The notes under the pieces are model-generated. The model made no database searches. It was not told the DNA's origin and worked only from the letters and a program-made list of their open reading frames with translations. This document shows positions 1-64,000 of a stretch of DNA of 64,000 bases, piece by piece. Numbering within the stretch: the stretch's first letter is position 1; every line of letters begins with the position of its first letter. Both the position numbers and the translations under genes were made by a program. The DNA is taken from positions 35,878,760 through 35,942,759 of the forward strand of contig OX344762.1 in the NCBI GenBank assembly GCA_947034895.1, written 5' to 3'. The DNA is from Rhytidiadelphus loreus. Lineage: Eukaryota; Streptophyta; Bryopsida; Hypnales; Hylocomiaceae.

Positions 1-885
1 AAAAGAGGATATTTGAAAATGTCAAAGAAAATGTCAAAGAAAATGTTCCTCCCAACCCCTCTTTGAATTTTGTTCCTAACTTTGTATTGGAGACTTAAAA
101 CCTCAAAATAATTCTTAGAGATGAAAGTTAGTTTGGTTTCCCAACATCTCTTAGTTCAAAGGTTTTTGAATTTTTTTATTCTACTATGCCTAAATGAGGT
201 TTAACCTCTAAAAGCCCAAGGGGTTTGAACAAAACACAAATGTATTATAAAATATAAATTCTTTAACTTTTTTGAAGTTTGCTTCAAAGAAGATAATGTG
301 AAGTAGAAAAAGTAGAAAGTATCTGTACGGTCAAAAAATTTAAATCATTTTTAGATTCTCTTCAAATGAATTTTGAAGATATAACTTCAAAAAATCACCA
401 AAAATACAATTTCTATCTTTAGCATTTGAATTTCTTTTTGATTGTTCAAGATTGTGGTTTCTATTGATTTGTGGAAAAATGCACAAGATCTAGTAATGAG
501 AACATCAACACTTTTTCCAAATAATAAGTTTTTCAATACTAGCCAATTCTAGACTCTTTGTGCTATATCTCTTATAATTTCTGTTTGACCGTAGCAATCT
601 TAGTTTTGAATATAAATATTGAAAGACAATCCAATCTCTTAAGAAAAAATAAAATAAAATTGAAGAAGAGTTTTATTCTGCCCGAAGTTGGGCAACAACC
701 ATAAAATGGTCACTCGAGTGCTTAGGGGTTAAAGTTCTACATTGAACACAATTCTTGCTATTGACTTAACTAGGTATGAACGGTTGGGCTTCTACTAATT
801 CCAATCTACATATCCCACATGAGTTGGTTTACCTCCCATCACTCCATTTGTATAAATAGATTGCCTTCACATCCCACACCGTTGC
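1..885. repeat. Foldback-family repeat, one arm, interrupted
   Basis: Bases 1-200 match one arm of the foldback repeats at 41785-42815 and 59110-59735: the same order of phrases (fragments such as cccaacccctctttgaattt, then a tctactatgcctaaatgagg stretch). The arm continues at 733-885 (ctacattgaacacaattctt, then a tatcccacatgag block and a TATA-like tail). The two pieces are separated by the 201-732 insertion. Only one arm is visible because the window begins inside the repeat. No coding capacity is seen. Confidence 0.65.
201..732. mobile_element. TTAACCCCTAAAGG-ended repeat, copy a
   Basis: It starts TTAACCTCTAAAAG and ends CTTAGGGGTTAA, so the ends are inverted copies. It splits the foldback repeat described at 1-885. 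The same ends are seen at 31995-32937, 33500-34107 and 59740-60326, and at the repeat split by the 15-kb element. Length is 532 bp and no open frame suggests a protein, so it is probably non-autonomous. Confidence 0.6.
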
Positions 886-2480
886 ATCAACAAAGACTTT
901 TTAATTGTTGTGACATAGTTTTTGAAAAATTTCAATTTTTAAAATTTTTCTAGGTCTAGTCATGCTAATTTTTGCTTTGGGCAACGATTGTTATTATGTA
1001 ATGGGTGCTCAAAGCTCCATTTGATAATAGCGGCTATCAAATGTTGAAATCTTCATTTTTAGAAGATTGCTAAGTTGTTACAGACTAGTTTTGCAGTGGA
1101 GGGCCAACAAAGCGTAAGTGTTTTATGGCCGTAGTATTGCTGTCAAGTCCATGCCACCTTGGCTGCCATGTAGGTTCGAAGGATATGTAAGCACTCAGGT
1201 GCGAATGACCTATAATTTACAACTCATTTAATGCCTTAACATCACCACCATAAGACCTGGTGCGATCTAGCCCTAACCAAAGTTGTTTCATATTTTTTGG
1301 ACCTTTGTGGAATTACTTACGATTTTTTGGAGTTGAAACGTAGGGATCACTAAAAGTGACCATCTCCTGAAATGTACACATTTGGTACATTGAAGAAAGT
1401 AAAATTTATCCTTGTGTTATGATCACTTTTAGAACATGGGTGCTTTTAGAGCAAATTACCTTACTCATTGTATCAAGCAAGAACTAATTCAACAAATTGG
1501 TTGAACATTTTTTCTTCACTAAAAATAGAAAAAACAAAAATTTAACTAATTTGTTGAATCCATTGTGACACGCAACATTAAATCGATCATATGAAGGTGG
1601 GCCTGGCCTACGTGGCACCCAGACCAAGCCACAAGCCTCGGTTGCGCCCCACAACCCGGCCAACCTACCTCCGTCCACGCGCGACCCCGATGGAGCGCCG
1701 TCAACGACGCGATGGAACAACCGCTGTCAACGTCCTCGTCCTGCACAAACATAGGACTGCAACCCGTAGGATACGATTTTGTAAGACAACAATTTCAGAA
1801 AACCTAAGGACAACTACTACCATTCACGTCCTACATAGGGCGGCGGGTTTAGGATTTAGGGTGGCGGTTTAGGTTTTCAGAGTCTTTTTTTAACTAAGAA
1901 CTTATTTACATATCCTATATTCTTTGTGTTACCTCCTACCACCCCGTGTGTATATAATAAATTGTCTTTTCAACTCATATCACAAATCATGCATGAATGG
2001 CTTTTGAAGCAAAGTGAAATAGATGTGGTGGCATGCCACATCATCATGGGCCTATTTCAAATGGATGATTTTTGAAATGTTTTTTAGAGAAGGACAAAGT
2101 CCAAACAATTTTTTTTTAAGTTTTACAAGAACAAAATTATGTAGATCAATTGGAACAACATTTTTTGAAGTTCTTGTACGACTTGTAACAAAATTAATAA
2201 CACTTAAAACATATTTTTTAGCAATTTGAAAATTCATAGTTATTTCATTTGGTGTTCAAAAATTGCACAAGAAGGGAATCTAAAATAATCTTTTTGACTT
2301 TCAACAAGTTCCATACAAAAATTAAACAATTTAATAATAGGAACAATGCTCAATCAATTGCTTAATATTAGGATACGTAGCATAAATTGGTGACTTCATC
2401 TTGAACTTACTCTATAAAAATCCCCCCAAAGTTTACAGTGCTCCTACCCCTACTAAACAACCAAGGTAAATTAACTCCTT
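886..2480. other. Intergenic, no gene recognised
   Basis: This is AT-rich DNA with a GC-richer island around 1590-1870. That island has open frames on both strands but no recognisable protein. Bases around 1885-1980 resemble the terminal block of the foldback family (cctaccaccccgtgtgtata), so another degraded copy is likely. Confidence 0.5.
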
Positions 2481-2790
2481 TATTTGGTCGGGGTGAATTG
2501 ACCCCCTCGCTTGCCCCCCCAAGTCACTCCAGGGGGTGCAAGTAAAAAAATGACCCCCTATTTTGTGCCCAAAAAATGTATACTCTACATCTCTTCACGG
2601 TTTATCCCTAAAGAAAACATTGGAACTTTCTATTTGCCACTCATGATAAAATTTGAAAATTTTGAATTCATATTTTGAATTAGAAGCCCTTGATGAATTG
2701 GGAGAGGCGAAGAAATAAAAAAAAGGGGCGATTTTTTACATTTGCCCTTGACTGAGGGCTAACAACTAAACGGGGTCAATCCTCCCTGGC
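2481..2790. repeat. Degraded MITE related to the one at 30997-31220
   Basis: The left end (cggggtgaattgaccccctc) and right end (cggggtcaatcctccctggc) are inverted relatives. They match the ends of the better preserved 224-bp MITE at 30997-31220. The interior is non-coding. No clear target duplication is seen. Confidence 0.55.
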
Positions 2791-2799
2791 CCTACTAAA

Positions 2800-3982
2800 C
2801 CCCTCCCACGAATCAGGATCGAATCTTTCCAATCCTCCCACGTTTCCATCCAGTCATCATTCATCCACTATTCATCCTTTATTCATCCACCCATCCACCT
2901 CAGTCATCATCGTGTTCCTTGTGTGCACTAGCTACAGTTGTTTGTTGTGCTGAGCTAGCTAGCTGGATCTCCACCCGCCTTTTGGCTCCAACCTGCGCAA
3001 CATTCTGCAGCCCAACTGAATTTCTCCACTCATTCTCGAACACAGACATTCTTCCACCCAGATCGAGCAGCCTTCCACTGCAAGGCCCAGAATCCAGAAT
3101 CCGGAATCCGGAATCCTGGTTGCAGCAGTAGTGTCGGCCACACTGGCAGAGAGAGAGAGAGACGACTAGCTAGTGTAGAGAGAGACTACATCATTTGGAG
3201 TTCAGTGCAGTTTGCATTTGCAATCCAAGCTAGCGCGCGCGCATTCCCCATGTTGTATGTACAGCTGCTGGTGGAGTTCACGAAAACAATGGTAAATCTT
3301 ACGTTACGAAGCTTGGTATATAGATCCAGGTAGTATAAGCATGCTGGGGTACTACGTCTCACATGTCAACCTGGTCTTCTAACTTGCGCCTGCATTGGCA
3401 CACTACTGAAACACAATGCCATTAGCGTTCACTTGGGTTTCGGGAACCATTTCGGGCACCGTTTCCCGTGGTGTGCTTCATTTCGATCTGGTGCCGCAAA
3501 CGTGACCCTCACTTACTTCATTGCTTGAGCTCATATTTGTAATCTTCTCGTTGTCGTCTTCTAGATCCGATCGCGAGCTAGCTCTCTCTATACATGCATA
3601 GCTCTCTCTCTCTCTCTGTTATATTTTGTAAAGAGGAACGAGTTGCAAGACTTCAAATTTATCTGGAGCCACCGGAGAGTGTCCATGTTTCTGAAGTTGA
3701 ATTGAGGTTCTGGAGCAAGCTTTCCAATTGCAACGAACTTAGCTTGTGCAGGTGAGGTTCTTTTTTACTTCCATTCGGGTTGATTGATTGATTGATTGAT
3801 TGATTGATTTCGAGTGGGATTTCTGTTTTAGTACTGTAGCTTATATTCTTGCTTTGGTCCTTGCTCGTACTTTCAGACTATGAGGAGCTTTTCTGGAGCT
3901 TTCGTTGATTGTGAGGCTGAGAGTGAAATTGGGGTTACTACTGAACCAAGTGGTGTGGAATTTGGAAGTACAGGCTTCGAGT
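2800..3982 (+). promoter_or_regulatory. Promoter and 5' leader region of the cyclotransferase gene
   Basis: The base composition becomes less AT-rich and there are CT/GA-rich tracts typical of plant promoters and leaders: (GA)n at 3149-3162, (CT)n at 3602-3617 and (GATT)n near 3780-3809. The last lies about 175 bases before the ATG, probably in the leader or a leader intron. The transcription start cannot be placed from sequence alone. Confidence 0.4.
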
Positions 3983-5964
3983 ATGGTGCTGTGGGTGTTT
4001 GGCTACGGGTCGTTAGTATGGAAGGCGGGGTTCGAGTACGATGAACGTGTGGTAGGGTTCATCAAAGGATACACTCGTGTTTTCAATCAAGGTATAACTT
4101 AGACGCTTGGGGTTCACCCACATTGTGTGTGTGTGTCAGATTAGCATTATTCTCCCTCACGACATGGAAAATTTTCAGGAGCCAATTTTCAGTTGGCCAG
4201 GAGATTAATGGGTGAACATTGCAGTTTCTTCTCACATTCCACAGACTGCCTCTGGCTATGTAAGCTTCCGTCTAGGGTTGAACAACAGTGGTGGTTTCTG
4301 AGCGCTCTTTTCAAATTGTGAATCATTAAGCAGGTTATTATGGATAGATTTCTTTTTTAATTTGTGGGTTCTTTTTTGTAGCTAGCACTGATCACCGAGG
4401 GACACCTGAGTACCCCGGGAGGACGGTCACACTGGAGCCGCAAGAAGGTGCACGGACAGCGGGCTGTGCTTACCGAGTCTCTGGCTATGATGCTGAACAG
4501 CTTGTACTCTCGGTAATTCTCTTATGAACTTTTGATCACTTTCGCTTCTAACGATTGTTTTGATGAGTGATTATGGACATGCATGATTGAGGTGGAAAGG
4601 TAGGAGGTTGCTCAACCTCGGTATTTGTGTGGCAAAAACTTCTGTTTATTGGTTTAGTGTTTTCCTCAGTCTAAGCATACCATTATATGCATCCGTTGTT
4701 GTTCACATTTTGAACTATGGACTTGATAATTCCGTCGGTAGGTTTGACAAGGTTATCAAGATGGTTTCTTGAATCTTGAGTGTCTCAATTTGTACTTTTG
4801 GGTTGGTTGAAGGCTTTAAATTGGGTAGAAGAGGAGTATAAGTTATAACCTTCCTCTCACCAGCCAGCCAGACCATAAGAGAGTGTGACATGGTTGCCTC
4901 AAAATCTTGGCATTCCATTGTGTGCGAATTGCATCCATGTGTTTGTTTCCTTGGTGCTCATTTTTCTGTCAGTGTTCGTGGGTGCAGTATCTGGAGCTAC
5001 GAGAGTTCGAGTACGACATTCGAGCTTTTGTTGATTTTTTCACAGTAAGTCCTTGTACACTTCTGTCTGTCACTTGTTGCTTGGGATGGACTCTATTCTC
5101 TCACTGCACAATTCAACCCATGCCAAAACCTTGAGATCGCTTTTGAGTCTCTGATTGTGTGCTTTCTACTCAGGGTTTGCTGTTTGACATACATTGGTGG
5201 ATTTTTTTTCTCTTATTACAGGATGAGTCACCAAATAAACCTGCAATTACAGGTGTTCTGGTGTACATTGGGTCCCCAAACAGATTGAAGAATCAGTACT
5301 ACCTGGGACCAGCTCCTCTCCGGGACATGGCTAGGTGAGCTATAATCTTGTTTACATGTGACATTGAAGAAGAAGTGTTCGAAGTCTTAAAAAAAATAAC
5401 AAAACATAACAATGCAGTTTCGTGTACTATTTGTGTTCCATTTTACTCCCCGATTGTGTGTTTCTAGAGCATGTTCTTACCATCTCCACTGATCATGGAA
5501 GTCAAATTGCGACGGCGAAAGGTCCTGCTGGTCCAAACTACGAGTACTTGTTCCGGCTAGAAGAAGCGCTCTGTGAAATTGGTAAGTCTTTCTTCGATCA
5601 TTGTGGTACTCATTTCAGCTACTGATGTTTTTGTTGCATTACTGCGTGTCACCATTGGGAATGCATGTGATCATAGGACCGGAGTTTTTCCTAACCCAAA
5701 AACAAAAGTTGGGTGTACAGTACACAAACATACAGCTTCCTTACTTTGGCTCGATCGACGTCTTTTTAGATGCGATATTGAGATCTACGTTTGTTGCAAT
5801 ACGATGGTGCAGGTTGTGAGGACGAGTACATCATTGAACTTGCTAATGAGGTTCGAAAGCTCTTAAGAGTGTATGAAGATGCCAAGCTTCTACAAGAATT
5901 GGGACAAGAGAAGTTGCTCCAAGTTTTTGAGGACAGGAACTTGCCTCAAGGTTACGATGCATGA
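3983..5964 (+). CDS. Gamma-glutamyl cyclotransferase, ChaC/GGCT2 type (6 exons)
   Basis: A cytosolic ChaC-family enzyme, predicted to cleave the gamma-glutamyl group of glutathione to 5-oxoproline plus Cys-Gly. Exons are 3983-4091, 4382-4512, 4988-5044, 5222-5334, 5502-5581 and 5813-5964. All introns are GT-AG and the phases add up to 213 codons plus TGA. The ATG at 3983 is chosen because the protein then starts [13 protein letters not shown], the family's N-terminal substrate loop (YGSLVW). Exon 2 carries [16 protein letters not shown]. Exon 3 carries [10 protein letters not shown], whose first Glu matches the catalytic acid region. Exon 4 holds YYLGPAP. The frame is open upstream of 3983, but that extension is not family-like. 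The length fits plant GGCT2 proteins. The C-terminus runs about 25 residues past the usual VRK-L end. Nothing is missing, and the gene looks intact. Confidence 0.92.
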
Positions 5965-7353
5965 CGACGACAAGTACGAGAGTTGCAAGCTGCTACAGAA
6001 TTGCTAGATAACAGCAGCATTCTTTCTGTTTTTAAAAAAAAAAATTAACTGATTTTCCTCGTGAAACCACTACAAATCGATGTGGTCCATAACTGGGTGC
6101 CATAGTTCATGAATCATGAACTTGGCCAGCTAATCTCTAACCTATTTTGTTAAGCAACCTCGTAGGCAGTGTGCATACTTTGTACACCAGTACATTAAAC
6201 CTCATTTTTTTTAATGCATCACTGCCCATGCCGTGACAAAGTTCTGTTCAACTTTATACATCAATAATTCTAAGCGTGGGTGTCTTTGGAATTGGCTCGT
6301 GTTCCATCAGATGAACAGGACTACTTGTTGTTGTTAGTAAGGTAGAACAACCCAATGCAATGCCCTGTCAGTCACCCAATTCCGACACCTAGTGGACCCT
6401 CCCATTTGCGTCAGCCACCCACCTAGTTCCACAATCTTATCATAGCAACCTTTTTAGTACCATGACAATGTACTTGGAGGAGGGGACACGTCAGTGTGTG
6501 TGTGGTTTAGCATGGGTCTAACTTACCCACGTTTCTATTACCAATTTCGTCCCTACAAACTTTAAAAAAAATCACAAAAAATTCATTCCTTGGTGGAATG
6601 TCTTGATTCTACTTGCAAATGGCTTCTCTCAAACTTCTCAATCTATGCAAAAAGACTTGAGTAAGGTAGCCAACCTCTTTCCGACCACTAATCTATTTTT
6701 GCAAGTTAGACTGCTTTGTTTTTTATCACTTGTGACAGCTCACGTGGTTAGGTGACAACTCACGCATCGCAAATGTCGGGGAGGTGTATGTTGAATTCAC
6801 ACAATGATCACAAGATGTACATTTGAAGCCACAATTATCACCTACTTTGAAGCATGGTCAATTTTGTAATCAGCTTATGGTTGGAAATGCGGTACCTATA
6901 TAACAAAAAGGGATTGAAATGAATCTGTACAAAAGAAATTCATAATTATTTTGTTTTTGAGGGGAAAAATGGGAAAAAAAATTTGGAACCTGCTTCAAAT
7001 CTATTTCTCTACATGCAAAAAATTTCTCCTCACCAAATGCATACTGGAACTACACTAAATTACACTAAATTGCTTAAATGGTCGGAATGAGGTCGGCTAC
7101 CTTATGCAAAAAGACTTGAGTAAAAAGACTTGAGTTGACAAATCTGCTTGGTAATCTTCTTCTTTTTAATTTCCCTTGGTTCTTTTATTGCACAGTCTGC
7201 TTGAACCTTTATTATGCTTTGCCATGAGCCCATGATTTCTAATTTTCTATTGCATCCAAGTTGACTTTTTATAAAAGGTCATGAATCATTAAGGGATTGG
7301 AGCCATGTACTGTACTGTACTGATTTTCCAACTGGATTCACTGGATTGTAAAG
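5965..7353. other. 3' flank of cyclotransferase gene, otherwise no gene
   Basis: It contains the presumptive 3' UTR (AATAAT-like signals near 6260) and then AT-rich DNA. An inverted pair of phrases (gcaaaaagacttgagtaagg with ggtcggctacctta) around 6640-7130 hints at a degraded transposon. No coding potential is recognised up to the hAT target site at 7346-7353. Confidence 0.45.
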
Positions 7354-10300
7354 CAGGGTCCGGGGAGTTCTGTGGGTGAAACGGTAGATTTCCTACAAAG
7401 TTTCATCCACCCCGGTTTTTTGGAAATTTGGCCGGAAGGCTGCAGTGAGGTGGCAGAACTTGCCGGTCAATTTCCTAGAACTTCAATTTCATCCGGTGGC
7501 ATTGCTGCCATTTTCAAATTTCAATAGGCTAATTTCCTTTACTATGTAAATGTAGCCGGTTAAGGACTTTTTTGTGTCTTCATTATTTATTTATTTTGCT
7601 TTGAATTTTTTCTTTTTGCTTTGTATTTTTTTTTTTTGCTTTGTATTTTTTTTTTGCTTTGAATTTTTGCTTTTTGCTTTGAATTTTTTTTTAGCATATA
7701 GCTATATCCCTAGCAGGATTTGAACCTGGCATTGCCCCTACCAATTTAGGGCTAGGGATTCAGCCTTCCGAAAATGCAAAGATCCAAAATAGGGTCCATG
7801 CATTTTCAGGAGGCTGGTTAGTACAACATGCCTACACAACTTTCAACATTCATAAGAATCAAAACAAGTGCAAAAAGATGGAGAGAAGAACATACAATCC
7901 ACCACTTATAAGAATCAAAACATGTGGTAAAAGAATGAATAGAATAGAATACAAGCTACCATGATTAACATCAAAACATGTTAACAAAAAAAATGGAGAG
8001 AGAAGGATTCAACAAGCATGATGAACATCACAACATGTGGAAAAAAATGGAAAGAATTAAATACAACCAAACACAAGCTGTCAAGGCAATTCAAGGCCAA
8101 ATTCAGAAGTTGAAGTGCTAGCAGTAGGACCTGTGGCTATGGCTGAATTAGACAAATAGGTAGTTGGGTTAGCATAGAGGAACTTGTATTTGGTTTCATG
8201 CTTCCACATGGGTATGGCATCTATTAAAATAGCATCATACTCTTCTTCTGGTCCCTCTAAAGCAACTCTAAGCAAAGCATCCAGGTTTTTGCTTCCCAAT
8301 CTATTCCTCACACGAGTTTTAATCAAATTCTGAATGCTAAAAGCTCTCTCACAAGTAGCAGTGGAAACGCACTGCACTCTAGCAATTTCAGCAAGAATAA
8401 GCAAATTTGGGTACCGTATTTGTAGGGCATGATTCCAAGTAATCATACCCCACAAATCTCGGAAGGTTTTGTCCCCCCATTCAGTTGTACACTGTAATTT
8501 GAAGGACAAAAACTCTCGCTTACAAGCCTGCACATCCAGAAGGGGAGGGAAGGAAAAACCTGAATGAGATCGATCAGTTCCATAGAACTCAAGCAATTTG
8601 TCCAACTCGGTGACACCCTAGTTCTGCAGGCCAACTTGCTTAGACGGCATATTAGAAGGATTCAATATTTTAAAACAAGAAATCAAATCATTGTCACGAA
8701 ATCTAGCCTCCAAACCAGCACAAACGGCCTCAGCAAATGAACGTTGGAACTGCAAAGCTTCTTCGAGGTCTACTCCTAGTCTAGAACGCTGAATTTTGCA
8801 ACCGTGATACATATCCCCCCTAATCTCAGATGGAAGCTTCCTGAGCAAACCCCCGAAAGAGCCATACTCCGGAAGCACATGGTAGCCTAAATCTTCGTTA
8901 AACGTGTCTGCATTTAGATCAGTATTTTCCACAATGAACAGCATACGAATTTGGGCTATCTCGGAACGCACAATGCTACCTACAGTGGTCACATCCACAA
9001 ATTTGCACTGAAATACCTTTGACAACGTAGCTAAGCAATGCAAGATATCAGCAAGGAAATATAAAATATAAATGAACTTGAACTGCCCTAATTTCTGCAA
9101 GATGGGAGCAGCTGTACCTGCATCTTGGCCCTTCAGGCCACGGAAGAATTCGAGGACAGACTCCAAAGACTCACACAGGGTTGTAATTGCTTGCCACCGA
9201 CTTAGCCACCGGATTTTGTGGTAACGCTTCATTGTTTTTTTTACGTCAAAGAATTCCTCTTGAAGTTTAGTAAGGGTGTGCTTCCGCTTGCTAGACTTGT
9301 TGAAAAAACCAGCAACTGAATTTAGGAGAGAGTCGATTTGGGAAGAAATTACCTTGCAATCTGGAGACTTCGCTGCGTCCAAGGCCGCCAAATTCGTTCG
9401 ATGAGCAACGCAGTGGACAGATAAAAGGTAAGGATTCACCTGTGACTTGATTCGGGCAGCTACTCCTGTCAAATTGCCCACCATGGTGCTAGCACCATCG
9501 CTCCCAAATCCGACAAATTTCCGCAGGTCAAGCCCCCATCTCCGAATGCTTGAAATTAAAGTTTCATAAACGACACCTGAGTCCTTCTTCCCCCCATCGA
9601 TCTGCAACAAGCCAAGAAATAAAGTCACCGGTAGACCCTCCTCCACAATGCTAGCAAAAATGACGAGGTGCCCTGTGACACTAACATCGGTTGATTCATC
9701 AATCATGACACCAAAAAACGCTGAATTCCGCACACGAGTAATAACCTGCTTCTGAATCACAACTGAAATGCATATCATGAGGTCAGCACAAGATTTCTCA
9801 TCTTGGTACATCGATAGGGTCATCGGAGCTTTCACAGTAAGCAATAGTTTACACAAAGCAGGGAATTTCGAATAGGGTAAAGACTGCTTCCCTAGAAAAT
9901 ATGCAGCCCGAAAGAGTGAAGCCACAGCTTCGTCGCACGCCCTCTGCCCTTGCAAAATTGCCTTTTCCATGACCTTCTCACCACTTTGCGACGCCCAAGC
10001 TAGCCGTCTGTGCTCTCCAGATCGAGCATGGTCCTGGAAAGAGCTGACCTTCAAGTTCCTGGCACCGTCTTTGGCATACGACGATCGCCCGCCTTTATCC
10101 CTGCAGACTTTACAAAAAACCCTCCCAACATTTGGACAAAAATGCAACCAATCGAATTGAATGGCCCATTGCTCCTTCCACTGCCCTTAAGCAATTTCGA
10201 CCTCTGAAGGAGGAGTGTAAGCGACTTGTGAATCAGCTGTTTCGGGAGAAGAGTTCTCGGACGTTGACGAGAAGATTTCAAAAACATCAAGTTCCCTCGA

Positions 10301-11693
10301 TTTGGAAAAGTAATGGTCCCGTAAGGACCTTTGCCGTTTAGCCATTCAACTAGCAAGAAGAAACTAGACAGCAAGAGAATGCTCACAGTCCTAAACCCTG
10401 CAACCAACAATTGCAAATGTTCAGTAACGCTAGCAACTTTAGCAACCCTACATTGTAGAATGAACGGTGGGAACTTGGTGGGTATCGATCTGTGGAGTGT
10501 ATTCTGTGCTGGATTCAAAATGTGTGCCATAATTGAAAGACCACCAGCACCAGAGTCGATCTCACCAGCAGTCAAGTATGGTTGCTACAATCTGAAATTG
10601 CACATGCAAATTGCAGAACCCTAGAACCCTACAATTCTACTTTGATCTCGTCACCATCATTCAAGGAAAAAAAAATGGGAAATGAAGAAGGGCGCAAAAA
10701 AATTGGGTGCAAAGTTGCGAACCAGGGTCACGAACTCGCCAGAAAGTCACGAACTTGCCAGAACTCGCAGAACTTTTGAAAGTCACGAACTCGCCAGAAA
10801 TTGCAGGCTCGTACTCCCGCACTCCCGCTGTCCCGCACTCCCGCACTCCCGCAGACGAAGTCACAATTCACAAACTCCTGGAGTGCTACAAATCGCATAG
10901 AAACTGACGGTGCAGTGGATGCACATTGCAAAATCACAAACTCGTGGCTTGGCGCTGCAAATCGTTGTAACACACGAAGACTCAAGCTCTCAATCAGCAA
11001 GGCTACAATTTCTGAAGGATGCGAGGGTTGCGACAATGCGAGCTTGCGAGGCGGCTCCGCAGTTGAGTGTGACTGACGAAGTGGTGATTGGTGACTGTGT
11101 GAGCGAAGTCCAAAACCCTACGGTTCAGATCAACTGAGGGAGCGATCAACGGCTCCGATGCCTCGGCGGAACGGCGGGATAGCGGGAGTGCGGGAAAATG
11201 AAATGGAGCTATTGCCTGCATCGGAGGCCGCCAATATTTCCAAATCCCAACGGTAAAACTATAAAACACTAAAAGCAAATTATTTACTGACTTATTGATC
11301 TTGGTACACAATACAGTAATACACATTACACAGTTATATTGTTATACACTTACACAAGATGAGTTACAATGTTAGATGACATGGCCATAGGGGTGAGGCC
11401 GTGAGGGGTCTACACATAGTTTAAAAAAAATTACATGCATAGTAATAAAAAATTTCCTAGAAAGTATAAGATTGGTCGGCTGCCCGCCTACGAAAAATAT
11501 TTTTAATAGGCAATTTTCCTACATACTTTGAGGCTAGACGGCTAAATGCCTAAATATAATTTTTTGAACCGGCCCATTTCCTAAACATTTTTTTTTCATT
11601 CGGAACCTTAGCCTAGACTTCTCTATTTCATTAGGAAATTCTCAAATTCAACCGGCTAGGTCGTAACTAAATGCCAGTACTCCCCGTTCATTG
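7354..11693 (-). mobile_element. hAT-superfamily DNA transposon, full length, 4.34 kb
   Basis: The element is bounded by an 8-bp direct duplication TTGTAAAG at 7346-7353 and 11694-11701, the duplication size of hAT elements. The left end reads CAGGGTCCGGGGAGTTCTG. The right end, on the minus strand, reads CAATGAACGGGGAGTACTGG, so the terminal repeats share CA and CGGGGAGTnCTG. Subterminal DNA on both sides is rich in CGGT/ACCGG, CGGCT and TTTCCTA motifs, as expected for transposase-binding clusters. The only recognisable gene is a minus-strand hAT transposase (8081-10345). Short (GTGAC/TCGC)-rich repeats at 10720-10870 are internal. Confidence 0.88.
8081..10345 (-). pseudogene. hAT transposase with TTF-type zinc finger, two nonsense codons
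   Basis: This is one continuous frame of 755 codons from ATG at 10345 to the stop at 8081. It is interrupted by TAA at 10189-10187 and TAG at 8620-8618, and both fit a C-to-T change from CAA/CAG. The N-terminus is basic (MAKRQRSLRDHYF). A BED/TTF-like finger follows (FCKVCRDKGG, then H-x4-H in DHARSGEHRRL). The DDE core shows GVMIDESTDVSV, the family's first Asp region, and SDGASTMVGNLTGV. The C-terminal dimerisation region shows CERAFSIQNLIKTRVRNRL. It resembles the zinc-finger-862/TTF-domain hAT proteins. Without the stops the protein would be near full length (about 754 aa). It is probably inactive in this copy unless readthrough occurs. Confidence 0.85.
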
Positions 11694-11701
11694 TTGTAAA
11701 G

Positions 11702-12819
11702 TACCCATACTTGTGATGGCAAATGCTCGGGAAGTGTGGAAGGATTTGAGGAGAATGTGCTTTCAACACTTTCACAAAGCTTTGTCTCCTCACTGCATGA
11801 GAAGCACTGGTTCATGCCCTGGGCTTTGTAATGGAATGGGAGTGCAAGCATGTTTGGTGGCTTTGATTTAAGGTGGGTACACCCAAAACCACCACTTTTT
11901 GGTACTGAGCCTATCTACTATTATTAGACTCGTCAGATTTTCACAAGTTCTTATTGGCAAGTGAAGGGAGGCTCCAACGCTCCAAAGAACGTGGCATTTG
12001 GACACTGTATGCAAAAGTTACTAAGGAACAAAGTTTGATTTTTAAAGCGTTTCTTCCACATAGGTACAGAACTGATTTTGGAGATGTACACATAGTGAAG
12101 ATGGCACTTTAAAGTTAGTGGCACATTTGGGTGTACCTACCTTAGGTGAAAGTGAAAGGATTTGCCCACAATTGTGCCTGTAAAGCTATGGTATAGTAAT
12201 ACATGCTTGGCTAACCTTCAAAGGATTTGCGTGCTTTTGGGGTAGAATTTGCAAAACAATTGTCATATATTGTTTGGTGCAATGAGCAAAAATGAATTTT
12301 AAAATTATAGTTTTTTGTGAATTTTCAAAGAAAAATTGAAAAAAAAAAATAATCATAACGGTCACAATTGAAGTACACTTCAAAAATCTGAATACTTCAC
12401 CATATATAGTTGTACAATTTGAGTGGAAAAATATCATGATGTAAACCAAGTTTCATGCCATTCTATAATGAGAAATTAGTAAGTTGTGGTACTGGCCTTA
12501 AGTTTAGGTTGCAATAAAAAGTTTTTAGTTTAGGAAATTTTCAAATTGGAATAGAAAATAAAACTTCTAATTTTCAATTCATTGTTTGAATTCATATTAA
12601 AAAAATCAATATTCATGTGTAAAATTCAAATTAAGGTTAAGGGGCTAGAAATTTTCCAAAACACTAGAAATGAATCTTATGTGATTCATGGATGATTTGT
12701 GCCTTGTTGTAGAAATAAAGAAGGAATGCTTCAATGAAAGAATTTCAACCAATGTATACTACAAATAAATTCAAGGAACTCCTTCAAAAAATTTAGATGA
12801 AGTTCATTCAATATTTTTC
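11702..12819. other. Intergenic, no gene recognised
   Basis: AT-rich DNA between the hAT element and the split repeat. Short open frames show no recognisable domain. Confidence 0.4.
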
Positions 12820-13412
12820 AATCCCTAAAGGACCAAGTTACATTTTTTTGGTACCATAGTGATTTGGGGTAGCTCACTACAAATGGAATTTTTATTTATT
12901 TTTCTTTGAAATTTTCACACAACATGGGGACTAGGTTTTTCTTTAAAGCCCAACAATTTTCATAACTTTTGACCACAAGGTTAAAAAATTACTATATGAT
13001 ATATAGTTCTTTTTCTCAATTAGTTAGTCTGGATAGATAGAAAAAAATCACTTTTTTCATAAACAAAAATTTGAAATTGGTTTTCTAGATTTATATATAC
13101 GTGGAAAGTTTTGAATCATTCCATTTCAATCAATGAAATGAAAGTTTTGAGGAGTTTTAGTTATGGATTCTCTACTCTAAAATAAACTTTGAAGTCCTTT
13201 ATTTAACTCAATTTTCAATACTTTTTGAAAAAATAAAATGATAGGATGTAGATTGTTTATTAAAATATTACAACCATTGCTATACAATTCTAAATGATCT
13301 AAAATTTTCAAGCATGTAGCCAACTTGCCTTGAAGAATGAATCCAAAGAAGCAATATGGACATTTTTTCATACAAATGTGACCTTGTAAAGTGCAGCTGC
13401 CTTGTTTTTCAC
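12820..13412. mobile_element. TTAACCCCTAAAGG-ended repeat, copy b, left half
   Basis: It begins atccctaaaggaccaagtta and runs colinear with 31995-32690 of the uninterrupted copy c (shared phrases include ttggttttctagatttatat and acaaatgtgaccttgt). It stops abruptly at GTTTTTCAC (13404-13412), where the 15.3-kb element begins. The missing right half resumes at 28730-28962. This broken repeat is the target-site evidence for the large insertion. Confidence 0.85.
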
Positions 13413-13460
13413 CAACGACGCTAGCGTGTGAGCGTGGAGCGGTGAGCTTGTGAGCTGTGA
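13413..13460 (+). repeat. Left terminal inverted repeat of the 15.3-kb element
   Basis: It starts directly after the 9-bp duplication. GCTAGCGTGTGAGCG and further GTGAGC units match the inverted right end at 28695-28729 with small gaps. Repeated GTGAGC/GTGAGT units continue inward and may be transposase-binding sites; that role is inferred. Confidence 0.75.
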
Positions 13461-14084
13461 GTGTTGGAGGAGGAATTTTTAAGACTTTTATACTGAAAAC
13501 ACATATTGTTTAAAAAAAAAATCAAAATTTGAAGAAAAATTTCCTATTTCAAGCAAATTTAAGGACCTATGACTGCTATCCCTATTACCGTGGATTCTAA
13601 GGATTTTTGTCCACAATCTGTCAAGGTTTACTTCATGTGGAACTTCTTTCAGCCATCACAAAATATAAGAAACTTATTTTCAAGAAAAGAAAAGAAAAAG
13701 AACAAAAATTGAGGGAAAGAAATGGAAAAAAGAATATAAATGAATATAGAAAGTAAAAAATAATAATCAACATTGAAAACAAATGAAAATGAAAACGAAA
13801 AAAATGTGAAAATAAATAGAAAAGGAAAATAAATAAAGGAAAAATCATATGGTAAAGAGAAAGACCAAAATGGGTTCGGGATATAGATTTTAGGGTATGC
13901 ACTTTAGGTTAAGGGCACGACTTATATCTCTCAACCATTCATACATTCTATTTGTAAAACATAAGAATCATGACATATATAAGTTGACTTCGTGAACACT
14001 TAAGCAAAGTCCTTTCTATAGCCACAAAATTGTTTTGATCGTAATAAGTAAATGAAAACATTCCAAATGAAGTACAAAGTATGC
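13461..14084. other. Subterminal non-coding region of the 15.3-kb element
   Basis: A/T-rich DNA with a purine-rich stretch (13680-13860, repeated GAAAA/AAATA). It lies downstream of the transposase stop codon, so it contains that gene's 3' UTR and terminator. No open frame with a recognisable protein. Confidence 0.5.
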
Positions 14085-17000
14085 CTATTCCAAAACTGTG
14101 ATGATCCCTGCTTGAACTAGAAGTAACTTCAACTCATTGAAGCTATAACTTGGTGCATGAATGAAAACATCATCATTGATGTCCATCTTGCAAAAGTATC
14201 TAAATAAATAGTACAAGTGCTTGCAATTCACGTACTTCTGTCGACCTCCAATTGCAGAAACAACCATATTTGTAAAGTCTGGGCACGTGCACGTGGGGAA
14301 CATACCCACAGTAATTTGATACACATTTTGGTTGGGGTCTGTCCCTGTCTCAAGTGACACTATTGCACCAAGGCCTGGAAATGGAAGCAAGGTCACTCCT
14401 ACAATTTGCCCTCTTACATTTCCAGCGCTCTCCCACTTGTTCCTCTGTTCTGTAGTAGGTGCATTTCCAATTCGGCATATGGTTTTGTTGTTCCGAACTG
14501 TTGGATACTGAGTCGAATTGGATGGCGATGGCTGATCATAGATTACGCTCTTGAATACTTTTGATATATTGAAAAATTGACGTGGTGATAATGCAGGTCG
14601 TTCTTGGAGGGGGAAGCCTGCATGCTGTAGTAACAAAGTCTCATCCCTATTCAAATTAGTCCCAATCAACATAGGCCAAACCTCCGGCACCTCTGGCCGA
14701 TCAATGACCCATTTGCGTTTTGAGCCCTTGACACATCGTTCAATGTCATCCCAACAAAACCAAAAGTCCGCCACCACCTCTCGCTTACTCCCATAATCTT
14801 CCTTTCTACCGCGGTAGGTGGGAGCTAGGGTTCCCAGACGTCCCTTTGCTATTTTCGCCATGCACTTGATGTTTGATCCCTTCTGTTGAGTTTGACATTT
14901 TGCACCAGATTTGTGGTTGATTCTTGCAATATGCCACTTTGATGTGTCACAGTCACTTTCAAATGCTATTGTAACATGCTGAAAAGTATTTCCTGTGGCC
15001 TCTTTCCTCTTCCCCTCCGACGACTCCATTGTAGCTGCATTTGACCTTGTTCGAACACGCGGTTGAGAGAAATTAACTTTGTCTGGTCGATGTGAATCTC
15101 CTACATCACCAATGGGTATGTCCAACTTCTTCTTTGTGCTTCCAAAAACTTCCTCCCCTTCCAAATGGAGTACTCGAGTTCCAATATCTTTTGCTCCAGG
15201 TAGTGTGTTCAGTGCTTCTGCTATTTTCTTTGGATCTCCACTTCGTCTTGCAGCTCTCAACTTCAATTCCCCCTTTGATGGACCAGATCCGCATGTATGC
15301 CCTCTCAAATATGCACGGTAGTTTGTCATTTTCATCCATGCTCGAATACTATCGTCACAAGTGGCATCAAACAAATTATTGCCTCGGTTTCCGGACATTT
15401 GAAGCCACTTGTTATGAACTGTTTCCGACAAATTGCATGAAGGCATGTCGGCCATCTCTTCCAAACTCAAATCCTACAAATCTAAGCAAACAAAAATATG
15501 GATTACTATATCAAAGTCCATATGTCATGCCAAACAATATTTTAAAAAATGAATACAGAGATGCAGGTAAAATTTACAAAAGAAGAGTCCGGTTACCAAA
15601 AAGAGGAGTCTTGTTAGAGACGACTAAAACATTAGTCGGATCCGACTAAGGTCTTGGTGGTATCAGTTGGACCCCCTCTTTTCGGTACCCCTCACTTTCA
15701 TTTCCTCATTATTTTGAATAATTGAATAAATTAGTTGGTTATTATTTATCACAAACCACCCACATGAACCAACAAATACATACATAGAAGTATACAATTT
15801 TTTTTAAACAACACATTTATCAAAGAATACAACACATATAGATATTTAAATTTCAGAGACACTTACCATTTGCATGAAGCCGCCCCATTGCCTGTAACGA
15901 AAATGCCAAAATGCTAGCCAGTGGTCTAAATGGTGAAGTGCCTCTTCACTTGCAGCTCCCGATGATAACCACCATGACCGGATCGCATGATAACGTGTGT
16001 CGGCTTCCTCCATGGTCTTTGAATCTTTGTATTGTTTGCATATTGTATTGTGTTGATGTTGGAATGATTCTCTGATATGCTTTTGTGTGTGCTTCTGAAG
16101 AGAAGTTGTCCAATGCAACAAACAAGTCCTCTCACGATTCTCCATCTTTTCATTGGCTGAGCCACTGCCGTAGACAATACGAACCGCATTCCAATTGGCC
16201 ATGGTACTATCTGCCATGAATCCTTTAAAGTTTGGATGGTCCACTCCGTTCCGTAACATTACATTGTTCAAGCATCTCCAAAACTGTATTTGGATTTCCG
16301 TATCTTCAGACTGCATGTCACATGTTGAAATGGTCATTACTTTCTTGTACTCATGATCATACACGTGGCAAGCCATTGTGGTCCACTCCTTTACACGCTT
16401 GACGTGGTCAAACATCATCCACGTGTTTTGAAGATCACCTCCGGGTTGCATACGCTTCACTAGGTCCACCCCACTCCCAAGTCCTTCGGTGAGCATTTTG
16501 AAGATATACACCTTCTCTTTACCTTGTCCAGGGAAGACGATGTCGTGTATGTACACAAACTTAGAGTCCTTCTTCATAGTCATAATGTTGTCAATAACCC
16601 CTCCTTGGTTGTTTGAGCGAAATGAGGAGATCACATTTCGTATATTTGGACTGCTAAGATACTGGAAGCGATCCATGACCTCCTCTAGTTCCTCACCTCT
16701 CAACATTTCCTTCTCCCCCTCTCCATTGTGAAAAAGATAGTCTGTTAAAAAGTCTTTGCTAGCGGATAGAGCAATGGCTGAGTTGGTGGCCATTGGTGTT
16801 TTGGCCACCTGTTTGGCAATGAGTCCACAGATTTGGGCCGTAGAATCTCTATACATCCCTTTTGCCACCGGATGAGTATGATTCCCAAAGTGAACTGCGG
16901 CCCTTGTCTTCTTTGGATCATTTGTATAGCAATAATAGATTCTAGCATTACATGTGTTCAGACAAGTAGGTGTAACCTTGCAAACCTTACATACTAAAGT

Positions 17001-18351
17001 ACAACATTAGAGGAGATTTCAGCCCCCTGGAGGGCTGTGAGTTCCCAGACTGTGGGAACTGGTTCGCAGGGGGCCGCAGCAGCTTGTAGACGTGGAATGG
17101 CGACTTCCACGTCGGAAAAAAATAATTTTTTTTTTCAAAAAAATAAAATGAAATTTTTTTTTCTGTTTTTTTTTTGCATTTCAAGAGTAAAACTTTTTTT
17201 TTATTTTTTTTATTTTTTTTTATTTTTTTTTATCGGGAACAGCCGTTCCCCGAAAACTGCAGGGGGACAGTTCCCCCGGAGCTGCTTGAAACGGCCCTCC
17301 AAGGGTCCGAAAACTCCTCTAATGTCTTTGGGAGGACTGTCTCCCAATGCAAATGGAAACGCGGTGTACCTAGTCCACTCTGTTTCATTCTTCTTAGAAG
17401 CTCTCTTTAAATAATCACAATCCACGTTGAAACAAGCAAGATGGCTAGCGCAGTAGGACTTACGGATCTTCAAGTTGTCAGTGTTCCGGATGTTTGTTGT
17501 CAGTACCTTACACCAAGGGTGTCCATCGTATCGCTTGTCCATTCCCTCCAAGTTCTTGGCCGCCGCCAAAGAAGAACATGAGCGGCACGGAGGCAGCTCG
17601 AAGACAACATCTCCATCGTAAACTGCTGGTAGAAATTGCACACGGTGGTGCTTCATGGCATCATGAAGATCCATTGTTGACAACTCATTACGAGAATGAT
17701 GAACGGTGGCTAGCCGCTTCAAGCAATCTATTATGCTTACTCGGTCAACAGGCGTTGGGTGCATTGGTGGATGTGAATGTGAAGACAACGTAGGACTACT
17801 AGAAGGGATGTCCCATATAGATTTATAAATATTTTTATCTCCTGTGATCCAATTGGAGTTGCACATGGTCGCTTTTGAAGTGTCAAGTGAGGGGACTCAC
17901 CTTTTGATTTGCTAGATAACTCTATGATAGGGTCTAATTTCTCAACCTTCACTATCCGGATGAGTGCACTGTTTTCTAGCACGACAGACACTTCAGGAGG
18001 AGCAATAGGTGATATTGAACCAGATATATAAGGCATATCTACGGTCAAATTATTTGACTCTCGACTTAATATCTCCGTGGATGCAGCTAGCAAGGATAGA
18101 GGGAGACCATACGCCCTATAATTTCCCGATGGTAGATACCAACAATGACCTTCTCCGGAGACAGACCTCACAATAGGGATAGATTGCAATAATTCACCTG
18201 ATTCAGACTTCTTCTCTTCTTTGACATAGATTGACGACTCTAAAAACCTAAAGCGGACATGAAGGAGGTGACTACATATTGTAGCACATTTTCCATCCTC
18301 TACCGGGAAAACAAGTGGGACCTGATGACCATCTACTCGAATGCAAGCCAT
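14085..18351 (-). CDS. MULE-type DDE transposase with GCM-like zinc cluster and SWIM finger, exon split by a MITE
   Basis: Likely the transposase that moves the 15.3-kb element. Exons on the minus strand are 18351-17901, 17841-15867 and 15473-14085. Both introns are GT-AG and phases agree, giving about 1,164 aa once the 320-bp MITE at 17005-17324 is discounted (the frame resumes exactly). Domains in order are: an N-terminal region of unknown type; a Cys-rich stretch (CASHLACFNVDCDYLKRA); a zinc cluster resembling WRKY-GCM1 (TCLNTCNARIYYC, then HFGNHTHP, about residues 320-365); a DDE-like core with TTMACHVYD and FMADSTMANWNAVRIVYG followed by RTCLLHW (about residues 530-620); and a C-terminal SWIM finger, CTCPDF plus VNCKHLYYLF. 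No premature stop is seen outside the MITE. The second intron carries one GGATCC hairpin. The MITE supplies stops, so this copy probably makes a truncated protein. The function is inferred from family motifs. Confidence 0.8.
15591..15689. repeat. GGATCC hairpin H1 (transposase intron 2)
   Basis: An imperfect palindrome with outer GGTTACC/GGTACC ends, arms with AGAGG/CCTCT, and the perfect 18-bp core TTAGTCGGATCCGACTAA at 15632-15649. It lies wholly inside the 15474-15866 intron. It shares core and right-arm sequence (aaggtcttggtggtat) with H8. Confidence 0.85.
17005..17324. mobile_element. 320-bp MITE inside the transposase exon
   Basis: The terminal inverted repeats start CATTAGAGGAG and extend with mismatches over about 30 bp (followed by TTTC and a GGAGGGC block). 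The interior contains nested inverted GGGAAC segments and long T tracts. It interrupts the frame between SPPKD and CTLVCKVCK. Deleting exactly these 320 bases restores an uninterrupted frame. No clear target duplication is visible. A weaker relative lies at 55471-55729. Confidence 0.85.
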
Positions 18352-19461
18352 TGTGTCACTTTGCTATGTGAAGACAAGAAATGGAGACATCCAATCTATG
18401 AGTCAGCTTTAACTACAAGTAAGGTTCTTGAAACACTTGACCATGTTTTTTTCTTTTATCCTCATTCTCTAGGGAAGCTAACCTAACAGAAGTTGGTGGC
18501 CTACTATTTTCTCCAATCATAATTATTACTTGCCCCGCCACCAAGGTGAAGGCATCTAGTACTAACCGGCATCCTATCAACAATCAATACGGTGCCATAT
18601 ATTGATATTTACAAACAATGTTCAATAAATTTTAATTTTTACCACTTGAATGCATCATGCATAGTTGAGTGGCTCAAGGTCCCTGCACACTATTAAATTT
18701 AAAAACAAATTATATTAAAATGAACATAGTCCAATTTATATTTAAATAAAAAAAACATAGTAAAAAACTTGCATTATGGACATACATACACCATTTGGAA
18801 TGGACTTGTTAATGCATGTGTGAAGCCTAAAATTTTCAAAATCCTTTTCACAACTAAACCTTCAAAATTATTCACTTTTTAAATCTTTTTTAATCCACAT
18901 TTTATTCTAAAGTTCAAGGGGAGCCAATAAACGAAGGAGATTTTGTAGACTGAACATAATTGAACACCTTGGTCCTACATATAATTTAATGTGTATAGGC
19001 ATTAGGGGCAAATATAATTGAATGTGTATAGGCGGTTTAGGGTATTTAGTAAGATATAATTGAATAAGTATCCCGAGATATAATTGCATGTGTGAAACTT
19101 GTTTTGTACAATTTCAAGTCATAATTTACGCAAAAATAGTAATTGTGCGATTCAATTGTAATTATCTTTAATGCAAGATTGCAAACATTAACTACTTATC
19201 AATGCAAGGGATGAAGGGCAGTTGGAGGTACTTTGTCATTGACGGCAAATTTGAAATCTTGGCAACCGGCTCATTTATATAACCAGAGTGAAGGCATATG
19301 TCAGCGTAGTTATTAACGTTAGTGAAAGCCGCCACAACCCAAGCTTTTCAAGCATAGAGGACTATTTCCTATAATCAGTCTTTCTAATGTTCACTATGTC
19401 GCTAGTCATTTCCGTTCGGAGACAGGTTGATTCTAATTTCTGAGAGTTTTAGTGTAGGTCG
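18352..19461. promoter_or_regulatory. Divergent intergenic region between the two genes of the element
   Basis: It lies between the start of the minus-strand transposase gene and the first plus-strand exon-like frame, so both promoters should be here or just outside. At 18960-19090 the sequence holds several spaced copies of an ATATAATTGAATGTGTATAGGC-like unit in varied forms, possibly regulatory. The (+) tail at 18352-18485 is open in one frame but has no recognisable protein. Confidence 0.4.
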
Positions 19462-19776
19462 TTGCACCCCATGCTTTCTAGAAATGATAGCTTTTCAGTA
19501 GTTTCTCCAGCTATAAAAAAAAAGCGTAGAAAGTGTAGGCTGATATATTTCTCGTCTAGTAAGGCCCTTGCGAGATTAAAAATGACTAGAGCGAAGAAGG
19601 TAGTGTCTAAAACAACAAATGTAGCGCTCGGTGATCCGCGGAGAATTCTTCGTTTTGGAGGAGGAGAGAATGCCAGTCATGACAATGATGAAGTTCTAAG
19701 TCTAGGAACACTTCAAGAGGATTCCCAAGGTACTAATGATGCTTACAACGCAACACTTCACGAGGCCGTTCCAACT
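19462..19776 (+). CDS. Exon-like frame, candidate first exon of a cargo gene
   Basis: The open frame starts MHPMLSRNDSFSVV and is basic (IKKKRRKCRL) then acidic. It ends at a good donor (CCAACT followed by GTGAGT at 19777). It reads like a nuclear, low-complexity N-terminus. No domain is recognised. I could not join it confidently to a following exon, because acceptor candidates near 19867 give a stop in the matching phase. It may be the decayed 5' end of the ParB/methyltransferase gene or a separate gene. Confidence 0.4.
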
Positions 19777-20337
19777 GTGAGTCCTTCCATCTTCCATTCT
19801 TTTTCTTGAGTCTCGGACAGATTAGGGAGATACTTCACATTTCAAATTTTTGTTTTGCATTTGCAGTAGAGATGTAACCAGACTGTGGATTTCAAATCGT
19901 GATCAAAGGTAGGATTAGGGTTTACGGATAAGTGTTGGAACATAAAAAAAAATTCTATTTAAGTTCTGATGCTTATAGTGGTATCACCTACCTTTATGGT
20001 TTTGACGTTTTAAAATTTTACAATATATATCTTTTGTTTCTGAGAGATTCGTGAGATTTGAAAAATCCTTTATGTAATTCAATACTAAAAGATCTAAGAG
20101 GTTCAATATGCATGATAGATAATCCTAAACTGAAAGAACCAGCCGTGAGTGCGGTTTAGAATCAGGATAAATTTTGATGGAGTCACTTCATCAAGAAATT
20201 GATCAAGCAATGCTCTCAAGTGGAAACTTCTATGCACAGTTTGGGAATCTAACGTAACTTCTAATTTTGGACCGACTGAAGCAACGGAGAATAGAAACAT
20301 TCCTCCTGTTCCACATGTTCCTGTGGGTGATGTCCGA

Positions 20338-20555
20338 ACCTGCTCCACCCGATTCCTATCCACCCCCACGTCGCAGTGCAGTTGTACATGTACCTCAAAT
20401 TTCTGATGAAGGTAAGCGTAAAATCTCACTTCCATTTCTTTGATCTTTGCTGCTTGCAGAAGAGTACGAAGATGAACCTCCGAAGTTGCTCCCGCGAGGA
20501 TACAACTGCGCAGCAACCAAGAGGGTTGGCCAAATCTCCCCGGCAAGCAAACCAG
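20338..20555 (+). CDS. Two exon-like pieces upstream of the hairpin array
   Basis: The first piece ends at 20411 with donor GTAAGC and reads EPAPPDSYPPPRRSAVVHV then PQISDE. The second is 20460-20555 between a pyrimidine-rich acceptor and donor GTAAGA, reading EYEDEPPKLLPRGYNCAATK. The splice joins them in phase. The next recognisable exon (22896) does not continue this phase, so the model is incomplete or this part has decayed. No family is recognised. Confidence 0.35.
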
Positions 20556-20920
20556 GTAAGAACATTGAGGTTTAGGCGGTTGATTTCTTAGTTTTCTAAA
20601 TCTTTGTGATGCTTGTGTTGCCGCACCATAATCTGGAAGTTGATTCCCTGGAAGGCTAAGTCTCTAGACTGCCATCTCCGAGGCCCCGACATTCAGTCTC
20701 CGATGCTTTGGACTGGGGTGAGATGACGAAAGATTGTTGAGACATCTGTGGACCTGATCTGGTCTCGGCTCGCGTTGGCCTTGCTGTTGATTCGTGCTCT
20801 CGTGGATCTTGAAGTGAGATCTCGTTGCTCTCGCGGTTGAACTGATTGCAGTTGAAAGAGGCTCGCGTTGGACTGATTTCGCAATGCACTCGGATCTTTG
20901 ACTGGTTTCAAACTCATTGT

Positions 20921-22366
20921 CACGTTCACGGGTACTGATTTTGGTAGGTCTAGCTGGTGTTGTCCATGGCCTAGTCGGATCCGACTAATGCTTGGGTGGC
21001 ACCAGCTGGACCCAGAAAAATAGGTACCTGTTAATGTGACTGGGGTGACTAAGTCAGATCTTTGGGTGCATTAGTGCGTCAACTAAGATTGTAGAGGTGA
21101 ATTCTTGAATGATCTAGACAAATAGCGGGAGAATCTTCAGGTGCTTGATCTCATCATCGAGCGCTTGAATGGCCTTCTGGGGCACAATAACCAGATCGTC
21201 TTTGGTTGCACTAGAGTCATGGTGACTTTTTCTAAGGCGGTTGAACTTCCCTTGGGTCTAAGAATCCCTTACATCATAGGATAACTTCATTTGTTCAGCT
21301 TGTAAATAAAGCTAATCTTGCCTCATTCATTGATCTCGCCGTTGATTTCCTAAACCCAATGCCTTAATTTAACAACAAATGCTTTAATATTGAAAGTGCA
21401 TGCGTCCTATTCAAAAAATACAGGAAGTCACGTTCACGGGTACTGATTTCCACAGGTCTAGCTAGCGCCACCCAAGGCCTAGTCGGATCCGACTAATGCT
21501 TGGGAGTCACTTGCTAGACCCACGGGAATTGATACCTGAGAACGGGACTGAGGTGCGTGACTGAGGTGTGTGATTGACGTGCGTGAGCTAAGGTGCGTGA
21601 CTGAGCTGCATCACTAGGGTGCGTGATTGAGGTCTTGTGACTAAGGTCTTGTGACTGAGGGGCGTGACTGAGCTACGTGAGCTAAGGTGCGTGACTGAGC
21701 TTCGTGAGGGTTGATGCGTGAATGAGGTGCATGCCTAAGTTTTTTACAGGCAGTCACGTTCACGGGTACCGATTTCCACAAGTCTAGCTGGCGCCACCCT
21801 CGGCCTAGTCGGATCCGACTAATGGTTGGGAGTCACCTGCTGGACCCACGAGAAATGGTACCTGAGAACGTGACTGAGGTGCGTGATCTGAGCTGCGTGA
21901 GCTAAGGTGCGTGACTGAGGTGCGTGAGCTAAGGTGCGTGAGTTGAGCTGCGTGAGCTAAGGTGTGTGACTGAGGTGCGTGAGCTAAGGTGCGTGACTGA
22001 GGTGCGTGACTGAGCTATTTACAGGTAGTCACGTTCACGGGTACCGATTTCCATAGGTCTAGCTGGTGCCACCTTCGGCCTAGTCGGGTCCAACTAATGG
22101 TTGGGAGTCACTTGCTGGACCCACGAGAATTGGTACCTCAGAATGTGACTGAGCTGCGTGTCTAAGCTACGTGATTGAGGTCTTGTGATTGAGGTGCGTG
22201 ACTGAGCTGCGTGAGATCAGTGCGTGATTGAACTATTTACAGGAAGTCAAGTTCACGGGTACCTATATCCACAGGGCTAGCTGGTGCCGCTCAAGGCCTA
22301 GTCGGATCCAACTATTGCATGGGAGGCACCTACTGGACCCACGAAGAAAAGGACCCACTAATGTGA
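20921..22366. repeat. Array of five GGATCC hairpins (H2-H6) with GTGCGTGA spacers
   Basis: There are five imperfect palindromes of about 118 bp: 20921-21039, 21429-21548, 21755-21872, 22030-22147 and 22248-22366. Outer arms read CACGTTCACGGGTACC and GGTACCTGAGAACGTG. Cores are CTAGTCGGATCCGACTAA at 20971, 21479 and 21805; CTAGTCGGGTCCAACTAA at 22080; and CTAGTCGGATCCAACTAT at 22298. Between H3 and H6 the spacers are tandem GTGCGTGA-type units (GAGGTGCGTGACTGAG and variants). Core-to-core spacing shrinks from 326 to 275 to 218 bases. The array lies between exon-like pieces, probably in an intron. Confidence 0.88.
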
Positions 22367-22895
22367 CTTGGGTACGTTAAAAAATTTTGGACTGCATGAA
22401 TTAATCCTAGAGTGTGAAATTTTCCCTTTGGTGTGTAAATTCATCACGGAGTGCATGATGAAATCTTTTACATTTTCATCATATCATTTAAGATTTTATG
22501 ATTGAGTATTTAATAATTATTAATTTTTTATTCTTTTCCAGTTTTTTCCTTATCCATTTTTTTTCCTTATCCATTTTTTTCCTTATCCAATTTTTTCTTA
22601 TTATTGTAGAAAACTAAATTTTCCTTCATGCATTTTATGTGTACAGTCCATTTAAAAATATCTCCATGTCCATTTTTCAACCTAAAATAGGGGCGGTTTT
22701 AATAGTTAGAAGAAAGATAAATTCCTTTGATTTTTTTTCAATATTATTAGAATTCTAGATCTTCTAACACATTATAGATTAGGCTCCCATGTAAATGGTC
22801 CTTGTCATTGAACGTCTTGACAATCTTCCATGCGCATGCAAATAAATAAAAATTTGAGCTTCAAGTACTAATTTAGTTTGTTTTCTACTTCCAGA
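22367..22895. other. Non-coding stretch after the hairpin array
   Basis: AT-rich, with a short repeat of TTTTTTCCTTATCCA at 22545-22605. It ends in a pyrimidine-rich acceptor (tttctacttccag). Probably intron. Confidence 0.45.
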
Positions 22896-23396
22896 TACAG
22901 TCCAGTACTAGAAATATTGCTCATGCTTCACCAATTATGGTTCAAGATGGCATGGTCCCTATTGGTGATGTGGCGGGACCATCTCAAGTGAAGCTGCCAC
23001 TAACGAAGGCAAATGCTGACATTGAGATTTCCAGTGACAAATCGGGTGACGAAGATGATGACCTTGATATGGTAAGCTTCAATGACATCATGGATGCTGC
23101 CGATCGCGCGGTTGACCAATTTGAAGAAGAACCTGTAGCTAGTCATATTTTAGCCCCTTAGTCACGGAAACGGAAGGCACCCGTTTTCTCAGATGAGAGC
23201 TCTGAGACAGAGTATAGCTCATCGAGCGAGTCATGTACTTCAGTTGGTGACAATATTAATACCTTTTGTAGTTGTGCGACCAGCACCCTCGTAGGCAGGC
23301 ATGAGGTGGTGATCATCCACCTCAGTTCAGATGAGGATGAAGATGTTGATGTCGATTCCTTTGGATTGGAATTGATATCTATTGAGAGCTGGTAGA
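22896..23396 (+). pseudogene. Acidic exon with two SUMO-interaction-like motifs and one in-frame stop
   Basis: Open from the acceptor at 22895 with a possible internal start at 22937. It contains DIEISSDKSGDEDDD and, after an in-frame TAG at 23159-23161, VVIIHLSSDEDEDVDVDS. Both look like hydrophobic SUMO-interaction cores followed by acidic/Ser residues. The frame closes at TAG 23394-23396. The TAG at 23159 fits CAG changed to TAG. It may be an internal exon of the ParB/methyltransferase gene or the last exon of a separate upstream gene, because the phase to the 23592 exon is not convincing. Confidence 0.45.
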
Positions 23397-25690
23397 TTAC
23401 CACAAGTTCATTACAGACCTATTGAGTGATGGTTATTTATACTTAGATCATTGAATCATCTTGTCATTGAACTTTATGCCTTTTACAGTAAAGCATGGTT
23501 TTCATGTTTTTATTATATCTCAAACTTTGTACACAGTTCTCTGATTGCATTCATTTCAAAATTTTGAGTCTTTTTAAAAATGATGTTGCAGATGGAATCC
23601 TCTCTTATCAATCAAACTTAAGAGGAGCGTATATTGGAGACCCCAGGGACAGATGACACCACTCAGCTAGAAATTGGGGTTCAAGACGAAGGAGATGCAA
23701 TGGATGATGATGCTGGTGAAGATGAAGAGAAACAACTTCTTGAAGATGAGCTCCGCCTCATTCAAAAGGTGGACTCCGTGGCAACACTTGCGTCTTTGCA
23801 TATGCAACCTGAGAAACTATTCCGTTTTTCTATCCCTTTGTGTAGGCTAGTGGCGATGCCAATGGTCCGACCGACATTGTCTTGCGACATAAAAAAATTG
23901 GAGCAGGAGTTCTATCATGGGTACCAACCTGGAGCTGCCGCCCTCTACGTTTCCACAACAAACAAGGCAGGTGAGAGCATGGATTTCACAGATGAAGAGA
24001 TGAGTACTTGGGGACCCCTTTGGAAAAAAGCAAATGGCGAGTTTATAGAGCACGTCAATTCACATGCGGAACTGCAGTTTCTAAAGAATGCTAAGCTCTT
24101 CGTATGTGACGGAAACCATCGTCTACAAGCATGGATGAGTCATATCTTTAGACTACATCAAACAGAGGAGGTATGGCACATAGCAGTGGATTGTATAGTT
24201 CTCAACACCAAAGGTAAAGTCGAGCTGGTCATGCAGGTCATGCATGACATAAACAAGTAAGTTGATTTTCATACAAATTAATCACTTATATGTTTTAGTA
24301 GATTTGTATTGACTTAACACTTTTTTGCTATGAGATGATCGAAAAGAAAATTCTAATTGAAATTTTGCAAATACAGATCGACTAAGGACTCCCATGTGAA
24401 GACCAACTTGGTTCACACATTGTATAGGGTGCAAAAGTACAGCCTTCTACCCTTGCACAAGTTCATGGAGATGTTGAGGCCATCAGAAGTGAAGAAATGT
24501 ATGGCACCAAGTACTAGGAAAACGTGGTACTCGATGTCGGCTGATGTTTTCAAAGCTTTCATGTTTCGAGTAAGATTTTGATTCTAAAACTTTTTTCTTG
24601 GAAATTATTTTAATGTACAGTAATATTTTTGGAGGGGGGCCTGTTGTTGTCTTCTTTAAATTTGGTTAATGAAATAGGGTTCATTGCAGCAAGAGATTTC
24701 AGTTGCAGCGGATTTTGCTGGACGAAAATACACTGAGACGACTCCAGTGGACGAGAGAAGTGAAATTGGCATTGCAAATGCCATGAGAATGGGGGCAAAA
24801 GAGAAGGCAAACAAGTTGTATATGAAGATGATGAAGTTACTGGCTGTGGCTAACCCCGTGAATGGTCCACAATTCTTAGAAGAGGTAAAATTTTTATTAC
24901 ATAAATCTTTTAGGATAAGCTTGTACTTTGATTTTCATTTTTTTTTTAAATATAAATTTTGTAATTTTTCAGGTCGAGAGGCACTGGAGTAATAATGAAG
25001 CCCCTGAGATGACACTCGAGAAATTGTAGCTAATAGCTACTTGCCACACTACTCCTCATCACAAGACAAAGTTGTTAAAGTGGTGGAATGCATCGCTACC
25101 GTCTCGTGAGGCTTGGAAGTTTCCGGCAAAGCTAGTTTCGGAGACACTCCTTGGGCCTTTCTTGAATAAATGCATATGGTGGGCTGGGGTAAGTGCTTGG
25201 AAATTAGTTTTCATAAGTTTTGATTTAATTCATATTTTTTTTAGTAAACAACGTTTTCTTTACTTCATTTACACGTACAAGACTTGATAGAAGATGAATC
25301 TAATTTATGTGTTATTTCTTGAAGATCGAAGATGCAGCGGTGGAGTACTTCGAAGGGGTGGTGAGAGACGATAATATTCCAATCAACATGGACGTTCCGT
25401 AGCGCCCTGAGCTCCTAGTGGATTACGTGGAAGGATGGAGGAGGAAGATTTGGGAGCAGGGTTTTATGGCACATTTAAAAGGAGCAAACTATTTCAAGAA
25501 GGGTGATTCCTTCCTGAATTTCGAGGGCTCTAGCTAGGCAGTTCGCAGAGTTCTTTTCCGGTTTGTCTTTTGAACTTCCCATGAGTCATTTACATAATTA
25601 AAGATGAAGGTTGTACATTGCAATTTATGAACTTTAGGTACTAGCGTAATATTGGTTAGAAAAATGACTTGAAATCGAACAGCATACAAG

Positions 25691-25775
25691 AAATTAGGAG
25701 TCCAACTAGTACCTTTGAGATGGTAGGATCTCACTAAGGTCTTCAAGATACCAGGTTGACCTCCAATTTTTGGTA
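25691..25775. repeat. GGATCC-family hairpin H7, degenerate core
   Basis: Arms aattaggagtccaactagta and ggttgacctccaatttttgg are inverted relatives around a core AGGATCTCACTAAG, where the GGATCC has decayed to GGATCT. It lies in the 25561-26189 intron of the ParB/methyltransferase gene, 130 bases before H8. Confidence 0.65.
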
Positions 25776-25904
25776 TGAAATGGGTTTCTATTTTATTTTT
25801 CTTTATTCCAAATTATCTTTCTATGTTTGTGGCATCTTAGTCATAAATTATTTATTGTATTCTTTGCTTGGATTCACTTTTGAAATGAGTAGTTCCAATG
25901 AGGT

Positions 25905-26000
25905 GTACCAAAAGTAGGGGGTCCAAGTAGTACCTGCAAGACCTTCATCGGATCCGACTAAGGTCTTAGAGGTACTACCTAGACCTCCTACTTTTGATAC
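25905..26000. repeat. GGATCC hairpin H8 (same intron as H7)
   Basis: Left arm GTACCAAAAGTAGGGGGTCC and right arm GACCTCCTACTTTTGATAC fold onto each other around TTCATCGGATCCGACTAA (25944-25961). Inner arms GCAAGACCTT and AAGGTCTTAG also pair. This is one of the best-paired copies. Confidence 0.85.
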
Positions 26001-28384
26001 ACAATTTTTGTTTTTTGTTTTTTTTGACATATATTTTTTTTCACATCGTTATTTAACTTTTTATTGAATCCCTATTTCCTTAAGGTATTTCAATTTTTTT
26101 TGGCTCACATTTCTATATGCAACAAAACTAATTTGTTTTTGGTAGAGGTTGGAACTTATATGTTATTCCTTTTTTCCCTTGACCTTCAGGTATTTCAAGT
26201 TAGAGCTTCTACCAAAGGGTGCAATTTCCCAAAGTGATCTTCCTCCTTTTTTGTCTACATGGCTTGATCGTAGTTCGGCAAATTGCATGTATACTACGAA
26301 CCAACTTCGAACGTTCACCACAGCTCATCTCAGTGGAGGAGGGTGGTATTTGGAATGCCACATCACCTTCACGCCATCGTCGGAAGTAGGGTACCGGAAA
26401 TCATTTGAGGGACTTGATGCCATTGACTTGGACGTTGAGGAGTTTGTAGGCCTTAGTGAGAGACAGAAGAGGAGGGCCATCACGAGGAGGGAGCACAATG
26501 ACAGAAAGAAGGAAGCTCGGGAGAAAGTTATCTTCAGCACGAAGGAGAAGAAAGAGGCCGACAGAATTGCAAAGTTGGCAGAGAAGGAGCAAGAGAAGGA
26601 AAAGGAAAAGGAAGAGAAGGCAAAGGCGAAAGGCAAGAAGAAGGTGGACTCGAAAGCCCCAATTCCAGCATCTTCTACAGTGGATCAAGTCTCGCAAATG
26701 CAAGGCACGTCTCAAGTTGGAGTGAAGAGGAAGGCCCTCTCGCAATTGACTGAAGACTTCATCACTCACGGGACCCAAGCTCTTGTCTTTCTTGAAGATG
26801 AGGGGGATGACACAGAGGATTTAATCCTTAACATCTCTATTGATGACCTTGTGGATGACATGCGGTCTCCTAAGCCGACTTTGTATGCACAGGTTGTGGA
26901 TTTCTTGAAGAAGGTAATATTTCACGTTTTTAATAGCAAACCTATTTTTTGACTTCAATGACATGAGAATCATGTGAATTCATAATTAATTTCTTTGAAT
27001 GCAATTTTATTGTAGATATCACCAGGGAAGTCTCGATTTTTTGATGGTGTAGTTAATTGAAGGCCAGGGGTGGATCTCATCTTCCTTGATTGTCCGGAGA
27101 ATCTACCAGTTCCGTGGATTTCCAGTGCAAAAAATGAGGTTCCGGCATGGAACAAAGACATTGAGTACGAGGCTATGCAGTCAGTATTTGCTTTTGCAGA
27201 AAGGCATCTACAGGACCATGGATGTTTGATAATTATCCACTCATTCTCTGTGGCTTCCAAAAGCGCAATTAAAGGATTGTGTGAGATTTATCCAATGTTA
27301 AAGAAGGAGTGGTTGGGCATAAATCGCCTGCACTTGACTTCGGCATTGGATAACACAACCACGGTAAGTATAATGCCAAATTTTTAGCAAAATGATGTTA
27401 GTTTATAATTCATTTTGTAATTCAATTCTTACATTTTGGGGGGGATGCTTGCAGACGCAGAAGTTTTCAATTACCCTTTTTGTGAAGGATTTGGGTGCGA
27501 AAGGGAAATCCAACTTTTCTTTCAAATACACACAGATGATGAAGAGTGCAGGTCTTGACATTGGACGTGACGATATCTTGATGAACTTCACCAAAGACAT
27601 TGACTTGGCGATGGATGGCCCTAAGCCATGGCGTGGGGCTCGTGAAAAAGACCCTCGATTTTTTCAACTCCTTCTTGAAGCCACAACCGATGAAGGAGAT
27701 GTAATGCTAGATTGCACTGCAGCTACAGGTGCAAATTGAATACTCTAACCACGGATTTGATTTGAAATTTGTAAATACATCATTCAACTTATTTATTTGG
27801 TGTTATTCAATCTGGACAGGTGCATCTATTACCGCTTGTCGTGGTACAGGGCGTCACATTGTGGCGTTAGAGGAGGATGGGGACATTTTTAAAGCCATCC
27901 TTGACCCCATGAAGAAGTCTATTTCGGTTGTAACTCCAACACAACTACTAGTGGCAGTTGAGGAATCTAAAGATCCGGACGTTATGCCCATTGTAGCTCG
28001 CAAGTTCGCCCGGAAGACACCATTGAGTAAGTAAGTTTGCAACTTTTCTGTATTTCCTTTTTTCCACATCATGTTTGACGTTTTGCAATCTAAAATTGTT
28101 TCACTTCTACTTGCAGTCTTCAACGATTGACATCAACAGGTGGATTGATGAAGACACGAAGACTTTTCTTGAGTCCAGAGAAGCCTTTTCATCTTCCTGT
28201 CTATACCGAGCAGATGGCATCGGCATTTGCAGAGTTTGGTTGTTCTAAACCAAAACGCCATAAAGATACATATGCTTTGAATGTTTTGCATTTTATAGAT
28301 GGTAGTGCATGTGAGGGTAGAGAGACTTCAGAGTCATCATCATCTACGACTGACGCTTCTGCGACAGCGTCCACTACCACTTAG

Positions 28385-28694
28385 ACTCTTGAGATTCACA
28401 TCTCTTGAGTTGAACTATTATGTGTGGATTTTTATTATAATTGGATTTTTATTATGATTGGATTTGTGTGTTTTATGATTATATCTTGGATGCTTGTTAT
28501 TTTCATTTGAATTTTTTACACCTACATGACTATTGACAATAATCACAATTTATTCTCTTCTAAAACATCATCCACATACGTTTGCAAGTTCCTCAAATTC
28601 CATTATAATGACTCTATATTTTCTAAAATTTAAATATTCTAAATCCACGGTCATAGGTACCAAACTTGTTTTTTCTTTGCAAAAAATTCCCCGC
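28385..28694. other. 3' end of the cargo gene and right subterminal region
   Basis: Presumed 3' UTR (repeats of GGATTTTTATTATGATTGG at 28424-28470) and AT-rich DNA up to the right terminal repeat. No gene. Confidence 0.45.
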
Positions 28695-28729
28695 TCACAG
28701 GCTCACAGGCTCACATGCTAGCAACCCTA
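28695..28729 (-). repeat. Right terminal inverted repeat of the 15.3-kb element
   Basis: On the minus strand it starts TAGGGTTGCTAGCATGTGAG and continues with two more GTGAGC units, mirroring 13413-13445. It is followed immediately by the second GTTTTTCAC copy. Confidence 0.75.
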
Positions 28730-28962
28730 GTTTTTCACAAGGCCAAAAACACAATTTTTGCCAATTCAAACACTAATATTATGCAATCCACATGGTGAAA
28801 ATTTCTGAAATTTATCCACGTCTTCCCAAACCAAAATACTACAAGATCCTATGGTTACATGTGTCCAAAAATGTTTTTTGTCTAAAATTTGGTACTTGTA
28901 TTAGAAATAGCAATTTTGAAATATTTTTGGTGAAAACATAGTCAAAGAACTTTAGGGGTTAA
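28730..28962. mobile_element. TTAACCCCTAAAGG-ended repeat, copy b, right half
   Basis: Colinear with 32700-32937 of copy c (ctacaagatcctatggttac and ttttggtgaaaacatagtc are shared) and ends CTTTAGGGGTTAA. Together with 12820-13412 it rebuilds one repeat, split by the 15.3-kb insertion. Confidence 0.85.
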
Positions 28963-30996
28963 TTGAGTTCATTCACTTGCTTTTTTGTGGTATTGTAAGC
29001 GCTTCAAGGCTATTTCAAGATGTTAACTTCATGGCAAAAGAAGGGAGCAAAAGAATCTTTAATTCAATATTCTACAATGGTTACAATAACAAAAAATCTT
29101 AAGCAAAATATTCTATCTATAATACCACTGTAAATGAATGATATCATATAGGCCTAATTGTACAAGTTTCAACATTTTGCATATGGTTATTTGCACATAA
29201 TTTGAGTTTCATGGCAAATTGCCACATTGGTTAGAAAAAAAGCTCAAGTTCGTTTGATGTATGATCCAAAAGTGAATAGTCTTGAACTACTACTCACGGA
29301 TAAAGAAAAAAAAGGTAGAAAAATAATACAAGTGTTAGTTACAAACTTGCAATGATCCAATACAAGTAAACATTTTCAATATTAGCCACTAAAATGCCAC
29401 ATTTAACTTGCAACTTGAATGACCACAAAATATTCAACTTGCAACTTGAATATTCCAACGTGGCTAAAATATTCAAGTTGCAACACAAAATATTCAAGTT
29501 GTTACTTTTAGACTATTCAATGAATTATGGACAAAACACCCGAAGATCTCTGGATAATAACATTGAGGGATCCCCGATGTTTGTATAGATCTCTAAATGT
29601 TTTGCATTATCTCTTGATGACCAAATTTTTTTCCTCCTGATGACCATGACTAATTATGGACTTTTAAAAGTCCAAAAGTAGTTAAATACGGCATTAAAGA
29701 TTCCATTGAATATTTTGTGTTGTTGCTTGTCCATTACCAATTCTTCATAGCAAATTTTTTTAATTTTACTTTACTTTTTATCTTATTCAACTCTCATTGT
29801 TTTTGTTTTTGTATAATTAAAAATTAAAAAATATAATCAATCTTTATTATGGAAAAAGGAATGTAAGAAATCAATATAATAAATATTAAATAATTTACTT
29901 TATAGAAAAAATATTGATATTTTTAACATCATATATTTTTCTTTTTTTCCTATACAATGTAATAAATAAAAATGAAGATTTAGTCAACCAAGAAAGGAAC
30001 TCAAATTCTTTACTTATTATTTTTATTTTAAATAGAAATTCAAATTTAATTGCTTCAAAATAATTTGATAAAGATACGTAATTATGTGTATTTTGAAATT
30101 TGATCATATGAATAATTTTTAACTATAATTCCTTATGTCTTTCTTTTATTGCAAACTTATAAAGAAGTGTATGAAACATATTTTATAGCACTTGAATGTT
30201 TTCTTCAAATCTCATAAGTCTTTTTGAGTTAGCCCCTACAAGATTTGGAAGACCAAGAAAGTCTTTAAAAAGCTTAGAAACATCAAAAGTACAAATGAAA
30301 TGACCATACTTAGATTCTATGCAAACTATAAATATTTGCGTAAGGTATTGACGCAAATTGTTCAATTTTAAAGAAAAAATAAAGAGAATTTATACGTATT
30401 TTGTAGACCAATGTGGAGCTATTTATTATTTTTATGGGAAAGCTAAAACATTATGTAGTGAAAAACAATGTAATTTGAATTTTGCAAAAGCTATCATATA
30501 AACAAATACAATTGTTTAATCTATTCATTGTATTCATCTCCAAAGATTGGTCATGGTTCTTTTTAGGAGAATAAATGACACACCTCAAAAATACACAATA
30601 TTGCACTTGTAACAAAGGTCACTATTCTCACATGTGATCATTGTACATGTATGTGCACAACCCTTTTTACCAATACAAATTAAGTTCATTTTGTTTTCTA
30701 ACCTCTTGTTGTATAAACATTTTTAGAAATTCCATGGAATAAATGGTTTTAAATTGTTATTGCAACAATATTCTTGACTTGTATGTCAAAAGTAACAAAA
30801 AATTGGCATTTGGATTTGGATCTTCCTTCCATTGTTGATGCCCTACTAAAGCCACCATACACAATAAATTGCGCCATTTCTTCATATCTAAGTATACAAT
30901 ATTTCTTGAATAATGCTTCCTACTGTTATGAAATTTTTTGAGCTACACAGTAAGAATGCTTTCAAACCATTTTGAACTTTCTTCCCCATTCAAATA
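28963..30996. other. AT-rich intergenic DNA, no gene
   Basis: Very AT-rich, with small local duplications (for example ttgcaacttgaat and its inverse attcaagttgcaac at 29405-29500). No frame resembles a protein. Confidence 0.5.
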
Positions 30997-31220
30997 GGCC
31001 AGGGTGAATTGACCCCCTCATTGCCCTTCCAGGGCAAACTCTGGAATTTTTTATTTGCAAGGCTTGATTTTTTTTTGAAATTCTGAATTCATATTTGCAA
31101 TCAAAGGCCCCAAATTATTGTGGGGAGATGCAAGAATCACCAAAAAATTGGCACAACATAGGGGGCTTTTTTTCCAAACCTATGTTGACCGAGGCAATGA
31201 GGGGGTCAATTCTCCCTGTG
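30997..31220. mobile_element. 224-bp MULE-like MITE
   Basis: Flanked by the 10-bp direct repeat CATTCAAATA (30987-30996 and 31221-31230). The terminal inverted repeats share GAATTGACCCCCTCATTGCC preceded by CAGGG. The interior has no coding capacity. A degraded relative lies at 2481-2790. Confidence 0.82.
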
Positions 31221-31994
31221 CATTCAAATACAATTTTGTATGTAAAAACACAAATTCTATATTTAAGGGTCAAATGTTTTCAAGTCCCTTTATGGGTTAA
31301 AGTTTGCAATATAAATGTTTGTAGTAAGGATTATACAAGGTAGAAGCACCCATTTTCAACCCTATACCTAAACCAATTTTGAAAATATTTAGATATAGGA
31401 AGTCTAAAATGTATTGCTTACATTAATGCAAAAAAATGTTTGGGATACACAAAGAATTTGAACTTCACAAAGTCATAGCATATTCACATGTATTTAGAAA
31501 ATTATTATTATTTTTTCAAATTCAAGATTTTCAATTGCCAATGTGTTAAAAATAATTCTATATGTTGATTTGCCTACAAAGTATGAGGAATTGATTAAAA
31601 TGTTGGTTATAGGTGCTTCTACCTTAGAAAGAGATATAAAATTTGTACAACATTACTTAACTAGGAACACCACAAAAGTAGCTCATTGAAACATACCTCT
31701 AAATTCCATGAAACCCTTGTTTTAGTGCTTCAAGGAGTTTTTCATGTATTTTTTGCTAACATCCTTGAACTTTGGTTCAATATCCAAAAATACAACTTTT
31801 ATATTGGCAATTTTTAATTTTTTGATGATATTGACAATGGTAATTTATTTATTTTTGGATTTTTTGAATCAATTATGTGCATCATGAACTCTAGTCTTTG
31901 GACAAAAAGATTGAACTTAAAAACACATTATATGACTGTAAAATATCAATTGAATGCATTGCCCAATTAAACAAATGTTTCAAATGCAAGGGCA

Positions 31995-32937
31995 TTAACC
32001 CCTAAAGGACCAAACACTGTTTTTTGGCAACATAGTAATTTTGGGCATCTCACTACAGATGGATTTTTTTCTTTTTTTTCTTTGAAAATTTCACACAATG
32101 TATGCCTAAGGAGTAGCTTTAAGGCACAACAATTTTCATAACTTTTGACTACATGGTTAAAAAGTAATTGCATGATATGTAATTTTTAGCAGTCAGCGGG
32201 CAACCTAGGCAACCCAAAAAACTTCTTAAAATATCATTGATAAAAAAAATAAAAATTTGAAATTGGTTTTCTAGATTTATATATACGTGAAAAACTTTTA
32301 ATCATTCCATTTTGATTTATGAGATGAAAGTTATGAGGTGTTCTAGTTTGCAGGTAGTTATAGATTCCCTACTTGAAAATAAACTTTGGAATATTTTATT
32401 TAACTCAATTTTTTATATTTTTTGAAAAAAATAGAATTATTGGATGTAGATTGTTTATTACTACATTACCACCGTTGGGATTGGAGTTTTTCAATTTTAT
32501 AATGAAATTCTTAACAATTTAGTGCTTTGAATCACTTTGTACTTCTTTCTACTTACTATTTTTTTCCTATATGTTATGCAATTCCAAATGATCTAAAACT
32601 TTTTAAGTATGTAGTCAACTTAGATTCAAGAATGAATCCAAAGAGTAACCAACATTTTGGGCATTTTTTCATACAAATGTGACCTTGTGAAGTGCAGCTG
32701 CCCGTATTTTTACAGGGCCAAAAAATGTTTTTTGTCACTTCAAACGTTAATATCTTGCAATCTACACGGTGGAAAATTCTGAAATTTTTTCCACATCTCT
32801 TCAAACTATTTTACTACAAGATCCTATGGTTACAAGTGCCTAAAAATGTTTTTCATCTAAAATTTGGTGCTTGTATCAGAAATGGCAATTTGGGAGCATT
32901 TTTGGTGAAAACATAGTCTTTGACCTTTAGGGGTTAA
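31995..32937. mobile_element. TTAACCCCTAAAGG-ended repeat, copy c (uninterrupted)
   Basis: It starts TTAACCCCTAAAGGACCAAA and ends CCTTTAGGGGTTAA. It is colinear with the two halves of copy b and serves as the empty-site reference: its cagctgcccgtatttttaca block spans the point where the 15.3-kb element sits in copy b. Length is 943 bp, partly through small internal insertions. Non-coding. Confidence 0.78.
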
Positions 32938-33499
32938 GATGTAACAATGGTCCATATTGCAACCTATACTCTCTCTACAATGGGTAATGCTATCCCATGC
33001 TCTCAATTCCAAAAAAAGTTTAAATATTGTGAGAACCAACATCATTTGCATGTTTGTTTAATTGTTGTTATTTTAAATTCTATAAATGTCAATTTTCTTC
33101 AATTTTGGTATATAACAATTGATGTATGCCAATATAGCCAAGGCATATAAGAATTTTCTAGAGTTCTAAGGAAAAATTGGAAAAAGATAAAGTAATTCAA
33201 ATCATGTTGAACAAAACTAAGTTTTTGATGTGGTTAACTTTGAAATTGATTTTCTTTCAAATCACAACTAGTTTTTTCTTCAAACTTCCATGGTAACGTG
33301 TAGTATGTTGTACACTACAACTTTCAAATATGTACTTTTGGACTTTGTTGCTTATGGTGTGAACTTATTTGAATGAAAATGTTTCAATTTTGTACTCAAT
33401 TTCATTTGTCAATGTATATCCAAACTTAGATAGAAAAATTTCACATATTTAAATTCAAATTTGAAAATTATTAATATTCCCTCTTCTAAATTCTCACTT
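32938..33499. other. Intergenic, no gene
   Basis: AT-rich spacer between two copies of the same repeat family. Nothing recognised. Confidence 0.4.
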
Positions 33500-34107
33500 T
33501 TAACCCCTAAAGGACCATAAGCTCACTAGGTGGCTTTTATAACTATATTTGTAGAAAATTTGAAATGTAAACCTCACTAACAATCTATGAACAAGGAAAG
33601 AGACCCTTGACGTTTCTTTACATAGAATCCATTGGTGCAATCCAATTAAGAAATGATCAAAAATGCAATTTTTGCTGAATTTTTTGAGAATGGAGAAGGT
33701 ATTCTAAGTTGTCACTTCACATTTTCTTATCTTTTTTCCACACCCCAAAATGATTTGTAAAAATTTACACACTAAAATCATAATGATATACACTTGTGGA
33801 AAAATATCTAAATTTTTGGAGCACTTTTGAGCATTTCAATTTTAGCATTTCAATTTTAATACATATACAAAGTACCGCGAATCCAAATATCTTTCATCAA
33901 TCTTATCAACAATGGCATTTTCTCAAAAATTGTGCAATTTCATCAATCTTTTTTTCATAAAAGAACTACATAAGTCTTCTTTCATTTCAATGGTGATGAT
34001 CATCAAAATTATTCTATACAAATGAAGAATTATGCTTGTTATAAGAATTGGTCAAGAAAACAAGAACCATGCTCAAACACCACCCTACTAATTCTTTTAG
34101 GGGTTAA
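33500..34107. mobile_element. TTAACCCCTAAAGG-ended repeat, copy d
   Basis: It starts TTAACCCCTAAAGGACCATA and ends CTTTTAGGGGTTAA. The interior differs from copy c, so the family shares ends more than interiors. Non-coding, 608 bp. Confidence 0.65.
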
Positions 34108-35512
34108 ACACATTCATAGAAAAAATTCTATAAAAAAGATTTTTTAAATAGATAAACAATCTAAAGGTCTATTTTTTTTTAGGAATTTTATTTTAATATT
34201 CATAAATTTATGAAAAACTTATTTCATCAACAAAATTTCATCAACAAAACTCATTTTCTTGAAATTCAAGGTGCATATTCATATCCATACATACAATTTC
34301 TTTAAAGAGTCATTCTAATATATTTTGTGAGAACATAATCCCAAATTTTATGAAACTTTTGGTGATGATAACATACGATTAACATTCCAAAACCACCTTA
34401 AATTAATTCTACAGTAAGATTAATTTTCTACATTCATCCAAAATCTTTTGAGAATCTCAAAATTACTCATTTAGAGCATCAAGACACTCAAAGTAGTTGA
34501 CGCATGAGATGAGAAATTGTTTTAATTGTCAAAATTCTACAATCCTGAGGTGAACGACATGAGTTACTTTGATACTTTATATTACAATTGTAAATATGTG
34601 TCAAATTTGATATCTTCAAACCTGCTTTGCTCAGCGTATTCTAATAACTTGACGCACTAAGAAGTGTTTTTCACCAACTTCATTCCACTAGTCTTTAGCG
34701 TTGGTAACCAATCTCTACTTCAAACTATTCCATCTTTTGTACCACTGTTAGTGTTGCTCAATTTTTTTGTCTGCGATAGTCAACCAGTTCTGTTAACCAA
34801 TGAATTCGAATTTAATCATTTAGCACATAAATAGAACTTATAGTTTGGTGCTCTAAAAAAATCAAAAGCACTCATTGGAGGTCAACCTTATTGCAGAAGA
34901 CTTCCCTTTTTCATACAAAATTCCAAAGATGAACATTTAAACTTTGTTTCAAATACAAGGATTCCTAATCATTCATCAACCGATTTTCAGCCTCAGTGTC
35001 TTTACAAGGTGTACGCTAACCCCCTATACCTTGTACACATAATAACCTCTCTGGAGGCTAATAGACTAGGGCAAAATTACTATAAGGAATACACGAAAAT
35101 ATAATTAAGGTCATAATTGCCCTATTAGAAATAATAGCAATATAGCAATATATGACTAGAGTTTGACTATACTGCTATGGTCTCCTAGTAAATTAGCAAC
35201 CATCTATAATCAACCTTTGAAAATTCATAGTTTATTCATGCGATGTCCAAAGAATACATGCTAACATGTGTTGGAATCTCCTTCAATGGCCAACAAGATT
35301 CAACAAAATTAAGTCAGCATAATAAAGGAACCGTGCAGATGCTTTAAGGTGTACATACCTTAAGAGTTTCAAGTCTTGGTGCAGTAAATTCTTGAATATT
35401 TCTTAGCAATTCACAAAAGCATACCGCTGTTCATCTTTGAATATAGATGGCACCTTTCCAGCAACAAGCTTCAGGACCTGCATACTTGCGTTCATATCTG
35501 ACTAAAATCTGA
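34108..35512. other. Intergenic, 3' flank of the phosphatidylserine synthase gene
   Basis: No gene is recognised. Bases 34850-34990 resemble 46185-46310 (shared cactcattggaggtcaa, then acaaaattccaaaga), so both contain pieces of another repeat. The part nearest 35513 is the presumptive 3' UTR of the minus-strand gene. Confidence 0.45.
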
Positions 35513-38500
35513 CTACATGAATTTCTTTGAGTCCATTTCTTCAGTCTCTTTAATGTCCCGCTTATGATCAAAATACACCTTGATTGTCCAGGAGGACAAA
35601 AACAAGACAAGAGCAGTGGACACTGTTGTCCAGAACCAGAATACAAAACCTGGCATTGGCTTGGGATAGAGGCCTGGATGCACACGACAGTATTATAAGT
35701 ATGTACCACGACTTCAATAATAAAAACTCTCCAAGACAATTAACTTGATGTCCGCGTCATTTAGCAGGACAGGGAACACAGAGATATAATAGTAGTAGAC
35801 CTAAATAAGTCTAACAAGTGTGAGCAATCCAATCCAGGTCAAGGTCAAGAAATATTCAAACACTAGGGAGCTTACCTCGACCAAATTTTATACAGATGAG
35901 AGTCTCCACAATTGCAATTGCTATAGCCAGCCAGCAGAACCCCCCCAGCTTCTTAATTGGCTTCCTGAGGTTTGCAAATAGAGGACCCAACACATGAGAA
36001 ATAATTGTTTGAAAAGTCATCTCATTCATAATATTAAATCCCACAAAAATCACATAGATCATCTACCAAAAACTGTAAAACTGCAAAACAAAATAACTTC
36101 ATATACAAAAGTCATGGACACTCCTAAGCAATGGAGAGCAAGGACCATGACAGCTCACCTTGTTTGCAGAAAAGTGTTGAACTCTCGGATTGCAGGATTT
36201 GCAATCAGCCACCAAACTATCAACCGATACGTGTTGAGTGGGTTCAAAGGTGGTATCCACAGGCAGTACTTGATGAAAAATGCATTCACCTCAACCATGA
36301 GCACAATAAGTAGAAAGATCAGAACTTGCACGAACCGGAGAGGACCCTGCAATGGGTTCCACTCGTCTTTGTCCCAATAGGCTGGAGTAAATTGCCCAAG
36401 TGATCTTTTAACCTGTAACCTCCAACGTCACCAAAGTTTCAATATTTTGCACCCTGCTTTTCTACAAATATAGCTACTATGTTCTACAAGAAAAAACTAG
36501 AATTATTTTCTACATCTAAATAAACGTTCCTGCCAGAAATATGCAATGCAGGTTCTAATCCAGAAGTCGCGAACCGACCCCGAAGAGGTGTTCTAGAAAT
36601 TCTAGCCACACTACGATTGTCAAGAGTTTATGTTAGAAACTGCCTTACATGGCAGGGTTTAACGCCTCTAGGTTGTCAGGAAAATGGATTTCTACCCAAA
36701 GAATCTTAGTCGAAGGTTTTGGTGTCAAACGCCGCACGTTAAAAATTTGACGAACAACAAAGTAGGTTCTAGCCAGCACAGACAGTTTCTCATGGTCTGT
36801 GCCTGGTGAAAGGACACAGAGACATACGAACTTTGTCATGCAGATACATTATATACGTAAAATGATATGAGAAGGAAGAAGAAATGCCTACCTTGCCGAG
36901 AATAGACTTTTGTTGACTCAGACCAACCCAAGCATATGTCTTTCCATCAAAATATTTCACTGTCTTCATTCCAGCCCAAATTCCTGTAAATTTAGAAATC
37001 ATATTGTCATTATATTTACCTCTACTACTAAAATATATTAATGAATACATCAAACAACAAGCTAAATGCAAATTGAAAATTGCTTCTGATTTCAGAAGAT
37101 AGAAAAGGCATACCAATCCAGTTGCAGAGGAAAACATCAAGAATGATACTATCCCACCAACACTCGTTGAAGTTCGGCAGCATATGGTTGAAAGTTACCT
37201 GTAAATTGTCAGAAATTTCTTCCAGTCAATTCATACAACGTCCAGTATCGAGCATTCCTATCCTAGTAAATGGCAATAAATTTCTTCTACTTGTTTATAA
37301 TACACTCAGTTCTCATAAAGACAAAGTAATAGCTCTCATGCTAATAAAATAGAATGCCCAAACAACATCAGCATCGCAGTCTTTCCAAAACTATCAACAT
37401 AGTGATAATGACGAAGGGTGCAAGAAAAGGTATACCTCTGCCATCTCGAATCCAATAGATAGCACCCACAGGAGAGGTAGATTACGAACCATTATGGCCT
37501 TCCCCCACCACCCTAATGTATGTGCTATCACAAACTCATCAAACAAGGTATTCTGCGAGCAAAGATGAAGAATAAATCGTGTTAACAAACCAAAAATGTC
37601 ATGTCCAACATTACACGAAAAGAACTTTTACTATGATTGCGAAGTCCATCTATAAAAAGTGCTGATGTTTGTAGTAGAATTTATAACAATAGAAATGAAC
37701 AATCCGCGCTAATACTTTTTTACAGCTCGAGGATTACCACATAGCAGAATCAAATGAAGACGACTTGCGGGTTCTCACATAAATATTGGAAAACTTGTTG
37801 GATTTCTCTGGGGTATACACTCGACAATCTGCTCCATAAGATCTTTCATACAACTCTGGAAGCGACACAGATAACGTGATTGAAGTTCTGTTAGAAATCT
37901 GTGTAATCCCTCTTTGCGGGCTTACAGAGATGAGACCAGGTTGAACACAACAATTCAACGGAAATGTATTCCATGCCGAGATACAAGAGAATTTGCCAGT
38001 CAAATCGTCAAATCTTGTCAATCCTTCCTTGCAAGCTTCTCAGCTAGAACCAAAAACTAGTACTAAAGCAGACACATGTATAAATATCCTTTCAAGCAAA
38101 TAGTAAGAAACATAAGAGCCCTTCTGAACAAAATAATTCACAATAAAAATGTTAAGGGCATATAAAGATTAGTACCAACACCAAGGTCAGGATGCAGATG
38201 CTTCAGAAATTGTCGTGCATCATCCCGCTTCTGGATCACAGATAAATAAACTGCTGAATAAAATCTCAAATAGCTCATCTCGAATCAAACGAGGAATGTA
38301 TGAGCATAGCCGAGGTGATGAATTCTCAGATGCTGGTAGCATCGCAAATCTCCAATTGAAACATTAGCAGCCTAACCACGATATCCAGATATACCACATC
38401 AAGACAGTGCTGATAAGCAAAAAGATAAACCATAACTTTGAAGGTGCAGAGAACTCTGATGATGGACAGACACCCGCTATTCAGCATCTATTATACATTA

Positions 38501-40187
38501 ACTGCACTTGTAGATATACCCAAGTTGAATTACGGTAATATTGAGTATGTATTGAATAGCAGACCTGAAAGAGCAGAAAAGTGAGGAAGACAAGATAGAC
38601 TACTGCTATCCCATGAATGAATCGCCAAAATGCAGGGTGTGGTCTTATCAGAATCCTGTGTAGGAAAAATACGAAAGCCAATAATGACATGCATCAAGAG
38701 ATAACCAACAATTTCATCTTGCCACGATCAAGTCTAAAGGTTGCAACCATACGACTTCAAAATGCCATAAGGTTTTAAGTAATTTCTTGCTTACGTGGAT
38801 GGGGCTTGCAGTAAACAGTATCCCAAGAAAACCGCAATTGTCGCCAAAATACCCCTGCACACTTAGTACCCATTAAAATCGATTTGACACACTCACAAGG
38901 TACCCGTCTTCTGGTTTTCTTCCACGTAACAAGTATCTCGACTAAATCAACAAAACTTGTCTAGTCAGGATTCAACTTGAACACAAAGAAGTCAAGTAAT
39001 TACCATTTCGTGTTAGTGATTGTGTCTAAATCATTCTCTTCTGACTGAAGGGCACCGCTTGCCCACCTGCACATTCAACACAGCACATGTAGATTTAGGT
39101 AGTATTCATTCATTCACAAATGCAATCACAACAAAGGGAAAACAGAAAAAGCCTCGGGCAAACAGATATACATGAAATTATCAACATTCCAACCGTGTAA
39201 GTCCAACACTAGTAACACATTAACACTATGTGCCCAAATGGCCAGAGGTGTCCGCTTCCACATCTACAGGCGTTGAAGTAAATCACTTAGAAAGCTTCGA
39301 GGGCGGTAACAAAATGAATCCATAAAAAGAATAAATCATACCCTACATACTTGAACAATAGAAATATGTTCTGAATGTTACTATAATCCACTGTTACTAC
39401 AGTCCAAAGTGAATTTTCCATTTTCTGCTTAGGCACTCAGGGATTAAGATGGAATAGTAACTCAGCTTGATAAACGTGCAAGGTAGAGGTACCTAATTGC
39501 AACGGTACCTAATTGCACCCCTCAAAATTCTGCACCATGAGTACACATTGATTTACAGAATGTACACCACCTCAACACCAGTACGCATGTCAGGTTCAGG
39601 TCATCTACCAATAAATTTTTTAACCCTTCGAACGTTTGCATTCAGCATGTTATCCAAACATGCATTCTCTGGTGCAAGAAAATCCAGTTTGCTAACGAGA
39701 ATATCAAAAAAATCTGTCCCTTCTAATAATAATAACTACGGTCAGCGCTTAAAGTGGCGTGCTTTTGGAGCGATTAACTTAAAGCCAGGTCCTCAGAGAA
39801 TCCAAGCAAACGACAACAGAATAGGAAAATTGAACGAGGTTTCTGCCACAACAGGGCAGAGAATACTTGGAAAACGACAGCAAATGTCTTTCCATCAACA
39901 AAAGCTAAGGGGCAGAGTATGTACACAAGAAGGCAAGCTCCAACAATAAGAACCGTGACGGTGTGGGGCTTGTAAAACCACGCTGTCCAGGGATCCAGGT
40001 CATTCATGATACTCCCCGCCTTGGTTTCACTGTCCTCTCGCTCAAGAATTCTGTTCCCACCCCTGTAATCTCCATCTCCTTCCATCAAAGCATCGGCCCT
40101 CCCATCATCGTCTTCCAAGGGAGAATTCTCGACGCGGCCACCACCGCTGGAATCCTTAGCCTCGGAGAAGCTGATTTCTCTGCCCAT
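35513..40187 (-). CDS. PSS1: Phosphatidylserine synthase, base-exchange (PSS1) type, 12 exons
   Basis: An ER membrane enzyme that exchanges the head group of a phospholipid for L-serine to make phosphatidylserine. Exons (minus strand) are 40187-39925, 39066-39004, 38854-38795, 38655-38565, 38227-38182, 37855-37779, 37552-37436, 37198-37114, 36983-36892, 36412-36159, 35964-35876 and 35673-35513. Phases agree throughout, giving 465 aa. Family blocks seen are [117 protein letters not shown] and [19 protein letters not shown]. It has multiple membrane segments. The N-terminal ~60 residues are hydrophilic and acidic, as in other plant members. The start at 40187 is the first ATG of a frame leading into DLDPWTAW. 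It is intact and expected to be single-function. Confidence 0.95.
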
Positions 40188-41301
40188 CGCAATTTTGCGA
40201 TAAATTCAACGATGCCCTGTTTCGGCGAAGTTACAGCGCATGATCATTCCTCTCCATATTTCCAGTGAATAACTCAAATTTAAGTACAGCTACACCAAAT
40301 CATTGTCTAGTATTTGTGCACAAATACTAGAAATAATTTAGGCCATAAAGCTCCTCAACTCTAAATTATTGATAGAGATGCAGTGCAGAAGAAACGGAAA
40401 TGACAATAAACATGATGACATCCACGTTCAAAACAGTCGAAAATTTTAAGACTTGCTGTGTTTTTTTATCTAAAAAGATTAAAACAAAAGTCACGAATGG
40501 AGCAAAGATCAACAGCTCCGTCAATGGCCTAGCTTTAACTAAACAGTCTAGAATTAATTAAATTTGAGCTCAATGTGTTACCGTCTCGCCGACTAATCCT
40601 TGCAAACCCTTGCTATCCGTGTTGCTGTACTTAATTCGTTCCTCGCCTACAATCGTTTACAATAGAAAAGTGGAAGCCGATCTGCGAAACAAACGACATT
40701 ATCCTTAAGTACTCCATTACAACACCGTGCATGCTCTCACGCATCCTTAGAAACCCTAATTTCAGGCAACCACGTAAAACTCTACAGACGTCATGAACGT
40801 TGTGAAAACAAGGTAAAATCCATACCATTACAAATCCAATTGCTAAAAGCGCTAAAAACATCAGCAATCGTAAAACTCGCAGGAAAACTCGCAGCTAACT
40901 CGACTCTTATTATGTGCAAAGCTCGCATTGTAATTTAGAAAAAAAATTGTGAACACACAGGTAGAGAAATTTAACGGCACCTCCTGAAGAATCGAGTCCC
41001 GATCGGTTACTCCATTGCACACTGCGCGTCTATACTTGCAAATAACTACTAGATCCCGCAAGGAAATGTCCGCATTGCAAAAGCAAAATGCAAAATCAGA
41101 GCAACGCAAAGTTGAGAATTGGAAGAGAAAGATCGATGGTGCCGTCCTTCTTCGACAGTGATAATGCATTTCGATGATGTGGCATGCCACTTCAGAAGTA
41201 GGATGCAAGCCAAGGGGTCCCAAAGTACTGCCAGCGTGGCATTGGGATTACTGACAAGTGAGGATGAGACTAATGTTTTGGTAAAAATTCTGTGGAGAAA
41301 C
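40188..41301. promoter_or_regulatory. Upstream region of the phosphatidylserine synthase gene
   Basis: Contains the promoter and leader of the minus-strand gene by position. An imperfect palindrome, caaatactagaaataattta within gtatttgtgcacaaatac (about 40310-40335), is the only structure noted. Open frames at 40631-41315 have no recognisable domain. Confidence 0.4.
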
Positions 41302-41784
41302 AGGTATGTTCCCACCTGGCGTTAGGGGCGCTGGTAAGGTGTTAGGGGCGCTGTTAACTTAAATCGAGCTAAAAATGGTGGTGCATTCCCTAAGTCCTTC
41401 GTTAATCACCAAACCTGGATGACAGCCGTGGTGGCCTGGACTAAACAATGTTGTTACAGCTAATAATCATTTTTTAATTGTTGGCCCACCATTGCAGAAG
41501 TATTGTGTAGTTAAAACTGGGCTATCTTCTGAATATGAAGATTTCAACTTCTAATTACCACTCCTATGTAATGGAGCTCTGGATGGCCCATTACGTAAGA
41601 GCAATGGCAGCTGAACGCAGAAATTAGCAAGACCAACATAGAAAATAAAAAATACTGAAATTATTGGAAATTTGGTTCAAAGTTTCAAAAAACTTCGATT
41701 TAAATACCCAATAATTTCAGTAGTTGATAAAGTACCTTTCATAGAATAGGAAGCCACTATTGACGTGAGTCCAAGAATTATCGT

Positions 41785-42815
41785 AGGCAATCTCTTTATA
41801 CAAGTGGGGTAATAGAAGGTAGAACAATTCATGTGGGATATGTTAATTTGAATGAGTAGGAATTCAACCGCTCATAGGTAAATGCACAAATAGGAATTGT
41901 GGTGAAAGTAGAATTTCAGACCTCATTTTGGCATTGTAAAATAACTTATTTCAGAAAACTTTGAACTAAGAAAAGGTAGAAAAGCAAAATAAATTTCATC
42001 TCCAAAAATCCGTTTGACATTTCGATCCTCCAATCAAAAGTTATGGACAAAATTCAAAGAAGATGCTTGAAAATGTCAAAGAAAATGCCCCTCCCAACCC
42101 CTGTCCGAATTTCATTCCTAACTTTGATTGGAGTTCCCAAATCACAAAAGGATCTTCATAAATGAAAGTTAGATGGATTTACCAACTTTTCTTAGTTCAA
42201 AGTTTCTTGGAAAAAGTTTTTCTACTATGCTTAAGGTAAACCAGCCCATGACAGGCAAACCACCCATGACAGATACCTACTGACCCCCCCATTACAGTCA
42301 TTTATCAATCTATGAGAGACTTTTTCTGAAAAATGGGGTTAAGACTGCATTGGGCTGATTTGTAGTTGTTATCAAAGCCTTGGGGTACAGTCATGAAGTT
42401 ATTAGTAACTGTCATGGACACTTATACCAATCTAGTCTAAATTGGTAGTAAAAAATAGTTTTTTTATTTCTTAATGTCATGTCCATGTTAGAAAGTCTTG
42501 TAGCCATCTTAGAAAATGCTATGACTGTTTTAGGAGGGAAGATGACCATCATGGAAACACTTTTTTGCTGATTTGGGGTAGTCTACAGGCTGTTTTCGGC
42601 TTACTGGACAGCACACTTCAAAAATTCACAAAAAATTCATATTTTGTCCAAAAATTAAAATTTCAGTTGCTTTCTTCATTTCTCACATGTGTCTTTGTAT
42701 GAAAAAAAATTTGATTATTCTTGCTAATGGCAACAGACCACATCAGGCAATTTGCCTGTCATAGGCTAGTTTACCTTAAATGAAGTATGAAGCTCTACAT
42801 TAAACACAATTCCTG
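41785..42815. repeat. Foldback-family repeat with nested insertion
   Basis: The left arm (agaacaattcatgtgggata to tccaatcaaaagttatggac) is an inverted relative of the part following 42060 (ccaacccctgtccgaatttc to ctactatgcttaaatgaagt). The right arm is cut by the 42234-42776 element. It matches copies at 1-885 and 59110-59735. Confidence 0.7.
42234..42776. mobile_element. TA-duplicating MITE, 543 bp
   Basis: The left end AGGTAAACCAGCCCATGACA and the inverted right end AGGTAAACTAGCCTATGACA are flanked by TA on both sides (42232-42233 and 42777-42778). Removing the element and one TA restores ctatgcttaaatgaag, which matches ctatgcctaaatgagg in sister foldback copies. The ends and interior match the 58754-60965 element. 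A TA duplication suggests Tc1/mariner- or similar TA-targeting transposition. Confidence 0.85.
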
Positions 42816-43264
42816 CGTTTTCACAATTAGTGATCCCATATCCTTTGAGAATTCATAATGGACAATGAATTCCATTATAAAAATGATCTCTCCACACATC
42901 AATTGGCATTGAATTGTTGCAAAATTCTTTCCAATATTTGGAGCTCTTTTTAACAATTACTTGCCCTTGGATTTGACAAGGTGGGTTGTTGATTTTCAAA
43001 ATCATTGAAAGGCGTTTGAAAATTTGATTATTTTCTGTCAAGTGTCACTTCTAGCTACGGTAATTGGATACGCAAGAGATTTGAGGTCCCTTGGGCCGGT
43101 TGAAGAAAGTAACTTCTGAGCCATGTGAGAATTTCCCCGGGTTAAAAAACAATTACAGCAGTTCTGGACTTGAAGTCCAATAAAAAAGACTATTTCCTTC
43201 TTATGCACAGGTTTTATCTTTAAACTGAGGGAGTTTGCAAACGCCAGGTGGGAATAGACCTTAA

Positions 43265-43549
43265 GAGCATCCCCACCAATCTGTTCTCTATCCCTAAAAA
43301 TTTAGGGAGAGGACCTCATATTTTTAGAGAGAGGACCTCAGATGGGGATGGGGATATAGAAACTTGCATGCACCAATCTCAAAACAAGATCTCTACTCCA
43401 AATTTATAGAGAACTCGGTAAAAGTTGGGCCCAATTCTCTATATTCAAGCTCATATAGAGAACACGCGAGGTCTCATCCCTATAAAGTCAAGGTTGACTG
43501 GATTGAGGTCCTGAGTTTAGGGATACAAAACAGATTGGTGGAGATGCTC
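43265..43549. mobile_element. Harbinger/Tourist-like MITE, 285 bp
   Basis: Flanked by TAA (43262-43264 and 43550-43552). The terminal inverted repeats begin GAGCATCCCCACCAATCTGT on the left and, on the minus strand, GAGCATCTCCACCAATCTGT on the right. The interior has repeated gagaggacctcat phrases. It sits directly against the end of the 41302-43261 element. Confidence 0.85.
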
Positions 43550-44782
43550 TAAGGTAGGAGGTTCTAAAAGCACTCAAGCTCTAAAATGGCCCACCTCCTT
43601 AAATGTACACTATTTGTACATGTTGATTTTTTATACCCTTCAGCGATGTACAGACGGTGTACATTCTAGGATGTGAGTCATTTTAGAGCCCTATGCAATT
43701 TCAACTTCAAAATTTTATAATTAACTCTACAAAGCTCCAAAAAATATGAAATGACTTGGGTTAGATGTCAATTGCACTTGTCTTTCAAAGAAAATGTACT
43801 GAAAAATATTTCAAGATGTTTCACCTCCCCAAAATATAGTTCCATCCCTTACATGGTCCATTTATGAACCTCCTACCTTATGGCAACCATGTAAAACTCT
43901 ACATAAAAATCCTCAAATTGCCATAGTCTACTTCTTCCACATAACATTGTTTACCAATAGGGGTAGTCACACCTTCTTCACCTTGGTTCCAATTCTCAAA
44001 GAAGGTGAATGTGGCGCTTTGTTGTTGGTTGTCTATAACTTGCAGTGCTTCAAACCTCCGAGAATTGAGAGTGATGTTTCTTCTCCTCCAAAGGAAAAGA
44101 AATGGGCTTGAAGAAAAAAATATTAAAGAGTTTTTGATCTTGTGCTATTGTACTTTCACCCTTGTTGGTACCGACATTAGGAAAAATTTCAGCCCTGCCA
44201 CATCAGATCTGGGGAAAAAAAATTTAAAAATTAAAAAAATTCCCTAGTTGCATCGGAGGAACCTCGCAGCCCTTTGCACACCTCAGATTTTTCCTAATGC
44301 TTCACTCAATTAAGTTCAGCCTCTCTATGCTCCACACAACAAAAGGGGCATCACACCTTCTTTTTGCACATCAATTCTCCATTGGCTTCTCTTTTGTCTC
44401 ACCAACTTCACATCCTTCAAAAAAATTTGCTTCTCAAAGGAGGTGTGACTATCCCTAATGAGGCAGGGGTTGCTTTTGCATTCTTGGAAAAGGGACCTCT
44501 ATAGTGAACAAAAAACACCCCCAATCTTTGAATTAATTGAGAAGTCTCCCTTAGGTATCTAACAAAGCAAAATATCTTCTCACCACAGGGAGGACCATCA
44601 CCTAGTTATACAATGTTGTGTGAAATCACAACTTTAGTATGGGAATTTCAAGCTTTAACCAATCAATGGGCCTCCCTACAACATGCTAAGAAGGTATAAT
44701 GCTTTGCTAGATGCATGGAAAGGACAAGAGGAGGGGCTTATCAATTAATTCAAGAATCATGGTTAAATGAGGAACCATATAA
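43550..44782. other. Intergenic, no gene recognised
   Basis: Contains an inverted pair around 43553-43880 (ggtaggaggttctaaaagca versus tgaacctcctacctta), probably another decayed element. Nothing coding. Confidence 0.45.
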
Positions 44783-45332
44783 GGGCCACTTCACACTATG
44801 GCCGTCCAAGTCGAGAGGCCATAGCATTGAGTGGCCAAACTTTGTTGAGAGTCCAAAGAAATGAGCAATAAATAGGCAATAAATAATAGGAATTGGAGCC
44901 TTTAGCCATCCAGTGTGAAGCCTCCAAAGGCCAAGCCCAAAGTCCAAACTCTTGTCAATATATGAACTTTCATGGCTTCATGGCAATGAACTCCCAAAGG
45001 CCAAGCCCAAACTCCAAACCCTTGGCCAGCCATAGTGTAAAGCCTCTCAAAGGCCAAGCCCAAAGTCCAAACTCTTAGTAATGAACTCCCACCTACCAAT
45101 CTAATGGTCGATGGCCTCTCGGCCATAGTTTAGGCATTCATTTTTAGCCGACCCAAACTTCCTTTGAGAGTCCATCACCATGTAGGCAATTTATTGCCAT
45201 GTAGGTAGGTGATGGCCTTTGGACTTGTGCCTTCTAGTGTGAAGGGTTGAGAGGCCAAACTTTTGGTTTCTTGAAATTTGATTGGTGGAAACCCATGGCC
45301 TCTCAACCTTTGGCCGTAGTGTGAAGTGGCCC
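44783..45332. mobile_element. TAA-flanked inverted-repeat element, 550 bp
   Basis: Flanked by TAA (44780-44782 and 45333-45335). The ends GGGCCACTTCACACTATGGC and, inverted, GGGCCACTTCACACTACGGC are near-identical. The interior is built from repeated AAAGGCCAAGCCCAAA and GTCCAAACTCTT units in direct and inverted order. Harbinger-like by its target duplication. Non-coding. Confidence 0.82.
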
Positions 45333-45335
45333 TAA

Positions 45336-46461
45336 GGCAAATAAACTTTGATCGGTAGAATTGATAAAATTTCAAACAAAAAAATTGGATCATGGTTCTT
45401 TACAGTACACTCAAAATATTATTCTTTTGCACTAATTTCAATGATTTTATGAACAATTTTAGTATATGATATACAAGTTATGCTAGCTGACCAAACATTA
45501 AATTAAGTTTTTAGGGATTTATTAAAGTCTAGAATGTGAAAATTATGCACTGTCCCCTTGCACATAATTCACCCCAAAATTTAAAAGATATCAAAGAATA
45601 TTAGGTTGTGTTTAGAATGTTGAGCTTAAATTTTTTATATTCAAAATTCAAAAACTGAATTCAAAATGCACCTTATTTGCCAAAGTATTGTGATTATTTG
45701 GTCAAATTATTATTAAATAAAAGGTTTCAGAATTCTAGATCTTCAAGGCAATTTGTTTTTATCAAACTAAAATTTTTACCTTTGATTTGAATGTACATAA
45801 ATTCAAGAGCTAGCCTTTTGAGTTTTGTAATAATTACACTCTAAAGTTCTTTTTAATTAGTTTGAAAATTGAAATTTCTATCACATAAAAATCAGAGTGC
45901 ACACAATTTACAAGAAGCTTGTTCTACAAACTAGTGCACCATAGCTTGCCATTTCCCAACTTCATTTTACAAGTTTTCATCATCTTCCCAAACCTAAACA
46001 AATATGCACCGATCAGGAACTTTGCATTTGATGATGCATTTTTAAACAACCCATGCAATTAGCAGACTAAATATGAACCGATGAAGAACCTCTCAATTTG
46101 ATGTTGCATTTTAACCCTTAAACACCGGGCTAGTAACCATGGACATCATCCTTTTTGGGTATTGTATAACATCATCTACTTTTTAAAAAAAAATACTCAT
46201 TGGAGGTCAAACTACTCTGCAAAATCTCCCCTTTTTGCACAAAATTCCAAAGAATGATGAACAGTAGCACTTCTATCCTACAAGTAAAGATTCTTTGTCA
46301 TTCATCGACTGAAAAACTGCAGTGCAGCGTCGTTTAAGGGTTTAAGGGTTTAACCCACTCAATTAGAGGACCAATACCGAGTGACATGGATTTGCAATGA
46401 GACCCAAAAGAAGGTGTTTTTGAAATGAGCCGACTCTCCAAGGAACCGAACCAGTTCACGA
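45336..46461. other. Intergenic, repeat remnants, 3' flank of transporter gene
   Basis: AT-rich. Bases 46112-46355 start TTAACCCTTAAACACC and end TTAAGGGTTTAA, a likely short member of the TTAACCCCTAAAGG family. Its interior resembles 34850-34990. No gene. Confidence 0.45.
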
Positions 46462-49400
46462 TCAGGAGTTTTCAAGAATTCCTTTCACGGAGTAGAACGT
46501 GCCAACACCCCCAGCCAAGAAGCCAAGGCAAATGATCAATAGAATCCAAGACACCTCTGGTCTTGACAGCCGCCCCCTGTGTATTCTTAAATAGCAGATG
46601 CAAGGTACATGAACGGAGACAGCCACACTAAGGAACGAGCCAATGAAGGCCATGAGCAGGCCAAAGAAGGGAAGCGCCAGGGCCACAGCTACGGTGCTAG
46701 CAACCAGGAAGGTTCTGAGAATGGTACCTCCCAACACTATCCCCTTTCTGGAGCTTGTCCATTGATGCGGCAAAAACTCCTCCAGTGCCACTGCCAAAGG
46801 CATCAGTGTGAGCGCGTACTTGGCGAAAGGGCTGATCAGGGTGATCCAGACTGCAAACGTTGAAGCTGGAAGTTCCCTCGGAAGATTCAGAGTGATTTGC
46901 GATTGCAGCTCGTCGCCAAACATCATGTAACCCATCACGGCTATCCCTCCATACATGAAGGTGCACAGAACGAAACAGATGATCAATACCTGCGCCAAAT
47001 AAACATGTCACATGAGGTTCATAATAGTGTAGCAATCCAAACTCCTGAGAAAAAACCCACTTACATCACCCCAATCATGGGTACCTTATTCCCCGACACA
47101 TGACGGTGTAGAAGGGAACAAATTATCAAAACCCGCACCATCGAAATACGTCACATGAGGTTCATAATGATGTAGTGATCAGCTAGTATCAACAACCGGC
47201 TATGCTGTGAGAGGCTCTGTCCCTCACATTTCAAGAAGCAACCTACCTGTCACTCCCTCACATTCGCCAAAGACATACCTTCTGTCAATGCAAGGCCTCT
47301 TCTACTTCTTCGGCACATTGACTCGCTTTTCAAGTAGCAACCTACTCAAACTTCCTCTCATTCACCAAAAAAGTAGCTTTTGTTATTGCAAGTCACGCAA
47401 TTCCTCGCCTTCGGACTAGAGCTAATCATTTACAAAATGTAAGGTGGTGGACCCTTTTTCATAGGAGACTCTTTGTTGCAGGAAAGGTATAGAATGGACA
47501 TGTACCTTTTGTGGTCAGGATGTACCCCTTGGATACGTTCTAAAACAAAAATCCCGACCATCATAATATGCATTGGAATTGTCTTTCAATTGCTAACAAG
47601 GTCATAAAGTCATTTTAATAATAGGAATTATACTGCTTGACCTGGTGCTGTTACCTAATCGTCGCACATGCGAGAAAGAAAGAGAGGGGGAATTGTTGCA
47701 TCACTTACAGATGAAAATTGTTTGCGGTCTCGCATGGAACTATAGATACTTGGAAAAACCGAGTGACCACAGTAGCAGAAAGAGTAGAGGCCAATAGCCA
47801 CAGGCAGCCCTTCCATATGCAGTAAGGAGCCCTGGTTATGAAAACCCACGCCGTCCACCACGCCAACCCAGCCCACTGCCAACACTATCAACAGGGACGC
47901 AAAGACTCCCCCAGCGGAGACATACGACAAGAAGCGGAGCTCTCGGAGCCAGACCGTGGGTAGCACGCACAGGGCAGCACACACTGTAAACACTTGCTGG
48001 GGTCCCAAGACGCTGAAGCTGGCATTCGGAAAGAGACTGGCCAGATTGTCGCCTTCCAGGATCAGAAACTCGATGGACACAGCGTACAGCTCTAGGTACA
48101 ACATGATGGAGATGATCCACCGCCCCCACTTGCCGAAGGAAGCCTCTCCAATGTCAGGGAAGCTGATGATGAAAGGATCGGAGTCCAAGCACCGACGGAG
48201 AAGAATGCCAGTGTAGCACATCACGGTGGCAAACACGAGGAGGAAGCCGAGGCCGAGCCAGCCCCCGCTGGCGACTGCATAAGGGGTGGACAAAATCCCC
48301 ACACCTGCAAATACCACCAGTGGAAATTAGAACCAAAATCCCCAAGCACAGCAACATCCCAAGATTGAGCTATAAGTCAGCTGCATTGAGGTATGTTCGC
48401 ACTTGGTGTGAAGAGTGGTGTTAGTGAGCCTCTTAAGAAAACATTTTGGTACACCATTAGACTAAATTCACTCCTTCTACCACTGCTAACACCACACCTA
48501 ACACAAAGTACAACACTAACATACCTCTAGGCTTATAAAGCTCTAGCACAATCAGTTCAATACTTTCTTCTAAGAGAGGACACTAAAACCATTAAAGACC
48601 TGATCCCATCTGACCTTGTTACCAACAGCAACTCACCTATTCATACACTTGGTTGGACTTACTATTAGTGGTGTAAGCATGACTTATTATCGTGCAAGCA
48701 TGATCTTTGAATGAAAATGGGGTTGTCCACTGTCGCTTAAAGTGATATACACGTTCCACTTCGAAATTGCACAGGAAATCATAGATAGTGATAAAAACTT
48801 CATCTCAACGAAGTTGGCTACAGCGATCTCTCCAAAGCTCTATACTGATCTTCGAGAAATAGCACACCTAAACATTGGTCAAACTGCTTAAAGTGACGCA
48901 AAAAGTGTCCTCTACCTAAGTTCATAATACAAAGGGTCCAAACCAACCATTTGACTCCAACAGACCAAGTTTAATGTCCCCGACGAAAAGCAGGAAAAGG
49001 GATACAGAAGAGGTTTCATTGACCATCCAGTCCATTAAATGCTCCATTGACCATACAGGTGAAATTTGATTTGTGGTGAGTGTGTAAACACTTAATCTAT
49101 TGACATTTAAATTTTTGCAATTGATTTCTAGCTTAACATAGAATAAATGTGCACAATTTTAGATGGTGCACGTTTCTAGATTGTTGTAGGGAAAGGCTTC
49201 ACGTTCACCTATATGATGAATGGAACCTCTCCCTCGCTGTCTGGTGAATGGAGACTTTACATTACCTGCAAGGATGTTCATTCCGTTAAACAAAGCCTGA
49301 AGAAAAGAGCTTCCGTGCGCATTCTCCTCCTCGTCGTCAGGGAGCTCGAATTCCTTCGTTTGCAATCTGCTGTCTGCATCCTGGACTTCACTATCCCCAT

Positions 49401-49737
49401 AGGCCTTTTCTAAATCCAGGCGTCCGGAGTCTTGAAGCAGTGGCGCCTTCAAATCTGCTTCTTCTCTGTCCACCGCAGCAGCGAACTGCTCACTCAAGCT
49501 CGGTTCCAGTCCATTGGCGATGCTCTCGGCTCGAATGGACCGGCTCCGTATAGACAAGGAACGAGAGTAGACTTCCATGGTGCGTCCATAACTCTGTGGC
49601 CAGTGAGGTGAAGCATTGAAGGACGAGGAGGAGCAAGTGGAAAGGGTACGAGTGGGAGTGATGATGGCACGAGGTGCTGATTGCTGGTGGATGACTCCAT
49701 CCTTGTCTGCATACTCGGACTTGAATTCCTGTCCCAT
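46462..49737 (-). CDS. AVT1: Vacuolar amino-acid transporter, AVT1/AAAP type (3 exons)
   Basis: A membrane transporter of the amino acid/auxin permease superfamily, by homology likely moving neutral amino acids across the tonoplast. Exons (minus strand) are 49737-49266, 48304-47709 and 46989-46462. GT-AG introns with agreeing phases give 531 aa. The N-terminal ~150 residues are hydrophilic and Ser/acidic-rich (RSLSIRSRSIRAES, LKAPLLQDSG), as in AVT1 proteins. They are followed by SFLQALFNGMNILAGVGILS, the family's first transmembrane signature, then PYAVASGGWLGLG, SFPDIGEASFG, LYLELYAVSIEFLILEGDNL, SFCYCGHSVFPSIYSSM, CTFMYGGIAVMGYMMFGD and SPFAKYALTLMPLAVALEE. The profile suggests ten to eleven membrane segments. 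Introns hold a 138-bp MITE (48389-48526). Intact. Confidence 0.92.
48389..48526. mobile_element. 138-bp MITE in transporter intron 1
   Basis: It starts AGGTATGTTCGCACTTGGTG and ends TAACATACCT. Inner parts (ggtgttagtg, cactgctaacacc) also pair. It is related to the ends of the 41302-43261 element. It lies in a 961-base intron and does not touch splice sites. Confidence 0.7.
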
Positions 49738-51590
49738 GACTGAAATTGAAGAGTGAAATTGAAAAAATTATAGAATTAAAGACGAAGGAGAAGAAGAAGA
49801 AGAAAATGGTGAGATGGAACTAGAATGCTATCGTCACCCCAAAGGACCGGGCACTCCAATCATGGCTAGAACCAAGCCTTGGTCTCTCCTTGTCATGAAT
49901 TTGTGAGTCTCCTGCTTGTATACCCCCGAGAGGCTGAAATTAGGGCTTCCACTGCCTGCGCCACATCCAAACACACACATTCTTAGTAGATGCTCTCACT
50001 TCTGCTCTTCTGAATACCTCATCGCATGTATCTGCAGTCACCTAATTGAACAAATGAATACGAAAGCACCATTTTCCAATGAAACATGCAAGCCAGCAAT
50101 ATCACGGTGCAGGGAGCTAAACCCCACAGCCCATAATGCAGATAGACCTACATAGCGCATGCACATAGACCTATTTCCTCGCAAGAATCTGGAGCCTTCA
50201 CACCTTCTGGGAAAAAATTTCAAAGCCCAGTTTCAGTTGCCAATCGTCACGAATTCAGGGTTTCCACCTAATAAACCCTGAATTTCAGCTTCCGCTCTCG
50301 CACTACCAAATACGCACCACTGCATGCTCTTACACTTCGCATGTATGCTCGGTAGCCTATTTGGTGAACCCAAGAACGCAAAAAATCTCCGTATAGAAGC
50401 TAAAACCCAACGAGTCTCGACACTATTTCCTACAAATACATGCGCATAGACCTATAATTTCCTTAGCAAGTGCGCTAGGAGAATCCGGATTCACAAGAAC
50501 GTTCTAGAAGCCTTCTCGATAAAAAGTACGAATCCTGATTTACATAACTGTGTGGGAGAGTTTTGTTTTTTCCTTTTCCCTCCGTTATACATCTATTCTT
50601 GCTCCTATCCTTTTGCACAGAAAAAGTCACTATCCATGTCCGTTGGACACAAAAGGATCCAAGAATCGGCTAATGAAGTCCTGCATGAATACTTTGCTCT
50701 CAATCTTTGCAGTAAAGATTAGAGCACCAAGCATGATGACGGGGTAGATTCATATTCTCTCCGTCTTCAGGAAAACATGAAACGACCTCGATATATAATG
50801 CTAACTCAGTTTACCACGCTGCAAACCCTACAAATTCCTTCCCAACATATGCTAAAAGCAACATAGCCCAGTCAATTTCTCTTCTCCAACAGACTCCACT
50901 CCACCAGATGCAGAGTAGCAGGTACATGATAAATACCAATTTTCCGGGCAATTTCAAAACAAAGACGTGCTCCCACATATTCAACACAATTTCCATCCCC
51001 GCGCATCCCAATTGCAGCAAGAAAAAACACCACTCCAGTCACCAGCAAATAGGAAATTATTCTGGAAAAATTCAATCTCGGCCTGATCTTCCCTCACAAC
51101 CACCATGCATGGACAAAAACAAAAAACCCACGAATCACACAACCACATCGTCGATACGCACCTGGCCGCCGCCCACAACAACAACAACAACAACATGCGC
51201 CACACGATCCACAGCGACTAATTCATGCACACAAGTTCATGAACTCCACATCCAAAAAACAAAAACCGGCACCAAAACGTGGATACGAAACTACAAGTAG
51301 TAAGAGATAACATAGAGAGAGCCAGGAGACGCAGCTATGTTACCTGGGAGTCCCCAAAGGAAGAAAGACAAAGAAAGTGTTGGTTCGGAGATGGCAGAAG
51401 CTGGCCTTGGGAAGTCCGCTTGCAGTGCTGTTCGTCGTTTCAAACTCTTGGTGGATTTTGCACTTTTGCAGTTTTTGGGGCAAGCACATGGGGAATGTAA
51501 GTTAGCCGCCACAATGCATGAAAAAAGCCATGAGGGCATCTGGGCATTTGGCTGGCCAGGCATCAACATTCTTTTGTAAATTTATTTTTA
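49738..51590. promoter_or_regulatory. Upstream region of the transporter gene
   Basis: By position this holds the promoter and probably a leader with introns. On the minus strand CCCAG followed by GTAACA near 51340 could be a leader-exon donor. GC content is higher than in neighbouring repeats. No separate gene is recognised among the open frames here. Confidence 0.35.
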
Positions 51591-51883
51591 AAAAATTAAT
51601 TAATTTTGTTAATTTTGTTTTTGTTTTCTTGGGGGGGGGGGGAATTCCGGTCACATGTGTCATGCTGTCAGAGAGGGATGCCAGTTGGGTCCCTCTTTTT
51701 GTGGTCCTTGGACGTTTATTTATTATTAATTTTTTCTTAATGTTTGCCCATGTTAGAGGGGCTGGCAATGTCATGAGATGCTTTCATGACTCACTCACGT
51801 CCGTCCATCCATCCACGGCACTCTTGTAAGAGGTCGACTCAGGAGAGCATTCCCCGAGGAGGAGGGGGTTCGAGAAGAGAGAG

Positions 51884-51915
<32 letters not shown>

Positions 51916-52050
51916 GGGAACAAGGAAGGCTCGTGCCCTATAAGGAGGCGGGTTTCTTTTTTCGTGAAATCTCCAAAGATGAGCGGCATTGCCCAAAGGA
52001 AATTTTTATCCATTTCAATTTTTGTGGATTCTTGTATTGTTTCTTTTACA
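51591..52050. repeat. Homopolymer tracts (poly-G, poly-A) in non-coding DNA
   Basis: A run of 12 G lies at about 51632-51643 and an A-rich run of about 28 at 51886-51913. Such tracts are prone to length error in assembly. Frames through them are not coding. Confidence 0.6.
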
Positions 52051-55000
52051 TTTGTGCGGATTAGATTTTCAAAAAAAATCTTTATAAATGTGTTGTAGAT
52101 AAAGTCTTATAGAGCTTTAGGTATGTTTGACCTCAAAAAGTAACTTTCTTAGTTCAAAAAATGACCCATCAAAAATGACTTAAACAAATTAGGACAACAA
52201 AAATTGCTATAAATCATCATAAATAAAACTTAACATTTTGATGTTTGAAAAAAATTCTAATAAAATTACACATTGATATTTCAATCTAGAATCAATTTTA
52301 GAAAGGATTTTCAATTTAGGTTTCAAATTTAATTGAAAAGTATGGGTAGGTATAGTAGTAGATCTAAGCATATGAATATGATCTATGAATCGCATTTTAC
52401 AAATTTTGTATAAAACCATCATCAAAATTATTATTCTAATTTGCATTATAGTATTTTTTTATAATTTTGGAAATCTTAACTACCCCTTGGTCCATAATGG
52501 ATTAACTAAAATAACTACACCTAAAATTATATTAATTACCAATTGAGTATGACATATACCCTATAATTTATTTGGATTTGTAAGTATTTAAAAGAAGATT
52601 TTAGACTCTATTGTAATGTATTCTATGAGAACCATATATGAAAACTATGAAAATTTAGAATCAGTTGTTTTTCTATGCTAAAATTTAGCATAAAAACAAT
52701 ATTGCAATAACTTCCTACTAGTTGGTCATTTTAAGAAAAATATTGTAGTTGTGGTAGTGTTTGATTTTTTTAATCACTTCAATAGCTTATTCAATACTTC
52801 TATGCCATATTGAAATCATCCAAACAAGTATCTAAAACACTATGCGTTCAAAATCCTAGTCATTCAATATTAATATTGATTGAAAGTGCCCCTCCCCCTC
52901 TTGCCATCAATAATGTTTTGTTTTTTAACTAGCCATTGATGAACGCCCAACATTGAATCACATTGTCCTTAGTGCTCTTGGCCCTTGAGACTAGAGTTTA
53001 CAATACATTCACGGTATATGATATACATATGGAATATGAAAGGATTTTAGGTGTACAATATATGGTGTAGTAGTATGGTATGATGTACATATGCGGGTAT
53101 TGATATGAGATACGGTATTAATATCCCATATCGTTTGCAATCACAATAATAGTCAAAAATATAAAAAGGGGAGGGGGTACAAAATATTTTTTAATTAATT
53201 AATTCAATCATTTCAAAATAAATAAATTAATGGGTAGTTTATACATAGTTTGTTGTTATGTAGTATGAGATTGTGGAGCTATCTTTTGAACATATAGTGA
53301 CTCGTAGGTTCTAGAAGCCCTACTTTAATTAATTAATGGAACTAGGCACTTGTCGTACACGTAGCATCTAGTGATAGAACATAATATTTTTTAATTCCAA
53401 AACCAAAACCAAAACCACCAACCAACCCTATTTGTAATTTTAGATTTGCAACTTCAAATGCAATTGATATGGGATATATTGCCATATTTGTATCCGTATC
53501 TATATTTTTGTATATATTATGTATTTGTATCCATTTTTTGTATCCATATCCCAGAGTGATGGCCAATGACTTTTGGCAAATCAGTGGTGTGGGATTTTTG
53601 GCAAATGGACAGTATTGGGTGTACTTTCATTTATTTCTTCCTACATCAAACAGCTAGAGATTTTCACAATGTGGAGGGTTTGTTTGATAGGGGTGTTTGC
53701 ATCTTTTCACAAGATAGTCATTCAATGAATCAATTTTCTACAAGAATGATTGATTACACGCTCAATTAAATTAAAATTTGAGGACAACATTAAAGATTGT
53801 AAATACTTGAATGTACACTAATAGAAAATCTAAATTTTTTGTTGTGTTGATTGGGGTCAGTTTTCTGCTGATTTTGACAGAATATGTTGATTGTTGAAAA
53901 TATTTCTCACTAGCAATTTAAAAGTCAAGAGGTCTATCATGTATTGAATCTCAAGAATTTGGAGTCTAAATTTAGAGAAGATGCTTTGCTAAGAACATAA
54001 ATTGTTTGCTTTAACCAAAAGAATTTTTAAAATACAGTAAATTTGTTCTCTTAGAACATGCGCAAGATTTCTTATTTCCACATGCATTTTGTTGCAATCG
54101 AAAACTCAAATTATTAAATTTTTTGGCACTCAACCATCTATATATAGTTGTCAATAATGATTAACCAATTTTAAAAAAACAAAATTCATATTTAATTCTT
54201 AAGAATGCAAACACAAAAGTGCCTTAACAAATAGAAAATGCAAAAGAAATCAACAACTTGACAATTGCAAACTATGGTGAGCCAATTCCCATCATGCACT
54301 TGTCTGAGGTGCATGATATGCTTGATTAGGTCTAGTTTTATATACTAGAATGTTCACTTTTTCACAAAAGTTAGACCTAGAAAATCTACCCCATTTCGCC
54401 ACATCTAATTAATGACCTTTAAAAAATTCAAGAAAATTCTCTTGTCATAACTTTTGTACAAATTCGCAAGTGAAAAATGCATCTTATAAGCCCTTGAAAA
54501 TTAATCTAAGGTTTTGAACCTAAAAGTCATAGTTTTTTTTTACAATATATTATTATTTTTTAATACACATCTTTTTATCAAGAAAATCCAATCCTTGCAA
54601 TTATAAATATCTTTGTTAAGAAAATTAGAAATGATCTCAATGTTATCGATTAGATCTATATATTTAGTAAGCAAGAAGCATTGTGAAGAAGTACACTTCT
54701 AATGTGATGTTTTTCCATTTAGATGAAGTAGAGATTTTTTCATTGATTTTTTCAGCGTAGTTATGTTTATGGATAGACTTGGTTGATAAAAACTTTCTCT
54801 CATTCTAAATTCAATTTTCATTTTGTTGTAGGAATTTTTAAAGTTCTTAAAATAGTACAAAGTTGTGCTCTATGGCAAAAAAATTGGATAATGGGCTTGC
54901 AAGAATTCAAAGTAATACTTAAATGAGCCTTGTGATAGGCCAATTCAAGAAATATGAGGTTCAAATTTTGTACTAAAATTTGACGACAAAACAGTTAAAA

Positions 55001-55470
55001 TATTCTAAAACTCTTTTGACCGTAAGGATGGAGCTCATATTTCTATGCTTTAACATGGAAAGGATCAAGATAGGATATTTTTGTGGATTTATGTGCAATC
55101 AAAGAGTATTTTTTATGTTTACAAATATGGCACTTTATGAAGCAATATAACTATAGTCACTTAATAGTACAAACATACCGATTGCTTCAATGCCATCTAA
55201 ACTTCCAAACTTAATAACACTAAAGTTACATTCAAGTCTATTTTGAAATTGTGCCAACCTTTTATATTCTCTTTATCTATAATATATTTCAATTTTAGTT
55301 TTTTAGTGCTTTCATCTTAATTGCCAATTGACTTCTATTTTCAAAATGTTTTCTAAAAATTCTTTCCGAATACCAATATTTGTCTAAGAACATCTAAAAT
55401 TTAAACAAATGTCTACAAATACAAAGTCTTCAATTAATTAGTTGTCATTGGTAGAGGGGAGAGAAGTAGA
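52051..55470. other. AT-rich intergenic DNA, no gene
   Basis: No frame longer than about 80 codons resembles a protein and no clear terminal repeats were found. Short TA/ATG-rich phrases around 53020-53130 (gtatgatgtacatatgcggg) are local. Confidence 0.45.
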
Positions 55471-55729
55471 CATTGGAGGAATTTTGAGGCTTGTAGAAGA
55501 TTGTTTCAGATTGTTCACCATGTTGCAAACCATGGCAGGGCAACTAGACTATTGAATAATTTAAAAAATAATTTAATTTAATTTAATTTTTAATTTAAAG
55601 ATATTAAATTAATATTATTTGACATGGCAGTCTCTATGCCATGTTATACTACAATTGTAGCCAGGTTCCCGGACTATGGGAATGTCAAGGAACTGACAAT
55701 GCTTTAGAGGTCTCAAAACTTTTCTAATG
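55471..55729. mobile_element. Degraded MITE related to the one in the transposase exon
   Basis: The left end CATTGGAGGAATTTTGAGGC and inverted right end CATTAGAAAAGTTTTGAGAC match the CATTAGAGGAG ends of the 17005-17324 MITE. An inner ggttcccggactatgggaat block matches its GGGAAC segments. About 259 bp. Confidence 0.6.
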
Positions 55730-57414
55730 ACCTTGATTTTTGTATTGTTTGCATTTGTTTTCTTTCCATTTTGTTTATTCATGTTGTTTATTTGTTAATA
55801 GTATGGAAGGAATTTGTTTTTTTTTGCACTACTAGTAACAATCATATTAAAAAAAATTATTTTTAAATTTTAAATCCTCTAAAAGATATGAATTTAGAAA
55901 TTTAGAAATTTAGAAATTGTTAATTTATTAATTTTGGAATCTTTGCCTATATATCTTGATCTTATGAATGTGTGAATATTTTATTTTAAAACAATAGTTA
56001 CATTGTACTCCCTCTATTCCCAAATGATCTTCCATTTGGACAAAATATTTGGGACATTAGGCTAAAAATAACATTTTTTCAACCCGTTTTGAATTATAAA
56101 TAGAGTTTCAATGCACTCCTACTATCTTGAATTTTGGAGTTTTGGAGCCCTTTGAAAAAAAAAAGTATTAAGTTTATTGCAATAAAATTAAGGAGAACCA
56201 AAAGATCATTTTGGGATAGAAGGAGTATTTTAAATTTATAATTGTATTATAATTTTGGATTAATAAACTCATAGTATTACAAAAGAGTGGGATCTAACTT
56301 GATGGAGCATACTTCAAATGTTTAGAACCTATTAAATTCAAGATGAATGGACTAAATTCAAAAGTCTAGAGGCCTAATACATGTAGTTAAATACATGCAA
56401 TAGAGAGAGACTTTAAATGGCTACCATTGTAATCAATCCTATATCAAAGTGATTGAGTCTAAACGCATTGTAGATGTAAATATAGGTGAAAAGGTATGTT
56501 TTGGCCACATATTCAAATTAAAAATTAAAAAAATGATAGACAAACATAATGTCAATATAATCATAGTTTCAAATTATACAACCTTTGATATTTCAGGTTT
56601 AAATTTTCATTGCTTTTAGTTGTACAACTTAGCTACAAACAAACCCTATGTACATCAATGCATAATAAGAAAAATATAAACCGGAAAATTCATAAACTAA
56701 GCTTTAACTTAAATATCTTCATTGGATTAAAAAGTTTCAAAGTTTCAAAGCCTTGAATTTTGATATTTTTTTGTACCATAGTCTTGTTTAAGTTTCCATT
56801 TTTTCCCTCAAATATTAAAGATAGACAATTTATACTTTTGAATTTTTGATGTGCTAGAATTTTAAAATATTAAATACCAAATCCTAATGGATTTATAAGT
56901 TATAAGTTAGAATCTTATATTCTTCAAAATTTTGAAAATTTATAAATTGTATTTGGAAATTTTGAAAATTTAAGGTTCATAATTTGGAAGCTTATAAAAT
57001 TTAAGAATTACTAATTTGATTTGACTTGAAAATTTGAAAATTCAAATGATAACTTAATTTTTTAATTTTTGGAATCTATATAATATTAAATATTCTCAAA
57101 TAATAAATCAATTCTAGTATTGACCTTAGGGTATGAGTTATTTATACTTTTAGATCCATGTGAACCATTTGTCAACTTTGAATGGATATGGGATTCTTTT
57201 GAATTCAAAGGTGCATAACATTTTTTTAAAGCAACTTAGAAAACAACATTGGTGAAGTTACTACTACAAAAGCTCTATAATTTGAAAGTAAATACATGTT
57301 TTGAATTTTTCCCTCATTTGATCTACAATGCATTAGGATGTTAGTCATATGAAATATGTGGGTTAGGTGCTTAGTTGGAATCCTCCTATTTTGTAGTATT
57401 TCTAATTTCTAAAT
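55730..57414. other. AT-rich intergenic DNA, no gene
   Basis: Nothing coding. Bases 56010-56230 start cctctattcccaaatgatct and end agatcattttgggatagaag, an inverted pair typical of the actccctctattccc MITE ends common in plants, so one more MITE of about 220 bp is likely there. Confidence 0.5.
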
Positions 57415-58753
57415 ATATTACTGTTGTAAGAACAAACACGTTAACTTTATATTATTGTTGTATGAACAAACATGTTAACTTTATATGTTACCATTGTATG
57501 AACAACATGTTAAGTTTAAATTACCGTTGTACTGTACAAATTGGCATGCTAACTTTGTATTATTATTGTATGAAAAGACGTCAAGCAAGTTGTGAAGCAA
57601 GTGCATGAGTCTAAACGGCTAGTCTTTCAAAACAATATCATTGTACAAACAAGCATGCTAACTTTATATTATCATTGTATGAAAAGACACCAAGCAAGTG
57701 CATAAGTCTAAACGGCCAACTACTCACCTCAAACATTATTGTTGTACAAACAAGCATTTTAACTTTATATTACCGTTGTATGAAATGACGTCGAGGAAGT
57801 GCACGAGTCTCAATTGCTTGTCACCCCAAACATCACCGTTGTACAAATAGACATGCTAACTTTATATTACCGTTGTATGAAAAGACGTCGAGCAAGTGCC
57901 ACGAGTCTCAACGGCTAGTCACTCCAAACATTACTGTTGTACAAATAGACATGCTAACTTTTATATTACCGTTGTATGAATAGATGTCAAGCAAGTGCAT
58001 GAGTTTAAATGGTTGGCTAGTCACCCCAAACATTAAAGTTATACAAATAGGCATGCTAACTTTATATTACCGTTGTATGAAAAGACGTCACGCAAGTGCC
58101 ATGAGTCTCAATGACTAGTCACTCCAAACATTACCGTTGTACAAATAGGCATGCTAACTTTCAACAGCTAGTCACCTCAAACATTACCGTTGTACAAATA
58201 GGCATGCTAACTTTATATTACCGTTGTATAAAAAGACGTCGAGCAAGTGCCACGAGTCTCAATGACTAGTCACTCCAAACATTACAGTTGTACAAATAGG
58301 CATGTTAACTTTATATTATCATTGTATGAAATGACATTGAGGAAGTGCACGAGTCTCAATAGCTTGTCACCCCAAACATCACTGTGGTACAAATAGACAT
58401 GCTAACTTTATATTACCGTTGTACGAAATGACATTGAGTAAGTGTCATGAGTCTAAACGGCTAATCACCCGAAACATTACCGTTGTACAAATAGACATGC
58501 TAACTTTATATTACCGTTGTATGAATAGATGTCAAGCAAGTGCATGAGTTTAAATGGTTGGCTAGTCACCCCAAACATTAAAGTTGTACAAATAGGCATG
58601 CTAACTTTATATTACCGTTGAATGAAAAGATGTCGCGCAAGTGCCACGAGTCTCAACAACTAGTCACTCCAAACATTACCGTTGCATGAATCTAAATGGC
58701 CTATTAGTCACTCCAAACATTACCATTGCATAAATAGGCATGCTAACTTTATA
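57415..58753. repeat. ~100-bp minisatellite, left block
   Basis: About a dozen units, each with TTACCGTTGTATGAAAAGAC, then GCAAGTGCCACGAGTCTCAA, CTAGTCACTCCAAACATTAC and CATGCTAACTTTATATT. Spacing of the GCATGCTAACTTT phrase is mostly 96-109 bases, with one short (52) and one long (about 140) step. The first units (57415-57530) are shorter. The block is cut by the 58754-60965 insertion. Confidence 0.88.
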
Positions 58754-59109
58754 AGGTAAAACAGCCCATAACGGTCAGATCACCCATAGTGGATACCTCA
58801 TGACCCCATGACAGTATTCTCAGACCACAATCAATATCTAACTTGAAACTCATGGAGTGATTAGTGACCACATTAGGAACACCCAACTTTTCCAATGTAA
58901 GAGCATTTCCACAACAGACTTGCCAAACAAGGGCACCAAATGGGCATTTGGCAAGTGTAGTTGCAGACCACGGCCACTCTACATTTCATGTGCCCCACAG
59001 CAGACACACCCAAATGGGACACCTAGTGGGTATCCAATGTTAGTTTGATTCATAAGTTAGAAAATGAGGCATCTCACAATTGTTGAAAAATATCTCCATC
59101 TTACCTTGA

Positions 59110-59735
59110 GATTACAATTGAGTAGAGAAACTCTTCATATACATATGAAGTGGTAGGATGTAGAACAACCCATGTGGGATAATGTAAATTAGAATTAGTA
59201 GGAGCTCAACCGCTTATAATTAAGTCAAAAGTAGGTTCTGTTTTTCAATAGAATTTCAAATCTCATTTAGGCATGGTAGAAAGAATGTTTTTTCAAAACA
59301 CTTTGAAGTAAAAAAAGTTGGTTTATGAAGATAACTTTCATTTCCAAAAATCCGTTTGAGATTTAGAACCTCCAATCAAAATATATGGATAGATTTGAGA
59401 GAGGAAGTTTGAAATTGTAAAAAATAATTCCCTTCCAACCCCTCTCTCAAATTTGTCTATACCTTTTGATTGGAAATTCTAAATCTCAAACGGATTTTGG
59501 GAGATTAAATTTGTCATCATTTACCAACTTCTCTTAGTTCAAAGTGTTTTGAACTTTTTTTTTCTACTATGCCTAAATGAGGTTTGAAAATCTATTAAAA
59601 AAACAAATCCTACATTTGATTTAACTATGAGTGATTGAGCTCCTATTAATTCTAGTTTACATTATCCCACATGGGTTGTTCTACATCCTACTACCTCTTG
59701 TGTATATAATGAACTCTTCTTCTCATCTAAAATTC
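59110..59735. repeat. Foldback repeat, complete ~300-bp arms
   Basis: Two long inverted arms meet near 59420. The left arm holds ggatgtagaacaacccatgt, aggagctcaaccgcttataa and aatccgtttgagatttagaa. The right arm holds acatgggttgttctacatcc, gagtgattgagctcctatta and ctaaatctcaaacggatttt. The arms are clearly complementary over nearly the whole length. Copies lie at 1-885 and 41785-42815. Confidence 0.85.
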
Positions 59736-59739
59736 AGTT

Positions 59740-60326
59740 TTAATCCTTAAAGTCCCAAGGCCATTTTTCTATGAAAACCACTCAAAACTACCACTTTTGC
59801 TATGTTCACCTATGAAATAAAAATTTTAAATATCTTTTAGAATCTAATTGTAGGATCTTGTTCTACACTTTTTTTAAATAACGTGATAAAAATTTTGTGA
59901 TGATTGACCATGTAGATTGAAAGATATTAGCATTCAAAGTGGAAGAAAAAAATTTCTTTCAAGAAGTTGCTATGATTGCCCGCAAAACAAGAAACTCCAT
60001 AACTTTCACATCACTAATCCAAATGGAATGAATCAAAGCTTCCCATTTAGAAGAAAATATAATCTACAAGAAAACAAATATTAAAAAAATTTATTTCAAT
60101 TTTTTGTGAATTTTTTTTGCTGCCCGGTCTCCCAAATTTTGAGGTTATTGTGACATTACTTTTGCTATTGGGCACCAATTGGAATAAAAATTGTATTCCT
60201 AAAAAGTTAATAAGTTTATCTATCTTATGAGAATTTTTCAAAAAGTTTCAATAAAAATTGAGATCATAGGAGCCTACCCGAAATCCATTTTGTCCCCCGT
60301 AGGAACAATGTGACTTTAGAGGTTAA
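59740..60326. mobile_element. TTAACCCCTAAAGG-ended repeat, copy f
   Basis: It starts TTAATCCTTAAAGTCCCAAG and ends CTTTAGAGGTTAA, adjacent to the foldback repeat just as copy a is nested in a foldback repeat. Non-coding. Confidence 0.55.
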
Positions 60327-60965
60327 TTGATAATCTATATACTACAATTTTTTTACACATGTAAAAAAGAATTCATTGTAATAGGAAATGCATTTTTTCA
60401 AATTCTTTAACTACAATAAGGAAAAATTTACTGCAATAATAAAACATTTTTGTGTTTTTAAGGGCCAATTGGGGGCGATACCTTGACATTGGAGTAGAAA
60501 GCGTGGTCAATGTGCATAGCGAGTCTCCTATTGACTTGCCATTTGCCCAGGCCTTCAGCTAATTTGAGTGTGGCTGGCCTAGTGCCTGTTGTGGGGCAAA
60601 CTTTTCAAAGCCAACCCGTCCACTTCCTGTGTTGGCTTCCTTTGGCGCCCCGCTATGGGGATGCTCTAAATCATTGTCAGAAGTGACTTTTCATGGCATT
60701 CTACATTAGAAATTATTGTGACCACTTTAGGTAATTAAGATGAGCATATTGGGTACACTTTTTGTTGGTTATGAGACAACCTATAGACCATGTTGGAAAG
60801 ATCACTTCAGAAATACATTACTAATTCACACTTTGTCTGAAAAATAAAATTTCAATTGCTCTCACTATTTCTCACACTTATTTTTGTGTGGGAAAAAAAT
60901 TGGAAAATCTCAACAATGGCATGAAGTCAGACTCCAAATTCTAACCACAATGGGCTGATTTACCT

Positions 60966-61500
60966 TATCACCATTGTATGAAAAATGTCAAACAAGTACA
61001 TGAGTCTAAACAGCCAACTAATCACCAAAAACATCACCATTGTACAAATAGGCATACTAACTTTATATTATCATTGTATAAAAAGATTTCAAGCAAGTGC
61101 CACGAGTCTCAACGGCTAGTCACCCCAAACATTAAAGTTGTACAAATGGGCAAGCTAACTTTATATTAATGTTGTATGAAAAGACGTTGAGCAAGTGCCA
61201 CGAGTCTCAACGGCTAGTTACCCCAAACATTACCGTTGTACGAATAAGCATGCTAACTTTATATTATCCTTATATGAAAAGACATTCAGTTAGTGCATGA
61301 GTCTAAACAGCTAGTCACCCCAAACATTATCATTGTACAAATAGGCATGCTAACTTTATATTACTGTTGTATGAAGAGACGTTGAATAAGTGCATGAGTT
61401 TAAACGGCCGGCTAGTCACCCAAAACATTATTAACTAACTTTATATTACTTTTGTATGAAAAAACGTTATGCAAGTGCATGAGTCTAAATGGCTAGGACA
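60966..61500. repeat. ~100-bp minisatellite, right block
   Basis: Five further units of the minisatellite seen at 57415-58753 (GCATGCTAACTTTATATTA phrases near 61050, 61150, 61250, 61345 and 61435). They resume right after the TA element, so both blocks were one array. Confidence 0.85.
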
Positions 61501-61592
61501 AGGGTTGGACAAAAGGATGGATAAACAATCATGTGCATTTGAAATTCAAGGAAAGTCATTTGCACCATGTGAAAGTAATATTGTACAATCTA

Positions 61593-62173
61593 CCCGGGGA
61601 GGACACTCCCCACGTTTTAGCAACCCACGTGCGGCGGAAAAAGTAATACATATAATACACCTTAAAATTTAATTTTTTTTCAAAAAAAATTTATAGACAG
61701 ATTTTACTACTTTAAAAGTTTATGTTTTGAATTATTGGTATTTTTTATGCTAATAGTAATTAGTTATAATTTTTTTAAGAAAAAAGATACATTGTAAAGC
61801 TCAAAATAACTTTCACACCTCTATATTATATAAGAAAAAAAAATGAAAAAAATGAAAAAAAAAATCTATAGAATAGCTTTCTATTGAAAGTTTATTTTGG
61901 TTGAATATTGATGCAATAGTCATCTTCATGTAAGCTCTATAAATATTTTAGTTGGAAAACATGCAATTTTAGTTCATTTTTCAACCCTCTCTAGACAATA
62001 TATCTTATGTTATTTGGAATTGAAATTTTTGTCAATAGAAACCTTTAGTCATTGTTAAACAAAGCTCAAAAATTTAAGGATGAAATTATAGTTTATTCAA
62101 GGTGTATTACATGTATTATTTTTTTCGCTGCCGCACGTGGGTACCCCAAATGTAGTGAGAGTGTCCTCCCTAG
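61593..62173. mobile_element. Foldback MITE with 8-bp target duplication, 581 bp
   Basis: Flanked by ACAATCTA (61585-61592 and 62174-62181). Inverted ends share GGGAGGACACTC, CCCACGTGCGGC and ATAATACACCTT over about 75 bp. The duplication size suggests a hAT relative. Non-coding. Confidence 0.82.

Positions 62174-64000
<1,827 letters not shown>

Follow-up and report, generated by a model that had tools for sequence, protein, structure and literature searches.

A dead two-gene transposon in the moss Rhytidiadelphus loreus with a putative Mutator/IS256-like transposase gene and a likely accessory gene for a ParB/methyltransferase-like protein

Mutator-like elements (MULEs) generate target duplications of 8–11 bp, often 9 bp. 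Long terminal inverted repeats are usual in MuDR and in MULEs generally, but they are not universal, and members without them are known. The signatures of MULE transposases include CxxH after the second catalytic Asp and NxxE before a SWIM-like motif, and many plant MULEs possess a C-terminal SWIM zinc finger. MuDR carries a second, non-transposase gene.

Accessory genes of the ParB-methyltransferase kind have been described in algal transposons, such as the 21.5-kb Sola1-1_Ec32 of Ectocarpus (Dinatale et al. 2025, PMC12477816), where Iyer 2011 and Petroll 2025 are cited for such genes in green and red algae. In the prokaryotic ParB-methylase Bce_0392, a ParB domain is joined to a DNA methylase, and this domain is reported to have nonspecific nicking activity (PMC5512222). 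Retrotransposons with acquired methyltransferases are described from Symbiodinium and the charophyte K. nitens (PMC5890265). The available text on Physcomitrium transposons (PMC7466625) contained no Mutator or methyltransferase term, and that on giant transposons (PMC6431247) contained no ParB term and described En/Spm families of 16–20 kb with 4–5 ORFs in the red alga Chondrus. In our literature search, mostly of abstracts and with few subscription papers, no ParB-methyltransferase gene was found reported from a land-plant transposon.

The window analyzed here, a stretch of 64,000 nt from the moss R. loreus (contig OX344762.1), contains an element that we interpreted as a dead copy of a large two-gene plant transposon family, in which a Mutator/IS256-like transposase is regularly accompanied by a ParB/methyltransferase-like protein that would mark or shield the element's own DNA (probability about 0.65). 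As described in PMC12477816, Sola1-1_Ec32 is likewise large and encodes, on the strand opposite the transposase, a protein of about 1,100 residues with ParB-like and N4/N6 DNA methyltransferase domains. Sola1-1_Ec32 is a Sola-1 element of an alga, whereas the element in the window appears Mutator/IS256-like, has a 9-bp duplication and resides in a plant. The likeness to the algal proteins is one of domain description, and motif IV is altered in the moss protein. This kind of passenger was already described in algae; as far as our literature search shows, what is new is its occurrence in a plant, its association with a Mutator/IS256-like transposase and the change in motif IV.

The insertion and its flanks comprise the following features.

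13413..28729, unstranded: whole element, 15,317 bp, with the 9-bp duplication at its flanks and a paralogous empty site
13404..13412, plus strand: left target-site duplication, GTTTTTCAC
28730..28738, plus strand: right target-site duplication, GTTTTTCAC
12820..13412, plus strand: older host repeat, left part including one duplication copy (aligned 12820–13401)
28730..28962, plus strand: older host repeat, right part (aligned 28732–28962)
31997..32937, plus strand: second copy of the host repeat without the element (related empty site)

The two copies of GTTTTTCAC were exact and abutted the element on both sides, as the preliminary description of this DNA had reported. Taken alone this 9-mer was weak, because it occurred five times in the window (1.27 expected), a count reached in 1 of 100 shuffles. 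The insertion was convincing because the second copy of the host repeat, which lacks the element, aligned across the junction. When the flanks were joined with a single duplication, the alignment to this copy was unbroken through the junction, with identities of 81.5% for the piece spanning it and 74.9% for the piece to its left. The earlier claim that the element sits inside one older repeat, split into flanking halves, was borne out by this uninterrupted copy. These results showed that 13413–28729 is one DNA transposon insertion with a 9-bp duplication.

The ends of the element are as follows.

13413..13461, plus strand: left terminal region, GCTAGCGTGTGAGC and then GTGAGC repeats
28693..28729, minus strand: right terminal region, inverted GCTAGCATGTGAGC and then GTGAGC repeats

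With up to two mismatches allowed, GCTAGC[G/A]TGTGAGC matched the window twice, at the two element ends and in opposite orientation (0.28 matches expected; two matches in 2 of 100 shuffles). The outermost seven bases were unlike (CAACGAC vs TAGGGTT). A local alignment of 300 bases from the ends scored 77 vs a maximum of 73 in 300 shuffles, and the relationship between the ends was not convincing more than about 40 bases inwards. Long terminal inverted repeats were not found; only the 14-bp core and loose repeats matched between the ends. The ends are thus short, imperfect and only roughly inverted: the inverted GCTAGC/GTGAGC ends noted previously held for the core, not for the outer bases.

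Gene 1, the transposase gene, lies in the left half of the element.

17326..18351, minus strand: N-terminal coding part, in two frames here (ORFs 17737–18351 and 17210–17866)
17004..17325, unstranded: 322-bp MITE-like insert in the coding region, with 35-bp inverted ends (86%)
15867..17003, minus strand: exon with the first two catalytic Asp (16407–16409 and 16209–16211); donor GTAAG at 15866
14085..15473, minus strand: last exon, with the candidate catalytic Glu in NLSETVHN (15423–15425)

The predicted structure of the gene 1 product had the strand order of an RNase-H-fold DDE domain (pLDDT 76), and transposases and integrase cores were among its best structural matches. The two candidate Asp residues were kept in 33 and 34 of 34 family members. 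The bacterial transposase ISCth4, a member of the IS256 family, came first in both fold comparisons, at TM-scores of 0.19–0.24 and with a lead in Z of about 1 over the integrase cores. This suggested that gene 1 encodes a DDE transposase, and the best fit to ISCth4 favours a Mutator/IS256-like one.

The profile searches gave less. No Pfam model matched gene 1 above its cut-off, the Pfam MULE model matched none of the 34 family members, and a PDB sequence search with the transposase gave no relative at E values up to 1. A transposase relative carried in two exons by L001, a 4.1-kb contig filed under uncultured cyanobacterium, scored 13.4 bits against Pfam Transposase_mut (cut-off 21). Without a curated Pfam match, the label MULE rests on the fold and the duplication length. 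A CxxH was present at 16113–16124, and a SWIM-like CxC...CxH at 14208–14291 in the last exon, with a Pfam SWIM score of 12.3 bits (cut-off 19.6). Of the DDE/SWIM transposase proposed earlier, the DDE fold was thus supported and the zinc finger was seen as a motif below the profile threshold; the assignment to Mutator-like elements is favoured by fold and duplication, and lacks the curated match.

The transposase could instead belong to another eukaryotic superfamily of similar fold, such as hAT or KDZ, outside the Mutator group. We consider this rather unlikely, though to be reckoned with: the first place of ISCth4 in both comparisons, the 9-bp duplication, and the CxxH after the second Asp together with the NxxE before the SWIM-like motif, both MULE signatures, all speak for the Mutator/IS256-like assignment. 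With MULEs, MuDR and IS256 (ISCth4) the element shares a DDE transposase fold, a 9-bp duplication and, with MuDR, a second gene beside that of the transposase. It differs from MULEs and MuDR in its short, imperfect ends and in the lack of a curated Pfam MULE match.

Gene 2 has the following parts.

23592..28384, plus strand: gene 2, 10-exon model of 1,109 codons, with GT-AG at the nine introns
23592–24256, 24377–24569, 24690–24884, 24973–25188 and 25325–25560, plus strand: exons 1–5
26190–26913, 27016–27363, 27455–27728, 27820–28030 and 28117–28384, plus strand: exons 6–10
19581..22895, plus strand: likely 5' exons and a long intron of gene 2, outside the model (three-frame translation, by eye)
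23817..24257, plus strand: ParB/sulfiredoxin-like domain, with DGNHR at 24108–24122
27016..28030, plus strand: methyltransferase-like domain, with motif IV DCPE in 27085–27102 and the SAM-binding AATGAS at 27710–27827, across an intron

With gene 2 on the plus strand and gene 1 on the minus strand, the second gene is divergent from the transposase gene, as was stated before.

The first domain was examined through the exon that contains it. The predicted structure of this exon (pLDDT 79, pTM 0.70) was compared by VIA-align, in which ParB, Noc, KorB or PadC took ranks 1–13 of 33 rows; the other 20 were eight sulfiredoxin, eight SbnI or free serine kinase, two BrxU and two unnamed proteins. In Foldseek, ParB, Noc and sulfiredoxin entries led at E values of 0.036 or more. 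The DGNHR motif was conserved in an alignment of 57 sequences of the exon. Pfam ParB matched neither gene 2 nor any of the 57 family members, so the ParB-like assignment rests on the fold and the DGNHR motif. These comparisons pointed to a ParB-like fold of the predicted domain. The sole PDB match to the ParB profile, a ribosomal protein (E 0.2), was taken as chance.

The last domain resembles beta-class N6/N4 DNA methyltransferases in its sequence. In that class motif IV precedes the SAM motif, and gene 2 has the same order. Against Pfam N6_N4_Mtase, the domain in the window remained below the cut-off (E 0.009, 16.4 bits). Its relative P0123 from the moss Ceratodon purpureus, the only named relative of gene 2, passed it with 35 bits, and phage methyltransferase families matched both. 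The Ceratodon relative matched 184 phage records, of which the 15 listed were 22–37% identical to part of it. Prokaryotic ParB-methylases share with gene 2 the ParB domain and the DNA methylase; unlike these and the phage enzymes, gene 2 has a long middle region, introns and an altered motif IV. With the retrotransposons of Symbiodinium and K. nitens the likeness is that of a mobile element with its own DNA methyltransferase, but the enzymes there are C5 cytosine methyltransferases, of a protein family unlike that of gene 2 (PMC5890265).

Active N6/N4 DNA methyltransferases have a motif IV of the form [DNS]PP[YFW]. In gene 2 it reads DCPE, and in the relatives DCPE (P0121), DCQE (P0122) and DIPE (P0123); P0124 does not reach the site. 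The canonical aromatic residue was therefore absent from all four sequences that cover it. The domain is accordingly called methyltransferase-like, and the ParB/methyltransferase gene proposed earlier stands as a protein with both kinds of domain and an atypical motif IV. Methylation by the product cannot be assumed with such a motif, and a purely binding role is a serious alternative. In that case the last domain would be a relic that binds SAM or has a structural role, and the protein would serve the transposase as a DNA-binding cofactor. We hold this tentatively, somewhat below an even chance: the altered motif IV of the window and three of its four relatives is what would be expected, but the Ceratodon relative keeps the SAM motif as GTGAS, and both motifs lie within its Pfam match. 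CpG depletion was no stronger inside the element (0.64) than outside it in the window (0.52), which gives no support to a methylation-decay signature peculiar to the element.

Neither gene looks intact. Gene 2 has five in-frame stops, at codons 10, 370, 449, 494 and 758; at the last of these, P0121 has Arg. Gene 1 is broken by the 322-bp insert, at which the L001 relative is continuous. Inspection by eye revealed no clear target duplication of the insert. The N-terminal part of gene 1 appears split over two frames, the upstream one assigned by eye; tblastn with the L001 protein covered 17345–17770 of this part. The copy is dead. The stops and the insert had been missed previously.

Before its decay, the gene 1 product would have mobilised the element, presumably by cutting at the roughly inverted GCTAGC-TGTGAGC ends and leaving 9-bp duplications; the fold and motifs suggest such cutting. 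The gene 2 product may bind the element's own DNA through its ParB-like part and mark or shield it, during transposition or against host silencing. Alternatively, it may assist the transposase.

Possible sites for such binding were found within the element.

20919..22377, unstranded: array combining five palindromic modules around TAGTCGGATCCGACTA with a 13-bp minisatellite of the GTGACTGAG type
15594..15694, unstranded: palindromic module standing alone in an intron of gene 1
25899..26002, unstranded: palindromic module standing alone in an intron of gene 2

The 16-bp palindrome TAGTCGGATCCGACTA and its variants with up to three mismatches occurred seven times in the window, at 15633, 20972, 21480, 21806, 22081, 22299 and 25945, all inside the element (0.11 expected). 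Six of the seven contain GGATCC and lie, by their scores, at the centre of a longer imperfect inverted repeat; none of the three GGATCC sites elsewhere in the window scored in this way. The modules may be foldback MITEs or putative binding sites of the gene 2 product. A more elaborate proposal is that of a passenger resembling a bacterial partition or DNA-marking system transferred to a plant transposon: the ParB-like domain would load on the seven palindromes and spread, and the altered methyltransferase-like domain would mark or read the element DNA, apart from host chromatin. We regard this as a long shot.

The preferred reading includes a regular partnership of the two genes, as had been suggested before. 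Relatives numbered 321 for the transposase, 161 for the ParB exon (ORF 23634–24260; 120 listed) and four for the methyltransferase part. Among 120 listed matches each, contigs of at least 10 kb came in 53 distinct sizes for the transposase and in 30 for the ParB exon. Four sizes (161,174; 327,815; 31,334; 239,112) were identical to the base in both lists. They were taken as the same contigs because only about 0.0015 identities are expected for unrelated lengths. How surprising this sharing is depends on the number of contigs searched: the probability of at least four shared contigs is 0.07 for 1,000, 0.002 for 3,000 and 0.00002 for 10,000. The 31-kb contig is the most telling of the four. The link covers the transposase and the ParB exon. 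The contig that carries the Ceratodon relative (47,310 bp) did not appear among the transposase matches listed.

The identities of the two proteins to their relatives were also correlated over five pairs, the window and the four contigs (r about 0.86–0.87; 3 of 120 permutations as high), where three of the four contigs may stem from one species. These results suggested that gene 2 likely accompanies the transposase family regularly, a likelihood short of proof.

Alternatively, the transposon may have acquired a ParB-methyltransferase gene, of host or foreign origin, in a single event, much as Pack-MULEs acquire fragments of genes, leaving other transposase copies without it. The excess of transposase relatives over ParB-exon relatives fits this, as do the few relatives of the methyltransferase part and the single element so far read with both genes. 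We nevertheless consider it unlikely, for the transposase and the ParB exon both have relatives on the four long contigs (among the matches listed), the divergence of the two proteins is congruent, gene 2 is a multi-exon gene rather than a fragment, and algal transposons carry a similar passenger (PMC12477816). It is highly improbable that gene 2 is part of a separate mobile element nested in a smaller transposon: the element is large and holds at least one nested insert (17004–17325), but none of the 25 longest inverted-repeat pairs (126 in all) bracketed gene 2 alone, and 345 bp separate the end of the gene from the element's right terminus.

The regular partnership had also been proposed to define a distinct plant MULE lineage. 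ParB-methyltransferase passengers are not peculiar to such a lineage; they also occur in algal transposons of other superfamilies (PMC12477816). If the partnership holds, such an accessory gene would be bound neither to algae nor to one transposon superfamily, and its uptake by, or retention with, varied transposases in hosts as different as brown, green and red algae and a plant would suggest a shared benefit. Whether a transposon uses a bacterial-type enzyme to mark its own DNA, or the enzyme part has been reduced to a binding module, then becomes testable. This may bear on the origin of bacterial-type methyltransferases in plants.

A viral or prokaryotic home of the genes was rejected. Scans of viral contigs with the transposase and ParB alignments, with the ParB exon and with the Ceratodon protein confirmed no relatives, and the ParB alignment found none in prokaryotic contigs. 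The transposase alignment matched one prokaryotic contig, L001, probably plant contamination of a cyanobacterial assembly. PADLOC JetC, AAA_14 and T-cell-receptor matches were judged to be chance.

Elsewhere in the window, a minus-strand ORF at 8618–10147 encodes a zf-C17orf113 zinc finger and DUF4371, presumably derived from a hAT-like element. Another minus-strand ORF, at 47655–48317, which scored 118.6 bits against the amino acid transporter family Aa_trans, may belong to a host gene. Two diverged arrays, at 57595–58684 and 60974–61430, consist of a tandem repeat whose basic unit is about 98–101 bp long.
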